This document shows positions 1 through 64,000 of a stretch of 64,000 bases of DNA, in pieces. The notes beneath the pieces were generated by a model that was not told where the DNA came from, did no database searches, and saw only the letters and a program-made list of their open reading frames with translations. The DNA comes from Selenomonas dianae (GTDB lineage Bacteria; Bacillota; Negativicutes; Selenomonadales; Selenomonadaceae): contig NZ_CP128650.1 of assembly GCF_030644225.1 (NCBI RefSeq), positions 1,788,001-1,852,000 on the forward strand, written 5' to 3'. Made by a program: the position numbers and the translations under genes. Numbering within the stretch: position 1 is the first letter of the stretch; each line of letters begins with the position of its first letter.

Positions 1-742
1 TGAGCTTTGCCTCGATCGCCGTCGGAGAATCGCCCGCCTGCAGCGACAGGATTCCCTCGATGATCATGCGCTTCTGACTGACCTCCTGCTCCGACATGAT
101 CTTGAGCTTGTTCGCGAACGGCATCCAGAGAACGTATCCCGTAAAGATACCTAGGATCGTCGCAACGAACGCAGCAGCGATCGAATGACCGAGCTTGTCA
201 ATATCGTTCAGGTTGCCAAGAGCCGCGATCAGACCGACGACCGCGCCCAGAACGCCCAACGTCGGCGCGTACGTCCCCGCCTGTGTGAACATCGAACGCC
301 CTTCGGCGTGACGCTCCTGCATGATCGAGAGCTCCGCATCCAACACATCGCCCACGAAGTCGGGATCCATGCCGTCGATGACCATGCCGAGACCCGTGCG
401 GAAGAACGGATCCTGAATCTCCTGTGCCTTACTCTCAAGTGCAAGGATGCCCTCACGGCGCGCAATCTGCGACAGCTCGATGAACTGCTGTACGAGCTGC
501 CCCTTTTCCTGCAACTGCGGAACTTGACAGGTCTTCTTGATCAGCTTGATGAAGTTCCCCATCTGCTCCATACGGAAACCGATGAACAGACATGAGAACG
601 TACCGCCGATGATAATGAGGAATGCCGCCGGGTTGTTGAGCGCCGACAGCGGCGCGCCCTTCAAAATCATACCGACAAAGATCGAAATGACACCCATAAT
701 CAGCCCGATGACCGTTGATTTTTCCAAAACGAATGCCCCCAT
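1..742 (-). CDS. motA: Flagellar motor stator protein MotA (partial, cut by window edge)
   Basis: MotA forms, with MotB, the inner-membrane proton channel that drives the flagellar motor. The reading frame is open to the left edge, so the C-terminus and any motB lie outside the window. About 247 codons are visible. The N-terminus has a hydrophobic segment (VIGLIMGVISIFVGMILKG), and a second hydrophobic pair (GTYAPTLGVLGAVVGLIAAL and IAAAFVATILGIFTGYVLW) flanks the conserved TLGVLGAVVG stretch typical of MotA/TolQ/ExbB proteins. The ATG at 742 has a purine-rich stretch only a few bases upstream. A TTG at 727, giving a start at LEKSTVIG, would fit the usual MotA N-terminus better, so the start is uncertain. 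It is divergent from the LysR gene at 970. Confidence 0.92.
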   Translation of the reverse strand, partial: MGAFVLEKSTVIGLIMGVISIFVGMILKGAPLSALNNPAAFLIIIGGTFSCLFIGFRMEQMGNFIKLIKKTCQVPQLQEKGQLVQQFIELSQIARREGILALESKAQEIQDPFFRTGLGMVIDGMDPDFVGDVLDAELSIMQERHAEGRSMFTQAGTYAPTLGVLGAVVGLIAALGNLNDIDKLGHSIAAAFVATILGIFTGYVLWMPFANKLKIMSEQEVSQKRMIIEGILSLQAGDSPTAIEAKL

Positions 743-898
743 TCCCTTTCTCTCGATATGCAGACACACGCTTGTCTGTTCCATCAGACACACGTCCACA
801 TCTTCCTATATTATTCCATAAGTCCCCGAAAAATCCTACCTCTTTTTGAAAAAAACTCAAGAAAAGAATCAATTTTTTTCAATAAATTTATATTATCC

Positions 899-925
899 TA
901 TCATATATTCATTGAAAATATGATA
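899..925. promoter_or_regulatory. Candidate LysR operator palindrome overlapping a -10 box
   Basis: Two 8-base arms, TATCATAT (899-906) and ATATGATA (918-925), are exact inverted complements separated by 11 bases. The right arm overlaps a TATAAT hexamer at 924-929 upstream of the LysR gene. LysR-type regulators commonly bind A/T-rich dyads and autoregulate. That this dyad is the binding site is inference. Confidence 0.45.
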
Positions 926-969
926 TAATAGATAGCGCATAAAAGAAACTTATCAGAAGGGATGGTCTT

Positions 970-1866
970 ATGGAACTACGGCAATTGGAATATTTCCAAA
1001 TGGCAAGCCGCCTGAAAAACATCACACGCGCTGCCGAACGCCTCCGCGTCTCTCAACCGAACATCACCGTCGCCATCAAAAAGCTTGAGGCAGAGCTTGG
1101 CATACAGCTCTTCGACCGCAGCCAGAAGCAGCTCTCGCTCACGCCGGAGGGCGCTGTATTCCTCGCGCGCGTCGAAGTCGCTCTGCGCAACATACAGGAT
1201 GCCGTGCTCGAAGTCAACGATTACAAGCAGCTGCAGAAGGGGACGATCAAAATCGGCATTCCGCCGATGATGGGCGCGTATCTGTTCCCGCGGATCTTTT
1301 CGAGCTTTCAGCGCCGCTACTCGCATCTCGACGTATATCTGCACGAGGAGGGATCGGTCGCCATCCGCGAACAGTTGGAGCGCGACGAGCTGGACTTCGG
1401 CATCATCATCATCCCCGACTCCTCATCGAACCTCCAACTTCTCCCAATGGCACGCAGCCAGATCGTCTGCTGCATCCCGGAGGACAGCGATCTTGCCGCA
1501 CGCAAGGCAGTCACCCTACAGGACATCGAGGAGCGCAGCCTCATCATGCTCAAGGAAGGCTCGTTCCTCCGTCAGACCATGCTGCAAAAGATGAAGGCGG
1601 CGGATGTCACGCCCAACATCGTCCTTGAGTCCAATCAGGTCGTCACCATCCTTGGACTCGTCGCGAGCGGTGTCGGCAACGCCTTCCTACTGGAAATGAT
1701 CGCCCGCGACGCACCCGGCGTACGCGCGATACCGCTTGCCACACCGGTCTACGTGGATGTCGGACTCGCATGGAAACGCGACCGCTATATCTCGCGTGCC
1801 GCGCAGTCCTTCATCGAGTTCAGCAAGGACATCCTCAGCCATCAGACGGATCATGCGATCCTATAG
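970..1866 (+). CDS. LysR-family transcriptional regulator
   Basis: A 298-residue one-component regulator of standard LysR length. Residues about 1-60 form the winged helix-turn-helix (MELRQLEYFQMASR, then ITRAAERLRVSQPNITVAIK and LEAELGIQLFDR, a clear LysR signature). Residues about 90-295 form the periplasmic-binding-protein-like co-inducer domain. The ATG at 970 has an AGAAGGGA ribosome-binding stretch upstream. The gene is divergent from motA and convergent with the dcuB-like transporter, with a shared terminator at 1873-1904. Its target is unknown. The divergent layout would allow it to act on the motA-side promoter as well as its own. The family is certain; the ligand and regulon cannot be read from the sequence. 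Confidence 0.95.
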   Translation: MELRQLEYFQMASRLKNITRAAERLRVSQPNITVAIKKLEAELGIQLFDRSQKQLSLTPEGAVFLARVEVALRNIQDAVLEVNDYKQLQKGTIKIGIPPMMGAYLFPRIFSSFQRRYSHLDVYLHEEGSVAIREQLERDELDFGIIIIPDSSSNLQLLPMARSQIVCCIPEDSDLAARKAVTLQDIEERSLIMLKEGSFLRQTMLQKMKAADVTPNIVLESNQVVTILGLVASGVGNAFLLEMIARDAPGVRAIPLATPVYVDVGLAWKRDRYISRAAQSFIEFSKDILSHQTDHAIL

Positions 1867-1872
1867 AAAGCA

Positions 1873-1904
1873 CAAAAGCCTCCCCCGCACGGGGGAGGCT
1901 TTTG
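1873..1904. terminator. Bidirectional intrinsic terminator
   Basis: A perfect 14-base-pair stem with a GCAC loop, flanked by AAAA on one side and TTTT on the other, lies between the convergent lysR and dcuB-like genes. It can end transcription from both strands. Confidence 0.9.
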
Positions 1905-1914
1905 TCATATCCGC

Positions 1915-3258
1915 TCAGAATATCAAATGTGCAACCAGATACCCGACGCAGCAGCCCGAACTGACACCGATCAGCCCGGGGATCATGAACGAGTGGTTCA
2001 AGATGTACTTGCCGATGCGCGTCGTACCCGAACGGTCGAACCCGATGCACGCGAGATCGGACGGATACGTCGGCAGGAAGAAATAGCCGTAGCACGCCGA
2101 GATGAACGAGAGCACGAGAATCGGATCCATACCAACGTTCAGTGCCATCGGCACGACGATCGCGATTGCCGCTCCCTGCGAGTTCACGAGCTTCGACGTG
2201 AGGAACGCGAGCACCGCATACGCCCACGGATAGTTCTGCACCGCAGAGCCGAGGAACTCCTTGAGGAAGCTCATGTGGTTCATGAAGTAGGTGTCCGCCA
2301 TCCATGCAACGCCGTAGACCGACACGAGTGCGACCACACCCGAGCGGAACACCTGCGAGTTGCCGACATCCTTCGCCTTGACCTTGCATGTGACGAGGAT
2401 CGTCGCACCCACGAGCAGCATCACCATCTGGATCACAACGACCATCGAGACCGCCTTCGGCGCGGCATCCGGCTTCGGCGGGAACTTCGGCAGCAGCTCC
2501 GGGAAGTTGCCGAGCACTGCGATTGCAATGATACCGACAAAGAAGATATACATCGCACGATAGTATTCCTTCGGCAATTTCTTGTCAAGCAGGGTTTCGG
2601 AATCACCGTATACATATTTTTTATTCTCAGGATCACGGATGAACTCCTGAAACCGCTCATCCTGATCGAGTTCCTTGCCGCGGCGGTAGCTCCAGAGCGC
2701 CGCAAAGAGCACGCCAAGCCCCGTTGCGGGAATCGACACCGAGAGCACTTGGAACACCGTGAACTCATGCCCCGAGGCTGAAAGAAACGCAACCATCGAG
2801 ACGACCGCAACCGACACGGGCGAGGCGCAGATTGCCATCTGTGAGGCGACCGACGCGACTGCCATCGGACGCTCGGGACGGATCCCCTGCTTGATGGCGA
2901 TGTCGTAGATGATCGGGAACATCGTGTAGACGACGTGCCCCGTCCCGCAGAGCACCGTCAGAAACCACGTCGTGAGCGGCGCAAGGATCGTGACGTGCTT
3001 CGGGTTGTTGCGCAGAAACTTCTCCGCATACTTCAGCATGACCGTAAGACCGCCCGACGTCTGAAGGAAGCCCGCACACGTCACCACCGCGAGGATGATG
3101 AGCATGACATCAATCGGCGGCTTGCCCGGCTGATAGCCGAAGATAAACGTGTAGATCACAAGGCCGAAGCCGCTGATGACCGCGAGCCCAAGTCCGCCGT
3201 GCCGCACACCGACAATGAGGCAGACGAGGAGGACGATGAAGCCCAAGACCATTTCCAT
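1915..3258 (-). CDS. dcuB: Anaerobic C4-dicarboxylate transporter, DcuA/DcuB family
   Basis: An integral membrane antiporter expected to exchange fumarate, malate, aspartate and succinate during anaerobic fumarate respiration or succinate formation. The start at 3258 (MEMVLGFIVLL) is preferred over a longer reading from 3354 because a GGGGGA ribosome-binding site lies 8 bases upstream. This gives 447 residues, close to the usual Dcu length. Around ten hydrophobic segments are visible, with family-like stretches such as TWFLTVLCGTGHVVYTMFPI and FFLPTYPSDLACIGFDRSGT. The gene is transcribed alone between terminators, convergent with the LysR gene. DcuA and DcuB cannot be separated from sequence alone. 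Confidence 0.9.
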   Translation of the reverse strand: MEMVLGFIVLLVCLIVGVRHGGLGLAVISGFGLVIYTFIFGYQPGKPPIDVMLIILAVVTCAGFLQTSGGLTVMLKYAEKFLRNNPKHVTILAPLTTWFLTVLCGTGHVVYTMFPIIYDIAIKQGIRPERPMAVASVASQMAICASPVSVAVVSMVAFLSASGHEFTVFQVLSVSIPATGLGVLFAALWSYRRGKELDQDERFQEFIRDPENKKYVYGDSETLLDKKLPKEYYRAMYIFFVGIIAIAVLGNFPELLPKFPPKPDAAPKAVSMVVVIQMVMLLVGATILVTCKVKAKDVGNSQVFRSGVVALVSVYGVAWMADTYFMNHMSFLKEFLGSAVQNYPWAYAVLAFLTSKLVNSQGAAIAIVVPMALNVGMDPILVLSFISACYGYFFLPTYPSDLACIGFDRSGTTRIGKYILNHSFMIPGLIGVSSGCCVGYLVAHLIF

Positions 3259-3386
3259 AAATTGATTCCCCCATTCCTGCAGAGTCCCACCCTGCACAGT
3301 GATAATATAACGTGTGTCATTATACCGCACGGATACATTATTAGTAAAGTACATACTGTATAAATAGAAGCTATCGAACGCCTGAT

Positions 3387-3416
3387 GAAAAAGAGCCGTC
3401 CGCAGACAGCTCTTTC
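3387..3416 (-). terminator. Intrinsic terminator after flgE
   Basis: On the minus strand a stem of GAAAGAGC-type sequence with an internal mismatch ends in a run of T residues, starting 17 bases beyond the flgE stop codon. It separates flgE from the dcuB-like gene. Confidence 0.8.
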
Positions 3417-3432
3417 AAGTGACGTATGTAAT

Positions 3433-5481
3433 TTACCGTTTCATGTTGATCAGCGTTTCAAGCATCTCGTCCGAGACCGTAATAATCTTGGAGTTGGACT
3501 GGAAGCCGCGCTGTGTGATAATCATATCGGAGAACTGGTCGGCGATGTCCACGTTCGACATCTCAAGCGCGGAGGTCGTCAGCTCCGTGCCGATGTCGGA
3601 GGCGCCGCTGACCGTGCGCGTGCCGGAGTTGTTCGACTCCTGATAGAGATTGCCGCCCATCTTCGTCAGACCCGAGGGGTTGTTGAACTGCGCCATCGCG
3701 ATCTGTGCCTCGACGCGGCGGACGTTGTTCGTGTACGTCCCCGTGATGACACCCGAGCTGTCGATGGAAACGCTCGAAAGCGTACCCGCCGCATTGCCGT
3801 CCGAGGTCGCCGCGACCGTCGAAGTACCCGCGTACTGCGTGATGGAGGCGAGGTTCATACTGACCTGCTGCGGCGACGCGCCGTTCCCATAGGTGAGGTT
3901 CAGCGCGGCGGAACCACTGAGATACGCGCCCGTCGAGTCAAAGGTAAGCTCGCTCTTCGTGAGCGTCACATTCGTCGTCGTGCCGTCCTTCTCCGTGATA
4001 CTGTAGGTGTCACCGCCCGTGCCGAGCGACATTGTCCACTTGTTGTTCGCCGACTTCGTAAAGACCACGGGGATGGAGTGTGCCGCCCCGAGCGAGTCGT
4101 AGACCGTGACGAGCGTCGTCACGGACGGGTAGAATGTATCGCCGCGGTTGTACTCCTTGCCGATGAGCCCCCCGATGGAGGCGCCGCTCTTCGTATTGAG
4201 TGCAATCGTGGAGACTGTCTTGCCGCCGTACTCGTAGGTGGACTCACGCGTGATCGCCGTAATCGTCCCATCCGAAGCATTGGCATTATGCTGGTACGTC
4301 GCTGCCGAACTTGTAATCGCAGGTGTCGGAGCAGAGAGTACGGCACTGTTGCCGTCCGCCGTCGTCACCGTCGCACCCGTCTGCGGCGTGAGGCTCGTGA
4401 TTTTGAGCTGCCCCGTATAGGTATCGCCTTTTTTGTAGGTAAAGCTCGTCGGCTTCGGCACAGTGATCGTAACCGGAGTCCCCGGTGTGATCGTATTGTC
4501 CGATCCGAGATCCAGTTCAACATCCGACGTTCCGGCCACACTGCGAATCGCTGTGATCTTGCCGCTGATGTTGTACGCATCGCCATAGGCGTATGTGCCG
4601 GAGGACAGTGCCGTCGCGCCCGTGCGTGTGATTACCGTCGAATCCGAGCCGTTTATTTTTTTCGGACTGGAAGAATTGTTCTTATCCATCTCAAGTTTGG
4701 CATCGACCTTGCCCGTCGAACTCGCCGTAACATTTGTGATCGTAGAGGTATAGAGGTTGTTGCCCGTCGTGGGATTCCCCACCGTCTGCTGCGGCGCAGA
4801 ATCGCCCAGATAGATTTTCTTGCCCGTGCTCATCGTGAGGACGAGCTTGCCCTTTTCCGTCGGCGCATAGTTGTTCGTCGTGCCGGATGTACCGTCCGCA
4901 TACTTCACGAGGACGTTCGCTACATCGTAGCCCGGCGTGGTCGCGTTGAGGTTCTTCGTATACGTCGCGGAGATCGTGGAGGATGCCTCCATTGACTTGC
5001 CTGCCGGGATCTGGATCTTTGTCGTGTTCTCCCCCGACGGGGTCACAACACCGTTGTTCGCCATATACCCCTGCACATAGAGACCCGTGCTCGGGATCGT
5101 GAGGTTGCCCTGCGCGTCGAACTCGAACGCGCCGTTGCGCGTGTAGTATTTCTGATCGCCCTTCGAAACGACGAAAAGTCCGTCGCCGCGCGAGATGGCG
5201 ACATCCGTGTTCTTGCCCGTCTGCTGTACCGAGCCGTTCGAGTAGATGAGATCGGTGCTTGCGACCGACATACCAAGACCGACCTGCTTCGGGTTCACGC
5301 CGCCGAGCGTGCCGTTCGGCGCGGCTGCGCCCGAGAGGTTCTGCGAGATCATATCCGCGAACGTGACGCGGCTCGCCTTGAATCCTGTGGTGTTGACGTT
5401 CGCAATGTTGTTGCCGACGACATCCATGCGGGTCTGGTGACCTTTGAGCCCCGAAACACCCGAGAACATGGAACGCATCAT
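3433..5481 (-). CDS. flgE: Flagellar hook protein FlgE (long form)
   Basis: Hook subunit of the flagellum, exported by the flagellar type III system. The N-terminal 90 residues carry the rod-hook-filament signature (MMRSMFSGVSGLKGHQTRMD, then VVGNNIANVNTTGFKASRVT). The C-terminus has the matching D0 helix (SALEMSNVDIADQFSDMI, ITQRGFQSNSKIITV, LINMKR). At 682 residues it is far longer than the roughly 400-residue enteric FlgE. The excess is in the central Ser/Thr/Gly/Ala-rich surface domains (about 160-560). The ATG at 5481 follows an AAGGAGAGA ribosome-binding site. The upstream neighbour is the small flagellar protein at 5649. The rest of the hook/basal-body operon is not in the window. Confidence 0.95.
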   Translation of the reverse strand: MMRSMFSGVSGLKGHQTRMDVVGNNIANVNTTGFKASRVTFADMISQNLSGAAAPNGTLGGVNPKQVGLGMSVASTDLIYSNGSVQQTGKNTDVAISRGDGLFVVSKGDQKYYTRNGAFEFDAQGNLTIPSTGLYVQGYMANNGVVTPSGENTTKIQIPAGKSMEASSTISATYTKNLNATTPGYDVANVLVKYADGTSGTTNNYAPTEKGKLVLTMSTGKKIYLGDSAPQQTVGNPTTGNNLYTSTITNVTASSTGKVDAKLEMDKNNSSSPKKINGSDSTVITRTGATALSSGTYAYGDAYNISGKITAIRSVAGTSDVELDLGSDNTITPGTPVTITVPKPTSFTYKKGDTYTGQLKITSLTPQTGATVTTADGNSAVLSAPTPAITSSAATYQHNANASDGTITAITRESTYEYGGKTVSTIALNTKSGASIGGLIGKEYNRGDTFYPSVTTLVTVYDSLGAAHSIPVVFTKSANNKWTMSLGTGGDTYSITEKDGTTTNVTLTKSELTFDSTGAYLSGSAALNLTYGNGASPQQVSMNLASITQYAGTSTVAATSDGNAAGTLSSVSIDSSGVITGTYTNNVRRVEAQIAMAQFNNPSGLTKMGGNLYQESNNSGTRTVSGASDIGTELTTSALEMSNVDIADQFSDMIITQRGFQSNSKIITVSDEMLETLINMKR

Positions 5482-5648
5482 AATAAATCTCTCCTTTGCC
5501 GTGTGTGACAGTGCAAAGGAAAGCCATCATGGGGACGCAGTGATCCCGCAGGATATACTGCTCCCCTGTTTTTCGAGACAATCCCCGTGTCTCATCGCTG
5601 ACCGCACCAGTCGCGCGCGGTCAAAAGCCTCCCGTAGGTCCGGCTTTG

Positions 5649-6026
5649 TCAGATGATGGCTGCACTGTCAATATTCGTAAAAATGCTGTCTGCCGCAGTC
5701 ACGTCGTCGAGCGCCGTGATCACGGTGCGGTTCGTCACAGAGACGACCATTGCCGTACTGTCCTTCATGTAGATCAGGGCTTCCTTTGCGCCCTTCTCCC
5801 GCATACGGTCAATCGTAGTTCCGAGCTTTTCCAGCTCTGTGTGGGTGAGCATGACCCCGCGCCGCTGCAGCCGCTCCTCTGCGTGCTGCGAGAAACGTAC
5901 GCGCTGCTTTGCTCCCTCCAGTACCTGTGCAAACGACGCGCCGCTGCTGCCCATCGCTCTTCGTCCGTGGTCGGTCCCCCTGCGTCCCTGCCCGACCAGC
6001 ACTGTCGAATCGTCTGCAATCCTCAT
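5649..6026 (-). CDS. Flagellar operon protein, TIGR02530-type
   Basis: A small 125-residue cytoplasmic protein encoded just before flgE. The recognisable core is RFSQHAEERLQRRGVMLTHT followed by EALIYMKDSTAMVVSVTNRT, matching the Firmicutes flagellar operon proteins annotated as TIGR02530. Their biochemical role is not established. The start at 6026 (MRIADDSTVL) follows a strong AAGGAGG ribosome-binding site. A longer reading from 6062 would start inside the leader just below the terminator at 6060-6086. The 167-base gap to flgE contains short GC-rich hairpins, but the genes are probably co-transcribed. Confidence 0.85.
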   Translation of the reverse strand: MRIADDSTVLVGQGRRGTDHGRRAMGSSGASFAQVLEGAKQRVRFSQHAEERLQRRGVMLTHTELEKLGTTIDRMREKGAKEALIYMKDSTAMVVSVTNRTVITALDDVTAADSIFTNIDSAAII

Positions 6027-6059
6027 CGCCTCACCTCCTTCTTTTATTTTAGAATAAAA

Positions 6060-6086
6060 CATTCCACCGTGTATATCGGTGGAATG
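6060..6086 (-). terminator. Intrinsic terminator after the rsmJ-like gene
   Basis: On the minus strand, CATTCCACCG pairs with CGGTGGAATG around a short loop and is followed by TTTTATTCT. It separates the mutS-mutL-rsmJ operon from the flagellar genes. Confidence 0.85.
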
Positions 6087-6115
6087 TGAAATAAACTTAA
6101 ATGGAAATAAAGTTT

Positions 6116-6919
6116 TTAGAGTTCCATCACGCCGTACGCGATGCGGCTGTACTTGCCGCCTGTGATGCGTGTGAAGCCGAGGCGTTCAAATTCTTTGCTC
6201 CCCTGCCGTTCCTTCATGACGACACGGCGGCGGGCGACGCGGCACGCCTCGGCAATGGTTTCCTCCGTGAGCGCACGCATATCCGCGAGGGTGCGCAGGG
6301 CATTCATCCCCGCACTCTCGTGGAGCGGACGGCGAAACATCGGGTCGAAATAGACGACATCAACGCTGCGATCTTTGGCATCCCGCAGAAAGGAAAGCGC
6401 GTCCGCATGATGTACGGAGATGCGGCGCATCGCTGCGTGCATCTCGTAATTGTCGCCCGTGGCGTGCGCAAGCCCGTCCGCGATGACCGCCGCAATCAAG
6501 GGATTCGCCTCAAGTGCCGTGACTGTCCCCCGCTCCCCGACGGCAAAGCTCTCGACAATCGCATCCGCCCCCGTGCCGAGCGTGCCGTCGAGGACGTGCA
6601 TTCCCTCCGTCAGTCCGAGCGCAGAAACGAGGTGATCGCCATGCCCGAGCAGCAGATTTTTGATGCGCAGATGCGCCATGCCCGGATGAAAGAACAGCTC
6701 GCCCTCGCTCGTTACCGCGGTGAGAAGTCCGCGCCGTGCGACGAGCACCGCATCCACGCCGTACGCCGCACGCAGTTCTTCGAGTGAATCACTGCCGCGC
6801 GGGACATTGGGGATGCCGAGCTGCTGCGCCGTCCGTGCGGCAAGCGCACGATTTGCCTCCGTGTACCGTTGTCCGCGCCGCACGGTCGTCACAATCGCGC
6901 TGATCTCTCCCGTCCTCAT
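6116..6919 (-). CDS. Class I SAM-dependent methyltransferase, RsmJ-like
   Basis: A 267-residue methyltransferase. The SAM-binding motif I reads VLDGTLGTGADAIV (about residues 108-122), followed by the acidic motif TALEAN and the catalytic-type motif VVYFDPMF (about 187-194). Motif order and the DPMF sequence resemble RsmJ (YhiQ), which methylates 16S rRNA G1516 in enterobacteria. The N-terminal 80 residues differ from enteric RsmJ, so the substrate is not assured. The start codon overlaps the mutL stop in an ATGA arrangement, so it is translationally coupled at the end of the mutS-mutL operon. The association of this family with mutL may be only operonic. Confidence 0.75.
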   Translation of the reverse strand: MRTGEISAIVTTVRRGQRYTEANRALAARTAQQLGIPNVPRGSDSLEELRAAYGVDAVLVARRGLLTAVTSEGELFFHPGMAHLRIKNLLLGHGDHLVSALGLTEGMHVLDGTLGTGADAIVESFAVGERGTVTALEANPLIAAVIADGLAHATGDNYEMHAAMRRISVHHADALSFLRDAKDRSVDVVYFDPMFRRPLHESAGMNALRTLADMRALTEETIAEACRVARRRVVMKERQGSKEFERLGFTRITGGKYSRIAYGVMEL

Positions 6920-8826
6920 AGGTTGAACCCCGTGCGCTTGAACATCTTTGCAAGGTCGTGCGTATCAAAGCGCAGGATCGTCGGCCGCCCGTGCGGACAG
7001 GTGAACGGAAAGGGTGTGTTTCGCAGTTCCTCCAGCAATATCTCCATCTGTCGGATGCTCAGTTCCTCGCCCGCCTTGATCGCGGCGCGGCACGCCATCG
7101 TTGCAAGTCCCGCCTGACGTAGGTGCGCGGGCGTTGCGGCGTGCAGGTCACCGAGGGAGATGAGGATCTCGCGTATCGTATCCGCCGCCTCATCGAGCGG
7201 AATATCAGCAGGAGCTTCCGTCAGGCGATATTCCCGCTCGCCTGCCGGCTCAAGGTGAAAGCCGAGACGATCCAGCAGTTCCGCATTCTCGTCGATGTAC
7301 TGTGCCTCGCGTGTGTCAAAGGAGAGAATCGCATGGACAAGCATCTGCTGCGACGGAATGCCGTCCGCCTGTGCCGAGAATCGGTCAAAGAGAATGCGCT
7401 CATGCGCCGCGTGCTGATCGACGATATAGAGACTCTGCGTACTCTGGGCGATGATGTAGGTGAGATCGACCTGTCCGATGGGGAGGAGACGCGCCTCCAT
7501 CTCCACGCCCTGCCCCGCACGGGGCGGCGCGGCAGCAGGTACATTCTGCGCGGCAAATGCGGCGCGTTCCTCGCTGCGTGCCGCAGCCGCACGATCCTGC
7601 GCCGTGCGCAGGTCAACGCTCTGTCCCCGCCACTGCACCGCCTCGTGGACAGTCTGCGGACGCACGGGCGGCATAGCGTATTGGTCGGCTCGTACGGTCG
7701 CAGCGTTTGCGCCCGCACGCTGCGGCGCGTACGGGACACCCGTATGCGCCGGTGCGCAAACGCCGAGCGGCACGGATTCATAGTGGAACTTCGGCTTTTC
7801 GACCGATGCCGCTATCGCCGTACTCTCCCCCGCCGCCCCGCGAATCGCGTCGAGCACAGACTTGTAAACCGCCTTGAAGATGCGCCCCTCATCCTCGAAT
7901 TTCATCTCTGTTTTCTGCGGATGCACGTTCACGTCGATACTGCGCTGCGGCACCTCGATGCAGAGAACGGCGAGCGGAAACCCCATCTTCGGGACGAGCG
8001 CACGGTACACGTTGTCAATCGCCTTTGCAATCGCACGGTTCTGTATCGTGCGCCCATTGACAATGTACGTCTGCCACGCCCGGCTGCTGCGGATCACGGA
8101 CGGTTTCGAGATATAGCCCGTGATACGGATCTCCGCTTCCGCATCGCGGAAGTCGAGCGGGATCAGCGCCCCCGCCACAGTGCCGCCGTAGATGCTCTCA
8201 ATCGTGTGGCGCAGGCTGTCATCCCCCGCCGTCATGATCGTCAGGCGATTGTTGTTGATGAAGCGGAATGCAATATCGGGACGCGAGAGTGCAAGGCGAA
8301 TGACAAAATCGCTGATTCTCCCCGCCTCGGTTGTATTCGTCTTGAGAAATTTCTTGCGGGCGGGAGTGTTAAAAAAAAGATCCTCGACGCGTATCGTCGT
8401 ACCGATCTCACAGCCCGCATCCTCGTACTCCGGTGTTTTCCCGCCGAGGATGTCCACGCGTGTCCCGAGATCGTCCGTCTCCTTGCGCGTGAGGAGAGAA
8501 AAGCGCGAGACGGAAGCAATGGTCGGCAGAGCCTCACCGCGAAAGCCGAGGGTCGCAACGGTCTGAAGGTCGGAAACCGACGTGATCTTACTTGTCGCAT
8601 GGCGCAGAATCGCCGTCTGTGCATCTTCGCGCGTCATGCCGTGCCCGTTGTCCGTCACGCGGATGAAGCTGACCCCGCCGCCCATAATTTCAATTTCAAT
8701 CGCCGTCGCACCCGCATCCATCGCATTCTCGACCAGTTCCTTGACCACGGAGGCGGGACGCTCCACGACCTCGCCCGCCGCAATCTTATTGATGGTCGTA
8801 TCATCCAGTACATGAATCTGCGTCAT
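6916..8826 (-). CDS. mutL: DNA mismatch repair protein MutL
   Basis: A GHKL ATPase that couples MutS mismatch recognition to strand removal. At 636 residues, the N-terminal ATPase motifs are all present: ENAMDAGA, DNGHGM and FRGEALP. A variable linker spans about 330-440. The C-terminal domain has the endonuclease-type motif DQHAAHERILFDRF, in which the usual last Glu of DQHAxxExxxxE is Asp, together with ACRAAIKAGEEL and the metal-site CPHGRPT. It is therefore probably a nicking MutL, as in Bacillus, but with that substitution. The start codon overlaps the mutS stop (ATGA), and the 3' end overlaps the methyltransferase gene. Confidence 0.97.
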   Translation of the reverse strand: MTQIHVLDDTTINKIAAGEVVERPASVVKELVENAMDAGATAIEIEIMGGGVSFIRVTDNGHGMTREDAQTAILRHATSKITSVSDLQTVATLGFRGEALPTIASVSRFSLLTRKETDDLGTRVDILGGKTPEYEDAGCEIGTTIRVEDLFFNTPARKKFLKTNTTEAGRISDFVIRLALSRPDIAFRFINNNRLTIMTAGDDSLRHTIESIYGGTVAGALIPLDFRDAEAEIRITGYISKPSVIRSSRAWQTYIVNGRTIQNRAIAKAIDNVYRALVPKMGFPLAVLCIEVPQRSIDVNVHPQKTEMKFEDEGRIFKAVYKSVLDAIRGAAGESTAIAASVEKPKFHYESVPLGVCAPAHTGVPYAPQRAGANAATVRADQYAMPPVRPQTVHEAVQWRGQSVDLRTAQDRAAAARSEERAAFAAQNVPAAAPPRAGQGVEMEARLLPIGQVDLTYIIAQSTQSLYIVDQHAAHERILFDRFSAQADGIPSQQMLVHAILSFDTREAQYIDENAELLDRLGFHLEPAGEREYRLTEAPADIPLDEAADTIREILISLGDLHAATPAHLRQAGLATMACRAAIKAGEELSIRQMEILLEELRNTPFPFTCPHGRPTILRFDTHDLAKMFKRTGFNL

Positions 8827-11417
8827 GCCTCTCCTGCCTCCTTGCGTGCCTGTTCCTGCAAGCGATAGAGTGTGTTCATCGCCTCCAGCGGCGTCATGGT
8901 CATAATGTCGAGCGTCCGCAGCTCTGCAAGCGTTCCATCCGCAAAGAGGGATGCCATTCCGTCGGCGGGCGGCATTTCCTGCGTATTTGCGGCGGGTATC
9001 TCGGCGCCGGCGGAGGCGGCTTCCTTCTGCTCAAGCGCGGAGAGAATCTCCTCCGCTCGTGCCGTCACCTTTGCGGGCAGTCCCGCAAGGCGTGCGACGT
9101 GGATACCATAGGACTTGTCCGCCGCCCCCGCGACAATGCGGCGCAGGAACGCGACGTTTTTCCCCTTTTCGCGCACAGCGATGCAGTAGTTTCGGATGTG
9201 TGCGTTTTCCATCTCCGTCAGCTCGTGATAGTGCGTCGCAAACAGGGTCTTGGCATGGATCCGCGTGTCGATGTGCTCCACCACCGCGCGCGCGATGCTC
9301 ATGCCGTCAAACGTACTCGTACCGCGCCCGATCTCGTCGAGGATGACGAGGCTGTCACGCGTCGCCTCACGCAGAATCTGCGCGACCTCATTCATCTCCA
9401 CCATAAAGGTGCTCTGCCCGCTCACGAGATCGTCGCTCGCGCCGATGCGCGTAAAGATGCGGTCGACGGGCGCAATCTGCGCCGTCCGTGCGGGGACGAA
9501 ACTGCCGACCTGTGCCATGAGGGTGAGAAGGGCGACCTGACGCATATAGGTGGACTTGCCCGCCATATTCGGCCCCGTAATGAGCATCGTTTCCGTCCCG
9601 CCATGACTGAGGTCAGTATCGTTCGGGACAAACACCTCACGATCCAGAATGCGCTCCACAAGCGGGTGACGTCCGTCCCGTATGAGAATCGCACCATCCG
9701 CCGCCACCTGCGGACGCACATAGCGATAGTTTGCCGCCGCCTCGGCGAGGCTTTGGAGCACATCGACACGCGCAATGCTTCGCGCGACATTCTGGATGGG
9801 GACGAGCTGCGCCTTCACTTGTTCGCGGAGCTGCGTAAAGATGTGATACTCCAGCGCGGTGATCTTTTCCTCTGCGCCGAGAATCTTCGCCTCGAAGTCC
9901 TTCAGCTCCTCCGTGATGAACCGCTCCGTGTTCGCAAGCGTCTGCTTGCGGATGTAACCCTCGGGTACTTGGTCGCGTCCGCTATGGCGCACTTCAATAT
10001 AGTAACCGAATACCTTGTTGTAGCCGATCTTGAGCGTTTTGATGCCCGTGCGTGTGCGCTCACGCTCCTCCATCTCCTGCAGCAGGGACTTGCTGTCGTG
10101 CGAAAAGGTGCGCAGCTCGTCGAGCGCAGCATCGTAGCCCGTGCGGATGATGCCGCCGTCGCGCACGGACAGCCCCGGTTCGTCCACAATCGCGCGTTCC
10201 AGTGTGTCGCGCAGCGCGTCAAAGGTCTCAATCGCCGCACACGCACGCATGAGGAGGCGACTCTCTGCCACGTCGAGCGTATCGCGCACTGCGGGCAGGG
10301 CGGCGAGCGAAACGCGCAGTTGGGCAAGATCACGCGCATTTGCCGCCTGTGTTTCAATGCGTGTGAGAAGCCGCTCGAAGTCATAGACCGAGCGCAGAGA
10401 TTCGCGCAGTTTCCCCCGCAGCACAGATTTTTCGACCAGCTCCGCGACGGCATCGAGCCGCGCGTCGATGCGGTGCGGGGTGAGAAGCGGATGCTCCAGC
10501 CACGATTTCAGGAGACGTGTCCCCATCGGCGTACGCGTGAAGTCGAGTACATCAAAGAGTGTATTTTTCTTGCCGCCGTCGCGCAGACTGCGCGTGATCT
10601 CAAGGTTGCGCAGCGTATAGGTGTCGAGCTGCATCGTCCCCGCCCCATCGAGGAAGGTGAGACGGTTGATCTGTGAGAGATCCGCCCGTACCGTATCGTG
10701 GAGATAGGTGAGGAGCGTCGCGACTGCCGTCCGTGCTCCCGCATCCGTCGGAATTCCTGCGGCAGGGAAATGCTGCGCAAGAAGCTCGTCCCGCATCTCG
10801 GGTACAACCGTCCCGATGGCACAGCGCGGGAGCCGCTGCGCCGCAAATGTGCGCACCGTGTCCGCGCGGGAGAACCCCTCCGTCATAAGAATCTCCGCCG
10901 TCATACGGCGATAAAGCTCGTCAAGCATCTGCTGCACAGCATTCTCTCCCGTGTAGAGAGCATAGAACGCCTCGCCGGTCGAAATGTCTGCCCCCGCGAG
11001 AAAAAGTGTGCCGACCTCCGTTTCGTGGAGGAGTGCGATGTAGATGTTCGCCGCATCGTGCAGCACCTCATCCGAAAGCACCGTGCCCGGCGTGACGACC
11101 TTCACCACCTCGCGGTGTGTCAGCCCCTTTGCCTTCGGGTCGCCGATCTGCTCGGCGATGGCGACCTTGAACCCCTTGGCGACAAGGCGCGCGATATAGG
11201 TGTCCGCCGCATGATACGGCACGCCGCACATCGGACTTTTGTCGAGATCGCCGCTGCGGCTCGTGAGCGTCAGTCCGAGCTCCTTTGCCGCCACCTTCGC
11301 ATCGTCAAAGAACATTTCGTAAAAGTCGCCAAGGCGGAAAAAAAGAAGCTCGCCCGGATGCGCCGCCTTCGCGGAGAGATATTGCTGCATCATCGGCGTG
11401 ACGTTCTGCGCGTCCAT
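8823..11417 (-). CDS. mutS: DNA mismatch repair protein MutS
   Basis: The mismatch-recognition ATPase, 864 residues, a normal length for MutS1. The N-terminal mismatch-binding domain has the GDFYEMFF motif (Phe-x-Glu). The ATPase domain has Walker A GPNMAGKSTYMRQ (about residues 618-630), STFMVEMNE and the Walker B motif LVILDEIGRGTST, followed by ATHYHELTE. The ATG at 11417 has an AGGAGG ribosome-binding site. It is the first gene of a tightly coupled mutS-mutL-methyltransferase operon. miaB lies 81 bases upstream on the same strand, so read-through from miaB is likely. Confidence 0.98.
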   Translation of the reverse strand: MDAQNVTPMMQQYLSAKAAHPGELLFFRLGDFYEMFFDDAKVAAKELGLTLTSRSGDLDKSPMCGVPYHAADTYIARLVAKGFKVAIAEQIGDPKAKGLTHREVVKVVTPGTVLSDEVLHDAANIYIALLHETEVGTLFLAGADISTGEAFYALYTGENAVQQMLDELYRRMTAEILMTEGFSRADTVRTFAAQRLPRCAIGTVVPEMRDELLAQHFPAAGIPTDAGARTAVATLLTYLHDTVRADLSQINRLTFLDGAGTMQLDTYTLRNLEITRSLRDGGKKNTLFDVLDFTRTPMGTRLLKSWLEHPLLTPHRIDARLDAVAELVEKSVLRGKLRESLRSVYDFERLLTRIETQAANARDLAQLRVSLAALPAVRDTLDVAESRLLMRACAAIETFDALRDTLERAIVDEPGLSVRDGGIIRTGYDAALDELRTFSHDSKSLLQEMEERERTRTGIKTLKIGYNKVFGYYIEVRHSGRDQVPEGYIRKQTLANTERFITEELKDFEAKILGAEEKITALEYHIFTQLREQVKAQLVPIQNVARSIARVDVLQSLAEAAANYRYVRPQVAADGAILIRDGRHPLVERILDREVFVPNDTDLSHGGTETMLITGPNMAGKSTYMRQVALLTLMAQVGSFVPARTAQIAPVDRIFTRIGASDDLVSGQSTFMVEMNEVAQILREATRDSLVILDEIGRGTSTFDGMSIARAVVEHIDTRIHAKTLFATHYHELTEMENAHIRNYCIAVREKGKNVAFLRRIVAGAADKSYGIHVARLAGLPAKVTARAEEILSALEQKEAASAGAEIPAANTQEMPPADGMASLFADGTLAELRTLDIMTMTPLEAMNTLYRLQEQARKEAGEA

Positions 11418-11498
11418 AACAAACCTCCTAAGTTGAGTACATACCTTAGTGCACGCTCCTCGCGAACACGAGTGGAGCGTTACACCATATCACCAAAG

Positions 11499-12812
11499 CT
11501 ACGAAACGACTTCCCCTTTGAGCACCCATGTCTGCGGCTGCGTTATTTTGACCTGCACGAAGTCCCCCTCCTGCTCCGCTCCGTGCGGGAACAGCACAAT
11601 CTTGTTCGTGCGCGTGCGCCCGCTCCAAACAGTCGGGTCGTTCTTGCTCGCGCCCTCCACCATCACTTCGAGCATCGCACCGCGAAGGCGGTCATTGATC
11701 TCCCGACTGATGGCATTCTGCTCCGCCATCAGCGCGTTCAGTCGTGCGTGCTTCACATCGTCGGGGACTTGGTGCGCCATTGTCGCAGCGGGCGTACCCG
11801 AACGCTTCGAGTAGAGGAAGGTATATGCCGAGTCGTAGCGCATCTCGCGCAGAAATGCGAGCATCTCGGCAAAGTCCTCGTCCGTCTCCCCCGGGAAACC
11901 GACAATGAGATCGGTCGTGAGGCTCGCATTCGGCAGCGCATCACGCACGCGTCGGGCGCGTTCGCGGTACTGCTCCACCGTATAGACACGGTTCATCGCC
12001 TTTAGAATGCGATTGCTCCCGTACTGCACGGGCAGATGGATGTGCTCACAGATATGCTGCCCGTTCTTGATCGTGTCGATGAGCTTGTCGCTGATGTCCT
12101 TCGGGTGCGAAGTCATAAAGCGTACGCGGCGAATGCCCTCCACCTCGTCCACCATACGCAGGAGATCGGCAAAATCCGCCTGTTTGTGGTCTTTGCCATA
12201 GGAGTTTACATTCTGCCCGAGCAGCGTCACCTCGGTATAGCCCTCCGCGACCGCACGCCGCACCTCCGCAACGATCTCCTCCGGCGCACGGCTGCGCTCA
12301 CGCCCGCGCACATAGGGCACGATGCAGTACGTACAGTAGTTGTTGCAGCCGTACATGATCGGCACCCACGCCGAGAATTTCCCGCCGCGTGCAACGGGCA
12401 GATGCTCCGCGATACTCTTGTCCGCGAGCGCGACATCCACAACAGGCGTATGCTCCGCCGCAACCTCCGCAATGACACGCGTCAGTTCCTGCACCTTCCC
12501 CGTACCGAGCACAAAGTCGATGTGCGGCGCACGGCGCATGAGGTTATCTCCCTCCTTCTGCGCCATACAGCCCGTGATACCGAAGATCAGACGCGGATGT
12601 TTCTCCTTGACCTTCTTGATCTCGCCGATCTTCCCATAGACCTTGTCCTCCGCCGTCTCACGCACACAACAGGTGTTGATGAGAATGACATCCGCATCCG
12701 TCATCTCCTCCGTCCGCACGTACCCCGCCTCTTGGAGCTGCCCCTCCATGCGCTCCGCATCGGCGATGTTCATCTGGCACCCGTAGACAAGTATTTTGTA
12801 CCGTCCCCGCAT
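11499..12812 (-). CDS. miaB: tRNA-2-methylthio-N6-dimethylallyladenosine synthase MiaB
   Basis: A radical-SAM methylthiotransferase that modifies A37 of tRNAs reading UNN codons. It has 437 residues from the ATG at 12812, which follows GAGAGGA. A longer reading to 12881 would run back through the terminator at 12848-12876. The order is an N-terminal UPF0004 domain with three cluster cysteines (YGCQMN, NTCCVRE, TGCMAQ), the radical-SAM CxxxCxxC motif (CNNYCTYC), and a C-terminal TRAM domain (from about 375). Modification substrates include tRNA-Cys and tRNA-Phe, both encoded within this window. Upstream lie two tRNA genes and their terminator. Confidence 0.96.
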   Translation of the reverse strand: MRGRYKILVYGCQMNIADAERMEGQLQEAGYVRTEEMTDADVILINTCCVRETAEDKVYGKIGEIKKVKEKHPRLIFGITGCMAQKEGDNLMRRAPHIDFVLGTGKVQELTRVIAEVAAEHTPVVDVALADKSIAEHLPVARGGKFSAWVPIMYGCNNYCTYCIVPYVRGRERSRAPEEIVAEVRRAVAEGYTEVTLLGQNVNSYGKDHKQADFADLLRMVDEVEGIRRVRFMTSHPKDISDKLIDTIKNGQHICEHIHLPVQYGSNRILKAMNRVYTVEQYRERARRVRDALPNASLTTDLIVGFPGETDEDFAEMLAFLREMRYDSAYTFLYSKRSGTPAATMAHQVPDDVKHARLNALMAEQNAISREINDRLRGAMLEVMVEGASKNDPTVWSGRTRTNKIVLFPHGAEQEGDFVQVKITQPQTWVLKGEVVS

Positions 12813-12847
12813 TCGTTTCCTCTCATTTACACAGTCATACAGATAGT

Positions 12848-12876
12848 AAAAAAGTCTGGAAGAAATTCTTCCAGAC
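12848..12876 (-). terminator. Intrinsic terminator of the tRNA-Gly/tRNA-Cys transcript
   Basis: On the minus strand GTCTGGAAGAA pairs with TTCTTCCAGAC, followed by TTTTTT, starting 13 bases after the tRNA-Cys CCA. Confidence 0.92.
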
Positions 12877-12888
12877 CGCATTTCATAT

Positions 12889-12962
12889 TGGAGGCGACAC
12901 CCAGAATCGAACTGGGGATAAAGGTTTTGCAGACCTCGGCCTTACCACTTGGCTATGTCGCC
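12889..12962 (-). tRNA. tRNA-Cys (GCA)
   Basis: A 74-nt cloverleaf with encoded CCA. The acceptor stem starts GGCGACA. The anticodon arm AGGT-CTGCAAA-ACCT gives anticodon GCA, and the T-loop reads GTTCGATT. It lies 6 bases downstream of tRNA-Gly in the same transcript. Confidence 0.96.
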
Positions 12963-12968
12963 GAAAGA

Positions 12969-13043
12969 TGGAGCGGAAAACGAGGCTCGAACTCGCGACC
13001 CCCACCTTGGCAAGGTGGTGCTCTACCACTGAGCTACTTCCGC
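12969..13043 (-). tRNA. tRNA-Gly (GCC)
   Basis: A 75-nt cloverleaf with encoded CCA. The acceptor GCGGAAG pairs with TTTCCGC. The anticodon stem CCACC/GGTGG encloses TTGCCAA, giving anticodon GCC. The T-loop is GTTCGAGC. It is the first gene of a two-tRNA operon, and the restriction-modification island begins 75 bases upstream. Confidence 0.96.
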
Positions 13044-13080
13044 ATAATATCTTCCTGCGCCGCTTGTGCGACACTTAGAC

Positions 13081-13109
13081 ATTATATCTGTAACTCCACC
13101 TTCTGTCAA
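13081..13109 (-). promoter_or_regulatory. Consensus sigma-70 promoter of the tRNA-Gly/Cys operon
   Basis: On the minus strand a perfect TTGACA (13104-13109) and a perfect TATAAT (13081-13086) are separated by exactly 17 bases, about 38 bases upstream of tRNA-Gly. It lies just beyond the hsdR stop codon. Confidence 0.92.
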
Positions 13110-13118
13110 GCCTAAATT

Positions 13119-16100
13119 TTAAAGAAGCGCCGTACGAATCTCAGGCGCAAGTGTACCGTTCAGGATAAACGTGCGGAGCACCTCATCCACCCTCCTATGG
13201 ACATCGGGTACACGGAGCGTCCTGCCGTCACAGTCTTTCAAAAACGCCTGCGCCTTTTGCAGATCCACCGTCTGTTTCAGCGCATCCAATCTGCCATATG
13301 CATTGATGGTCGCAGCCGTAAGCCCAAGACCCGAAATCTCTTTCAGCATCTTTCCATCAAGTCCGAACGCATCGGTGAGCCGGTCGATCTCCGTCGTCTT
13401 CGCATGACACTGATACTGCGTGATATAGTCGCGCAGCGTCCTGCCCGCCTCCACTGTGACATTGCCGCTCTCCAGATCATGCAGGAACACAGCAGCATAC
13501 TTCTGCTCCTCACGCCCGAGCGCGGCGAACGTTCGGTGCAGCTCATCCTTTGCCTGCTGCGCCCCGTCTCCCTGTTCCAACGCCTTCAGATATTTCTCGA
13601 AACGGCTGTTCATATAGTCCGCATCAATGACCTCCGTATCAATCTCCATCAGATCGCCGACGAGATCATACGGCACATCGCCGCCGCCCGTACGCGTACG
13701 CTCCACCTCAGCAAACAGCTCCTTGTACCGCAGTGCCAGCGTGCGATAGCGCTGCTCGTCAAAGGAGAGTGTAATGATCTGCGTCGCCCCGCCCCCGTCC
13801 TCACATTTGTAAACAGACTTCTTCCAATGAAATCCCTGCACCTCGGCAGCCCGCAGACAGCTGTTGAAATCACGAAAAAGAGCGGCAAACTTCCCACGCT
13901 CCGCCCGATCGCCCGGCAGCTGCATGAAGTCCGCGACCCCCGCCGCCGCAAAGAGATCGGCAATGTCCGCATAGAGTTCATTCATCCTGCGCAGATGATA
14001 CGGCAGCTTGTCCACAAACAACCCCTGCGGACGGTTTTCGGCGTAGAGCCTTACCGCAGCCTCAATGTTCTGCTGCATCGTATGCGGCTTGCGATAGTAA
14101 CGGATCACGCCAAACGGCTTCTCAGAACCAAAGAGGCGGTTCGTCCGCGAGAACGCCTGAATGATATTCTCGTACGTCAACAGCTTGTCCAGATACAGCG
14201 TATTGACCCATTTCGAATCAAAGCCCGTCAGCATCTGATCCACTACAATGAGAAGATCGAGCTGCTGCTCCGGCGCGAGATACCGATACGGCTCCTTGTG
14301 TGCAAGACGCAGCGCGACATCCTTCTTAAACGCCGCGTGCATCGGAAGGGTAAAGTTCTGCGCATACCGCACGTTATAGTCCGAGATAATCTCAAGCAAA
14401 TCATCCTGCTTTGCCTTCGCTCCATCGTTGTTGTCGATGTTCGGATCAAAAAGGCAGGTGACGGCAAGCTTCGGCAGCTCCGCCTTCATCCTGCGGTAGT
14501 ATCGAACCGCCTCCGCAATGCTGCTCGTTGCAAAGATCGCGTGAAACTTCCCCGCATGACTGAGCATCTCCCAGTTCTCGCCAATGTCCTCGACAACCGT
14601 TCTTGTGTGCTCCTCTGTGCGGTACTGCTCAGACGGCAGGTAATCCTCGATCCCCTGCACCCATATACCATTTGTATCCTTATAGCCCGCCATCCTGATT
14701 TTCTTGTCCGTGGTGAAATGCCGATAGACTTTCGCCTTCGCGGGATCGGCAAGCGCCTCCGCCACCGTCTGTGCCTTCGCCTCGTGGAGCGCGACCGCAC
14801 GGCGCACATCCCTGTCGCGGAACGTCAACACCTGATACGGGTCGAACCCGAGCACATTCCCGTCGCGAATCCCGTCCGCAATGGTATAGGTATGAATCCG
14901 TGCACCGAACACATCCATCTGATCGCTTTTTTTCTTCGCATTCTCCTCGAAAATCGGAGTTCCCGTGAACCCGAAAAAGACCGCGTTCGGAAACGTCGCC
15001 TTAATCCCCGCGAGCATCGTACCGAACGTCGAGCGGTGCGCCTCATCCACGATAAAGACCATCCGCTTACCGTCGATGGACGTTCTGTCCTTGGCGCTCA
15101 GCCCGCCCTCCTCCGCAAGATTGCTCATCTTCTGGATGGATGTCACAACCAGCGTATCGTCGGGATTGCTGCTCCGCAGCTTGCTTTTGAGAGCGCGCGT
15201 ATGCTCTGTCGCCTGAATCACGGTAAGAACCCCCGCAAAGGCGCGGTACGCCTTGAGGGACTGCGTGCCAAGCTCGATGCGGTCGGTCAGAAATATCACC
15301 TTGTCCGCATCGTTTCCGTCCGCAATCAGCTGTGCCGCCTTGAAACTCGTCATCGTCTTGCCCGAGCCGGTCGTATGCCAGACATAGCCGCCGCGCTGAT
15401 TCCCCTCACCCCACCGCATCGTCGCCATCGCCGCCGCAATCCCGCTTGCCGCATAGTATTGATAACTGCGCATGACCTTGAGCACACCGTCCGCATGATC
15501 CGCCACCGTATAGAAGCCGATCAGCTGATGCGCCATCGGAATCGAGAGCAGATGGGAGGCAATCGCCTGCCAGTCATTCATCGGCGTATTGTTGAAATCC
15601 GCCCAGTGAAAATAATAGTCCTTGTTGAACGTCCCATCGGGGCCGGGATTTGCAAAATAGACCGTCTTCTCCGGATTCATCGCGACAAACACCTGCACAA
15701 GCGAAAACAGCCCCGTGAAAACGCCCTCCTTTGCGTATTTCTCGATCTGGTAATATGCCTGGCTCACGGGGATACCGCTGCGCTTCAGCTCGATGTGGAT
15801 CACCGGCATCCCGTTGATGAGGAGCATCACATCGCCGCGCCGATCGCCAAGCAGCTTCGACTTCGCATGGAAAACGGGCTGACGTGCGATCTGATAGCGG
15901 CTCTGACCTGCGGCGATCTCCGTACGGTCATAGATCTTCAGACTGACATTCTTGCCAAAATGTTCCTTGTCCTCCGGATTCTCACGACGGATGGACACCG
16001 ACTTGCCATTGATGAACTCATTGAGCGCGAGCGGTGTCCTGCAATCAATCGTGATGTGATTGATAATCTGCTGCATCTCGCCCTGCGTGAGCGGATAATC

Positions 16101-16271
16101 GCCCAGGCGGTCGCGGCTGCGATTGTTCGCAAAGAGGATGTCCGCCCAGTTCCGTATCAAATCCGCCTCCGTCGGGTACATGAGGATCTCGGTCTCCCAC
16201 CCCATCGAGGAAGCGAGCCGTTCCGTCAATGCCTTCTCAAACTTTTCCTCGCTCTGAAACGCCATCGCCAT
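13119..16271 (-). CDS. hsdR: Type I restriction enzyme, R subunit (HsdR)
   Basis: The motor and nuclease subunit of a type I restriction-modification enzyme, which translocates and cuts unmethylated DNA. It has about 1050 residues, the usual length. The N-terminal PD-(D/E)xK-like nuclease region includes VMLLINGMPVIHIELKRSG. Helicase motif I is WHTTGSGKTMTS and motif II is FIVDEAHRS, followed by FFGFTGTPIF. A helical C-terminal assembly region follows. The ATG at 16271 lies close to a GAGGGG stretch; an in-frame ATG at 16265 has better spacing. The gene is the last of hsdM-hsdS-hsdR. No frameshift is seen, so restriction should be active. Confidence 0.96.
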   Translation of the reverse strand: MAMAFQSEEKFEKALTERLASSMGWETEILMYPTEADLIRNWADILFANNRSRDRLGDYPLTQGEMQQIINHITIDCRTPLALNEFINGKSVSIRRENPEDKEHFGKNVSLKIYDRTEIAAGQSRYQIARQPVFHAKSKLLGDRRGDVMLLINGMPVIHIELKRSGIPVSQAYYQIEKYAKEGVFTGLFSLVQVFVAMNPEKTVYFANPGPDGTFNKDYYFHWADFNNTPMNDWQAIASHLLSIPMAHQLIGFYTVADHADGVLKVMRSYQYYAASGIAAAMATMRWGEGNQRGGYVWHTTGSGKTMTSFKAAQLIADGNDADKVIFLTDRIELGTQSLKAYRAFAGVLTVIQATEHTRALKSKLRSSNPDDTLVVTSIQKMSNLAEEGGLSAKDRTSIDGKRMVFIVDEAHRSTFGTMLAGIKATFPNAVFFGFTGTPIFEENAKKKSDQMDVFGARIHTYTIADGIRDGNVLGFDPYQVLTFRDRDVRRAVALHEAKAQTVAEALADPAKAKVYRHFTTDKKIRMAGYKDTNGIWVQGIEDYLPSEQYRTEEHTRTVVEDIGENWEMLSHAGKFHAIFATSSIAEAVRYYRRMKAELPKLAVTCLFDPNIDNNDGAKAKQDDLLEIISDYNVRYAQNFTLPMHAAFKKDVALRLAHKEPYRYLAPEQQLDLLIVVDQMLTGFDSKWVNTLYLDKLLTYENIIQAFSRTNRLFGSEKPFGVIRYYRKPHTMQQNIEAAVRLYAENRPQGLFVDKLPYHLRRMNELYADIADLFAAAGVADFMQLPGDRAERGKFAALFRDFNSCLRAAEVQGFHWKKSVYKCEDGGGATQIITLSFDEQRYRTLALRYKELFAEVERTRTGGGDVPYDLVGDLMEIDTEVIDADYMNSRFEKYLKALEQGDGAQQAKDELHRTFAALGREEQKYAAVFLHDLESGNVTVEAGRTLRDYITQYQCHAKTTEIDRLTDAFGLDGKMLKEISGLGLTAATINAYGRLDALKQTVDLQKAQAFLKDCDGRTLRVPDVHRRVDEVLRTFILNGTLAPEIRTALL

Positions 16272-16286
16272 CACCCCTCTTCCCGT

Positions 16287-17489
16287 TCAGACAAACATCT
16301 TTTCAAGCATTGCCTTTTTGATATTTTGCAGCTTTTCGAGCTTACGCTGATGAAGGGTGATAAGATGGTCGAGGTGTGAGAAAAAGCTGCCGATGGCGTG
16401 TTGTTCCTGCTGTTCGGGCATAATTATTTTATATGAAGAATACTCTTGTGCATTTATTCCCGGCTGACCAGAGCGTTGAGAAGTCACTTGAACGAATTTG
16501 TCATATTCTTTTGTAAGTGTATTTTGAAACACGAACTCAGCTGAATATGGGGGGCTGATTCTTGCTCTAATTAAAAAGCCGGCATAATAAACACAACCGT
16601 CTGACGGGTTATAAATATAGGTTTTCCCAACACTCGCCCCTGTTCTGGCAAAGACAATTTCATTTTTTTGCAGTTGATATTTTCCTGCGTAGGTTGTATC
16701 ACAATCGGGCGAGGTTATATCTGTGTGCATAAAACTTCTGGTTGTATCGTCAATATCTGTAATCCTTAAATATTTATTTCTCCCATCAAACCTTTTTGCC
16801 GCAGCATTAAGCCCGTATTCAAGAGAATCACTTATCTCCCCCAACTCACGCTGTTCCCAAGCGTCGGTAAATCCGCGAAAACGGATCTCCGGAAATTTGC
16901 TGTTATTTTTTGGGAACATTTTTTCGAGCATCGACTTCTTGATGTTTTGAAGTTTATCATACTTACGCTGATGAAGGGTGATAAGATGGTCGAGCTGTGA
17001 GAAAAAGCTGCCGATGGCGTGTTGTTCCTCACTTTTTGGAACAGAAATCTCTGCTTTTTTTACATTGTCGGAGTTCAGTGACTCAAACGTAGACCCGCAT
17101 GAATAGGTCTTCCAAAATCCATCAGAATCCATTTTGACAAGCAACTGGTAGATGAACTCATTTCCTTTGATTGCAGCAACTCCTCGACCAATCACCGCAT
17201 GATAGGCGGTTTTTCCCATTGCACCCGCAGGTGCTCGAACACTCATGATTAAGTCTCCGGATGCCGCAATTTTTGTTATTTGTGTTGTCCATACCCTTGG
17301 TACTACCCAACCATTTTGTAAATCCGCATTCCCTTGTATCAAAATATAGCCGTTCGGTTCGTTGGAATATGTGTTTCCGTCCGGCGATTGTCCCATCGTG
17401 ACTTGCACTATCTCCCCCAACTCACGCTGTTCCCAAGCGTCTGTAAATCCCTTGAAACGGATTGCGGGCGTTGTTCTTGTTTTATCCAT
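16287..17489 (-). CDS. hsdS: Type I restriction enzyme, S (specificity) subunit (HsdS), expressed copy
   Basis: The DNA-sequence-recognition subunit, which directs both HsdM and HsdR. It has about 400 residues in two half-repeats: a conserved entry (IRFKGFTDAWEQRELGEI near residue 10, IRFRGFTDAWEQRELGEI near 200), then a variable target-recognition domain, then a conserved exit ending in LDHLITLHQRK and LEKMF. The DNA encoding these blocks is nearly identical in the two halves and recurs inverted in the silent cassette at 20136. This is the layout of a specificity gene remodelled by recombination. The ATG at 17489 overlaps the end of hsdM by 8 bases; a GTG at 17498 is the alternative. Confidence 0.93.
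   Translation of the reverse strand: MDKTRTTPAIRFKGFTDAWEQRELGEIVQVTMGQSPDGNTYSNEPNGYILIQGNADLQNGWVVPRVWTTQITKIAASGDLIMSVRAPAGAMGKTAYHAVIGRGVAAIKGNEFIYQLLVKMDSDGFWKTYSCGSTFESLNSDNVKKAEISVPKSEEQHAIGSFFSQLDHLITLHQRKYDKLQNIKKSMLEKMFPKNNSKFPEIRFRGFTDAWEQRELGEISDSLEYGLNAAAKRFDGRNKYLRITDIDDTTRSFMHTDITSPDCDTTYAGKYQLQKNEIVFARTGASVGKTYIYNPSDGCVYYAGFLIRARISPPYSAEFVFQNTLTKEYDKFVQVTSQRSGQPGINAQEYSSYKIIMPEQQEQHAIGSFFSHLDHLITLHQRKLEKLQNIKKAMLEKMFV
16341..16376. repeat. hsdS downstream recombination repeat, copy 1 (C-terminal half)
   Basis: A 36-base block encoding the conserved exit of the second HsdS half. It is an exact inverted match to 20605-20640 in the silent cassette. A 33-base version also occurs at 16962-16994. 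Confidence 0.9.
16843..16863. repeat. hsdS upstream recombination repeat, copy 1 (C-terminal half)
   Basis: A 21-base block encoding AWEQREL in the second HsdS half. It is identical to 17419-17439 and an exact inverted match to 20136-20156. Confidence 0.88.
16962..16994. repeat. hsdS downstream recombination repeat, copy 2 (N-terminal half)
   Basis: A 33-base block encoding the conserved exit of the first HsdS half. It is identical to the core of 16341-16376 and an exact inverted match to the core of 20605-20640. Confidence 0.9.
17419..17439. repeat. hsdS upstream recombination repeat, copy 2 (N-terminal half)
   Basis: A 21-base block encoding AWEQREL near the HsdS start. It is an exact inverted match to 20136-20156 in the silent cassette. 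Confidence 0.88.
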
Positions 17490-20010
17490 TTTGTTCACCC
17501 ATCAACAGTGCTTTGAACGCATCCAGTCCATGACGGTCGTATGTGCTCCCCTCCAACAGATCGACCATCTGCGCGAGAGCCGTCTCCGTCTCCCGTATCT
17601 CCTCCTCGATGGCGGAGAATGTGACCGCATACTTATTTTGCAGTACCTCGATACGGTGTACTGCTTCCTTGATGACCGTCGCGGGGAGGCTCTGCAAGTC
17701 CTCCACCAGTGGAACAATCCATTTCTTTTCAAGCAGATCACGCGCCGTATCATCGGAAAGTTGCTCGATGCACGCCTTTGTCTTTGCCGTGAGTGCCGCT
17801 TCCGCTTCTCTGATCTCCTTTTTGAGTTTCTTTTCCCGCTTCATGACCGCACTCACGTTGTCCACGATCCGGCACAATGCGCCAAACGCAAGACGGTTGT
17901 CCTTGTGCAGTTCTTTTTCCTTGCGCGTGACCTCCTTCGAAAGGAACGCATCTCCCTCCTCGCTCAGGATCTCCGCGCATTCCTCACGCTCATCCGCACT
18001 CATATTTTCGAGGATGTCCGCATACGCATTCGGGATCTCCGCCAACTCCTCCCGCATCGCCTGCAGGGCATCCACCTCTGTGCGGAGCAGTGTTCTCTGC
18101 ACGAGCGCAAAAGGGATGATACGGCCGTCCTGCTCCTCCATATCCACCTCCCGCACAACAGAAAAGCCCTCCGTCTGTATCATCTCAAGATCAACGGCGA
18201 TATGCTCCCACGCCTCGTCGAGCATCTGATAGGCGGCATACGGGTCGATGAGAGGCGCATCAGCAAGGCACGCGAAAAGCGCATCCCCCAGCTGTGCCTC
18301 CGCACGTGCGATGTCAACCTGCGCCATCCCATCCATCAGCACACTGCGCAGAACGCCGGGATAGGAGGACAGTGCCGCATGGATGCTCTGCGCGAATGCA
18401 CGTACATCCGCATGACACTCGATGGCATCCCGCACATGATCTACGGCAAGCCGCACATAGGGCGCATCCGCATCATGAAAGAGCGCGGATTTTAGTGTCG
18501 GCAGTGTCCGCCAATATGGCTCCATTGCCGAGAGTTCCGTCCGGGGAATCCCGCCGAACATACACGCATACACATCCCACTGTTCGGCGGGTTCGGCAGA
18601 GTTCACATAGCGCGGGATGTTGAGGTTGTACTCGTTCGCGCGAATCTCATCACGCGAAACAACGCGTGCAAAGCGTGCCACATCCGCACGACGGGCGATC
18701 ACGTCCACAATGCGCTTGATGTCCGAGGCGCGGAGCCTGTTGTTCTTCCCTTCCTTGACGAATCCCTTGGCGGCGTCGATGATGAGAACATCGGTATGCG
18801 GGCGCTGCTGACGCAGCACCATGATGATGGTCGGGATCCCCGTACCGAAGAAGATGTTCGGCGGCAGTCCGATGATGGCATCAATGTGGTTTTCCTCGAT
18901 GAGATTCTTCCGTATCGTCCCCTCCTCACCACCGCGAAAGAGAACGCCATGCGGCAGGACAATCGTCATGATGCCGTCGGGTCTCAGATGGTACAGATCG
19001 TGCAGGAGAAACGCATAGTCCGCCTTGCCACGCGGCGCAAGTCCGAAGCGCACATAACGCGGGTCATGCTCCTTGTCGGACGGATCCCATGCCTTTGAGT
19101 AGGGCGGATTGGAAACGACGGCATCGACGTAGAGCGGCTCATACGGCTTCGCAGGGTCGTTGGGCCAATCCTCCTCAAGCGTATCCGCATTGCGCACCTC
19201 GATGTTGGCGGGGCTGATGCCGCGCATGACGAGATTCATACGGGTAAGATCATATGTGCTTTTCTCAAGTTCCTGCGCATAGTATTTAATGGCGTTGGGG
19301 GACATATATTTCGATGCACTCCTGCCAATGTTGATGAGGAGCGAGCCGGAACCGCTCGTCGGATCATAGATTTGGATTGTATTTCGCTCTTGCAGGTGCC
19401 GTGCGATGATCTCGGACATGAGCAGAGAGACCTCATGCGGTGTGTAGAACTCCCCCGCCTTTTTTCCGGCATTGGACGCAAACATACCGATAAGGTACTC
19501 ATAGATAAAGCCGAGTACGTCGTAGCCCTGCCTCCCGTCCGTCGGGATGTCCTTGATGAGTGCGAGGAGGCTGCGGATTGCCTTGGTCTGCGCACCGGAA
19601 CTGTTGCCGAAGTTCGACAGACCGCTCTGCAGTGTATCAAAGATCTTCTCAAAGACCTTGGTATGTGTCGGCGAGATGAGGCGGTTAAATGCGGCGAGTG
19701 CATCACTGACATTGGACACATCGAAATCATTGCGCATCGCAAGCCATGTGGCATAGAGATGTTCATGCGCGATGAAATAGCCGATGTTGTTCTGCACAAA
19801 CTGAACCAAAGAAGTATCTGCCTCATTTACCTCATCCGCGATCATGGCATCATCGTAGCCGTTCGCCTTTAGGAAGCTGATCTCATAATCGGAGAGATAT
19901 TTGTAAAAAATAAAGGCAAGGATATAGTCTTTATAGGTGTTTGCGGCAATCGTACCGCGCATCTGGTTCGCCGATGCCCATATATACTGTGCAAGCTTTT
20001 GTTTGTTCAT
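17482..20010 (-). CDS. hsdM: Type I restriction-modification DNA methyltransferase, M subunit (HsdM)
   Basis: The N6-adenine methyltransferase of the type I system. It has 842 residues, longer than the roughly 500-530 typical of HsdM. The N-terminal helical domain (1-160) is followed by the catalytic core with EFYTPHEVS, SAM motif I YDPTSGSGSLLI and the catalytic NPPYSKAW (about 280-288). The extra C-terminal 300 residues are Glu/Lys/Ala-rich and probably coiled-coil (for example REKKLKKEIREAEAALTAK). The gene is first in hsdM-hsdS-hsdR and overlaps hsdS. A -10-like TATAAT lies on the minus strand at 20058-20063. Inversion across the hsdS repeats would carry hsdM with it. Confidence 0.95.
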   Translation of the reverse strand: MNKQKLAQYIWASANQMRGTIAANTYKDYILAFIFYKYLSDYEISFLKANGYDDAMIADEVNEADTSLVQFVQNNIGYFIAHEHLYATWLAMRNDFDVSNVSDALAAFNRLISPTHTKVFEKIFDTLQSGLSNFGNSSGAQTKAIRSLLALIKDIPTDGRQGYDVLGFIYEYLIGMFASNAGKKAGEFYTPHEVSLLMSEIIARHLQERNTIQIYDPTSGSGSLLINIGRSASKYMSPNAIKYYAQELEKSTYDLTRMNLVMRGISPANIEVRNADTLEEDWPNDPAKPYEPLYVDAVVSNPPYSKAWDPSDKEHDPRYVRFGLAPRGKADYAFLLHDLYHLRPDGIMTIVLPHGVLFRGGEEGTIRKNLIEENHIDAIIGLPPNIFFGTGIPTIIMVLRQQRPHTDVLIIDAAKGFVKEGKNNRLRASDIKRIVDVIARRADVARFARVVSRDEIRANEYNLNIPRYVNSAEPAEQWDVYACMFGGIPRTELSAMEPYWRTLPTLKSALFHDADAPYVRLAVDHVRDAIECHADVRAFAQSIHAALSSYPGVLRSVLMDGMAQVDIARAEAQLGDALFACLADAPLIDPYAAYQMLDEAWEHIAVDLEMIQTEGFSVVREVDMEEQDGRIIPFALVQRTLLRTEVDALQAMREELAEIPNAYADILENMSADEREECAEILSEEGDAFLSKEVTRKEKELHKDNRLAFGALCRIVDNVSAVMKREKKLKKEIREAEAALTAKTKACIEQLSDDTARDLLEKKWIVPLVEDLQSLPATVIKEAVHRIEVLQNKYAVTFSAIEEEIRETETALAQMVDLLEGSTYDRHGLDAFKALLMGEQNG

Positions 20011-20135
20011 CGCACTTCCCTGTTCTTTTCCACCATAAAAACGGCATTCATACGATAATTATATCATAAATATCCATAAAATACGTATACCGCGTTCCCT
20101 TATCGAAAATTTTTCTGCGAAAATAGACTTCGTAC

Positions 20136-20640
20136 CGCTTGGGAACAGCGTGAGTTCTCGGATATAACCTATTCAGCGGGAGAAAAGAATCGGGAGAATC
20201 TTCCATATGAGAGTTATTCGATAACGAATGAAAATGGGTTCATGCCGCAAGACGAGAAATTCGAGAACGGTGGAACGATGCGGGATGCAGATAAACGGAT
20301 GTATATTATTGTGTCGCCGCAATCCTTTGCCTACAACCCTGCCCGAATCAACGTCGGTTCGATTGGATACCAGAACACCGCGAAAAATGTGATAGTCAGC
20401 TCCCTCTATGAAGTATTCAAAACGACTGACGAGGTGGATGATCGCTTTCTTTGGCATTGGTTTAAGTCATATGATTTTCGAAAGATGATTCTTCGTCTAC
20501 AGGAAGGCGGAGTGCGCCTATATTTTTACTATGATAAGTTGTGTATGGGGGCAATCTCTTTGCCAACGTTGGCAGAACAACGAAAAATAGGCGCTTATTT
20601 GGATCACCTCGACCATCTTATCACCCTTCATCAGCGTAAG
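20136..20640 (+). pseudogene. Silent hsdS target-recognition cassette (inverted, promoterless)
   Basis: The plus strand encodes a lone HsdS target-recognition domain. It enters with AWEQREFSDI, continues through a variable region unlike either domain of the expressed gene (for example SYSITNENGFMPQDEKFENG and KNVIVSSLYEVFKT), and leaves through the conserved LDHLITLHQRK. It has no complete hsdS start region and no C-terminus. It is bounded by the 21-base and 36-base blocks repeated, inverted, in hsdS (20136-20156 and 20605-20640). It is best read as a donor of alternative specificity. The frame runs on into the recombinase gene without a stop. Confidence 0.85.
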
Positions 20641-20670
20641 TGTTTTCCCGACAGAAATGGAGGAGATTTT

Positions 20671-21597
20671 ATGTTTACAGCCGTTTCATCCGAGATGCAG
20701 TTCCATGTATATTATGCAAAATGGATTGCAGTCTACAAAAAGGGCGCGATCCGAAAGGTGACGATGGACAAGTACCTCATGACACACAAATGGCTCGTGA
20801 AGCTCATCCCCGCGCTGAAGGTCAGAGAGATGAACCGCATTGCCTATCAGCAGCTGCTCAACGACTATGCGGAGTTTCACGAGCGGCAGACGACGATGGA
20901 CTTCCACCACCAGCTCAAGGGTGCGATTCTCGATGCCGTGGACGAAGGGCTGATCGAACGTGACCCGACACGCAAGGCGATCATCAAGGGACGGCAGCCG
21001 ACCGCGAAAAAGATCAAATATCTCAACCAATTCGAACTGCATACGCTCCTCGGCTCGCTTACGCTAAAGGATCGTGTGAACTGGGACTATTTCATCCTTC
21101 TGGTCGCAAAGACGGGAATGCGCTTTTCCGAGGCGCTTGCTCTCACCCCCAATGATTTTGACTTTGCACATCAGACATTATCCATCAACAAGACATGGGA
21201 CTACAAGGGAAATAGCGGTTTTCAGCCGACGAAAAACCGCTCGTCTGTGCGTAAAATCCAGATCGACTGGCAGACGGTCATTCAGTTCTCCGAGCTGGTC
21301 AAGCACTGCCCCGCAGACGCCCCCATCTTCATCCGCACCAAGGTCTATAACTCTACGGTGAACGATGTCCTCAGCCGCCATTGCCGCGCGTGCCGCATCC
21401 CTGTGATCTCCATTCACGGGCTGCGCCACACGCACGCCTCACTTCTTCTCTTCACGGGTGTTTCCATCGCGAGTGTTGCACGGAGGTTGGGACACTCAAG
21501 TATGACGACGACACAAAAGACCTACCTGCACATTATTCAGGAGTTGGAGAACAAGGACATTGATCTCGTCATGCGGTCGCTCTCGGGGCTTACCTGA
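20671..21597 (+). CDS. Tyrosine recombinase (phage-integrase family) linked to hsdS
   Basis: A site-specific recombinase of 308 residues. The start at 20671 (MFTAVSSEMQFH) has a strong TGGAGGA ribosome-binding site 6 bases upstream; the longer in-frame reading from 20242 is the silent hsdS cassette, not part of this enzyme. The N-terminal core-binding domain spans about 1-115. The catalytic residues are present: Arg in TGMRFSEAL, HxxR in IHGLRHTHASLL, and the terminal His and Tyr in LGHSSMTTTQKTYLH. Similar recombinases beside type I systems invert or swap hsdS segments, so this is the likely shuffling enzyme here. Its exact crossover site is unknown. Confidence 0.92.
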   Translation: MFTAVSSEMQFHVYYAKWIAVYKKGAIRKVTMDKYLMTHKWLVKLIPALKVREMNRIAYQQLLNDYAEFHERQTTMDFHHQLKGAILDAVDEGLIERDPTRKAIIKGRQPTAKKIKYLNQFELHTLLGSLTLKDRVNWDYFILLVAKTGMRFSEALALTPNDFDFAHQTLSINKTWDYKGNSGFQPTKNRSSVRKIQIDWQTVIQFSELVKHCPADAPIFIRTKVYNSTVNDVLSRHCRACRIPVISIHGLRHTHASLLLFTGVSIASVARRLGHSSMTTTQKTYLHIIQELENKDIDLVMRSLSGLT

Positions 21598-21633
21598 CCG
21601 TCAACAATTTCACGCGGTCAAGCACCAAAACAT

Positions 21634-21662
21634 TTGACAGGAGCGATTTATTCTGCAATAAT
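21634..21662 (+). promoter_or_regulatory. Sigma-70 promoter of brnQ
   Basis: TTGACA at 21634-21639 and AATAAT at 21657-21662, spaced by 17 bases. A transcript starting near 21669 would have a leader of about 30 bases before the ATG at 21702. Confidence 0.75.
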
Positions 21663-21701
21663 GGGGGATATTATTTTTTTCCTTGTTATTCTATTGTATC
21701 T

Positions 21702-23060
21702 ATGTTTGGGGAGGGAACTGCCATAAACGCACTCAAAAAGAAAGACCTATTGACACTCGGCTTTATGATGTTTTCCATCTACTTCGGCGCGGGCAATCTT
21801 ATCTTCCCGCCTGCCCTCGGTCAGGCGGCGGGTGAGCACACGATGCTCGCCATGCTGGGCTTTATGACGACAGGCATCGGGCTGCCGCTGCTCGGCATCA
21901 CGGCAATTGCTCTTGCGGGCGGCGAGTATGTCCCGCTGCTGCGTGCAAAGACGTGGCCGCTCTTTGCGACGGCACTGCTCGTCATCCTCTACCTCATCAT
22001 CGGGCCGCTGTTTGCCATGCCGCGCACGGGTGCAGTTTCGTTCGAGATCGGTATCCGTCCCTTCCTCGGTGAGGAAAACCTTACGCTTGCGCAGTTCATC
22101 TATACGGCGATATTCTTCGGGACATCCTACTATCTCGCGCGGAACCCGAACAAGATCATCGACCGCGTGGGCAAGATGCTGACACCGGCGCTTCTGCTCG
22201 TGCTGTTCATCCTCTTTGTGCAGGCGTTTTTTGCGCCGCTCGGAACGGTGCTCCAACCGACGGGCAGCTACATCGACGCGCCATATGCACAGGGCTTTCA
22301 GGACGGCTACCAGACGATGGATCTGCTCGCCTCGATCGCCATCGGTGCGCTTGTGGCGAATGCGGTGCGCCTACGTGGGATCACGGACAGCCGTGCCATC
22401 GGTGCCGCGTGTCTCATCTCCGGGCTCATCACGGTGACGCTCATGGCGATGGTCTACGGATCGCTCGCCTACATCGGCGCAACGAGCGCATCCGTGCTCG
22501 GTCACTCGGAGAACGGCGGTCAGATTCTCTCGGGCGCAGTCGGCATCTTCTTCGGCTCTGCGGGCAATCTCCTGCTTGCCGTCATCATCGCGCTCGCGTG
22601 CCTGACAACGTGCTGCGGCATCACCTCAAGCGCGGCGATGTTCTTCAACAAGCTGCTGAAGGGGCGCATCTCGTATGAGCGGCTGCTTCTGTTTTCGATT
22701 CTCTTCAGCTTTGCCGCGTCGAATATCGGGCTGACGCAGATCATTGCGCTTGCCGTTCCGTTCCTTGTCGTGATCTATCCGCTCGTCATCGTGTTCGTCA
22801 TTCTCTCCCTATTCGACCGCTGGATCGGTTGGCGCAGGAGCATCTATCGGTGTGCAATGGCGCTGACGCTTGTCTTCTCGCTGCTCGACGGTCTGCACGC
22901 AGCAGGGCTCTCAAGCGCACCGCTCCACGCGCTGCTCGTAGAGTACATCCCGTTCTACGCGATTATGATGGGTTGGGTCTGCCCTGCCATCGTCGGCGCA
23001 CTCATCGGCTTCGGAGTTTCGCTGTTCCGGACGGCGCCCACGCCGGCGGAGGAGGCATAA
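21702..23060 (+). CDS. brnQ: Branched-chain amino acid:cation symporter, BrnQ/LIVCS family
   Basis: A membrane carrier for leucine, isoleucine and valine driven by Na+ or H+. It has 452 residues and about twelve hydrophobic segments. Family-typical stretches include LLTLGFMMFSIYFGAGNLIF near the N-terminus and LACLTTCCGITSSAAMFF. The ATG at 21702 has no upstream ribosome-binding site. A GGGGAGG stretch lies just inside the frame, so translation might begin at a rare codon (ATA) near 21723, which would match the usual BrnQ N-terminus better. The gene is single with its own promoter and terminator. codY lies about 1.1 kb downstream on the opposite strand, and CodY commonly controls such transporters. 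Confidence 0.93.
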   Translation: MFGEGTAINALKKKDLLTLGFMMFSIYFGAGNLIFPPALGQAAGEHTMLAMLGFMTTGIGLPLLGITAIALAGGEYVPLLRAKTWPLFATALLVILYLIIGPLFAMPRTGAVSFEIGIRPFLGEENLTLAQFIYTAIFFGTSYYLARNPNKIIDRVGKMLTPALLLVLFILFVQAFFAPLGTVLQPTGSYIDAPYAQGFQDGYQTMDLLASIAIGALVANAVRLRGITDSRAIGAACLISGLITVTLMAMVYGSLAYIGATSASVLGHSENGGQILSGAVGIFFGSAGNLLLAVIIALACLTTCCGITSSAAMFFNKLLKGRISYERLLLFSILFSFAASNIGLTQIIALAVPFLVVIYPLVIVFVILSLFDRWIGWRRSIYRCAMALTLVFSLLDGLHAAGLSSAPLHALLVEYIPFYAIMMGWVCPAIVGALIGFGVSLFRTAPTPAEEA

Positions 23061-23066
23061 AGAAAG

Positions 23067-23111
23067 AAAAAACGTCATCTGCATGAGCTCTTCGTGCAGA
23101 TGACGTTTTTT
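23067..23111. terminator. Bidirectional terminator between brnQ and the dedA-like gene
   Basis: A long perfect stem (AAAAAACGTCATCTGCA and its complement) with a short loop, A-rich on one side and T-rich on the other, lies between convergent genes. Confidence 0.93.
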
Positions 23112-23116
23112 GTGTT

Positions 23117-23728
23117 TCAGCGCAAATGACGCTGCTGCTTCTTCCTCCATTTGAGATAGAAATAGACGATGGCGATAGCAGAGCATACAACAAAGATGAG
23201 GCTCGCCTCATGCCCGTACGCCATGAGATCCGTCCAGTTCTCGCCGAGCATCAGTCCGGCGTAGAGGATCGCCGCCGTCCACGGGAGCGATCCCGCGATG
23301 GTGTAGGTGAAGAACCGCTTCGGATCAACCCGCGCAAATCCCGCCGGCAGCGAGATGAATGTGCGGATCACGGGCAGCATACGGCTGAAGAACACCGCCT
23401 TGAGGCCATAGCGGTCAAACCAATCCTGTGCCGTATCGACGTGGGATTTTTTGATGAAGAAGTATTTCCCATACTTGTCCACGAACGGACGCCCGCCGCG
23501 TGCACCGACCTCATAGGCAAAAACCGAGCCAAGAAGCCCGCCGATCATCCCTGCAAGCAGCGCACCCGAGAAGGTCATATGTCCCGCAGAAACGAGGTAG
23601 CCCGCAAACCCGAGGATCAGCTCGCTCGGAATCGGAATGCACGCATTTTCCGCCGCCATGAGCACGGCGACGGCAACATAGCCCCACGACGCGATAAACG
23701 AGAGAAACATCTGAGAGAAGTATTCCAC
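23117..23728 (-). CDS. DedA family membrane protein
   Basis: A 203-residue inner-membrane protein of the DedA/SNARE-associated family. DedA proteins are implicated in lipid (undecaprenyl phosphate or phospholipid) translocation and membrane energetics. Diagnostic stretches are ENACIPIPSELILGFAGYL near the N-terminus and the amphipathic FFSRMLPVIRTFISLPAG with the conserved Arg residues. The start is GTG at 23728, with AAAGGAG upstream. It is convergent with brnQ and followed upstream by a tRNA operon. The particular lipid substrate cannot be told from the sequence. Confidence 0.92.
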   Translation of the reverse strand: MEYFSQMFLSFIASWGYVAVAVLMAAENACIPIPSELILGFAGYLVSAGHMTFSGALLAGMIGGLLGSVFAYEVGARGGRPFVDKYGKYFFIKKSHVDTAQDWFDRYGLKAVFFSRMLPVIRTFISLPAGFARVDPKRFFTYTIAGSLPWTAAILYAGLMLGENWTDLMAYGHEASLIFVVCSAIAIVYFYLKWRKKQQRHLR

Positions 23729-23767
23729 GGCAAAATCTCCTTTGCGCCCCTATCCCATGAAACCCTA

Positions 23768-23803
23768 CAAAAAAATCCCCAGTGCACATCTGTACTGGAG
23801 ATT
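23768..23803 (-). terminator. Intrinsic terminator of the tRNA-Glu/Asp/Phe operon
   Basis: On the minus strand an imperfect stem (AATCTCCAGT with ACTGGGGATT) is followed by TTTTTTTG, starting 12 bases after the tRNA-Phe CCA. Confidence 0.85.
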
Positions 23804-23814
23804 TGACAACAACG

Positions 23815-23890
23815 TGGTGCCTCAGAGCGGAATCGAACCACTGACACGGGGATTTTCAGTCCCCTGCTCTACCAACTGAGCTACCGAGGC
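23815..23890 (-). tRNA. tRNA-Phe (GAA)
   Basis: A 76-nt cloverleaf including CCA. The anticodon stem GGGGA/TCCCC encloses CTGAAAA, so the anticodon is GAA. The T-loop is GTTCGATT. It is the last of three tRNAs. Confidence 0.97.
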
Positions 23891-23901
23891 AAAAGGAAAA
23901 A

Positions 23902-23978
23902 TGGCGACCCGAAGGGGACTTGAACCCCTGACCTCCGCCGTGACAGGGCGGCATTCTAACCAACTAAACTACCGGGCC
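23902..23978 (-). tRNA. tRNA-Asp (GTC)
   Basis: A 77-nt cloverleaf including CCA. The anticodon stem CCGCC/GGCGG encloses CTGTCAC, so the anticodon is GTC. The T-loop is GTTCAAGT. It is the middle gene of the operon. Confidence 0.97.
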
Positions 23979-23983
23979 GTATC

Positions 23984-24058
23984 TGGTGACGCGTACGGGA
24001 TTCGAACCCGTGAAGCCGCCGTGAAAGGGCGGTGTCTTAACCACTTGACCAACGCGCC
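23984..24058 (-). tRNA. tRNA-Glu (TTC)
   Basis: A 75-nt cloverleaf including CCA. The anticodon stem CCGCC/GGCGG encloses CTTTCAC, so the anticodon is TTC. It is the first tRNA after the promoter and leader hairpin. Confidence 0.97.
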
Positions 24059-24070
24059 AAACTCATGAAG

Positions 24071-24101
24071 GCGGCGGAGAGCCCTCAAGGGCATCCGCCG
24101 C
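24071..24101 (-). other. Stable leader hairpin before tRNA-Glu
   Basis: GCGGCGGA pairs with TCCGCCGC, and inside it GCCC pairs with GGGC around a TTGA loop. It lies between the promoter and tRNA-Glu and has no T-run, so it is more likely a processing or leader structure than a terminator. Confidence 0.6.
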
Positions 24102-24116
24102 ACACTCACGAAAGTG

Positions 24117-24145
24117 ATTATATGAGATTTTTGACCGCTTGTCAA
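24117..24145 (-). promoter_or_regulatory. Consensus sigma-70 promoter of the tRNA-Glu/Asp/Phe operon
   Basis: On the minus strand a perfect TTGACA (24140-24145) and a perfect TATAAT (24117-24122) are 17 bases apart, just below the codY stop. Confidence 0.93.
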
Positions 24146-24177
24146 CTACTTTTATTTATGTTATAGTATCGACGTTC

Positions 24178-25008
24178 TCAGAGGCTCACGCCGCTGCCGA
24201 GGTTCGCCCACTGGACATCAGCGGCATACTCCTCAAGTTCGGGCAGCTTCTCCATGAGGTAGGAGTTCGTGACACGCACGAATGTCCCCTTCATGCCGAG
24301 CGACTTCGACTCAATGACCCCCGCAGACTCGAATTTACGCAGCGCGTTGACAATGACCGAGCGCGTGATCTTCGCCTCGTCGGCGATGCGCGAGGCGATC
24401 AGTCGACCCTCGAACTTCCCCTGGCTCGCGAGCTCCTGTAGAATCGCGTGCGCCGCCTTGCGCTCGGAGTACGACAGTGTTTCCACAGCAATGCGTACCG
24501 CCTCGCGCTGACGCGCCTCAACCTCACTTTTCTGTGCAGCATCGCGCAGCATCTCCATACCGACCACGGTTGCACCGTACTCGCAGAGCAGAAGGTCAGG
24601 ATCTCCAAACTCTTTCTTTCCGCTTGCCACGACGAGTGTCCCCAGTCTGCGCCGTGGGCCGTAGATCGGTGTGACGACCATGTTCTGTCCGGAGAAAAGT
24701 TCCGCCATCTCTTTCTCATAGGAAACGCCGTCCGCATCCACGCGAATATTGGCGTGCGTTTCCTCCAAACGGTTGAGCCAGTCGACATACTTCCGTGGGA
24801 ACTGTCCCAACTCAATCACTTCGTTCACCATGAGGTCATCGTCATCATCGAACAGGGCATATCCGCAAATTTTTCCGCCCTCGTCGGTAATGTAGACGTT
24901 CGCCTCAAGGACATTGCTCAACACGCGTGAGATCCCATCGTACTCAACGCTTTCCGAGCGCTGAAGCAGACGATTGATCTGCCGTGTTTTTCCCAGCAAT
25001 GTAATCAT
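24178..25008 (-). CDS. codY: GTP- and branched-chain-amino-acid-sensing pleiotropic repressor CodY
   Basis: A global nutritional regulator of Firmicutes that binds DNA when GTP and branched-chain amino acids are plentiful. The start at 25008 (MITLLGKTRQINRLLQ) follows GGGGGA at good spacing and gives 276 residues, near the standard 259. The N-terminal GAF domain runs to about 160. The C-terminal winged helix-turn-helix includes GRLIASRIADEAKITRSVIV and NALRKFESAGVIESKSLG. It is monocistronic here, whereas in Bacillus it follows clpQY/hslUV. The nearby brnQ transporter would be a natural target, but no CodY box was verified. Confidence 0.95.
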   Translation of the reverse strand: MITLLGKTRQINRLLQRSESVEYDGISRVLSNVLEANVYITDEGGKICGYALFDDDDDLMVNEVIELGQFPRKYVDWLNRLEETHANIRVDADGVSYEKEMAELFSGQNMVVTPIYGPRRRLGTLVVASGKKEFGDPDLLLCEYGATVVGMEMLRDAAQKSEVEARQREAVRIAVETLSYSERKAAHAILQELASQGKFEGRLIASRIADEAKITRSVIVNALRKFESAGVIESKSLGMKGTFVRVTNSYLMEKLPELEEYAADVQWANLGSGVSL

Positions 25009-25212
25009 CTGAATCCCCCTCTTTCTCAAGCTGTCCGCACAGCCCGTCAAATAACCACACCCCGTATAAAGACATTTTTCCTTCTATAAACATAATACTA
25101 CATTTTTTCCAAATATCAAGAAAAACTTGAATGTTTTTCATCTTTTAATGATAAAATCCTGTTATCGTTCGATAGGCTCATACGATTTTATATAAAAAAT
25201 ATTTTTAGTGTC

Positions 25213-25241
25213 TTGCCTAATGGATGGAATCATAGTATAAT
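25213..25241 (+). promoter_or_regulatory. Sigma-70 promoter of rpmB
   Basis: TTGCCT at 25213-25218 and TATAAT at 25236-25241 with a 17-base spacer, about 53 bases before the rpmB start. Confidence 0.85.
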
Positions 25242-25293
25242 ATCACGGTATTGCGCGTGACTTGAGTGAAGTGCGCGTCGAGGAGGTGTAGCA

Positions 25294-25485
25294 ATGGCAA
25301 GTGTATGCGAGGTCTGCGGCAAAGGGGCGATGAGCGGCAACAATGTGAGCCACTCCCATGTAAAGACGAAGCGCAAGTGGAAGCCGAATATTCAGCGTGT
25401 CCGCGCCCTTGTGAAGGGTGAGGTCAAACACGTCAATGTGTGTACGCGCTGCCTGCGTTCCGGCAACGTCGAGCGTGCCGTGTAA
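25294..25485 (+). CDS. rpmB: 50S ribosomal protein L28
   Basis: A 63-residue large-subunit protein of the zinc-ribbon type, with CEVC near the N-terminus and CTRC near residue 52, plus the basic core SHSHVKTKRKWKPNIQ. The start follows a GAGGAGG ribosome-binding site. It is monocistronic, with its own promoter and terminator, away from the other ribosomal genes in this window. Confidence 0.97.
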   Translation: MASVCEVCGKGAMSGNNVSHSHVKTKRKWKPNIQRVRALVKGEVKHVNVCTRCLRSGNVERAV

Positions 25486-25500
25486 GCAAGTGCATAGAGG

Positions 25501-25529
25501 AAACCGTCCGTCTGTCGGGCGGTTTTTTC
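25501..25529 (+). terminator. Intrinsic terminator after rpmB
   Basis: AACCGTCCG pairs with CGGGCGGTT (one G-U pair) around a short loop and is followed by TTTTTT. Confidence 0.9.
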
Positions 25530-25553
25530 TATAATTGAGGAAGGGATGATTGG

Positions 25554-26102
25554 ATGGACAAAAATGTAAAAGAGATTCATGCGGCAAATGCACGTTACGT
25601 CGAAACCTTCGGCGACAAGGGAGGTCTGTCGCATCATCCGGCGCGAAACATCGCCATTGTCACCTGTATGGACTGCCGCCTTGATCCTGCGAAGTTTGCG
25701 GGACTGGCAAAGGGCGATGCACACGTGATCCGCAACGCGGGCGGGCGCGTGACGGACGATGTCATCCGCTCCCTCCTCATCTCCTACAAGATGCTCGGGA
25801 CAAAGGAATGGTTCGTGATTCAACACACACACTGCGGGATGATGGGCTTTACAAACGAGGAGGCACGGGAGCTCTTCGCGTCGGATGCCCATGTACACGG
25901 GATTGACGCGACTGAGGCGCATTACATCGACTTCATGCCGATCAGCGGTACGATCGAGGAGAACCTTGTGCGCGATGTGCGCCGTCTGCGGACGCATCCG
26001 CTCGTCCCTGCCTCCATTGTGATCCACGGCTATATCTATGACGTGCATACGGGACGGCTCATTGTCTGCGAGGAAGCGGAGAAAGTCGGCGCGGCGAAGT
26101 AA
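25554..26102 (+). CDS. Beta-class carbonic anhydrase
   Basis: A 182-residue enzyme that interconverts CO2 and bicarbonate. The zinc and catalytic residues are visible: Cys38 with the Asp40-Arg42 dyad in TCMDCRLD, and His91 with Cys94 in QHTHCGMM. This order is typical of the short beta-carbonic anhydrases of anaerobic Firmicutes. The ATG at 25554 follows a GAGGAAGGG stretch. It probably supplies bicarbonate for carboxylases such as those leading to oxaloacetate, succinate or propionate. That link to metabolism is inferred from the organism type, not shown in the window. Confidence 0.93.
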   Translation: MDKNVKEIHAANARYVETFGDKGGLSHHPARNIAIVTCMDCRLDPAKFAGLAKGDAHVIRNAGGRVTDDVIRSLLISYKMLGTKEWFVIQHTHCGMMGFTNEEARELFASDAHVHGIDATEAHYIDFMPISGTIEENLVRDVRRLRTHPLVPASIVIHGYIYDVHTGRLIVCEEAEKVGAAK

Positions 26103-26251
26103 ATTCAACCTCACCGGCTCATCGTTCCCATCCTCCCCTCGTCAACAAATCCTCCACATCCTCCTTGCTATGCGTCGGGTTTATTTCCTCGACAAGACAA
26201 AATCTGTACCAACCCGAAGGTCTATTTTATCAGTGATTCCCTAAACAACAC

Positions 26252-26286
26252 AAACGAGGGTACTGCAATGTGCAGTACCCTCGTTT
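26252..26286. terminator. Perfect hairpin after the toxin gene, probable bidirectional terminator
   Basis: Sixteen paired bases (AAACGAGGGTACTGCA and its complement) around a 3-base loop lie about 35 bases beyond the YoeB-type toxin stop on the minus strand and about 150 bases beyond the carbonic anhydrase on the plus strand. The U-tracts are short. The rest of 26103-26321 shows no other feature. Confidence 0.7.
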
Positions 26287-26321
26287 CATTGTCCATGTAT
26301 TAGTCCAATATCTTCTTCCGC

Positions 26322-26600
26322 TTATTTTCCGTAGTGCGTTCGACAGGAAACAATCTCCAAGGTATTATTTCGAATGCGAAAGATAAACCGATGTTCTTTG
26401 TCAATGCGCTTGCTCCAACAGCCACGATAGCGATTTTCCTTCAACGGCTCGGGTCGTCCAATCCCCCTGTAACCATTTGCAATGGTATCTCGAATCAACT
26501 TCATGATACGTTCCACCGTTTTCGGTGCCGGAACACGCTTCCAGTATTCCAAATCAGCCTTCGCCTCGGGCGACAGTATAAACTTACTATGTAACGGCAT
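26322..26600 (-). CDS. Txe/YoeB-type toxin (ribosome-dependent mRNA interferase)
   Basis: A 92-residue RelE-superfamily toxin, second gene of a toxin-antitoxin pair. The YoeB-like elements are visible: FILSPEAKADLEYWKR near the start, GRPEPLKEN with the active-site Glu, KEHRFIFRI with the Arg, and the C-terminal CRTHYGK with the His-Tyr pair used for mRNA cleavage. Such toxins cut mRNA in the ribosomal A site. The start overlaps the antitoxin stop region by 14 bases, so the two are coupled. YoeB classically pairs with YefM, but here the partner is RelB/DinJ-like. Confidence 0.88.
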   Translation of the reverse strand: MPLHSKFILSPEAKADLEYWKRVPAPKTVERIMKLIRDTIANGYRGIGRPEPLKENRYRGCWSKRIDKEHRFIFRIRNNTLEIVSCRTHYGK

Positions 26601-26874
26601 TCATAAATCCCTCCAATTCCTGCATAGACATTTCAATCCCCTCTCCACGGTCAAGCTGGTCAAGCGAGCGCTCGATATGCGATAAATTTTCCTCTGAATC
26701 GAATGGATCAATCGGGGGCAATCCTACCTTAAACGGTATTGCCCTTTCCTGTGACACCTTTGCCGCAAACATCGTAAATGCCGATGTCAACGTAAGTCCC
26801 ATCCCTTTGCAGATCTCCTCTGTTGTTTTTTTCAATTCCGCATCCATGCGGAAGCTAACCATTGCCTGAGCCAT
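26587..26874 (-). CDS. RelB/DinJ-family antitoxin
   Basis: A 95-residue antitoxin encoded before the toxin. The N-terminal ribbon-helix-helix reads MVSFRMDAELKKTTEEICKG and MGLTLTSAFTMFAAKV, typical of DinJ/RelB, and would bind the operator upstream of the pair. The acidic C-terminal half (SEENLSHIERSLDQLDRGEG) is the probable toxin-neutralising part. It follows a TTGACT/TAAAAT promoter. Expression is likely autoregulated by the antitoxin-toxin complex. Confidence 0.9.
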   Translation of the reverse strand: MAQAMVSFRMDAELKKTTEEICKGMGLTLTSAFTMFAAKVSQERAIPFKVGLPPIDPFDSEENLSHIERSLDQLDRGEGIEMSMQELEGFMNAVT

Positions 26875-26910
26875 GATCGCTCCTTTCTATTTGTCATTTG
26901 ATTTATTTTG

Positions 26911-26939
26911 ATTTTATCATAGCTAGATGAAAAAGTCAA
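26911..26939 (-). promoter_or_regulatory. Promoter of the toxin-antitoxin operon
   Basis: On the minus strand TTGACT (26934-26939) and TAAAAT (26911-26916) are separated by 17 bases, about 37 bases upstream of the antitoxin start. Confidence 0.8.
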
Positions 26940-26968
26940 CGATTATTTTCATTTCTATTCATATGCTA

Positions 26969-27688
26969 TCATATCAATTCACATTCGTTCAATTCCCGCC
27001 GCACGTTCTGCCAATCCGGAAAATATCTGTCCATACGTGCATAGAAACGGGAATCGTGCCCGCGCACCCAGAGGTGCGTCAGTTCATGCGTGATAACGTA
27101 GCGCAGCGCACGCACATCGTACTGTGCGAGTTGGAGGTTCAGCGTAATCGCCGCTGTGCGGACGTTGCAGCTGCCCCAGCGCGTTGTCATCGCACGGATG
27201 CGCCAGCGTGCGGCACGCTTGCCGACGATGTTCTCGCATACGGGCGCTTCGCGCTCAATCGCCGCCGCGAGTTCCACACGGTAGAGTGCCTCGATTGCCG
27301 CACGGCGTACGTCCACATCCGCACATTTGGAAACGTGAAGGATAATGACATCGCCCTCGCACTGCGCATATGCTTTGCCGCACGGAAGCGTTTGACATCG
27401 AATGGTATATTCCTGTCCCCAAAGGCGTATCCGCTCACCCTCCGCGTACTGCGGCGCAGGCCTCTCCGCACGCACGCGCAAAAGCCGCAGACGATCGTCG
27501 ATCCATGCACGTCTGCGGCTGACAAAATTCGCAAGTTCTCTCTGTGTTATCCGCTGCGGTACGCTCAGTTCGATGTGTCCGTCGCGGACGCGAAGGTAGA
27601 GGTTCTTGATATTCTTATAGCGGATGAGCGCGGGAATCCCGTCAAACGTGGTGTGCTGCTCCCGTACGACCCGCACACGCTTCCTCAC
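26969..27688 (-). CDS. YgjP-like (DUF45/M48-type) metallopeptidase
   Basis: A 239-residue protein with a zinc-metallopeptidase motif HELTH followed by the downstream RGHDSRFYARMDRYFPDW region, as in the YgjP/WLM family. The N-terminal half is basic and probably packs on nucleic acid or a partner protein. The physiological substrate of the family is not established. It starts with GTG at 27688, overlapping the hslO stop by 4 bases (GTGA), and is the last gene of the riboflavin-led transcript. No clear terminator follows. Confidence 0.85.
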   Translation of the reverse strand: MRKRVRVVREQHTTFDGIPALIRYKNIKNLYLRVRDGHIELSVPQRITQRELANFVSRRRAWIDDRLRLLRVRAERPAPQYAEGERIRLWGQEYTIRCQTLPCGKAYAQCEGDVIILHVSKCADVDVRRAAIEALYRVELAAAIEREAPVCENIVGKRAARWRIRAMTTRWGSCNVRTAAITLNLQLAQYDVRALRYVITHELTHLWVRGHDSRFYARMDRYFPDWQNVRRELNECELI

Positions 27689-28590
27689 AGCTGCCCACGC
27701 GCACGCATCGTGCGCATTTTCTGCGCGACGTTGTAGATCACGCTCAGATCCTCGCTGTCAAATGTGTACATCTCGTTGCAGAAATGGCATTTCACCTCTG
27801 CCCTGCCGTCGTCGCGCAGTGCACGCAGATCCGCCTCGCCGAGCGTCAGCAAACGGTCGGTGATGTAGTTCTTCGAGCAGTTGCAGCGAAATGCGAGGTC
27901 GGTGGCCGAAAGGATCTTCACATCGCCGAACCCGCCGAGAACCCTGCCGATGATGCCCGCAGCATCCAAGCCCTCCTCGACCATGTGGGAGACGGAGGAG
28001 ATGCCCCGCAGGTTCTCCTCGATGCGGTCGATTACCTCTTCCGATGCCCCCGGCAGGGGTTGAAGGAAGAATCCACCCGCGCCGAGGCATTTCAGTTCAG
28101 GGCTGACGAGCACGCCAAGCCCGATGGAGGACGGTGTCTGCTCGGAGGTGTAGAGATAGTTGATGAGATCGTCGGCGATTTCGCCGCTGACAATATCCAC
28201 GCTGCCCGTCACAGGCTCTTTCAGCCCTGTGAAACGCGTGACCGAGAGAATCCCCGCACCGATGCCGCCGCCCACGTCAATCTTGCCGAGCGCATTCAGC
28301 GGCAAATTGACGTGCGGATGATCGACAGAACCGCGCACAGAGCCGTCTGCTGTCGCATCCGCCGTCACCGTGCCGAGCGGCCCATCCCCCTTGAATTTGA
28401 TCGTAACAGATTCCTTGTTCTTGAGATTCGCAGCGAGGAGCAGTGCACCCGTCATCGTGCGCCCGAGTGCCGCCGCCGCAACGGGGTAGCAGTCGTGTCG
28501 CCGCATCGCCTCGGCGACCACATCCGTCGTCACCGCCGCAAACGCACGCACCTCTCCATTTGCCGCCGTCGCCTTAATGAGTTGATCCAT
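27685..28590 (-). CDS. hslO: Redox-regulated chaperone Hsp33
   Basis: A holdase activated by oxidation. It has 301 residues from the ATG at 28590 (AAGGA upstream). The N-terminal core includes LGRTMTGALLLAANLKNKES and DHPHVNLPLN. The C-terminal redox switch has four zinc cysteines in CNC and CHFC arrangement (FRCNCSKNY and VKCHFCNEMY). It lies between the phosphoesterase and YgjP-like genes. Its place in a flavin operon may reflect a shared need under oxidative stress, but that is inference. Confidence 0.96.
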   Translation of the reverse strand: MDQLIKATAANGEVRAFAAVTTDVVAEAMRRHDCYPVAAAALGRTMTGALLLAANLKNKESVTIKFKGDGPLGTVTADATADGSVRGSVDHPHVNLPLNALGKIDVGGGIGAGILSVTRFTGLKEPVTGSVDIVSGEIADDLINYLYTSEQTPSSIGLGVLVSPELKCLGAGGFFLQPLPGASEEVIDRIEENLRGISSVSHMVEEGLDAAGIIGRVLGGFGDVKILSATDLAFRCNCSKNYITDRLLTLGEADLRALRDDGRAEVKCHFCNEMYTFDSEDLSVIYNVAQKMRTMRARGQL

Positions 28591-28598
28591 ATGTATCC

Positions 28599-29162
28599 TT
28601 ACCAATCGAGCGCGAGTTCGTGCAGAACATCGCCCGTATCTATGTCAAAAATCCGTATCGTACCATCCTCAAGGACGGCAACGGTATTCCGTCCGTCGGG
28701 ACGCTTCGAGAGCGCAGCAGAGCCGGGATTGAGGAACACGGTATTGCCGCGTTTTTCAAGCACGTTGATGTGGACGTGACCGCTGATAAAGAGATCCGCC
28801 TTTAGATGCTGCGCCATCCGATCCTTTTCCGCATCGGTCATGACGGCATCGCCGTGTGTGACGATGATGCGCCGTCCCTCCCAAAAGGCGTAGGCATAGG
28901 GGGACATGAGAGGGACTTCAAGGCAGCTCGCATCCACATCAGAGTCGCAGTTGCCCTTGGCGATGACGACGGGGATCTCCGATGCGTTGATGCGCTCGAT
29001 CAGCCCCATCGGATTGTAGTCCTCCTTCATCGGGTTGCGCGGTCCGTGGTAGGCAACATCGCCCGCATGAAGGATCAGATCCGCGCCCGTGAAGAATTTT
29101 TCACAGGCGCGTACCCATGCGCCCTCATGCCCGTGCGTGTCGCTGAGTATACCGATCTTCAT
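28599..29162 (-). CDS. YfcE-type metallophosphoesterase
   Basis: A 187-residue calcineurin-like phosphodiesterase. The metal-binding motifs occur in order: LSDTHGHEG near the N-terminus, LHAGDVAYHG, AKGNCDSD (GNxD), and the C-terminal SGHVHINV. The layout matches the YfcE/MJ0936 family of small phosphoesterases. The in vivo substrate is unknown. The gene starts 4 bases after the ribH stop, so it is translationally linked to the riboflavin genes; hydrolysis of a flavin-pathway phosphate is possible but speculative. Confidence 0.92.
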   Translation of the reverse strand: MKIGILSDTHGHEGAWVRACEKFFTGADLILHAGDVAYHGPRNPMKEDYNPMGLIERINASEIPVVIAKGNCDSDVDASCLEVPLMSPYAYAFWEGRRIIVTHGDAVMTDAEKDRMAQHLKADLFISGHVHINVLEKRGNTVFLNPGSAALSKRPDGRNTVAVLEDGTIRIFDIDTGDVLHELALDW

Positions 29163-29166
29163 CTAC

Positions 29167-29631
29167 TCACAGCTTTCCGAGGAGACTTGCCATCTCCATC
29201 GCCGCCATTGCCGCATCCGCGCCCTTGTTGCCCGCCTTCGTGCCCGCGCGCTCAATCGCCTGCTCGATGTTCTCCGTCGTCACCACGCCGAAGATCGTCG
29301 GTACGCCCGTCTGAAGCCCAACCTGCGCCACGCCCTTCGACACCTCGTTACAGACGTAGTCATAGTGTGTTGTCGCGCCGCGAATGACCGCACCAAGACA
29401 GAGTACCGCGTTATATTTGCCGCTCTCCGCCATCTTCTTTGCCGCAAGCGGGATCTCGAACGCACCCGGCACCCACGCCACGTCAATATCGCTGTCTGCC
29501 GTCTCGTGACGGTGGAGCGTATCGAGTGCACCGCTCACAAGTTTCCCGACAATAAACTCGTTGAACCGTGCGGCAACAATGCCGAATTTGAGATTTTTTC
29601 CGCTGATATAGCCCTCAATGATGTTCGCCAT
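29167..29631 (-). CDS. ribH: 6,7-dimethyl-8-ribityllumazine synthase
   Basis: The penultimate enzyme of riboflavin synthesis, condensing 5-amino-6-ribitylamino-uracil with 3,4-dihydroxy-2-butanone 4-phosphate. It has 154 residues, the standard length. Motifs seen are [47 protein letters not shown] with the catalytic His region, and [17 protein letters not shown]. It is separated from ribBA by the DJ-1/PfpI-like gene. Confidence 0.98.
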
Positions 29632-29643
29632 ATGATTTGCTCC

Positions 29644-30261
29644 TTACTCCTCCATCATCTTCACAAAACGATTGTGCGCCGATGTATTATAATATCCTAG
29701 CTTATGCAGGACATACCAATCCTCAATCATAGTTTCCTCAGCGACATGAAGCGCAGTCAGAACTGCTCCGGCAAATTCAAGAGGTGCAGAACCGTTTGCC
29801 GTAATGATGTTCTGATCGAAAACCGCCTGCTTCGCCTGATAGTTCTCTGCGCCCTTGTACTTCGTCCCCTTCCACTCTTGCAGTGCAGACAAGCGGTTGC
29901 CGGTATGCTTAACCGAGTTGAGTACACCGATGGATGCCAAAAATGCCGCCGCATCACAAATACCACCAAGCACTTTGCCGCTGTTCACACAGTGCTCGAC
30001 CAGCGGGATTATCTGCCGGGCACGCTCTTCACGCCAACACAGCCCACCGATGAGCAGCAGAGCATCGTAATCCTTCGGTGCAGAATCCACCGTATAATCC
30101 GCCGTCGCATGGATGCCGCCGATGGAGGCTACAGGCTCTTCCGAAAGGGAAACTGTCTTGACCACGATTTTTCCCTGCCCAAGCATATGAATCCCCGTCG
30201 ATACATACGCCGCTTCCCAATCCGCATACTGCTCCAGAAGAACCAATAAAACCGTTTTCAT
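29644..30261 (-). CDS. DJ-1/PfpI-family protein (YdeA-like glutamine-amidotransferase fold)
   Basis: A 205-residue class I amidotransferase-like protein. The N-terminal strand MKTVLLVLLEQYADWEAAYV and the nucleophile elbow VLGGICDAAAFLASIGVL (Cys at the elbow) are diagnostic. The start at 30261 avoids overlap with ribBA. Members include proteases, chaperones and glyoxalases, so the activity is open. It interrupts the ribBA-ribH order usual in Firmicutes riboflavin operons. It may be an insertion, or may act on a reactive flavin intermediate; the sequence does not decide between these. Confidence 0.87.
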   Translation of the reverse strand: MKTVLLVLLEQYADWEAAYVSTGIHMLGQGKIVVKTVSLSEEPVASIGGIHATADYTVDSAPKDYDALLLIGGLCWREERARQIIPLVEHCVNSGKVLGGICDAAAFLASIGVLNSVKHTGNRLSALQEWKGTKYKGAENYQAKQAVFDQNIITANGSAPLEFAGAVLTALHVAEETMIEDWYVLHKLGYYNTSAHNRFVKMMEE

Positions 30262-30274
30262 CGTCCGATTCCTT

Positions 30275-31492
30275 TCATGCGTTCCCCAATTCCTCATCAC
30301 TGAGGATATGTCCCATCTTTTCCTTCTTCACCGTCATATATTTGCGGTCAAACTCATTTGCGTGCATGACAATCGGCACGCGCTCGACGATCTTCAGCCC
30401 GTAGCCCTCAAGCCCCGCACGCTTCGCAGGGTTGTTCGTCATGAGGCGGATGGTCGAAAGCCCGAGGTCGGCGAGAATCTGCGCCCCTAGCCCGTAGTCC
30501 CGCAGATCCGGCGCAAAGCCGAGTTCGACGTTCGCCTCGACCGTGTCGCGCCCCTGATCCTGCAAGGCGTAGGCACGCATCTTGTTCGCGAGCCCGATGC
30601 CGCGCCCCTCCTGCCGCACATAGAGGACGACGCCCTCGCCCGCCGCCTCGATCTGGCGCAGTGCCGCCGCGAGCTGATCGCCGCAGTCACAACGCATCGA
30701 GCCGAGCGCATCGCCCGTCAGACACTCCGAGTGCACGCGCACGAGCACGTTCTCCTTGCCGTGCACCTCCCCCTTGACAACGGCGAGATCACAACGGCTG
30801 TTGAGCGTGTTCTCGTACGCCAACAGACGGAAATGCCCGTATTTGCTCGGGAAATCCACGTTTGAGATACAGTGGACAAAGGTCTCCGTATGCTTGCGGT
30901 ACTCGATGAGGTCGGCGATGGTAATAATGTTCAGCCCGTGCTTTTTTGCAAATTTCTTGAGCTCGGGCGTACGCATCATATGCCCGTCGTCCGCCATGAT
31001 CTCACAGCACATACCCGCAGGGAACAGGCCCGCAAGCCGTGCGAGGTCAACGGTCGCCTCCGTGTGTCCCGCACGACGCAGAACGCCGCCCTCAACGGTG
31101 CGCAGGGGAAATACGTGTCCCGGACGGCGGAAGTGCGCGGGCTTTGCCTGAGGGTCGATCAGCATCTTCACCGTATGACAGCGCTCGAATGCCGAGATGC
31201 CCGTCGTGGTATCGTGCGCGTCAACGCTGACCGTGAATGCCGTTTCATGATTATCCGTATTGTTCTTCACCATCTGCCCGATCTCAAGCGCATCAAGGCG
31301 GCTGCCCGCAATCGGCGTACAGATCAGTCCGCGTGCCTCTGTCGCCATAAAATTGATATGCTCCGGCGTGAGCGTCTCGGCGGCGACGATAATATCGCCC
31401 TCGTTTTCGCGATCCTCATCGTCCACGACAACGACCATCTTGCCGCTTTTGATGTCCTCGACTGCCTGTTCAATCGTTGCAAAATCTGACAT
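30275..31492 (-). CDS. ribBA: Bifunctional 3,4-dihydroxy-2-butanone-4-phosphate synthase / GTP cyclohydrolase II
   Basis: Supplies both precursors of riboflavin. It has 405 residues from the ATG at 31492 (TTAGGAGAG upstream). The N-terminal RibB domain (1-200) has [21 protein letters not shown] and [14 protein letters not shown]. The C-terminal RibA domain (from about 205) has the zinc cysteines in [18 protein letters not shown], plus [12 protein letters not shown] and [10 protein letters not shown]. It is the third gene of the FMN-controlled operon. A palindromic repeat copy (31533-31708) lies between it and ribE. Confidence 0.98.
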
Positions 31493-31532
31493 ACTATCTC
31501 TCCTAAGAATTTGACTGTATTCCTGCAAATGC

Positions 31533-31708
31533 CTGCGGTGCGATGTCCCTAAGCGAACCCTAGTGGAGCAAGTGAGTAAAGCGTGCGGTACGCCCCGTCG
31601 GATTTCTTTCGTTCAAGCGAAGCGCGTTTAAGAAGTCCGACGGTATTTAAGCGTACAAGCACGCGATCACTTGCGCAACGAGGCGTTCGCGTGGGACTTG
31701 CACCGCAG
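31533..31708 (+). repeat. Interspersed palindromic element, copy A
   Basis: An imperfect palindrome of about 176 bases. Paired blocks from outside in are CTGCGGTGC/GCACCGCAG, GTCCC/GGGAC, GCGAAC/GTTCGC, GCAAGTGA/TCACTTGC, GCGTGC/GCACGC, GTACGC/GCGTAC and CCGTCGGA/TCCGACGG, closing near 31615-31630. The outermost arm is unique to this locus. It lies between ribE and ribBA, inside their transcript. It is homologous to the copies at 33520, 42934 and 47340. Confidence 0.92.
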
Positions 31709-31734
31709 AGAGAACGCCTATTACACCATGTTGT

Positions 31735-32370
31735 CTAAAATCCATGCTGTAAAAGGAAGTCCCGTGTAAGCCCTGCGCCCCATGCAGCAGCATTTTCGCC
31801 GCCGAGGAGTTTCAGCGCATATTTCCCAAGAATGTCCGTCTCGATGTTGAGCGGACTGCCCACGCGCTTCGCACCGAGATTCGTCACCGTGCGTGTGTGC
31901 GGAATCAGACTGACGGTAAAATCCGCTGTTCCTACCGCCGCGACCGTAAGACTGATCCCATCGAGAGCGACCGAACCCTTCTCGACAATCCCGCGCAGGA
32001 TCTCCGTATCAGCAGAAATTGTCATCAAAATAGCGTTGCCCTCCGCGCGCATCTCCGCGATCTCGCCCACGCCGTCGATATGCCCGCTGACAAAGTGTCC
32101 GCCCAGACGCGTCGTCGGGAGCAGCGCACGCTCAAGATTGAGCGGCGCACCGTGGGTCAGCCCCGCGAGTGACGTGCGCCGAATCGTCTCCGGCATGACC
32201 GCCGCACGAAATCCGTGCGCATCGAACTGTGTCACCGTAAGGCAGATCCCATTGACGGCGATGCTGTCGCCGATGTGCGCGTCCGATTGAACGAGCTTTG
32301 CACCGATGGCAATATTGCCGCCCGAAAGTCCGCCAAATGTGCCGACCTCCTCAATAATTCCTGTAAACAT
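31735..32370 (-). CDS. ribE: Riboflavin synthase, alpha chain
   Basis: Dismutates two lumazine molecules to riboflavin. It has 211 residues formed by two lumazine-binding repeats. The N-terminal MFTGIIEEVGTFGG is diagnostic. The first repeat has GDSIAVNGICLTVTQF and GGHFVSGHIDGVGEI; the second repeat has GSVALDGISLTVAAVG and the family-conserved KYALKLL. It lies 9 bases downstream of ribD. Confidence 0.97.
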   Translation of the reverse strand: MFTGIIEEVGTFGGLSGGNIAIGAKLVQSDAHIGDSIAVNGICLTVTQFDAHGFRAAVMPETIRRTSLAGLTHGAPLNLERALLPTTRLGGHFVSGHIDGVGEIAEMRAEGNAILMTISADTEILRGIVEKGSVALDGISLTVAAVGTADFTVSLIPHTRTVTNLGAKRVGSPLNIETDILGKYALKLLGGENAAAWGAGLTRDFLLQHGF

Positions 32371-32379
32371 TCCGCCCCC

Positions 32380-33480
32380 TCACTCTGCCGCACACGGATA
32401 GCCCGTGACAAGGATGTCCGCGCCCATCTGCTCGACGCTCACATCATGCAGGTGCAGCGCTGTCTGTGGGCTGTCGAAGCCCGTGCCGCCCACAGGCGTT
32501 TTTGCCGACGCGCCTCCCATCAGCATGGGGGCGATAAAGGCGTGCACCTTGTCCACATAGCCGCCCGCGAGGAATGACCAGTTGACCGTCCCGCCGCCCT
32601 CGACAAAAAGCGATGTGATCTCACGCGCACCGAGGTAGTCAAGCAGAGCGGCGATGTCCACACGCTCCGCACCGAGTGTCAGCGTTTCCACACCGCACGC
32701 ATGAAGAAGCCTGACGCGCCGCTGATCGGCACGTTCACTCACGACGATCAAGGTCGGTGCTGCACAGTCCGTCACGAGTTTTGCATCGAGCGGCGTGCGC
32801 CCCTCACTGTCGAGCACGATGCGCAGGGGACTGTGCCCCGTACCATCCGGCAGACGCGCGGTAAGGCTCGGATCGTCAGCGAGAACCGTGCCAATCCCGA
32901 CAAGAATGGCGTCGTATTCGTCACGGTACATATGCACACGTGCGCGTGCCGCCTCCCCCGTGATCCACTGCGATGCGCCCGTATGGCTTGCGATCTTGCC
33001 GTCGAGCGTCATTGCCGTCTTGAGCGTCACAAAGGGGCGTTTTTGCGTGATCCACTTGAGGAACACCTCATTCTGTCGCCGCGCCTCTGCCTCACACACG
33101 CCCGTTACAACTTCGATGCCCGCCTCCTTGAGAAGGACAAGCCCCCGTCCCGCAACGAGCGGATTCGGATCACAGAGCGCAACAACCACGCGCTTGATCC
33201 CCGCCGCAATCACCGCCTCAGCGCATGGCCCCGTACGCCCGTGATGGGCGCACGGTTCGAGCGTCACATAGAGGGTCGCGCCGCGTGCGAGTTCCCCCGC
33301 CATCCGTAGCGCATGAATTTCCGCGTGCGGCTCGCCCGCCGCACGATGCCACCCACTCGCGATGATCGTGCCATCCCGTACGATGACCGCGCCGACGAGC
33401 GGGTTCGGCGCCGTACGCCCGCGCGCGTACTCCGCGATCCGCAGAGCCTCGCGCATATAGGATTCGTCAATGTCGTTCAT
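32380..33480 (-). CDS. ribD: Bifunctional diaminohydroxyphosphoribosylaminopyrimidine deaminase / 5-amino-6-(5-phosphoribosylamino)uracil reductase
   Basis: The second and third steps of riboflavin synthesis. It has 366 residues. The N-terminal deaminase domain has zinc ligands in GEPHAEIHAL and EPCAHHGRTGPCAEAV. The C-terminal reductase domain (from about 145) has PFVTLKTAMTLDGKIASHTG and FVEGGGTVNWSFL. It is the first gene of the operon and begins about 300 bases downstream of the FMN riboswitch, with a palindromic repeat in between. Confidence 0.98.
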   Translation of the reverse strand: MNDIDESYMREALRIAEYARGRTAPNPLVGAVIVRDGTIIASGWHRAAGEPHAEIHALRMAGELARGATLYVTLEPCAHHGRTGPCAEAVIAAGIKRVVVALCDPNPLVAGRGLVLLKEAGIEVVTGVCEAEARRQNEVFLKWITQKRPFVTLKTAMTLDGKIASHTGASQWITGEAARARVHMYRDEYDAILVGIGTVLADDPSLTARLPDGTGHSPLRIVLDSEGRTPLDAKLVTDCAAPTLIVVSERADQRRVRLLHACGVETLTLGAERVDIAALLDYLGAREITSLFVEGGGTVNWSFLAGGYVDKVHAFIAPMLMGGASAKTPVGGTGFDSPQTALHLHDVSVEQMGADILVTGYPCAAE

Positions 33481-33519
33481 AGCAATCCCGTTCTGTTCTA
33501 TGCCGTCTTGGCAGGTTGA

Positions 33520-33684
33520 TGTTGTACTCCCCGCGAACGCTTAGTTGCGCAAGTGATCGTGCGCTTGTACGCTTAAATACCGTCGGACTTCTTAAACGCG
33601 CTTCGCTTGAACGAAAGAAATCCGACGGGGCGTACCCCGCACTTTACTCACTTGCTCCACTAAGGTTCGCTTGGGAGCACAACA
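33520..33684 (-). repeat. Interspersed palindromic element, copy B (inverted)
   Basis: Homologous to copy A but in the opposite orientation. The outer arm is TGTTGT/ACAACA, then CTCCC/GGGAG, where copy A has GTCCC/GGGAC. CTTAGT/ACTAAG also replaces the partly mismatched pairing of copy A. It lies between the FMN-riboswitch terminator and ribD, so it is part of the operon leader when transcription reads through. With copy A it brackets ribE-ribD. Confidence 0.92.
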
Positions 33685-33690
33685 CAATTT

Positions 33691-33732
33691 GCAAAAACAA
33701 AATGCCGCCGGAAGAATCCTCCTCCGGCGGCA
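33691..33732 (-). terminator. FMN-riboswitch-controlled intrinsic terminator
   Basis: On the minus strand TGCCGCCGGA pairs with TCCGGCGGCA and is followed by TTTTGTTTTT. It lies about 57 bases beyond the aptamer, as expected for attenuation when FMN is bound. Confidence 0.88.
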
Positions 33733-33788
33733 CATAAATCGTCCCAAGAACGCACTGATAACATCTTATCTGTGCTTCCTTTCATAGA

Positions 33789-33924
33789 CGCGCCTTTTCT
33801 CATCCAGACTGCGAAGGCAGCTGCCTTCTTCACTGTCGGCTTCGGAGTTTCACCGAATCGTGCCGCTCTCACGAGTGGCTTGCGGGCTGTACCGCCGGTG
33901 GGGATTTGCACCCCGCCTCAAAGA
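33789..33924 (-). promoter_or_regulatory. FMN riboswitch (RFN element)
   Basis: The conserved RFN blocks occur in order on the minus strand: CTTTGAGGCGGGGTGCAAA, then CCCCACCGGCGGTA and AGCCCGC, then CGGTGAAACTCCG, CCGACAGTGAAG, and GTCTGGATGAGAAAAGGC near the 3' edge. FMN binding should favour the downstream terminator and reduce expression of the ribD-led operon. Confidence 0.97.
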
Positions 33925-33940
33925 GCATCGTTCATCTGCT

Positions 33941-33969
33941 ATTGTAACACTATGGATTCGTACTGTCAA
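33941..33969 (-). promoter_or_regulatory. Promoter of the riboflavin operon
   Basis: On the minus strand TTGACA (33964-33969) and TACAAT (33941-33946) have a 17-base spacer. The -35 box overlaps the last codons of dhaM. Confidence 0.9.
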
Positions 33970-34352
33970 TCGTCAATCTTGACCGCGCCGCGCGTTTCCT
34001 CCGCACGCCGGACGACCTCATCGAGGCTGCCGCCGCAGACCGCAGTAATCGCCGCCACAACACTGCCCTCAACCACGGGGCAGTCTGCCACGCGCAGACG
34101 ACGCTCCGACATCTCCTCAAGGATTGTCTCGACCGTGAGGATGGAGCTGCCCGCGTCCACGAGAATGACAACGCCATCCGCGCCGTACACCGCATTGATC
34201 GCCGCAACGATCCGCGCATAGCTCGTCCCGAAACCGCCGTCCTCCATGCCGCCCGCAATCGCAATGTGTGCGTCCTTTGCCATCATCCGGCAGGTCTCGG
34301 CGATGCCGTGCGCGAGTGTCGCGCTGTGCGTTACAATCACAAGTCCGACCAT
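33966..34352 (-). CDS. dhaM: DhaM-like PTS EIIA component (dihydroxyacetone kinase phosphotransfer subunit)
   Basis: A 128-residue EIIA-mannose-type domain. The N-terminus MVGLVIVTHSATLAHGIA puts the phospho-accepting His at residue 9, as in DhaM, and the acidic VVILVDAGSS stretch follows. DhaM relays phosphate from HPr to the ADP-bound DhaL. No dhaK or dhaL is in the window, so it is either an orphan or its partners lie elsewhere. It starts 1 base after the terC-like stop and ends inside the riboflavin promoter. A regulatory phospho-sensor role is possible. Confidence 0.8.
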   Translation of the reverse strand: MVGLVIVTHSATLAHGIAETCRMMAKDAHIAIAGGMEDGGFGTSYARIVAAINAVYGADGVVILVDAGSSILTVETILEEMSERRLRVADCPVVEGSVVAAITAVCGGSLDEVVRRAEETRGAVKIDD

Positions 34353-34353
34353 A

Positions 34354-35025
34354 TCATTTTCTCCGCTGCAAATAGCCGCCAATGCCGCACACCGCGCCTG
34401 CGAGTGCCGCAGGAAGAAGGTGCTCCGCCTGCGGCAGCGCCGCCAAGATCATCACACCAATGGTACGGTCGTGTACGATCATCGTACCGCCCGTCCATCC
34501 GAGAATTGCCGTACCGAGCACGATGAGCACGGGATATTTCTCCATCAGCTTGCCGATCAGCTGACTGCCGCCCACCACGATGGGGATACTGATGAGAAGT
34601 CCGATCACAACAAGCAGAAAGTCGCCGTGCGACGCCCCCGCAATCGCGATCACATTGTCAATGCCCATTGCCGCATCCGCAACGATGATCGTCTTGACCG
34701 CGCCCGCGAACGTTTCCGCCGCCTCGATATGCGCCTCGCCGCCCGACGGTTTCATCAGCTTCACCGCAATCGGCAGCAGCACCAGCCCCCCGAGTGCCTG
34801 CAAGTAGGGCACGGAGAGCAGCTGCACCGCGAAATACGTCATGATGAGACGGACAACGATCGCCCCCGCCGTGCCGACGTAGATCGCACGATTTCGGAGG
34901 TGCGCGGGCAGCCGGTTCGATGCCATCGCAATGACGACGGCATTATCACCCGCGAGCACGAGATCGAGCACGATGATCGAAAAGAGTGCCACAAAGAACT
35001 GTGATGAAAAGAGTTCGACTTCCAC
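34354..35025 (-). CDS. TerC-family integral membrane protein (YjbE-like)
   Basis: A 223-residue protein with about seven hydrophobic segments. The family-defining motif LDLVLAGDNAVVIAMA is near residue 20, and a second acidic motif AAMGIDNVIAIAGASHGD is in the middle; these Asp/Asn pairs are thought to bind metal. Related proteins export manganese, often for co-translational loading of exported enzymes. It starts with GTG at 35025, 9 bases after htpG, and is followed at once by dhaM. The ion is inferred from the family only. Confidence 0.88.
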   Translation of the reverse strand: MEVELFSSQFFVALFSIIVLDLVLAGDNAVVIAMASNRLPAHLRNRAIYVGTAGAIVVRLIMTYFAVQLLSVPYLQALGGLVLLPIAVKLMKPSGGEAHIEAAETFAGAVKTIIVADAAMGIDNVIAIAGASHGDFLLVVIGLLISIPIVVGGSQLIGKLMEKYPVLIVLGTAILGWTGGTMIVHDRTIGVMILAALPQAEHLLPAALAGAVCGIGGYLQRRK

Positions 35026-35034
35026 GGTCTCTCC

Positions 35035-36984
35035 TTATTTTGCCATCATTTTTGCGAGCTTCTGCGCAAAGGCGACGGGATTCTCCGGCAGGATGCCCTC
35101 AATCAGCAGTGCCTGCGTATAGAGCAGGTCGCAGTAGTCCTTGAACTCCTCGCTGTCCTTGCCCGCCGCGTGCACCTCTTTCAGCTTCGCAAAGAGATCG
35201 TGATGCGGATTGATCTCAAGGATGCGCCGTGCCTTGAACATCGGATTGTTCATCTCGGCAAAGGTCTGCTCCATCGACAGCGACGGTCCCGCCTCATCCG
35301 CGACCAGACAGACCGCGCTTGAGCGCAGCCGCTGTGAGATCTTCACCTCGGCGATCTTATCCCCGATGGCTTCCTTCACATCCTTGATGAGATCGTCGTT
35401 CGCCTTGGCGATGTCCTCCGTTTCCTTCTTCGCCGCCTCGCTCTCCGCATCATCGAGACCCAAGTCGCCGCGGCTGATCGAATGGAAGTTTTTCCCCTCG
35501 TACTCATGCACCGTCTCAATCGCGAACTCATCCACGGGGTCGAGCAGGAACAGCACCTCCAACCCGCGCTCGCGCAGCTGCTCCATCTGCGGCAGCTGCT
35601 CAATCGTCGCCTGATCCTTCGCCGTCGCGTAGTAGATGCTCTTCTGGCTCTCGGGCATCCGCGCAACATACTCCTTGAGGGAGACGAGCGCCCCCTCCTT
35701 CGAGCTGTGGAAGAGCAGGAGATCCTTCAGCTTGTCCACCGTGTCGCGCCCCGCGTACATACTGTTGTAGACGCCGATCTTCAGCATACGGCCGTATTCG
35801 TTCCAGAACTTCTCGTAGTCCTCGCGGTTTTTCTCCAGTTTTTTGCCGAGCGTCTTGAGTACATTCTTCTCAAGCGCACGCCCGATGGTCTTGAGTTCAC
35901 GGCTCTGCTGCAAGAGTTCACGCGAGATGTTGAGCGAGAGGTCGGGCGAGTCCACAAGCCCCTTGACGAAACGCAGGTAGTCCGGCAGGAGATCCTTGCA
36001 CTTGTCCATGATGAACACATGGCGCGAGTAGAGCTGAATCCCCGGCTCATAGTCCGCCTGATAGAGGTTGAACGGCGCACGCGCGGGGATCTCAAGGAGT
36101 GCCGTGTACTCCACCGTGCCCTCTGCCTTCGTGTGGAACACCTCCATCGGTGCTTCCCACTCGTGGAACTGGTCACGGAAGAAATCGTTGTACTCCTCCG
36201 GCTTGATCTCGGACTTTGCACGCGTCCAGAGCGGCTGCATCGAGTTCAGCGTGCGCAGCTCCGTCTTTTTGATCTTCTCCGCGCCCTCGATGACCTTGCC
36301 CTCATCGTCGCGCGGCATCTCCTCCGTCGTGACGTTCATGCGAATCGGATAGCGCACATAGTCGGAGTATTTCTTCACGAGGCTTTCCAATGTGAACGTA
36401 TCCGTATAGTCCGTCTCGCCCTCCGTGAACTCCTTCGCGAGATGGATCGTCACCGTCGTGCCGCGCGTCTCCTTCTCCGCGTCCTCAATCGTGTAGCTGC
36501 CGTCGCCCGCCGACTCCCAACGCGTCGCCTGCTGCTCACCCGCACGACGCGTTACGATCGTCACACGCTCCGCAACCATAAATGCCGAGTAGAAGCCAAC
36601 GCCGAACTGCCCGATCAGCTCCTTGTCGGGTGTGCCGCCGCTTTCCTCCTTCGCCTTTGCGAGCTGCTCCATGAACGCCTTCGTGCCCGACTTTGCAATC
36701 GTGCCGATGTTCTCCACGACCTCCGCACGCGACATACCGATGCCGCTGTCCGAGATCGTCAGCGTCTTGCTCTCCTTGTCGGGCACGAGGAAAATCTCAT
36801 AGTTCTCATCGCCCTCAAGCATATCGCGGTTCGTCAGGCTCTCGAAATGCAACTTGTCCATCGCATCCGACGCATTCGAAATCAGCTCGCGCAGGAAAAT
36901 CTCGCGGTTCGTGTAGATCGAGTGGATCATCAGATCGAGCAGCTGCTTTGTCTCCGCTTGAAACTCAAACGTTTCCTTTGCCAT
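35035..36984 (-). CDS. htpG: Molecular chaperone HtpG (Hsp90)
   Basis: A dimeric ATP-dependent chaperone of 649 residues. The start at 36984 (MAKETFEFQAETKQLLDLMI) follows GGGGAG; the longer reading is rejected because the family begins here. The N-terminal GHKL ATPase has ELISNASDAMDKL, TISDSGIGMS, GTIAKSGTK and IGQFGVGFYSAF. The middle domain has LNISRELLQQ. The C-terminal dimerisation domain follows from about 520. It is first of a compact htpG-terC-dhaM group. Confidence 0.97.
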   Translation of the reverse strand: MAKETFEFQAETKQLLDLMIHSIYTNREIFLRELISNASDAMDKLHFESLTNRDMLEGDENYEIFLVPDKESKTLTISDSGIGMSRAEVVENIGTIAKSGTKAFMEQLAKAKEESGGTPDKELIGQFGVGFYSAFMVAERVTIVTRRAGEQQATRWESAGDGSYTIEDAEKETRGTTVTIHLAKEFTEGETDYTDTFTLESLVKKYSDYVRYPIRMNVTTEEMPRDDEGKVIEGAEKIKKTELRTLNSMQPLWTRAKSEIKPEEYNDFFRDQFHEWEAPMEVFHTKAEGTVEYTALLEIPARAPFNLYQADYEPGIQLYSRHVFIMDKCKDLLPDYLRFVKGLVDSPDLSLNISRELLQQSRELKTIGRALEKNVLKTLGKKLEKNREDYEKFWNEYGRMLKIGVYNSMYAGRDTVDKLKDLLLFHSSKEGALVSLKEYVARMPESQKSIYYATAKDQATIEQLPQMEQLRERGLEVLFLLDPVDEFAIETVHEYEGKNFHSISRGDLGLDDAESEAAKKETEDIAKANDDLIKDVKEAIGDKIAEVKISQRLRSSAVCLVADEAGPSLSMEQTFAEMNNPMFKARRILEINPHHDLFAKLKEVHAAGKDSEEFKDYCDLLYTQALLIEGILPENPVAFAQKLAKMMAK

Positions 36985-37090
36985 AGTATCGTTCTCCCCT
37001 TGTATTCGATTATTTTGCATAGTTCTCTAAAGTATGCAATTCCAAACTGTGAATATAGTACACCAAAAATGACAAAAAGTCAAAAATAAG

Positions 37091-38132
37091 TTATTCACTG
37101 CAACAATTGAGTATCCGATGCAAAGATGCCTCCATACTGTACCGACCAAGAACGGCAGCGTGACCGCGTGCGGCAATGCGCTCGCGCTCATCTTCGTGCG
37201 CAAGATAATATGAAATCTTTTCGATCAGTTCCTCCGTCGAGCGAAAAATCGCCATGTCCTGCTCCGGCACAAGCCCCGCATAGTCCTCGCGTTCGTCAAC
37301 GAGCTGAAAACTGCCCGTCGCCATGATCTCGAACGTGCGCGGATTGACCCCCTTATGTGCGGAGAGATGGATGTTCAGGCAGATTTTCGAGCGTGCATAG
37401 AGTTCCGCAGCCTCCTCCGGCAGCACCATGCCATTGGTAAGATATTTTGTGATGTATGGATATTTTCTCTGAAAGAGGTGCTTCTTCCAAAAATATCGCT
37501 CTTCATAAAACGGGCCATAAATTGCCATGCGCCATCCATTGCGCACGGCATGGGCAGCAGCCTGTTCCAAGATATGCAGACGATTTCGATACGGCGCCCC
37601 CATAAAGGCAATATCAATCTCCTTATCCCGGCGTGCCTCCACCCTCGCATATGCTGCGTTATATCCCACGGGACAATATGCAGCGGGGATCTGATACCGC
37701 TCCTGCAAAAACAGCACATCCCGTTTCTCAAAGACATAGATGCGATCACAATATGGGAAAAACGCCTCCCATCCTCCCTGACCAACAATGCTGTCCACGA
37801 GCCAGCACAGAATTTTCGGGGGGAGGGGTAAACGCTTGTTTGATTTTCTTTTGATCAACCTCGTCCAATATCGCCTTTGGGATATTGATGAACAGGATCA
37901 CATCGGGATGAAACTTCTCCATCGTCCGATAAAGATTTTCCCGCCATTGGTGAAGGTAACGCTCCCGCCCCTGATGAAAGCCGAGTTTATCCAGTTTCTT
38001 CTCGGCGTACGAACATATTTCCCGATACGGCTCAGTTGGAAAGAAACGCACGATATGTCCCATTTTCTCAAGCGTCTCTGTGATATGCAAGAAGCCATCA
38101 AATCGCGCCGACATAACACATACAATATGCAT
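37091..38132 (-). pseudogene. CgeB-like glycosyltransferase, frameshifted at a poly-C tract
   Basis: Two overlapping frames together make one glycosyltransferase. The first (38132 down to about 37820) begins MHIVCVMSARFDGFLHITET and ends its good part at IPKAILDEVDQKKIKQAF. The second frame continues with PPKILCWLVDSIVGQGGWEA, GAPYRNRLHILEQAA and the C-terminal HKGVNPRTFEIMATGSFQLV typical of CgeB-type glycosyltransferases. The switch falls in CCCCTCCCCCC (minus strand); removing one C from the six-C run (37820-37825) would restore an uninterrupted protein of about 347 residues. It may be phase variation, a true mutation or a sequencing error. The partner glycosyltransferase is 38 bases upstream. 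Confidence 0.82.
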
Positions 38133-38170
38133 TCCGATCTCCTATCCTTGCGTCCCCCATGCTCGGCTTT

Positions 38171-39346
38171 TCATGAGGACATAACCTCCCGCATCAGATT
38201 CTCCCACTTTGTCCAGATGATCTTGGGGGCATAGGCGCGCATGGATACACGCGCCGCATTCCCCATCTTCACGCGTAAATTGCGGTCACGCATAAGGATT
38301 GTCATTTTCTCCGCGAGGGGTTCTGCCCCGTCTGCTGCAAGCAGCCCATTCACACCATCATCAATCAGTTCGGCGACAGAAACACAACTTTGATAGCCGA
38401 TCAGCGGCAATCCCATGCTCATCGCCTCCGTATGCGCAAGGCTGAAACCTTCGTATGCACTCGGCGCAACACAGAGATCAGCGCCCTGTAACACGCGCGG
38501 GATTTCCGCCGTCGTCCCGCAAAACAAAATGCGATCTTCCAGACCTGCCGCCGCAATCATCCGCAGCATTTCCTTCTGATAGCTTTTGCTGTCCTCTGCT
38601 CCCCAGAGTTCGAGCGTCCAGTCGGGGAACTCTGCCGCAATCTTACAAAATGCCGCAATCAAGAGATGCGGGCGCTTGTGGTTGCGTACCATACGCCCAA
38701 TAAAGATGATCTTGTACATCTCTTTTTCACGCGCCAAATCCGCCTGCTCCGTATACTGAGGAACGACGTTGCCGATGGGAACGACGCGCACGTTTGGGAT
38801 GTATTTTTGCACACGCTCGGCAAAGCCCGGCAGGAGCACTTGGAACACGGCACAGCGTTCGAGTGCGGGCAGTTCCTCCTTCGGATGGGTCTGAAACAGA
38901 TCCACGGGATCGCCGTGCGACATGATAATGACGGGCGTTTCGATCCGAAGATCACAGAGGAGCATCTTTGCCGAGCTCGTTTGAAAACAGATAATGACAT
39001 CGGGCTGTACCTCATCCAGTACCGCCGCCATATTCTTTTGGATGTGTTTCGCAAAAAATTCATCGTTGACGCTGCGTCCATATCGCTGTCCGAATGCACG
39101 CAGCACCTCGCGCTTGATCTTGAGCGCGGTCGGGAACGTGCAGTGTGTCCCGCGAAAATGCTGGAGATTGTACGCCGTCACACGTTCGTCCAGCGGATAG
39201 AAAAACGCCCCCTCACGGTCGTCCGTGTAGACCGTCGTCACCGTATGCCCGCGCCGCACCATCTCATTCGCAAACGCGACATTCACCTTCGCCGCTCCGC
39301 CCGTATCTCCGACCATCTTTGAGAAATTCGCCAGCAGTATCCGCAT
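38171..39346 (-). CDS. Glycosyltransferase family 4
   Basis: A 391-residue GT-B glycosyltransferase. The N-terminal part has MRILLANFSKMVGDTGGAAK (donor-side loop) and a mid-protein linker. The C-terminal domain has IIFIGRMVRNHKRPHLLIAA and the EX7E-type region SAYEGFSLAHTEAMSMGLPL. The start at 39346 follows TTGGAG. It is paired with the frameshifted CgeB-like glycosyltransferase, so both probably act on a surface polysaccharide or a glycosylated protein. The flagellum is a possible target, but nothing in the sequence fixes the acceptor. Confidence 0.9.
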   Translation of the reverse strand: MRILLANFSKMVGDTGGAAKVNVAFANEMVRRGHTVTTVYTDDREGAFFYPLDERVTAYNLQHFRGTHCTFPTALKIKREVLRAFGQRYGRSVNDEFFAKHIQKNMAAVLDEVQPDVIICFQTSSAKMLLCDLRIETPVIIMSHGDPVDLFQTHPKEELPALERCAVFQVLLPGFAERVQKYIPNVRVVPIGNVVPQYTEQADLAREKEMYKIIFIGRMVRNHKRPHLLIAAFCKIAAEFPDWTLELWGAEDSKSYQKEMLRMIAAAGLEDRILFCGTTAEIPRVLQGADLCVAPSAYEGFSLAHTEAMSMGLPLIGYQSCVSVAELIDDGVNGLLAADGAEPLAEKMTILMRDRNLRVKMGNAARVSMRAYAPKIIWTKWENLMREVMSS

Positions 39347-39480
39347 GTGATGCTCCAATTCCATTCATTTCCGTTCCATCAGGATAAATTTATTGTAACA
39401 AATCCGAAAGTCTTTCGCAAATATCTCCGCGCATTTACACATCAAAATCTTTACCTCTGCATAATCCATTTTCTCTCCCT

Positions 39481-39492
39481 CTATGCTATAAT
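39481..39492 (+). promoter_or_regulatory. Extended -10 promoter of the SIMPL-acyltransferase pair
   Basis: The plus strand carries TGCTATAAT (TATAAT at 39487-39492 preceded by TGC), an extended -10 element. The -35 region is poor. It is about 45 bases upstream of the SIMPL start. Confidence 0.6.
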
Positions 39493-39536
39493 GAACGCAG
39501 TTTTAGGCATTCTGCTCGAAAGAACGGAGGGTTATC

Positions 39537-40253
39537 ATGAAGCATTTTTCATTGGGTTCACTCGTATGCGCGGCAATATTTGCCCTCGCGCTGGTGATTC
39601 CGACGGGGACGGCATCCGCCGAGGAGGCAGTGCCGACGCTGACGATGAACGGGGTCGGCTCGGCTCAGATCGCGCCCGATATGGCGGAGGTCACGCTCGG
39701 CGTTGTAACGGAGGCAAAGGATGCGGCACGGGCGCACGCGGACAATGCGGCACAGGCGGCACGCGTACAGAACGCGGTAAAGGCGCTCGGCATCGCAGAG
39801 CGCGACATTCAGACGACACGCTATGATTTCGAGCCGGTCTACGATGTGAAGGACAATGGGCGCAGTGTGACGACGGGCTATACAGTAACGAACGCGGTCG
39901 TCGTGAAGGTGCGCAACCTCGCCAATGTAGGCAAGGTGATTGATGCTGCACTCGCAAACGGCGCGAACCGTGTGGACTCCCTCGAATTCTCGGCGAGTGA
40001 CCCGCGTGCGGCAAAGAGTGCCGCGCTTGCCGATGCGGCGCGTGACGCACGCAGCAAGGCGGATGCCGTGGCGCGTGCGCTCGGTGTCCGTATCGTCCGC
40101 GTGCTGAATGTCTATGCAGATGCACAGTCCCATACGCCGCGCAACTATATGCCGATGATGATGGCAAAGGAGGCGTACGATGCCGCAACGCCGATTGCGG
40201 CGGGGGAGCTGTCCTATGAAGCCTCGGTGAACATCTCCTATGTCATCGAGTAA
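39537..40253 (+). CDS. SIMPL-domain (DUF541) secreted/periplasmic protein
   Basis: A 238-residue exported protein. Residues 1-28 form a signal peptide (hydrophobic CAAIFALALVIPTG, then ASAEEA cleavage). The mature part is a single SIMPL domain, recognised by LTMNGVGSAQIAPDMAEVTL, IQTTRYDFEPVYD, a hydrophobic central strand and the closing AALADAARDARSKADAVARA. Family members occur in the periplasm or bind interleukin-receptor kinases; the bacterial function is unclear. The ribosome-binding site is AACGGAGG. Its last 14 bases overlap the acyltransferase start, so the two are coupled. Confidence 0.9.
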   Translation: MKHFSLGSLVCAAIFALALVIPTGTASAEEAVPTLTMNGVGSAQIAPDMAEVTLGVVTEAKDAARAHADNAAQAARVQNAVKALGIAERDIQTTRYDFEPVYDVKDNGRSVTTGYTVTNAVVVKVRNLANVGKVIDAALANGANRVDSLEFSASDPRAAKSAALADAARDARSKADAVARALGVRIVRVLNVYADAQSHTPRNYMPMMMAKEAYDAATPIAAGELSYEASVNISYVIE

Positions 40254-41376
40254 GCGGGCGCGTGTTTCTGCGGTCGAGGCGATTCGCGGTATCTCCATGA
40301 TGGGCGTGATCGGCATCCACATCGGTGCAGAGTACCTTGCGAATCCATCGCCGAACATTCATCTTGTGGCGCTTTTTGACATCGGTACGCGCTTTGCCGT
40401 GCCGATTTTTTTCTTTATCTCGGCGTTCGGCCTCTTCTACGGGCAGTCGCCGTCTGCGCCGTTCTCCTACCGCGATTTCCTCGTGCGGCGCGGACGCGCG
40501 GTCATGATCCCCTATCTCGTATGGTCGCTTTTCTATCTCCTCCATGATGCATACGTCTACGGGGTGGGCTTCCCGCCGATCACCGCACTGCCGGGGATTC
40601 TCTTCTTCGGCAATGCAAAATATCAACTCTACTTCATGGTGATCCTGATCTGGTTCTATCTGCTGATGCCGCTCTGGCGCGTTCTCCTCGCGCGTATGAC
40701 CCTGCCGCTGCTCGCGGCGATTCTCCTCGTGCAGGTCGCATTTGACTACTGGTCGAGCTTTGATACGGCGTTCAATCTCTACGTCTACGCTCTGCCCGAG
40801 GGGACGCTGCTGCGTGCGCTGCTCTTCTATCGGCTGAACTACTGGGTCATGCACTACGTCTTTATCTTCCTGCTCGGCGGATATGTCGCGCTGCATTTTG
40901 GCGCGTTCCGCGCGTGGATGGAACGCAATACGGTGCGGCTCTATGCGTTCGCCATCCTCAGCCTCGCCGCCCTCCTCGCGTGGTACTACAAGCTGCTGCT
41001 CGTGGATGGATACACACCGCTCGAAGGGATCTACACGGCGCATCAGCTCTCGCCGCTCGGCATCCTCTACACCATCGGTGCCACGCTCGCGCTCTTTGCG
41101 TTCTTTACCCGACTGGGGACGGAGAACATTCTTGGGCGCACATTTCAACTCCTCGGAAAACACTCCTATTTTATCTATCTTGGACATCCGATTGCAATCA
41201 CCTACCTGCTCATGGCGATTCACGGAAGCGGTCACGTCCTCACCGCGCCGCTTGCGCTCGCAATGTATGCGGCGACGCTCGTGCTGACGCTCCTAGGTGC
41301 GATTGTTGTACGGAGGATTGGTGAGCGCGTACCAATCGTAAATGAGCTGACGATCGGACTGAAGCCGAAAAAGTAA
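40240..41376 (+). CDS. Acyltransferase family 3 membrane protein
   Basis: A 378-residue integral membrane O-acyltransferase with about ten transmembrane segments. The N-terminal motif VEAIRGISMMGVIGIHIGAE contains the catalytic His of the family, followed by FFFISAFGLFYG and RRGRAVMIPYLVWSLFYLL. Such enzymes acetylate or succinylate surface glycans or exported lipids. It overlaps the SIMPL gene by 14 bases, an unusual pairing. It is followed by a bidirectional terminator shared with metK. Confidence 0.92.
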   Translation: MSSSKRARVSAVEAIRGISMMGVIGIHIGAEYLANPSPNIHLVALFDIGTRFAVPIFFFISAFGLFYGQSPSAPFSYRDFLVRRGRAVMIPYLVWSLFYLLHDAYVYGVGFPPITALPGILFFGNAKYQLYFMVILIWFYLLMPLWRVLLARMTLPLLAAILLVQVAFDYWSSFDTAFNLYVYALPEGTLLRALLFYRLNYWVMHYVFIFLLGGYVALHFGAFRAWMERNTVRLYAFAILSLAALLAWYYKLLLVDGYTPLEGIYTAHQLSPLGILYTIGATLALFAFFTRLGTENILGRTFQLLGKHSYFIYLGHPIAITYLLMAIHGSGHVLTAPLALAMYAATLVLTLLGAIVVRRIGERVPIVNELTIGLKPKK

Positions 41377-41387
41377 ATTGACAGTGC

Positions 41388-41430
41388 AAAAGGCTGCCGC
41401 CGAAGATAATTCTTCGTGCGACAGCCTTTT
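41388..41430. terminator. Bidirectional terminator between the acyltransferase and metK
   Basis: AAAAGGCTG pairs with CAGCCTTTT and an inner CGAAG/CTTCG stem closes the loop, between two convergent genes. Confidence 0.88.
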
Positions 41431-41475
41431 CTTATGCTTTGCGTGGAGCACACATGGCAGAGTTTGTATTAAGAC

Positions 41476-42660
41476 TTACAGCCCTGCTTCTTTCTTCAGC
41501 AGCTCCGCCTTGTCCGTCTTTTCCCATGGCAGATCGACATCCGTGCGGCCGAAATGTCCGTACGCCGCCGTCTGGCGATAGATGGGACGGCGGAGATCCA
41601 GCATCTTGATGATGCCCGCAGGACGCAGATCAAACGTCTTCTGAACAAGCGCGACGATCTTCTCCTCGTCGATCTTGCCCGTACCGAACGTGTCGACCAT
41701 GATGGAGACGGGATGTGCAACACCGATGGCATACGCAAGCTGAATCTCCACACGATCCGCAAGCCCCGCCGCAACGATGTTCTTTGCGACATAGCGCGCC
41801 GCATACGCCGCGCTGCGGTCAACCTTCGTGGGATCCTTGCCCGAGAACGCACCGCCGCCGTGACGCGCCCATCCGCCGTAGGTATCGACAATGATCTTGC
41901 GCCCCGTGAGCCCCGAGTCGCCGTGCGGGCCGCCAATGACGAACTTGCCCGTCGGGTTGACGAAATACTTTGTTTCCGCACGCAGCAGCTCCGCCGGAAC
42001 GATCTCCTTGATGATCTTTTCGATCATATCCTTGCGGATGGTCTCAAGATCAACCGCCTCGTCGTGCTGCGTGGAAATAACGATGGTATCGACGTAGACG
42101 GGCCTGCCGTCCTCATACGCCACTGTAACCTGCGTCTTGCCGTCGGGGCGCAGATACTTCAGCTCACCGCTCTTGCGTACGTCTGTGAGACGGCGTGCGA
42201 GCTTATGCGCGAGAACAGTTGTGAGCGGCATATACTCGGGCGTTTCGTTCGTCGCATAGCCGAACATCATGCCCTGATCGCCCGCACCAATCGCCTCTGC
42301 AGCGTCCATCTTGCCTTCGCGCGACTCAATCGCCTGATTGACCCCCTGCGCGATGTCAGGCGACTGCTCGTCAAGCGAGACGAGAATGCCGCAGGTGTCG
42401 GCATCGAAGCCGTAGCTGGCGTTCGTATAACCGACCTCACGCACCGTCTGGCGGATGATCTTCGGAATATCGACATAGCAGGTGGTCGAGATCTCACCGA
42501 CGACGTGCGCCTGTCCCGTCGTAACGAGGGTCTCACACGCAACACGCCCCTGCGGATCCTGCGCGAGGATGGCGTCGAGAATGCTGTCCGAGATCTGATC
42601 GGCGAGTTTGTCGGGATGACCCTCGGTGACAGACTCGGATGTAAAGAGCATCTTCTTCAT
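41476..42660 (-). CDS. metK: S-adenosylmethionine synthetase
   Basis: Makes SAM from methionine and ATP. It has 394 residues, the family length. Signature motifs are [20 protein letters not shown] at the N-terminus, [32 protein letters not shown] and [16 protein letters not shown]. The ATG at 42660 follows GGGAGG. It is controlled by an S-box (SAM-I) riboswitch, so expression falls when SAM is plentiful. Confidence 0.99.
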
Positions 42661-42716
42661 TTAGAACCTCCCTTAGTTCGTAAAAATAGATGGATAAGGA
42701 TAACCTCACTAAGAAA

Positions 42717-42739
42717 GCCTCCCCTAAGACAAGGGAGGC
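42717..42739 (-). terminator. SAM-riboswitch-controlled terminator
   Basis: On the minus strand GCCTCCC pairs with GGGGAGGC and is followed by TTTCTT. It lies about 12 bases beyond the aptamer 3' edge and 57 bases before metK. Confidence 0.88.
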
Positions 42740-42750
42740 CGGAACTGCCA

Positions 42751-42854
42751 CTCTCATCTCATAGGCGCTCGCCTATAGGAATTGGCACCGTTGACACATA
42801 CGTCATGGTTGCCGCAGCTTCATCGGGCCATTCCCTCCACTGCTCTGGATGAGG
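42751..42854 (-). promoter_or_regulatory. SAM-I (S-box) riboswitch
   Basis: The conserved blocks are clear: CTCATCCAGAG, GGAGGGAATGGCCCGATGAA, GCTGCGGCAACC, GGTGCCAATTCC and the closing GATGAGAG, which pairs with CTCATC at the 5' edge (P1). Confidence 0.97.
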
Positions 42855-42876
42855 TATATTCACTTCTATGTTTCGC

Positions 42877-42905
42877 ATTGTAACGAATGCGCGCCGCGTT
42901 GTCAA
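42877..42905 (-). promoter_or_regulatory. Promoter of metK
   Basis: On the minus strand TTGACA (42900-42905) and TACAAT (42877-42882) with a 17-base spacer, just upstream of the S-box. Confidence 0.92.
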
Positions 42906-42933
42906 GGACTATTTTCACAGGCATACACAATTA

Positions 42934-43103
42934 TTGAGCAAGTCCCACGCGAACGCCTCGTTACGCAAGTGATCGTGCGCTTGTACGCTTAAATACCGTC
43001 GGACTTCTTAAACGCGCTTCGCTTGAACGAAAGAAATCCGACGGGGCGTACCGCGCTCTTTACTCACTTACTCCACTAGGGTTCGCTTTGGGACTTCGCT
43101 CAA
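42934..43103 (-). repeat. Interspersed palindromic element, copy C (inverted)
   Basis: A copy of the palindrome in the orientation of copy B. The outer arm is TTGAGC/GCTCAA, then GTCCC/GGGAC. The helix that reads GCGTGC/GCACGC in copy A is GCGC/GCGC here. It lies between the metK promoter and the end of coaBC, so it sits in the coaBC 3' untranslated region. Confidence 0.92.
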
Positions 43104-43113
43104 CGTAGAAGAT

Positions 43114-44346
43114 TCATCCCCGCTTCTGAAACGTCTCTTCCAACCTGTCGAGAATCACGCCCGCAAGCGCCGCCTTTGCCATGAGCGGATGATCCTCCGC
43201 GCGTCCGTCCGCATAGAAAATCTGCACATGATTCGTCGGCACGCCGAACCCCGCATCCTGCTCCGCGACATTATTCGCGACAATAAAGTCGAGGTTCTTC
43301 TTCGCGAGTTTCCCGCGTGCATATTCCGCGACGTTCTGGGTCTCCGCCGCAAAGCCGACGAGGATCTGATGTTTCTTTTGTTGTCCGAGCTCATAGAGGA
43401 TGTCGGGGTTACGCGTGAGCTTGAGCGTGAGTTCGCCGTCCGATTTCTTGATTTTGTGTTCTGCCATCTCTGCGGGACGATAGTCCGCCACCGCCGCCGC
43501 CTTGATGACCGCATCCACGCCGTCATACTCCGCGCGTACCGCCGCGTGCATATCACGCGCACTCCGCACATCCACACGCCGCACGCCCGTCGGTGTTGCG
43601 AGCGGTGTCGGTCCTGCGACGAGAATCACCTCCGCGCCGCGCCGCGCCGCCTCGGCGGCGACGGCGAAGCCCATGCGCCCCGTCGAGCGGTTGCCGAGGA
43701 AGCGCACGGGGTCGAGTGCCTCCTCCGTCCCCGCCGCCGTCACGAGGATGCGCCGCCCTGCAAGGCTTTGCCCATGCGCGAAATGGTTCTCGACGACACG
43801 CACAACCTCCACGGGCTCGGGCAGACGTCCCGCCCCCGTTGTGCCACACGCGAGCTGTCCCACGGCGGGCGGGATGATCGTCGCGCCGCGCTCTGTCAAG
43901 CGACGTACATTTTCCTGCGTGACGGAATTCTCCCACATGCCCGTATTCATCGCGGGCGCAATGATGAGCGGCGCACGCGTCGCGAGGACAAACGTCGTCA
44001 GCATATCATCCGCCATCCCTGCCGCCGCCTTTGCAATAAAATTCGCCGTTGCAGGCGCGACCAGAACGAGCTCCGCGAACGCCGCGAGTGCAATGTGCGC
44101 GACATGATGCTGCGGCTCCCCCCACATTGTCTCCGCGACGGGCTGTCCCGTGATCTCGCGAAACGTGAGCGGCGTGACAAAGGAGGTCGCTGCACGCGTC
44201 ATGACGACGCGCACATCTGCGCCCGCCTTTTTGAGACGGCTTGCGACCTCCACCGCCTTGTATGCGGCGATGCCGCCCGTCACACCAAGGACGATGCGCC
44301 GCCCCGCGAGTGCGCCCACGTCAGACACTCTCTGTGCAGAGGTCAT
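43114..44346 (-). CDS. coaBC: Bifunctional phosphopantothenoylcysteine decarboxylase / phosphopantothenate-cysteine ligase
   Basis: Coenzyme A synthesis. About 410 residues. The N-terminal CoaC flavoprotein has [20 protein letters not shown], the catalytic His region [11 protein letters not shown] and [10 protein letters not shown]. The C-terminal CoaB has [20 protein letters not shown] and the KIKK segment with KLTRNPDIL. The ATG at 44346 overlaps rpoZ by 26 bases and has GGAGGG upstream. A GTG at 44319, just after the rpoZ stop, would give a tighter family N-terminus; the start is not settled. The gene is last in the yicC-remA-gmk-rpoZ-coaBC run. Confidence 0.95.
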
Positions 44347-44551
44347 AGCTGATCTTGCCCTCCGCGATCTCCTCAAACGCATTCGTGACATTCTTCGTCG
44401 AACGCGCACGCTCGGACTTCACGGGATCTCCCTCCAGCAGCTGGCGTGCACGCTTCGCCGCGAGCACCACCACACCATAGCGGCTGTCCACCTTCGTCAG
44501 CAGCTCATCCGTCGACGGATTGACCATACCGATTTCCACATTCGTTTTCAT
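44321..44551 (-). CDS. rpoZ: DNA-directed RNA polymerase omega subunit
   Basis: A 76-residue assembly subunit of RNA polymerase. The start at 44551 ([20 protein letters not shown]) follows AGAGGT. The core reads [20 protein letters not shown], then [17 protein letters not shown]. The gene is preceded by a deleted copy of the palindromic element and followed by overlapping coaBC. Confidence 0.95.
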
Positions 44552-44590
44552 ACCGTACCTCTTATCTTCCATTTCTACAGTGCAACACCC

Positions 44591-44653
44591 CGAAGCGTTT
44601 CCGGGCAAAACACGCAATCACCTGCGTGACGAGGCGTTCGCGTGGAACGTGCA
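44591..44653 (+). repeat. Deleted copy of the palindromic element, copy E
   Basis: The right half of the element with internal losses: CGAAGCG, a shortened centre, then CACGCAATCACCTGCGTGAC and GAGGCGTTCGCGTGGAACG. It aligns with the 3' arm of copy A (GCGATCACTTGCGCAACGAG, GCGTTCGCGTGGGAC). The left arm is gone. It lies between gmk and rpoZ. Confidence 0.75.
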
Positions 44654-44663
44654 TCGTAAGGCT

Positions 44664-45257
44664 TCAAATTTCAAACTGCGCCGGATCCATATCCGCACGC
44701 AGACGCTCCGCCGCGAGAATCGTCTGAATCCGATCCGTCGCAGCCTCCACCGTATCGTTGAGCACGGCGTAGCGGTAACGCTTTCCGAGCCGAATCTCAT
44801 CGCGTGCCGCCGCAAGGCGACGCGCAAGGCTCTCCTCCGACTCCGTCCCGCGCCCTGTGATGCGACGGCGCAGTTCCTCAAGCGAGGGCGGCAGGAGAAA
44901 GATGAACGTCCCGTCGGGGCAGCGCTCCATCACATTCAATGCGCCCTGCGTGTCGATTTCGAGCAGGATGTCCTCGCCCACCGCACGCCGCGCCTCAATC
45001 GACGCGAGCGGCGTACCGTAGTAGTTGCCGTACACATCCGCATACTCAAGGAACTCGCCCGCCGCAATCATTTTCTCAAACTCTGCACGCGTGCGAAAAT
45101 AGTATTCACGTCCGTCCTGCTCCCCCGCACGCGGTGCGCGGGAGGTCGCGGAAACAGAGTAGGCAAGCCCCCGTTCGCGTGCGAGCAGTTCCTTGCAGAC
45201 CGTCCCTTTTCCCGTCCCCGATGCACCCGAAATTACAATGAGAAGCCCCTTTTTCAC
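44664..45257 (-). CDS. gmk: Guanylate kinase
   Basis: Phosphorylates GMP to GDP. It has 197 residues. The P-loop is [20 protein letters not shown], followed by the GMP-binding [20 protein letters not shown] and [14 protein letters not shown]. The start is GTG at 45257 and overlaps the remA stop by 4 bases. The order yicC-remA-gmk-rpoZ-coaBC is the conserved Firmicutes arrangement. Confidence 0.98.
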
Positions 45258-45505
45258 TCTGCTGCCTCCTTTGCGCTCGTCATGCGCCCCGCAATCGTCT
45301 CCGGCAAAAGTGCCGAGAGTACAATGTGACCGCTGTCCAGTACGATGACGGCACGCGTCCGCCGCTTATACGTCGCATCGATGAGCCGTCCCGCATCCCG
45401 CGCATCCTGCACCATACGCTTGACGGACATGGAACTTGGTGCGACGATGGCGACCATGCGCCCCGCGAGAACGATGTCGCCGAACCCGATACTGACCGTC
45501 TCCAT
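45254..45505 (-). CDS. remA: RemA-like (DUF370) extracellular matrix regulatory protein
   Basis: An 83-residue DNA-binding protein of the RemA family, seen in [40 protein letters not shown] and the [19 protein letters not shown] core. In Bacillus RemA activates biofilm matrix and osmoprotection genes; the role in Negativicutes is untested. It lies between yicC and gmk, overlapping gmk. Confidence 0.93.
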
Positions 45506-45508
45506 ACG

Positions 45509-46390
45509 TCACTCCAAATTCTGAACCTGCTCGCGCAGCTTCTCAACCTCGTTCTTCATCGCGACAACAATCTGCTGTGCGGCGGCATTGCTCGCCTTTG
45601 ATCCGATGGTGTTCGTCTCACGGTTGATTTCCTGCAAAAGGAAGTCGAGCCGCCGTCCGACGGGCTCCGCCTCCGCAAGAATCGCGCGGAACTGGGCAAA
45701 ATGGCTTGCGAGCCGCACGAGTTCCTCCGTGATGTTCACGCGGTCGGCATAGAGTGCCGCCTCCTGCACAAGGCGCGTCTCATCGGGCGTGACCTCCTTG
45801 AACTCCGCAAGCACCTCCGCGAGGTGCGCACGGTAGTCCGCCACGATCTGCGGTGCAATCGCCTTCACCTGCGCACGCTGCTCCTCAAGCCGTGCAAGCC
45901 GCTTCTCAAAGTCACGCGCGATATGTGCGCCCTCGGCAAGCCGCATCGCATCGAGTGCGGTGAGTGCCTGCGCCGCCGCATCCAGAAAGACCGCACGCGC
46001 CCCCGCGATGTCCGTCTGCTCCCGCACGGAGATCACGCCCTCGTACGCCGCCGCCATCTGAACGCCGCCCGTCAGCGGCGCATCCACCGTATGCGCGACC
46101 CTGCCGAGTGCCGTGTAATACGCACGCGCCAAACCCTCGTTGACGTGGACATCGTACTGCTTTTCGCTGCGATCCTCAAAGTTCACATAGACATCGAGCT
46201 TGCCGCGTGCAACGCGCGTGCGGATCAGGTCGCGCAGATCATTCTCCCACGCGCCGAACGCACGCGGCATATGCGGCGCAATCTCAAGAAACCTCTGATT
46301 CACCGCCTTGATCTCAACCGTGACACAGTAGTCCGCCGTTTCAGCCGTCCCCGCGCCATAGCCCGTCATGCTCCTGCGCGGCGCACTCAT
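45509..46390 (-). CDS. YicC/YloC-family endoribonuclease
   Basis: A 293-residue protein. The diagnostic N-terminal SMTGYGAGTA and the C-terminal DUF1732 part (RRLDFLLQEINRETNTIGSK) are present. YicC proteins have been described as endoribonucleases that influence small-RNA stability; that assignment comes from relatives. The start at 46390 overlaps the dapF stop by 4 bases (ATGA), so the two genes are coupled. Confidence 0.92.
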   Translation of the reverse strand: MSAPRRSMTGYGAGTAETADYCVTVEIKAVNQRFLEIAPHMPRAFGAWENDLRDLIRTRVARGKLDVYVNFEDRSEKQYDVHVNEGLARAYYTALGRVAHTVDAPLTGGVQMAAAYEGVISVREQTDIAGARAVFLDAAAQALTALDAMRLAEGAHIARDFEKRLARLEEQRAQVKAIAPQIVADYRAHLAEVLAEFKEVTPDETRLVQEAALYADRVNITEELVRLASHFAQFRAILAEAEPVGRRLDFLLQEINRETNTIGSKASNAAAQQIVVAMKNEVEKLREQVQNLE

Positions 46391-47226
46391 AGCGCCCCCT
46401 GCCATTCGCCCGTGAACACCGGCTCAGCGGGACCTGTCATAAGGATATGCCCATCCGCACGCCACTCCACATGAATCACGCCGCCATCAACTTCGATGTC
46501 CGCCGCACGGTCGAGCACATCGTTCAGCACGCCCGCCGTCAGCGTCGCACACGTCCCCGTGCCGCACGCGAGCGTGATCCCCGCACCGCGTTCCCAAACG
46601 CGCATACGCGCGTGTTTGCGGCTCCTCACCTCGACGAACTCCGTATTGATCTTACGCGGAAATGCGGGATGGTTCTCGAACTGCGCCCCCAGTTCCGAAA
46701 GAGGGAAGCCCTCTACATCGTCCACAAAGATCACGCAATGGGGATTGCCCATCGAGACGCACGTCATCTGGTACTCCGTACCATCCACCGTAAGCGGCTG
46801 TGCCACCACGCGCTCTGCGCCGAAGCCCGCTACGGGTATTTTCTCCCCTTCGAGTACAGGCACGCCCATATCCACCTCGACCGCCGTCACCGCACCGTCC
46901 TGCGTGATGATGCGCGGCACCATCGTCCCCGCCAGCGTCTCAATCGTGAACTGCTGTGTTTTCATGCGCCCGTAGTCATAGAGATACCGCGCGAAACAGC
47001 GAATGCCATTCCCGCACATCTCCGGCTCCGTCCCGTCGGGGTTAAACTCGCGCATCCGCACATCCGCCATCTCCGAGGGACAAACCACCATCAGTCCATC
47101 CGCACCAATGCCGAAATGCCGATCGCACATCTTCACCGCGAGTGCCGCAAAGTCCATCGGCTCTTTATCTAGGAAATCCACTACCACGAAATCGTTGCCG
47201 CAGCCCTGCCACTTTGTAAACTTCAT
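46387..47226 (-). CDS. dapF: Diaminopimelate epimerase
   Basis: Converts LL- to meso-diaminopimelate for peptidoglycan and lysine. It has 279 residues. Both catalytic cysteines are visible, in PEMCGNGIRCFARYLY and in ITLACGTGTCATLTAG. The N-terminal KWQGCGNDFVVVDF is typical. It heads the operon continuing into yicC. A TTGCGC/TACAAT promoter lies just upstream. Confidence 0.97.
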   Translation of the reverse strand: MKFTKWQGCGNDFVVVDFLDKEPMDFAALAVKMCDRHFGIGADGLMVVCPSEMADVRMREFNPDGTEPEMCGNGIRCFARYLYDYGRMKTQQFTIETLAGTMVPRIITQDGAVTAVEVDMGVPVLEGEKIPVAGFGAERVVAQPLTVDGTEYQMTCVSMGNPHCVIFVDDVEGFPLSELGAQFENHPAFPRKINTEFVEVRSRKHARMRVWERGAGITLACGTGTCATLTAGVLNDVLDRAADIEVDGGVIHVEWRADGHILMTGPAEPVFTGEWQGAL

Positions 47227-47250
47227 CCATTACACCGCCTTGCTGCACGT

Positions 47251-47279
47251 ATTGTACTATGAAACGTCCCCATGCGCAA
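47251..47279 (-). promoter_or_regulatory. Promoter of the dapF operon
   Basis: On the minus strand TTGCGC (47274-47279) and TACAAT (47251-47256), 17-base spacer. Confidence 0.8.
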
Positions 47280-47289
47280 GGCGCAGCGC

Positions 47290-47318
47290 TTGCCTATTGT
47301 ATGATTGACGTGTATAAT
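47290..47318 (+). promoter_or_regulatory. Promoter of rqcH
   Basis: TTGCCT (47290-47295) and TATAAT (47313-47318) with a 17-base spacer. The transcript would begin near 47326, just before palindromic copy D, making the element part of the rqcH leader. Confidence 0.82.
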
Positions 47319-47339
47319 TTTCTATGAAGTATACAAAGA

Positions 47340-47505
47340 ATACGGAATGCCAAAGCGAACCCTAGTGAAGCAAGTGAGTAAAGTGCTCGGTACGCCCCGT
47401 CGGAGTTCTTTCGTTCAAGCGAAGCGCGTTTAAGAACTCCGGCGGTATTTAAGCGTACAAGAGCGCGATCACTTGCGCAACGAGGCGTTCGCGTGGCATC
47501 CGTAT
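47340..47505 (+). repeat. Interspersed palindromic element, copy D
   Basis: A copy in the orientation of copy A. The outer arm is ATACGG/CCGTAT, then ATGCC/GGCAT in place of GTCCC/GGGAC. The central helix is GGAGTTCTT/AAGAACTCC, where copy A has a mismatch, and GCTC/GAGC replaces the GCGTGC/GCACGC block. It lies entirely in the 5' leader of rqcH. Confidence 0.93.
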
Positions 47506-47533
47506 GACGTTTAGAATATAAAGAGGTAATACT

Positions 47534-49291
47534 ATGAGCCTTGACGGCTTCTCCATGTCCGCCCTCGTGCGTGAACTCGCAGACACACTCACGGGCGGGC
47601 GCATCGATAAAATCAACCAGCCGAATAAGCAGTCCATCGTTCTCTCCGTGCGTCAGCCGGGACAAAACCGCCTTCTCTACATCAACACCAACGCAAGCAA
47701 CCCATCCGCACATCTCATCGAAAACGCCCCCGAGAATCCCGCCGAGCCGCCGACCTTCGTCATGCTCCTCCGAAAACAGCTCGAAACGGGACGCATTGCC
47801 GCCGTACGGCAGGAGGGACGCGACCGCATCATCCATCTCGACATCGACGTGATCGCGGGCGGCGGGCGCATCACAACGCGCACCCTCACCCTCGAACTCA
47901 TCGGCAAATACAGCAACATCATCCTCCACGAGGACGGCATTATCACCGAGGCACTGCGCCGCATCGGCGAGAACACGAGCCGCGTACGCACCGTGTTCAA
48001 GGGCATCCCCTACACCCTACCGCCCGCGCAGGACAAACACGATCTCTTTACGGCAGACATCGCAGACATTATCACACGCATACAGTCGGACAACGACGCA
48101 AAACTCTTTCAGGCACTCATTGGCGCTGTCCTCGGCTTTGGGCCTGTGTCGGCGAAAGAGGTCTGTTTCCTTGCAGGTCTTACGCCGAACATTGCCGTCT
48201 CCAAACTGGATGCGGCGGACTTTGCGGCAGTTTCCGACGCACTCACGGAACTTCGCGCATGGATGGAGCGCCCTGCTCCCTCCATGCGTCTGGACGAAAA
48301 CGGCAAGGTGACCGCGATGGCAGCATTCCCCCTCAGTGACCTTCCCAAAACCACACGCATCTCCTATCCCACGCTTAGCGCACTGATGATCGACGCAGAC
48401 AAACGGCTCGGCAGCTATGTCATTCCCGACCGCGAACGCTTTCGTCGCCTCGTACGTACCGAACTCGCGCGCGCACGTGAGAAATACGAGAAACTTGGCG
48501 CAGAGATCACGGCGGCTGAGAATGCCGAGGAACAGAAGATCTGTGCCGACAATCTGATGACCTATCAGTATCAGTACAGCGACCATGCTGACGATGAGAT
48601 CACCGTCCCGAACATCTACAGCGAAAACGGCGAAACGATCACGATTCCACTCGACCGACGCATCGGCATCATTGCGAATATGCAGGCGTACTATAAGAAA
48701 TATGACAAGCTGAAGCGTGCGCAGCAGCTGCTCGCCGTCCAACAGGAGCACTGCATGGCGAACATCCGCCACCTTGAGAGCATCGAGACATCGCTCGACT
48801 CCTCCACGCGTCTTGCCGAGATTGCAGAGATACAGGATGAGCTGATTACTTCGGGCTACCTCCACGAAAAACTGCCAAAGCGCAGCAAGGATCGCCGTGC
48901 GCATCCGTTCTCCTTTACCGCTCCCGATGGCACAACGATCTTGGTGGGCAAGAATAACGCACAGAATGACGCGCTTACCTTCAAGACCGCCGCACCGACG
49001 GACATCTGGCTGCACGTCCGCGACATCCCCGGCTCGCACGTTATTCTGCGGACAAACGGAGATGCGTCGACGGAACAGGCACTCCACCTCGCCGCTCAGA
49101 TTGCCGCACATTTCAGCAAGGCACGCGGTTCCTCGAACGTCCCCGTCGACTACACCGCCGTCCGCTTTGTCAAGAAACCCTCGGGAGCTGTCCCCGGCTT
49201 CGTCCGCTTTATCAATGAAAAGACGCTGTTTGTCACCGAGGATGAGGAGGAACTTGCGCCGATACTTGCGCAAGATCCGAACGTTGGATAA
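47534..49291 (+). CDS. rqcH: Rqc2/RqcH-type NFACT protein (Ala-tailing ribosome quality control)
   Basis: A 585-residue NFACT protein. In Bacillus RqcH binds obstructed 50S subunits and adds C-terminal alanine tails for degradation. The N-terminal NFACT-N domain starts SLDGFSMSALVRELADTLTG and has the Asp97-Arg98 pair (GRDRI) needed for tailing in RqcH. A helix-hairpin-helix region is followed by a long coiled coil (about 325-430), and then the NFACT-R domain has DIWLHVRDIPGSHVILRT. The start follows AGAGGTAATACT. The gene is monocistronic with its own promoter and terminator. Confidence 0.95.
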   Translation: MSLDGFSMSALVRELADTLTGGRIDKINQPNKQSIVLSVRQPGQNRLLYINTNASNPSAHLIENAPENPAEPPTFVMLLRKQLETGRIAAVRQEGRDRIIHLDIDVIAGGGRITTRTLTLELIGKYSNIILHEDGIITEALRRIGENTSRVRTVFKGIPYTLPPAQDKHDLFTADIADIITRIQSDNDAKLFQALIGAVLGFGPVSAKEVCFLAGLTPNIAVSKLDAADFAAVSDALTELRAWMERPAPSMRLDENGKVTAMAAFPLSDLPKTTRISYPTLSALMIDADKRLGSYVIPDRERFRRLVRTELARAREKYEKLGAEITAAENAEEQKICADNLMTYQYQYSDHADDEITVPNIYSENGETITIPLDRRIGIIANMQAYYKKYDKLKRAQQLLAVQQEHCMANIRHLESIETSLDSSTRLAEIAEIQDELITSGYLHEKLPKRSKDRRAHPFSFTAPDGTTILVGKNNAQNDALTFKTAAPTDIWLHVRDIPGSHVILRTNGDASTEQALHLAAQIAAHFSKARGSSNVPVDYTAVRFVKKPSGAVPGFVRFINEKTLFVTEDEEELAPILAQDPNVG

Positions 49292-49303
49292 TCTGCACAA
49301 CAA

Positions 49304-49343
49304 AAGGCTGTCTATGGGAATCCGCTGATCCCAAGGCAGCCTT
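49304..49343. terminator. Bidirectional terminator between rqcH and the Rpn-type gene
   Basis: AAGGCTG pairs with CAGCCTT and an inner TGGGA/TCCCA stem closes the loop between convergent genes. Confidence 0.82.
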
Positions 49344-49358
49344 ATTTCGTGTACGCTC

Positions 49359-50252
49359 TTACTGAACCGTTATGCCGTGCTCCCGTGCGAGTGCCCGTAC
49401 GTCCTCCTCCGAAAGCTCCGAGGCTGTGATAACGGTTTCCATCGGCAAATTCATGCGCAAGAGATTGAGTGCAGTACGCTGTGCGCCAAGACGAAGCCCT
49501 TCCTTACGTCCTTCTTTTCGTCCTTCTTTTCGCCCTTCCTCACGCGATCCTTTCATGTCTGACACATAATCATGCTCATATTTCTCCCGTGCCTCATATC
49601 TGCGACGACGACTCATATCCTGCAAGTAATCGTCGATTGCATCCCATGCCGTCCCAATGGCTGCTTCACTCATCGCAAGTTCCTCCATTTCCTCATTACT
49701 CAGCTTGTTATTCAAAAATGCCATCCACTTATCGAGACACCGCATATTTTGTAAATCCTGCCTCCGCACCTTCGGCAGCTCCAAAAAATGCAGTTCAATA
49801 TCATCCGTCAGACGATGCGACTTTGCCGAATCGTAGAGACCGTATACGTTGTGAAAGCCCTTCTGCGGAAGAAAAGAATACGCAAGCAAATTGATCGTCA
49901 CTGTTCTTCGGAGTGTATCGTATGCCTTACTCTTGCGCAAAGACGATTGATACAGCTTTGCCCAATAGTACAGACTGCGCTGTGCCATGTTCTGACGATT
50001 CTGCACCTGAACCTCGATGTTGACCTGTGTCTCATCATTTGTAACACAGAGCAAATCAAGCACAGAAGTCTTCCCCTCTGCCTCCTCGGGCTCAAGTGCA
50101 CGATCGGCAAAGTGCAGATCAACAAACGCATTCTCCCCTTCCAGTTGGAGCGTCGCATTGATAAAGGAAAGCGTAACCGCCTTTCGTTCCTCATGCCCAA
50201 AGACAAACTTGAAGAGCAGGTCATTGAGTGCGTTAAAATCTCTCGTACGCAT
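49359..50252 (-). CDS. Rpn-family recombination-promoting nuclease / PD-(D/E)XK transposase-like protein
   Basis: A 297-residue protein. The N-terminal part reads RDFNALNDLLFKFVFGHEER. The PD-(D/E)xK nuclease core has SVLDLLCVTNDETQVNIEVQ with the Asp and Glu-x-Gln. This matches the RpnA-like PDDEXK_2 family implicated in RecA-independent recombination. Near residue 235 there is a short tandem run of Glu-Gly-Arg-Lys units encoded by 12-base repeats (about 49500-49545). The gene is single, with promoter 50290-50319. It may be a mobile-element relative, but no terminal repeats were seen. Confidence 0.88.
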   Translation of the reverse strand: MRTRDFNALNDLLFKFVFGHEERKAVTLSFINATLQLEGENAFVDLHFADRALEPEEAEGKTSVLDLLCVTNDETQVNIEVQVQNRQNMAQRSLYYWAKLYQSSLRKSKAYDTLRRTVTINLLAYSFLPQKGFHNVYGLYDSAKSHRLTDDIELHFLELPKVRRQDLQNMRCLDKWMAFLNNKLSNEEMEELAMSEAAIGTAWDAIDDYLQDMSRRRRYEAREKYEHDYVSDMKGSREEGRKEGRKEGRKEGLRLGAQRTALNLLRMNLPMETVITASELSEEDVRALAREHGITVQ

Positions 50253-50289
50253 AAAATCCCCCCTATCACAGCACTATCTATCTGATATT

Positions 50290-50319
50290 ATTATAAATAC
50301 AAAGCGATGAAGAATGCAA
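50290..50319 (-). promoter_or_regulatory. Promoter of the Rpn-type gene
   Basis: On the minus strand TTGCAT (50314-50319) and TATAAT (50290-50295), 18-base spacer. Confidence 0.7.
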
Positions 50320-50338
50320 CAAAAACCTCTTAAAGAAA

Positions 50339-50364
50339 ACAGCCCATCCTCTTGGATGAGCTGT
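50339..50364 (-). terminator. Intrinsic terminator after the secreted-protein gene
   Basis: On the minus strand ACAGCTCATCC pairs with GGATGGGCTGT around AAGA and is followed by TTTCTTT, about 50 bases past the stop. Confidence 0.85.
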
Positions 50365-50413
50365 AAAACGCTTACATCAGACTTTCTTGGGAAATCAATT
50401 TTTCGCAATCCTT

Positions 50414-51088
50414 TTATTTTATGAGTTGAAGTGTCGCATAGCAATCTGAGCGTGTCAGATGCTCGCCGTTTCGATCAACGGTCGTCACATAATAAACGAG
50501 ATGATAGACACCCGCCTGCCCTGTCTTTTCAAGACTGAGATCAACAAGAGAATCCGTTATCTGAACAGTCCCTTCGCCAACATTGGATGAACCAAGGATA
50601 AGACCATTCGCCCCCTGAGACCTCGTATTGAAACGGACAATAAGGGGTCTGACTTTATAGTCGGATACAAATGTTCCTGACTTGTCCAATAACGCAATCA
50701 TACTTCGTCTATTTCTAGAATTGTCTGGGAGCGTAACAAAATAAACGAGGGCGGATTGCTGAGATCCCTGATGAAGCATCGAGTTTACACCATGGCTTGC
50801 ATCACCGTGTGACCTGAAACCGTAAGAGTCCGTGAGGAGAAACACATGCCCAAGCAACTCTGAAAGCTTCGGAACACGGCTGTAGTCCACCATTCCAGCC
50901 GGTTCAACAATCTCTTCCCACGTAAGAAAACTTTTAACTTCCTGTGAACCATATACTTTTTGCTGCCAATTATAGAGTTCCTCCACCTGTGCCATGTCCA
51001 CTGCCTCTGCCCGCCCCATCAGCGATGCAGGAAGTGCAAGCACACCCAAGACCATGAACAACACTGCGATGATACAAATTTTTCTCAT
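50414..51088 (-). CDS. Secreted protein of unknown function
   Basis: I do not recognise a family. It has 224 residues. Residues 1-29 are a clear signal peptide (MRKICIIAVLFMVLGVLALP, then an AEA-type cleavage site). The mature part has a short helical start (VEELYNWQQKVYG) and is then mostly beta-rich with polar strands. A single Cys lies near the C-terminus. The gene is monocistronic with a good AAGGAGG ribosome-binding site, and its promoter spacer contains a G tract (51132-51138). Cell-surface or periplasmic location is inferred. Confidence 0.8.
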   Translation of the reverse strand: MRKICIIAVLFMVLGVLALPASLMGRAEAVDMAQVEELYNWQQKVYGSQEVKSFLTWEEIVEPAGMVDYSRVPKLSELLGHVFLLTDSYGFRSHGDASHGVNSMLHQGSQQSALVYFVTLPDNSRNRRSMIALLDKSGTFVSDYKVRPLIVRFNTRSQGANGLILGSSNVGEGTVQITDSLVDLSLEKTGQAGVYHLVYYVTTVDRNGEHLTRSDCYATLQLIK

Positions 51089-51115
51089 AGGAAAGACCTC
51101 CTTTTCTTTCTAAGA

Positions 51116-51143
51116 ATTATATAACCTTCTACCCCCCCGTCAA
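51116..51143 (-). promoter_or_regulatory. Promoter with homopolymeric G tract in the spacer
   Basis: On the minus strand TTGACG (51138-51143) and TATAAT (51116-51121) are 16 bases apart. Seven consecutive G residues (51132-51138) begin at the last base of the -35 box and fill the left part of the spacer, so tract-length changes would alter the spacing. Confidence 0.75.
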
Positions 51144-51183
51144 GGAACTCTTGTTCTCTTATTTGAGGATTTTTCAATATAAC

Positions 51184-51219
51184 AAAAAACTCCCGAAACT
51201 TTCGTTCCGAGAGTTTTTT
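51184..51219 (-). terminator. Terminator of the ribosomal protein cluster
   Basis: On the minus strand a long stem (AAAAAACTCTCGGAAC with GTTTCGGGAGTTTTTT, one mismatch) around a GAAA tetraloop lies 12 bases past the rplQ stop. Confidence 0.93.
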
Positions 51220-51231
51220 ACGATGTCACGT

Positions 51232-51564
51232 TCAGACAAGCTCAATGATTGCCATCGGGGCAGCGTCGCCGCGACGGGGGCCGAGCTTCAAGATGCGGGT
51301 GTAGCCGCTCTTTTTGTCTGTGTACTTCTCTGCGATTTCGCCGAAGAGCTTGCGTACAACATCCTCCTCCGCCAGAGCTGCAATCGCCTGACGACGTGCA
51401 CTGAGGTCGCCGCGCTTGGCGAGCGTGATAAGACCGTCGGCGAGGGAGCGGAGCTCCTTTGCCTTTGCCTCGGTCGTCTCAATGCGTCCGTACTTGAAGA
51501 AGGATGTGAGGATGCTCCTGAGGAGAGCCTTGCGGGCCGCGGAATTGCGTCCGAGCTTTCTCAT
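51232..51564 (-). CDS. rplQ: 50S ribosomal protein L17
   Basis: A 110-residue large-subunit protein, last gene of the S10-spc-alpha cluster. It begins [20 protein letters not shown], and the C-terminal [20 protein letters not shown] is diagnostic. It follows rpoA by 19 bases and is followed by a strong terminator. Confidence 0.98.
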
Positions 51565-51583
51565 GTATTTCCCACTCCTATCG

Positions 51584-52543
51584 TTATTCGTTTTCCTGTC
51601 TCAAGGAGAGTCCAAGCTCCTCAAGTTTTTTCTTCACTTCGTCCAGAGACTTGCGTCCGAGATTGCGCACCTTCATCATATCGTCCTCGGTCTTCTGCGC
51701 GAGATCCGCAACGGTGTTGATGCCGGCACGCTTGAGGCAGTTGAAGGAACGGACGGAAAGATCCAGATCGTCGATGGTCATTTCCAGCACCTTCGCACTG
51801 TCGTCGATCTCCTCGGGCGGGAAGTTGGGAACTTCCTCCTCCTCCTCAACCACATTGCCGTCCATGTTCTGAAACAGACGCAGATGCATAACGAGGATCG
51901 CCGCCGCCTTGCTCACGGCCTCCTCCGGACGGATGGAGCCGTTCGTCCACACGTCGAGGATGAGGCGGTCATAGTCGGTGACGTTGCCGACACGCGTATC
52001 CTCGACGGTGTAGTTGACGCGCTGCACAGGGGAGAAGATGGAGTCGATGGGGATGACACCGATGGAGTCATCCGACTTCTTGTTCTTATCCGCCGGAACA
52101 TAGCCGCGTCCGCGCTCGACGGTCATCTCGATCTTGAGTTTGCCCGTCGCGTTCAGCGTTGCGATGTGAAGATCCGGATTCAGGATCTCGATGTCGCTGC
52201 CGCATTCGATGTCGGCTGCTGTGACCTCACGCTCCCCAACCGCCTCAATGCGAATGGTGTGCGGCTCCGACCCCTGCATAGAAATGCAGAGCTGCTTGAG
52301 TGCCAACACAATGCTCGTCACATCATCCCGTACGCCGGGAATCGTGGAGAACTCATGCAGCACGCCGTCGATCTGAATGGAGGTGACCGCTGCTCCGTCG
52401 AGAGACGAGAGCAGCATACGCCGCAGACTGTTGCCGAACGTCGTACCGTAGCCCGGTTCGAGCGGCTCGCAGATGAACCGCCCATAGCGTCCGTCCTCGC
52501 TGATCTCTGCGATCTCGATTTTCGGTTTCTCGATATCTGTCAT
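51584..52543 (-). CDS. rpoA: DNA-directed RNA polymerase alpha subunit
   Basis: A 319-residue alpha subunit. The N-terminal assembly domain has [20 protein letters not shown] and [16 protein letters not shown]. The C-terminal DNA- and activator-binding domain has [20 protein letters not shown] and [12 protein letters not shown]-like sequence ([16 protein letters not shown]). It lies between rpsD and rplQ in the alpha operon order. Confidence 0.98.
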
Positions 52544-52593
52544 CTATGTGCCTCCTCCAAAATAAACGCGTAATGCAGACACATTCACATTCA

Positions 52594-53187
52594 TTATTTG
52601 GAGTAGAGTTCGACGATGGCCTGTTCGTTGACCGGTACGTCGATTTCCTCACGATGGGGGAAACGCGTCACCGTACCCGTCAGATTTGCCTGATCGGCGG
52701 TCAGCCATGCGGGAGCGGAAAGGGCATTGCTGCTCTCCTTGAGCTCCTTGAAGAACGCGCTCGCGCGGCTCTTCTCGGCGACCTCGATCACATCGCCCTC
52801 ACGGACGAGTGCGGAGGGGATGTCAACGCGCTTGCCGTTCACGGTGAAATGACCGTGACGGACGAGCTGGCGTGCCTGACGGCGCGTGTTCGCAAGTCCG
52901 AGACGGAAGACGACGTTGTCAAGACGACGCTCAAGGAGGCTCAACAGGTTCTCACCCGTGACGCCCGGCATCTTCTTCGCCTTGTCATAGTAGCCGCGGA
53001 ACTGACGCTCAAGGACACCGTAGATGAACTTTGCCTTCTGCTTTTCCTTGAGCTGGAGTCCGTACTCGGACACCTTGCGGTTCGTACGGCGAAGCTGACG
53101 CGTCGACTGGCGCGAGCGGCCAAGGGTGGCCGGCTCAAGACCGAGGGCACGGCAGCGCTTCAAGACTGGTACTCTATCAATTGCCAT
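52594..53187 (-). CDS. rpsD: 30S ribosomal protein S4
   Basis: A 197-residue primary assembly protein of the small subunit. The S4 RNA-binding domain is seen in [20 protein letters not shown] and [20 protein letters not shown]. The N-terminal region lacks the zinc cysteines found in some S4 proteins. In many bacteria S4 represses the alpha operon; no leader pseudoknot was identified here. Confidence 0.98.
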
Positions 53188-53207
53188 GTTGTTTCATGCA
53201 CCTCCTA

Positions 53208-53600
53208 TTAGACGCGGCGACGCTTCGGCGGACGGCATCCGTTGTGCGGGATGGGGGTCACGTCTTTGATCATGTTGACTTCGAGACCCGTCGCCTGCAG
53301 TGAGCGGATTGCCGCCTCACGACCTGCACCCGGACCCTTGACATAGACTTCGACGGACTTCAGACCGTGCTCCATCGCAGCCTTTGCAGCCGTCTCTGCA
53401 GCCATCTGTGCCGCAAACGGCGTGCTCTTGCGCGAACCACGGAAGCCGAGACCGCCGGCGCTCGCCCACGAGAGGGCATTGCCGCTCTTATCGGTGAGCG
53501 TGACAATCGTGTTGTTGAATGTCGAGCTGATGTGTGCAACGCCCGACTCTATGTTCTTGCGAACTTTTTTCTTGGAACGTGTTGTTTTCTTAACAGCCAC
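53208..53600 (-). CDS. rpsK: 30S ribosomal protein S11
   Basis: A 130-residue platform protein. Motifs include [38 protein letters not shown] and the C-terminal [18 protein letters not shown]. The start is GTG at 53600, after AGGAGG. Confidence 0.98.
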
Positions 53601-53615
53601 CTCTACGAGCCTCCT

Positions 53616-53984
53616 TTACTTTTTCTTGCCTGCAACGGCCTTCTTCGGGCCCTTGCGTGTGCGCGCGTTGTTCTTCGTGTTCTGTCCGCGAACAGGCAGG
53701 CCGAGACGGTGGCGGCGGCCACGGTAGCAGCCGATATCAACGAGACGCTTGATGTTCATCTGAATTTCGCGGCGAAGGTCGCCCTCCACCACGGCGTTCT
53801 TGTCGATGGCATCACGAAGTCTGACGACTTCATCCTCCGTGAGGTCACGCGTACGGGTATCGGGGTTCACGTCTGCGATCGCAAGCAGCTTCTTCGCAGT
53901 CGTGAGACCAATCCCGTAGATGTACGTCAGGGAAATCTCAATTCTCTTGTCACGGGGCAAATCTACACCGGCAATACGTGCCAT
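53616..53984 (-). CDS. rpsM: 30S ribosomal protein S13
   Basis: A 122-residue small-subunit head protein. It begins [20 protein letters not shown] and contains [14 protein letters not shown] and the C-terminal basic [17 protein letters not shown]. It follows rpmJ by 14 bases. Confidence 0.98.
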
Positions 53985-53998
53985 AAGTGCACCTCCTT

Positions 53999-54112
53999 TT
54001 ATCCTTGTCTTTGTTTATGCTTCGGGTTCTCGCAAATGACCATGACACGGCCTTTGCGCTTGATGATCTTGCATTTCTCGCAGATTTTCTTGACAGACGG
54101 TCTTACCTTCAC
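53999..54112 (-). CDS. rpmJ: 50S ribosomal protein L36
   Basis: A 37-residue zinc-ribbon protein. It starts with GTG at 54112 after GGAGG. The sequence begins [16 protein letters not shown] and ends [11 protein letters not shown], so all zinc ligands (CxxC, C, H) are present. It sits between infA and rpsM as usual. Confidence 0.96.
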
Positions 54113-54165
54113 TGCGCTTGCCTCCTTCCGTCTCCTTACATCTCTGGTTCAAGTCGATCTTTTCT

Positions 54166-54171
54166 ATTCTA
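54166..54171 (-). promoter_or_regulatory. Possible extended -10 promoter before rpmJ
   Basis: In the 94-base gap between infA and rpmJ the minus strand carries TGCTAGAAT, an extended -10 element. The -35 match is poor. An internal promoter for rpmJ to rplQ is possible. Confidence 0.35.
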
Positions 54172-54206
54172 GCACAGATCTTTTGATCCCGCCAGTTTTT
54201 TCAGGA

Positions 54207-54425
54207 CTATTTGAAGCGATATGTAATACGTCCACGGGTCAGATCGTACGGGGTGAGTTCAATGGTGACCTTGTCGCCCGGCAGAATACGGATGAAGTTC
54301 ATGCGTATCTTTCCGGAAACATGAGCAAGGACGACGTGTCCGTTCTCAAGTTCGACCTGGAACATCGCATTCGGAAGTTTCTCAACGACCCTTCCCTCTA
54401 CCTCGATGACATCCTGTTTTGACAT
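54207..54425 (-). CDS. infA: Translation initiation factor IF-1
   Basis: A 72-residue OB-fold factor that blocks the A site during initiation. It reads [20 protein letters not shown], then [20 protein letters not shown] and [11 protein letters not shown]. It lies between adk and rpmJ. Confidence 0.98.
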
Positions 54426-54443
54426 ACTTCCCTTTCGCTCCTT

Positions 54444-56362
<1,919 letters not shown>

Positions 56363-56363
56363 C

Positions 56364-56807
56364 TTAGATCACCTCGACTTTGCCGCCTGCCGCTGCAATT
56401 TTCTCCGCCGCGCCCTGCGTAAAGCCCTGTGCGCGTACCGTGAGGTTCTTTGCCGTGAGCTCACCGTCACCGAGGATGCGGATGCCGTCACGGACATTCT
56501 TGAGGATGCCTGCCTCGATGAGTGCAACACGATCAACCGTTGCGCCATCCTCGAAGCAGTTCAGGCTGCCAACGTTCACCTCGGCAAAGGTCTTTGCCCA
56601 GATGTTCTTGAAGCCACGCTTCGGGAGACGACGATAGAGAGGCATCTGACCGCCCTCAAAGCCGCTGCGGACACCGCCGCCGGCACGGGACTTCTGCCCC
56701 TTCATGCCGCGCGTCGAAGTCTTGCCCATGCCCGAGCCGATGCCGCGGCCAACGCGCTTGCGCGTGGCACGCGAGCCTTCAGCGGGCTGTAATTCATGCA
56801 GTTTCAT
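56364..56807 (-). CDS. rplO: 50S ribosomal protein L15
   Basis: A 147-residue protein starting [20 protein letters not shown] at 56807, after GGAGG; the longer reading to 56882 overlaps rpmD. The basic Gly-rich N-terminal arm ([20 protein letters not shown]) is typical. Confidence 0.97.
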
Positions 56808-56826
56808 AGATGTTTGCCTCCCCTCT

Positions 56827-57012
56827 TCAGTCTGCAATCTCTTCCACCGTGATGAGGTGGGAGACCTTGTGAAGCTGCCCACGCACGGCGGGTGTGTCGG
56901 GAAGCTCGGTAACGGAGTTGCGCTTACGCAGTCCGAGCGATTTCACAGTCTTGCGCTGCGTCTCAGGACGACCGATCAAGCTGCGTGTCAGCGTTACTCT
57001 GACTTTTGCCAT
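56827..57012 (-). CDS. rpmD: 50S ribosomal protein L30
   Basis: A 61-residue protein, [20 protein letters not shown], of the short bacterial type with the [20 protein letters not shown] motif. It lies between rpsE and rplO. Confidence 0.97.
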
Positions 57013-57027
57013 GTTCGTTCCTCCTTA

Positions 57028-57534
57028 TCAGCCAAAAATCTCGCGGACAGACTTGCCGCGCAGAGCTGCCACATCGGCGGGATTCTTGAGGCCGATGAGG
57101 CCTTCCATCGTCGCGCGTACCATGTTGTTCGGGTTGGACGAGCCGAGCGACTTCGTGAGGATGTCACGCACGCCCGCAAGCTCCAGAACCGCACGCGCAG
57201 GACCGCCGGCAATGACGCCGGTACCTTTGGCGGCGGGCTTTAGGAGCACGCGGCCGGCACCGAAGATGCCCGTGATCTCATGCGGGATCGTGCGCTCCTC
57301 GCGCAGCGGAACCTCGACGAGGCTCTTCTTGGCATCCTCAACACCCTTGCGGATTGCCTCGGGCACCTCGGCAGCCTTGCCCATGCCAAAGCCGACCTTG
57401 CCCTTCTTGTTGCCGACAACAACAAGCGCACTGAAGGAGGAGCGTCGGCCGCCCTTGACAACCTTCGATACGCGGTTGATGAATACGACACGCTCCTCAA
57501 ACTCCGGCGTCTCGTTTTCGTTATGTCTAGCCAT
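57028..57534 (-). CDS. rpsE: 30S ribosomal protein S5
   Basis: A 168-residue accuracy-linked protein. The S5 domain has [20 protein letters not shown] and [20 protein letters not shown]. The C-terminal domain has [20 protein letters not shown]. Confidence 0.98.
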
Positions 57535-57546
57535 GCTTTCCCTCCT

Positions 57547-57906
57547 TTAGAATTTCAGACCGGCCTCGCGCGCCGCCTCAGCGAGAGCAGCGACGCGGCC
57601 ATGATAGATGTAGCCGCCGCGGTCAAAGACGACCTCGGTGATGCCCTTCTCCAGAGCCTTCTTCGCAACAGCAGCGCCGATTGCCTTTGCCGCCTCGACG
57701 TTGCCGCCGTACCGGGAGAAGTCCTTGTCCTTCGAGCTCGCAGAGACGAGCGTCACGCCCTTTTCATCGTCGATGATCTGTGCGTAGATGTTCTTCAGGC
57801 TGCGGAATACATTGAGGCGCGGACGAGCCGCAGTCCCCGCAATGTGATTGCGCACGCGCAGATGGCGCTTCCGGCGCGCCTTATTCTTATCCTGCTTGAT
57901 AAGCAC
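57547..57906 (-). CDS. rplR: 50S ribosomal protein L18
   Basis: A 119-residue 5S rRNA-binding protein. It contains [20 protein letters not shown] and [20 protein letters not shown]. The start is GTG at 57906. Confidence 0.97.
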
Positions 57907-57927
57907 AGTGTGTCACTCCTCTCCTTC

Positions 57928-58479
57928 TTATTTCTTGCCCTTCGCGCCGGCTTTGCCTTCCTTGCGGCGGACATGCTCTCCGGCGTACTTGATGCCCTTG
58001 CCCTTGTACGGCTCCGGCTCACGATGTGCGCGAATCTCGGCCGCGGTCTGACCGACGACTTCCTTGTTGATGCCGGAAATCGTGATGACCGTAGCGGAGG
58101 GACACTCGAACGCGATGCCCTCGGGCGGCTCAATGACAACGGGATGCGAGAAGCCAAGCGAGAGGCTTAAGTTCTTGCCCTGCTTTGCCGCACGATAGCC
58201 AACGCCGCTGATCTCAAGGGTCTTCGTATAGCCTTCCGACACGCCGATCACCATGTTATTGATGAGCGTGCGGGAAAGACCATGGAGCGATCTGTGCATT
58301 TTATCGTCCGAAGGACGGGTGACGGTTACGACACCTTCCTCGACGGTTATTTTCATATCCGGATGGATCTCGCGCGAAAGCTCGCCCTTCGGGCCCTTCA
58401 CTTTCACGAGATTATCCGCACCGACCGTGACGGTAACGCCAGACGGAATGTGAATCGGTGCTCTTCCAATTCTTGACAT
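57928..58479 (-). CDS. rplF: 50S ribosomal protein L6
   Basis: A 183-residue protein, [20 protein letters not shown], with the C-terminal signature [20 protein letters not shown]. The ATG is at 58479 after AGGAGG. Confidence 0.98.
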
Positions 58480-58501
58480 TGTTACACCTCCTGCCTGTGC
58501 A

Positions 58502-58900
58502 TTACCATACGAATGCGAGAACTTCGCCGCCGAGCCCCGCCTTGCGTGCGTCCTTGTCGCTCATGATCCCCTTTGATGTGGAGATCACGGAGATACCGAG
58601 GCCGCCGTAGACACGCGGGAGCGCATCGTGCTTTGCATACTGACGAAGTCCGGGCTTGGAAACGCGCTTCAGGCCGGAGATAACGTGCTCACGCTTTGCT
58701 CCATACTTCAGCGTGACGGTGAGAACGCCCTGCTTGCCGTCCTCCTGGAAGGAGTAGTCCTTGATGAAGCCTTCCTTTTTCAAGACTTCGGCGATTGCCG
58801 TCTTGACCTTCGACCCGGGGATCGTGACGCTCTCGTGGTAGACCGAGTTTGCGTTGCGGATGCGGGTCAGCATATCTGCAATAGGATCAGTCATTGCCAT
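58502..58900 (-). CDS. rpsH: 30S ribosomal protein S8
   Basis: A 132-residue protein, [20 protein letters not shown], with the C-terminal [20 protein letters not shown]. In Escherichia coli S8 represses the spc operon. The ATG at 58900 (MAMTD) or the next ATG at 58894 may be used. Confidence 0.98.
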
Positions 58901-58926
58901 GAATCGATATCCTCCTTTGACTTTTG

Positions 58927-59112
58927 TTACCAGCTTGCCTTTGTTACACCAGGGATGGCGCCCTTGTAACTCTGCTCACGGAAGCAGATACGGCACATAT
59001 CGAACTTGCGGATGTAGCCGTGCGGACGTCCGCAGATCTTGCAGCGGTTGTACTTGCGTGTCGAGAACTTGGGCTCTTTGCTCCACTTCTCAATCATTGC
59101 CTTCTTTGCCAC
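58927..59112 (-). CDS. rpsN: 30S ribosomal protein S14, zinc-binding type Z
   Basis: A 61-residue S14 of the short zinc type, with CKIC and CRIC motifs ([20 protein letters not shown]). The start is GTG at 59112. No long zinc-free S14 is present in this window. Confidence 0.97.
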
Positions 59113-59131
59113 AGTTGTTCCTCCTTGCCCG

Positions 59132-59671
59132 TTACGCGCGGAACGGCATACCCATGAGACGGAGGAGTTCTTTTGCCTCTTCGTCCGTATGCGCGCTCGT
59201 AACGATGACGATGTTCATGCCGCGAATCTTGTCAATCTTGTCGTAGTCAATTTCGGGGAAAATGAGCTGCTCGCGCAGACCGACGGCATAGTTGCCGCGT
59301 CCGTCGAACGCCTTCTCGCTGACCCCGCGAAAATCGCGGACACGCGGAAGCGCAACATTCATGAACTTGTCGAGGAACTGATACATACGCGTGCCGCGCA
59401 GCGTAACCTTGCAGCCGATCGGCATCCCCTCGCGGAGCTTCCATGCGGCAAGCGACTTCTTTGCACGCGTGAGCTGGGGCTTCTGTCCTGCGATGGCGGT
59501 GAGATCCGTCACAGCGGCATCGAGTGCCTTCGGGTTGCCGACGGCCTCGCCGACGCCCATGTTGATGATGACCTTCTCCACCTTCGGGAGCTGCATGACG
59601 TTCTTATAGCCGAACTTCTCCGTCAGAGCCGGCGCAACTTCCTTCTGATACTTTTCTTTGAGTCTATCCAC
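59132..59671 (-). CDS. rplE: 50S ribosomal protein L5
   Basis: A 179-residue 5S rRNA-binding protein. It reads [20 protein letters not shown], then [20 protein letters not shown] and [20 protein letters not shown]. The start is GTG at 59671. Confidence 0.98.
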
Positions 59672-59698
59672 TTTGCGTATTCCTCCTTTCCGCGAATC

Positions 59699-60025
59699 TT
59701 ACTGCTCGATCGGCTCGCCGCACTTCTTGCAGGCGCGCACCTTGCGCTCGCCGATGATGCGATGGGCGACGCGCGTCGCCTTGCCGCACGCGGGGCAGAC
59801 CAGCTGCACCTTCGAGGCAAAGAGCGGTGCTTCCTTCGTGATGATACCGCCCTGCGGCGCACTCTGACTCGGCTTCGTGTGACGCTTCACCTTGTTCACG
59901 CCCTCGACGATGACCTTGCCCTTCTTCGGCTGAGCCTCAATGACCTTGCCCTTTTTGCCCTTATCCTTGCCGGAAAGAACGACGACCGTATCGCCCTTCT
60001 TGACGTTCAGTTTTGCCAGCGACAA
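59699..60025 (-). CDS. rplX: 50S ribosomal protein L24
   Basis: A 108-residue assembly initiator with a KOW motif ([20 protein letters not shown]). The start is TTG at 60025 after GGAGGTG. The C-terminus has [11 protein letters not shown] followed by ACKKCGE, a possible CxxC zinc pair found in many Firmicutes L24. Confidence 0.97.
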
Positions 60026-60040
60026 AATAACACCTCCTCC

Positions 60041-60409
60041 TTAAAGAACTTCGGGCGCGAGCGAGACGATCTTCATGAAATCCTTCTCGCGCAGCTCGCG
60101 TGCGACAGGTCCAAAGATACGCGTTCCGCGCGGCGTGTGGTCGTCCTTGATGATGACCGCCGCGTTCTCATCGAAGCGGATGTAGGAACCGTCCGGGCGG
60201 CGCAGCCCCTTGACGCTGCGGACGACAACCGCCTTGACGACGTCGCCCTTCTTCACCGTGCCGCCCGGCGCTGCCGCCTTGACGGAGGCGACGATAACAT
60301 CGCCGATGTTGGCATACTTGCGGTACGAGCCGCCCAGTACGCGAATGCAGAGGATTTCCTTCGCTCCTGTGTTATCGCCGACATTCAGGATTGTTTCCTG
60401 CTGTATCAT
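60041..60409 (-). CDS. rplN: 50S ribosomal protein L14
   Basis: A 122-residue protein, [20 protein letters not shown], with the signature [20 protein letters not shown] and [20 protein letters not shown]. Confidence 0.98.
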
Positions 60410-60424
60410 TGATTTCGTTCCTCC

Positions 60425-60682
60425 TTACTTCGCGCGCTCGACGACTTCGACCACGCGCCAGCGCTTCGTCTTGGAGAGCGGACGCGTCTCCATGATGGAA
60501 ACACGGTCGCCGACGTGCGCGTCGTTCTTCTCGTCATGCGCGTGGAACTTCACCGTCTTCTTAACCGGCTTCTTATACATCTTGTGCTGTTCGAGCTCCT
60601 CGACAGCAACGACAACGGTCTTGTCCATCTTGTCGGACACGACCTTGCCGATTCTCACTTTGCGTACGTTTCTATCGCTCAT
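60425..60682 (-). CDS. rpsQ: 30S ribosomal protein S17
   Basis: An 85-residue OB-fold protein, with [20 protein letters not shown] and the signature [20 protein letters not shown]. Confidence 0.98.
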
Positions 60683-60724
60683 GTGTGTATGAGCCTCCTT
60701 CCTGCGTATCGGTAAAATGTCCGT

Positions 60725-60916
60725 TTAGGCGTTTGCCTGCTCGCGCTGAATGGTCTTGATGCGGGCAATCGTCTTCTTTACGTCCTTGATACGCATCGGG
60801 TTGTCGAGCTGTCCGGTAGCGTGCTGAAAACGGAGGCCAAAGAGCTCTTCCTTGAGCGACGCGAGTTTTTCCGTGAGCTCGTCGGCACTCATGCCGCGGA
60901 TCTCATCAACCTTCAT
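60725..60916 (-). CDS. rpmC: 50S ribosomal protein L29
   Basis: A 63-residue helical protein near the tunnel exit, with [20 protein letters not shown] and [10 protein letters not shown]. It overlaps the rplP stop region by 11 bases. Confidence 0.97.
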
Positions 60917-61343
60917 TCACTTCACCGCCCTCTACTTCTTCGCGTACGACGAACTTCGTCTTGATCGGGAGCTTGTGACCGGCAAGGCGCATTGCCTCTG
61001 CCGCGACCTCGCGCGCCACGCCGTCCATCTCAAAGAGGACGCGCCCCGGCTTTACGACGGCGACCCAGTACTCGGGCGAGCCCTTGCCGGATCCCATGCG
61101 GGTCTCCGCCGGCTTTGCCGTGACCGGCTTGTCCGGGAAAATCTTGATCCAGACCTTACCACCGCGCTTGATGTAACGCGTCATCGCGATACGCGCCGCC
61201 TCGATCTGGCGGTTCGTGATCCATGCCGGCTCCAGAGCGACGAGACCATACTGGCCGTGGCTGACCGTGTTGCCGCGCTGTGCCTTGCCCTTCATGCGCC
61301 CGCGGAACTGCTTGCGGTATTTCACGCGCTTTGGGAGTAACAT
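60906..61343 (-). CDS. rplP: 50S ribosomal protein L16
   Basis: A 145-residue protein, [20 protein letters not shown], with [20 protein letters not shown] and [20 protein letters not shown]. The start shares a base with the rpsC stop (TAATG). Confidence 0.98.
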
Positions 61344-62014
61344 TACGCCTCGCTCCTTTCCTTATGATTCTTCGGCGTCTGCTTCTTGTCGGGGAGAACC
61401 TCGCCCTTGAAGATCCAGACCTTGATGCCGATACGACCGTAGGTTGTATGTGCCTCAGCCGTTCCGTAGTCGATGTCTGCACGCAGCGTGTGCAGGGGGA
61501 TGCTGCCCTCACGATAGGACTCGCGACGTGCGATTTCTGCACCGCCGAGACGACCGCTGACGGCAATCTTGATGCCCTTCGCACCGAGGCGCATCGTGCG
61601 CCCGACCGCCTGCTTCATCGCACGGCGGAAGGCAATGCGGCGCTCAAGCTGTGCCGCAATGTTCTCAGCGACGAGCGTCGCGTCGAGATCCGGCTGCTTG
61701 ATCTCCGCGATATTGATGTCAACGCGCTTCTCGGTGAGGTTCTTGAGCCCCTCTTTGATCTGCTCGATGCCCGAGCCACCGCGTCCGATGACCATGCCCG
61801 GCTTTGCCGTGTGGATCGTGAGCTTCAGGCGGTTCTTGCTGCGCTCCGTCTCCACGCGGGGAACACCTGCGGTCTGGAGGCTGTTCTTAAGGTAATCGCG
61901 AATCTTGATGTCCTCGTGCAGATTCTGCGCGAAATCCTTGTCTGCATACCAGCGGGCATCCCAATCCTTGACGATGCCAAGGCGAATGCCATGGGGATTT
62001 ACTTTCTGACCCAA
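61343..62014 (-). CDS. rpsC: 30S ribosomal protein S3
   Basis: A 223-residue protein with a KH domain ([20 protein letters not shown]) and [20 protein letters not shown]. The start is TTG at 62014 after GGGAGGGAA. Confidence 0.98.
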
Positions 62015-62030
62015 ACTGTTTCCCTCCCTA

Positions 62031-62369
62031 TTACTTTTCGTTTACGGCAACCGTGATGTGGGACGTGTGCTTCAAAATCTTGAACGCCTGTCCGCGTGAG
62101 CGCGGATGAATGCGCTTGAGCGTCGGTCCCTGGTCAACGAAAGCTGAGGAAATGAACAGTCGATCCACATCCATGTCAAAGTTGTTCTCCGCGTTTGCAA
62201 CAGCAGAGCGGAGCACCTTCTCCACGGCGTCCGCGCCGACCTTCGGCGTGAACTTCAGGATCGCGAGAGCGTCAGCAACGCTCTTGCCGCGTACGAGGTT
62301 CATCACAATGCGAACCTTGCGCGGTGCGATACGGATGTATTTGGCAGTAGCCTTTACTTCCTGTGCCAC
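62031..62369 (-). CDS. rplV: 50S ribosomal protein L22
   Basis: A 112-residue protein lining the exit tunnel. It contains [20 protein letters not shown] and the conserved loop [19 protein letters not shown]. The start is GTG at 62369. Confidence 0.98.
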
Positions 62370-62387
62370 GAATCGTCCTCCTCTCTA

Positions 62388-62669
62388 TCAGCGCAGCGAG
62401 GTCTTGCGCTCTTCGCCCGCGTGACCCTTGAATGTACGTGTCGGCGCAAACTCGCCGAGCTTATGTCCGACCATATCCTCCGTGACGTAGACGGGGACAT
62501 GCTTGCGTCCGTCATGGACAGCGATCGTGTGGCCGACGAAATCCGGGAAGATCGTCGAGCTGCGCGACCATGTGCGCACAACCTTCTTCTCGTTCTTTTC
62601 GTTGAGCGCATCGATCTTCTTCATCAGGCTCTCTGCGACGAAAGGCCCTTTCTTAATCGATCTTGACAA
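62388..62669 (-). CDS. rpsS: 30S ribosomal protein S19
   Basis: A 93-residue head protein, with [20 protein letters not shown] and the signature [20 protein letters not shown]. The start is TTG at 62669 after AAAGGAGG. The spacer to rplB upstream is abnormally long. Confidence 0.98.
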
Positions 62670-62893
62670 AGTTTTTCCTCCTTTCGCCGAGCACAGTGCG
62701 GCCCGGCGATGGTTCTATCTGCAAGTTGCGATGCTATATCAGCTATGCAGAGGGACGCCCAGATTGGAGCAGATTTTTCGTTCTGTCAAGGGAGCAAACC
62801 GGACGCATAGATACTCCTATGTGGAGGATTTGCTCTCCGCAGACAGGGCGGAAAAGATGCCCAAGGTGGGTGTCTGACCGCATGAGCCGTTAA
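62670..62893 (-). other. Unusually long structured spacer between rplB and rpsS
   Basis: 224 bases without a recognised gene where the S10 operon normally leaves only a few tens of bases. On the minus strand several hairpins can be drawn: TCCGC/GCGGA, an outer GAGCAAA/TTTGCTC enclosing CTCC/GGAG, and CTGCA/TGCAG. A 46-codon ORF (62743-62883) exists but has no ribosome-binding site. No terminator-like T-run is seen. Confidence 0.6.
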
Positions 62894-63721
62894 TTACTTA
62901 CGGCGGTGGACGATAAGACGATTCGACGCCTTCTTCTTGCGGCGCGTCTTCTTGCCCATCGCAATCTTGCCCCACTTCGTCATCGGGCTCTTGCGTCCGA
63001 CCGGCGAACGTCCCTCGCCGCCGCCGTGCGGATGGTCATTCGGGTTCATCGCAATACCGCGCGTCTCCGGGCGGCGTCCGAGCCAGCGGCTGCGGCCTGC
63101 CTTACCGATGGTGATGTTCTCATGCTCAAGGTTGCCGACCTGTCCGATCGTCGCACGGCAGTTCACATGCACACGGCGAATCTCGCCGGACGGCATACGG
63201 AGGAGTGCGTAGTCGCCTTCCTTTGCCATGAGCTGCGCGGACGCTCCCGCGCTGCGGACGAGCTGTGCGCCCTTGCCGATCTTGAGCTCGACGGCATGGA
63301 TCACCGTACCGAGCGGGATATTCTTGAGCGGAAGCGCATTGCCCGGCTTGATGTCAGCCTCGGCGCCCGACTCCACGACATCGCCGACCTTGAGGCCGTT
63401 CGGTGCGAGGATGTAACGCTTCTCGCCATCTGCGTAGTTCAGAAGCGCAATGCGTGCGCTGCGGTTCGGATCGTACTCGATCGTCGCGACGCGGGCGGGG
63501 ATGCCGTCCTTCGTGCGCTTGAAGTCGATGATGCGATAGAGCCGCTTGTGACCGCCGCCGCGATGGCGCACGGTCAGTTTGCCCTGCTGGTTGCGCCCAC
63601 CCGATTTCGTCAGGCGGACGGTGAGGGACTTCTCCGGCTTGTCCGTTGTGATCTCATCGAAGGAAGAGACCGTCATGAAGCGTCTGCCGGCAGAATACGG
63701 CTTAAAACTCTTTACTGCCAC
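62894..63721 (-). CDS. rplB: 50S ribosomal protein L2
   Basis: A 275-residue protein near the peptidyl-transferase centre. It contains [14 protein letters not shown]-like N-terminal sequence, [20 protein letters not shown] and the signature [20 protein letters not shown] with the conserved His. The start is GTG at 63721. Confidence 0.98.
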
Positions 63722-63741
63722 GTTCGTACCTCCCTTTCGTC

Positions 63742-64000
63742 TCAGCCTTCAAAGAACTCGATGGTCTCGCCCGGCGCGAGTTTCACGATGGCCTTCTTGT
63801 AGTCCGGGCGCTTGCCCTGCGTGCGACCCATGCGCTTCTTCTTGCCGATGACGTTGACCGTGTTGACCTTTGCGACCTTTACCTTGAAGATCTCCGAGAC
63901 CGCCTTTGCAATCTCGATCTTGTTTGCAGCCTTTGCAACGACGAAGACGTATTTGCCCTCGGCCATGAGCTGCGTCGTCCGCTCCGTGATGAGCGGGCGT
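63742..64000 (-). CDS. rplW: 50S ribosomal protein L23 (partial, cut by window edge)
   Basis: About 86 C-terminal residues are in the window. The frame stays open through 64000 and reads [20 protein letters not shown] at the edge, the usual L23 beginning, so only the first few residues are missing; the in-frame ATG at 63966 is internal. The C-terminus is [13 protein letters not shown]. It lies 20 bases upstream of rplB. Confidence 0.96.

Follow-up and report, generated by a model that had tools for sequence, protein, structure and literature searches.

A mobile palindromic repeat family of Selenomonas with conserved loops and covarying stems appears constrained in the fold of one strand

Results

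Palindromic repeats in the Selenomonas dianae window

The window analysed here, a stretch of 64,000 nucleotides from Selenomonas dianae, contains four full copies of an imperfect palindrome of 165-176 bp, with each orientation represented twice, together with a half copy. Copy A (31533-31708, plus strand, apical loop 31610-31629) lies between ribE and ribBA, two of the rib genes on the minus strand, and copy B (33520-33684, minus strand, apical loop 33594-33613) lies between an FMN riboswitch and ribD. Copy C (42934-43103, minus strand, apical loop 43010-43029) is located between coaBC and the metK SAM riboswitch, while copy D (47340-47505, plus strand, apical loop 47412-47431) separates a promoter-like site (47290-47318) from a gene start at 47534. 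The product of this gene is RqcH/fibronectin-binding-like; the models that match it best score it under their curated cut-offs. Half copy E (44608-44656, plus strand), consisting of the right arm only, is found between gmk and rpoZ, and dapF is the remaining gene around the copies. A first-pass annotation had described four palindromes of about 165-176 bases between genes, with changes in one arm matched in the other; the positions and intergenic placement hold for copies A-D and the matched changes are seen in the alignment of the copies, while half copy E and the opposite orientation of B and C had been missed. Copies A and B, the only two folded singly, were far more stable than shuffled sequences (z = -10.65 and z = -10.64, respectively), with none of 200 shuffles as stable.

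At the gathering score, Rfam 15 assigned no family to any copy, the window giving only SAM, FMN and five tRNA matches, and at laxer limits only chance matches appeared at the element. The earlier statement that no named element fits is right for Rfam, whereas the wider kind, mobile palindromic repeats, is already known.

Dispersal and mobility of the element

The host genome (G000, one contig of 2,391,311 bases) gave 44 blastn matches representing 40 copies; in four of these, an insert of about 120 bp interrupts the copy at one and the same position. The element is present in 12 of 13 genomes of the genus, the host included, with 11 to 48 matches each (12 of 14 once G021 was added, G002 and G021 being the two without matches), and the same genus-level comparison returned no match in 8 genomes from other genera. 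No matches were obtained in plasmid records by blastn, or in IMG/VR contigs with an exact 26-base pattern.

We compared the sites of the window copies among relatives. Across 12 relatives, site A is filled in G007, where the centre is replaced, and filled in the opposite orientation in G010; the centre is missing in G009, the copy is shortened in G004, and the remaining eight carry no element. Only a 4-bp repeat was seen at this site. Site B holds a full copy with identical flanks and opposite orientation in G005, another full copy in G004, centre-deleted remnants in G006, G007 and G012, and none in the other seven. At site C, copies with different outer arms occur in G005 and G011. G002, G003, G004, G008, G011 and G021 have a short, empty site D, which is filled in G001 and G012 with a nested insert in each, and occupied by other inserts in G005, G006, G007, G009 and G010. 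At site E, a full copy is present in G011 and a remnant in G006 and G000. The element is therefore mobile, as indicated by filled and empty sites among species, and it has been inverted in place at two sites (A and B). Moreover, where sites A, D and E are empty, the palindrome is missing as well, indicating that it arrived with the element; insertion into a pre-existing palindrome was ruled out at these three sites, where no such arms were visible by eye in the relatives. The first-pass annotation had not recognised this mobility.

Ends and target duplications of young copies

Two young subfamilies were identified as two clusters of 12 copies each with common longer left ends. Their units measure 220-239 bp and carry terminal repeats of 22 bp. 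Both ends were recognised in 17 of the 24 copies (10 in one cluster and 7 in the other), and 10 of these 17 testable copies showed an 8-bp target duplication, scored when at least 7 of 8 flanking bases agree (4/10 and 6/7 by cluster), the duplication being poor in the other seven. Random 8-mers agree at this level in 0.04% of cases; the test tolerated a one-base offset either way and the random control none, and all ten counted copies had offset 0. Relative to the ends, the hairpin interior of one subfamily is turned around compared with that of the other, and subfamily-type ends are absent at copies A-E.

One end of the host ISL3 gene (PF01610) begins GGCTCTTTGTCA, the same as one subfamily end. 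At four ISL3 loci (L275, L276, L282 and L287), one end differs from a subfamily end by 3-5 mismatches, and at L277 by 6; a search for the other end of the ISL3 elements did not find it. Six of 14 genus genomes contain PF01610, G008 having only a fragment, and 8 of 14 lack it; among the latter are G004 and G010, where subfamily copies (L201, L207 and L253) occur. ISL3 elements make 8-bp target duplications. Because of their ends and their 8-bp target duplications, the young copies were probably moved by a DDE-type enzyme, and we infer that ISL3 is the likeliest family of this transposase. A point against an ISL3-moved hairpin family is that a DDE transposase would have no need of a hairpin. Earlier, IS or MITE termini had been named as something that might explain the symmetry: MITE-like ends do occur in the two young subfamilies, but they leave the covarying interior unexplained.

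Covariation of the stems and near-invariant internal-loop mismatches

For the interior of the element, 144 distinct full copies from unevenly sampled genomes were aligned, 49 partial matches having been set aside beforehand. Covariation was assessed in an alignment of 46 diverse copies and 51 pairs; in assembling it, three window copies were added and copy L023, in which another repeat stands in place of the left arm, was omitted. Pairing was kept in 93.9% of cells, compared with 82.5% in shuffles and 30-42% in slid controls. Both sides were changed in 32 pairs and 286 cells, compared with 20.1 and 85.7 in shuffles, and none of 500 shuffles reached the observed pairing, changed-pair or changed-cell figures. 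The covariation is strong, yet it yields no probability, because the shuffles leave the relatedness of the copies in place; the copies are kin and their counts therefore not independent tests. All six helices contain pairs altered on both sides, the outermost, helix 1, pairing in only 71.3% of cells. These figures support the earlier suggestion that the folded form is maintained; further copies with unmatched arm differences had been named as evidence to the contrary, and in the 46 diverse copies pairing is kept.

In 112 of 144 copies, 32 of 144 having failed the anchors of this test, the arms outside the core pair more strongly within a copy (23.4 kcal/mol) than across copies (15.1 kcal/mol). 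For the outermost arms beyond the core-adjacent helix, the values were 5.85 within and 5.19 kcal/mol across copies, the highest of 20 shuffles reaching 5.57; this is barely above cross-copy pairing, so that in most copies the pairing stops short of the far outer region. Among unique bases in paired columns, 9 of 28 keep pairing, which at face value counts against strict constraint on individual copies; we set this count aside because unique bases favour transversions.

The internal loops behave differently from the stems. Positions 39/159, 42/155 and 44/153 form a standard pair in none of the 144 copies, and 36/162 in 4. The first-pass annotation had offered as its alternative that one arm is copied onto the other; plain copying would remove these near-invariant mismatches, and it is thus insufficient.

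Relatives in other genera

A covariance model (R1) built from the genus copies was searched against family genomes, a check that had been proposed for Selenomonadaceae on the basis of the window copies. R1 matched 41 of 151 family genomes and 10 of 30 genera, own genus counted, so that relatives are found in nine others. In ten genomes from six other genera, the matches start at E = 2.1e-37, and they often come as inverted pairs with a spacing of about 30 to 270 bp. Among 40 R1 matches of other genera, the apical loop CGTTCAAGCGNAGCGCGTTT occurs with at most 3 mismatches in 27 (20 of them exact) and with at least 4 in 13.

We also searched 380 genomes of the class with the loop pattern. With at most one mismatch it was found in 36 of 380 genomes and 9 of 102 genera, namely the own genus and eight others, one of which belongs to another family; the reversed pattern, used as a control, gave one hit in the 380 genomes. 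Folded copies from other genera take the form of a long rod whose stems differ in sequence from those of the genus copies. For 52 such copies in 220-base windows, the median rod length was 208, and only 2 of 52 fell below 150. The basal motif WAAGCGNARC was present in 22 of 52 and on the opposite strand in 0 of 52, while GCGTNAAG was present in 32 of 52. Loop conservation in these 52 copies is partly a matter of choice, because the loop pattern collected them; the 40 R1 matches were not collected in this way. Some other-genus relatives sit inside larger units. In G061, two hairpins have perfect 21-bp basal stems that differ solely by matched changes. An inverted target duplication as the origin of such locus-specific basal arms was unsupported at one G061 hairpin site, where the counterparts in G034, G077 and G088, all distant genomes, had no clear arm copy by eye.

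Strand bias of stem mismatches

In double-stranded DNA, G.T and A.C mismatches are expected about equally often. At the 42 pairs with a Watson-Crick share of at least 85%, we counted 115 G.U and 51 A.C, G.U being favoured in 29 columns, A.C in 8 and neither in 5. A similar excess was seen between copies less than 6% apart, where 27 G.U, 7 A.C, 18 double changes and 13 other breaks were counted, summed over two divergence bins with copy pairs disjoint within a bin and not between bins; the 13 other breaks indicate that pairing is not strictly kept. When the fold was made strand-symmetric by forbidding G.U, the single stem mismatches of the 144 genus copies comprised 152 G.U, much of it supplied by one fixed column, 28 A.C and 161 others, and those of the 52 copies from other genera comprised 35 G.U, 13 A.C and 47 others. 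The G.U excess over A.C on one strand indicates that the CGTTCAAGCGNAGCGCGTTT-bearing strand is the constrained one, as RNA or ssDNA. Taken together, the fold of one strand appears constrained, and the cruciform DNA entertained in the first-pass annotation is disfavoured by this one-strand excess.

The same counts bear on a correction of the arms that needs no selection, by which template switching or gene conversion copies the arms and inter-copy recombination spreads the result. Arms do recombine, as seen from the in-place inversions at A and B and the replaced centre at A in G007, and the two G061 hairpins with their matched differences fit such a process. However, it should heal the four internal-loop mismatches described above and predicts no excess of G.U over A.C, contrary to what was observed. 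We regard it as an unlikely explanation.

Equally doubtful is a cis-acting mRNA element, which in the manner of ERIC would be transcribed with its neighbours and might alter mRNA processing or stability. It draws on the position of copy D, with a promoter-like site on one side and a start codon on the other, and on the finding that tandem genes flank 121 of 140 copies, divergent genes 10 and convergent genes 9; the 140 are the copies with called genes on both sides, 4 of 144 being without one neighbour and 6 of 144 overlapping the end of a called ORF, with genes called by a home-made hexamer model. However, relative to the tandem neighbours 55 copies are sense and 66 antisense (P = 0.36), and the mismatch bias has the same direction in antisense copies (52 G.U, 30 A.C) as in sense copies (39 G.U, 15 A.C). 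The unbiased orientation and the equal direction of bias argue against a role within the mRNA of the neighbours.

Discussion

Our preferred reading, which we hold to be reasonably probable, is a MITE-like non-autonomous mobile family whose long hairpin body is kept by selection on the fold of one strand. In the genus, a DDE transposase of the ISL3 type would move the element in trans. A putative protein would bind the apical and internal loops of the folded strand, which is more likely RNA than ssDNA, and we favour the version in which this candidate loop-binding protein serves the maintenance or spread of the element and not the neighbouring gene. The comparison of sequences suggests that evolution maintains a folded single strand, probably RNA, while the stems change in matched pairs. 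More tentatively, the relatives might together form an undescribed structured RNA class across Selenomonadaceae, spreading as a genomic repeat: a rod of about 165-215 nt with fixed apical and internal loops, putatively recognised by a protein, whose stems change in step and whose transposon ends differ from genus to genus.

That a Y1 (RAYT) transposase moves the element as a single-stranded hairpin, in the manner of REPINs or IS200/IS605, is very improbable: the single-strand constraint and compensatory arms recall REPINs and inverted hairpin pairs are present in other genera, but the host genome has no Y1 transposase match, Y1 occurs in 9 of 22 hairpin-bearing and 6 of 8 few-or-none genomes among 30 chosen, with no positive association, and the young copies carry target duplications.

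Palindromic repeats are often taken as passive DNA. The mobile family described here offers numerous natural variants with changing stems and almost constant loops, in-place inversions and matched empty sites among them. With these variants one can test directly whether selection acts on such repeats in the form of RNA, ssDNA or plain DNA, and the conserved loop could serve as bait for a partner protein.

The open-licence PMC papers searched, PMC6429828 among them, gave no account of this family. The principle is already known, because REPIN, ERIC and YPAL are palindromic mobile repeats and REPINs have compensatory arms. REPINs are hairpin-forming REP doublets associated with RAYT transposases. 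Like the Selenomonas element they are dispersed mobile hairpins, and compensatory changes in their arms are described (PMC3116915); hairpins with such arm changes are what we found in the Selenomonas element. Unlike REPINs, this element conserves internal and apical loops and not two end motifs, its rod is longer, its host genome yielded no Y1 transposase and its young copies have DDE-type ends. ERIC, also called IRU (RU-1), has TA at its ends. It is a 127 bp palindromic repeat forming one long stem-loop (PMC2229807, PMC2267715), and in Yersinia it is reported to be transcribed with its neighbours and to alter mRNA processing or stability (PMC2229807). The long stem-loop is shared, whereas ERIC differs in its hosts and its length, and young Selenomonas copies have an 8-bp target duplication and 22-bp ends; the two are set apart here by the descriptions of ERIC rather than by sequence. 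YPAL (RU-2) of Yersinia, a 168-bp repeat with filled and empty sites (PMC2229807), is alike in length and in such sites; judged by these descriptions it differs in its hosts, the Selenomonas family being loop-conserved and stem-variable across genera. An ISL3-family MITE would share the ends starting as in the host ISL3 copy and the 8-bp target duplications of young copies, but most of the Selenomonas unit is a covarying structured hairpin. Within the searches made, four features look new: the lineage, an architecture that conserves loops and varies stems across genera, the bias toward one strand, and ends of the DDE type.

Insertions in the hairpin element and other repeats

We observed that the left arm of 4 of the 40 copies of the hairpin element in the S. 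dianae genome (G000, contig C1) carries an insert of ~120 bp, located at 58063-58183, 1465335-1465457, 2209307-2209427 and 2361859-2361979, and that the position of the insert within the arm is identical in all four. A left-arm insert was likewise found in the copy that another genome, G012, carries at site D, the intergenic place 5′ of the RqcH/fibronectin-binding-like gene. The left-arm inserts in G000 and G012 possibly represent a second element that targets the hairpin element.

A separate repeat, distinct from the hairpin element, was identified at site D and at site C (the coaBC/metK SAM riboswitch place) in genomes G004, G001 and G010 (loci L140, L141 and L149), starting with GGAAGCACTGATAAATTCAGC and ending with TTATCAGCGATTCCT; at site D of G001, one copy of this repeat is nested within the hairpin element. 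The window also contains a 115-nt direct repeat (16294-16408 and 16915-17029, 89%) with one more relative, inverted, at 20554-20641.

Distribution and related hairpins

Along G000, just 1 of the 40 copies falls within the 0.64 Mb between 810000 and 1450000 of C1, a stretch picked post hoc.

In another genus, g24, the hairpins are arranged as inverted pairs (loci L306, L311, L316, L324 and L329), several of which sit within larger units with different ends. The loop motif, the conserved apical-loop sequence, occurs with its final base altered in two genomes of another family, f10 (loci L332 and L333), with 6 copies in one f10 genome, G167, and this variant is borne on a long rod similar to that of the hairpin element.
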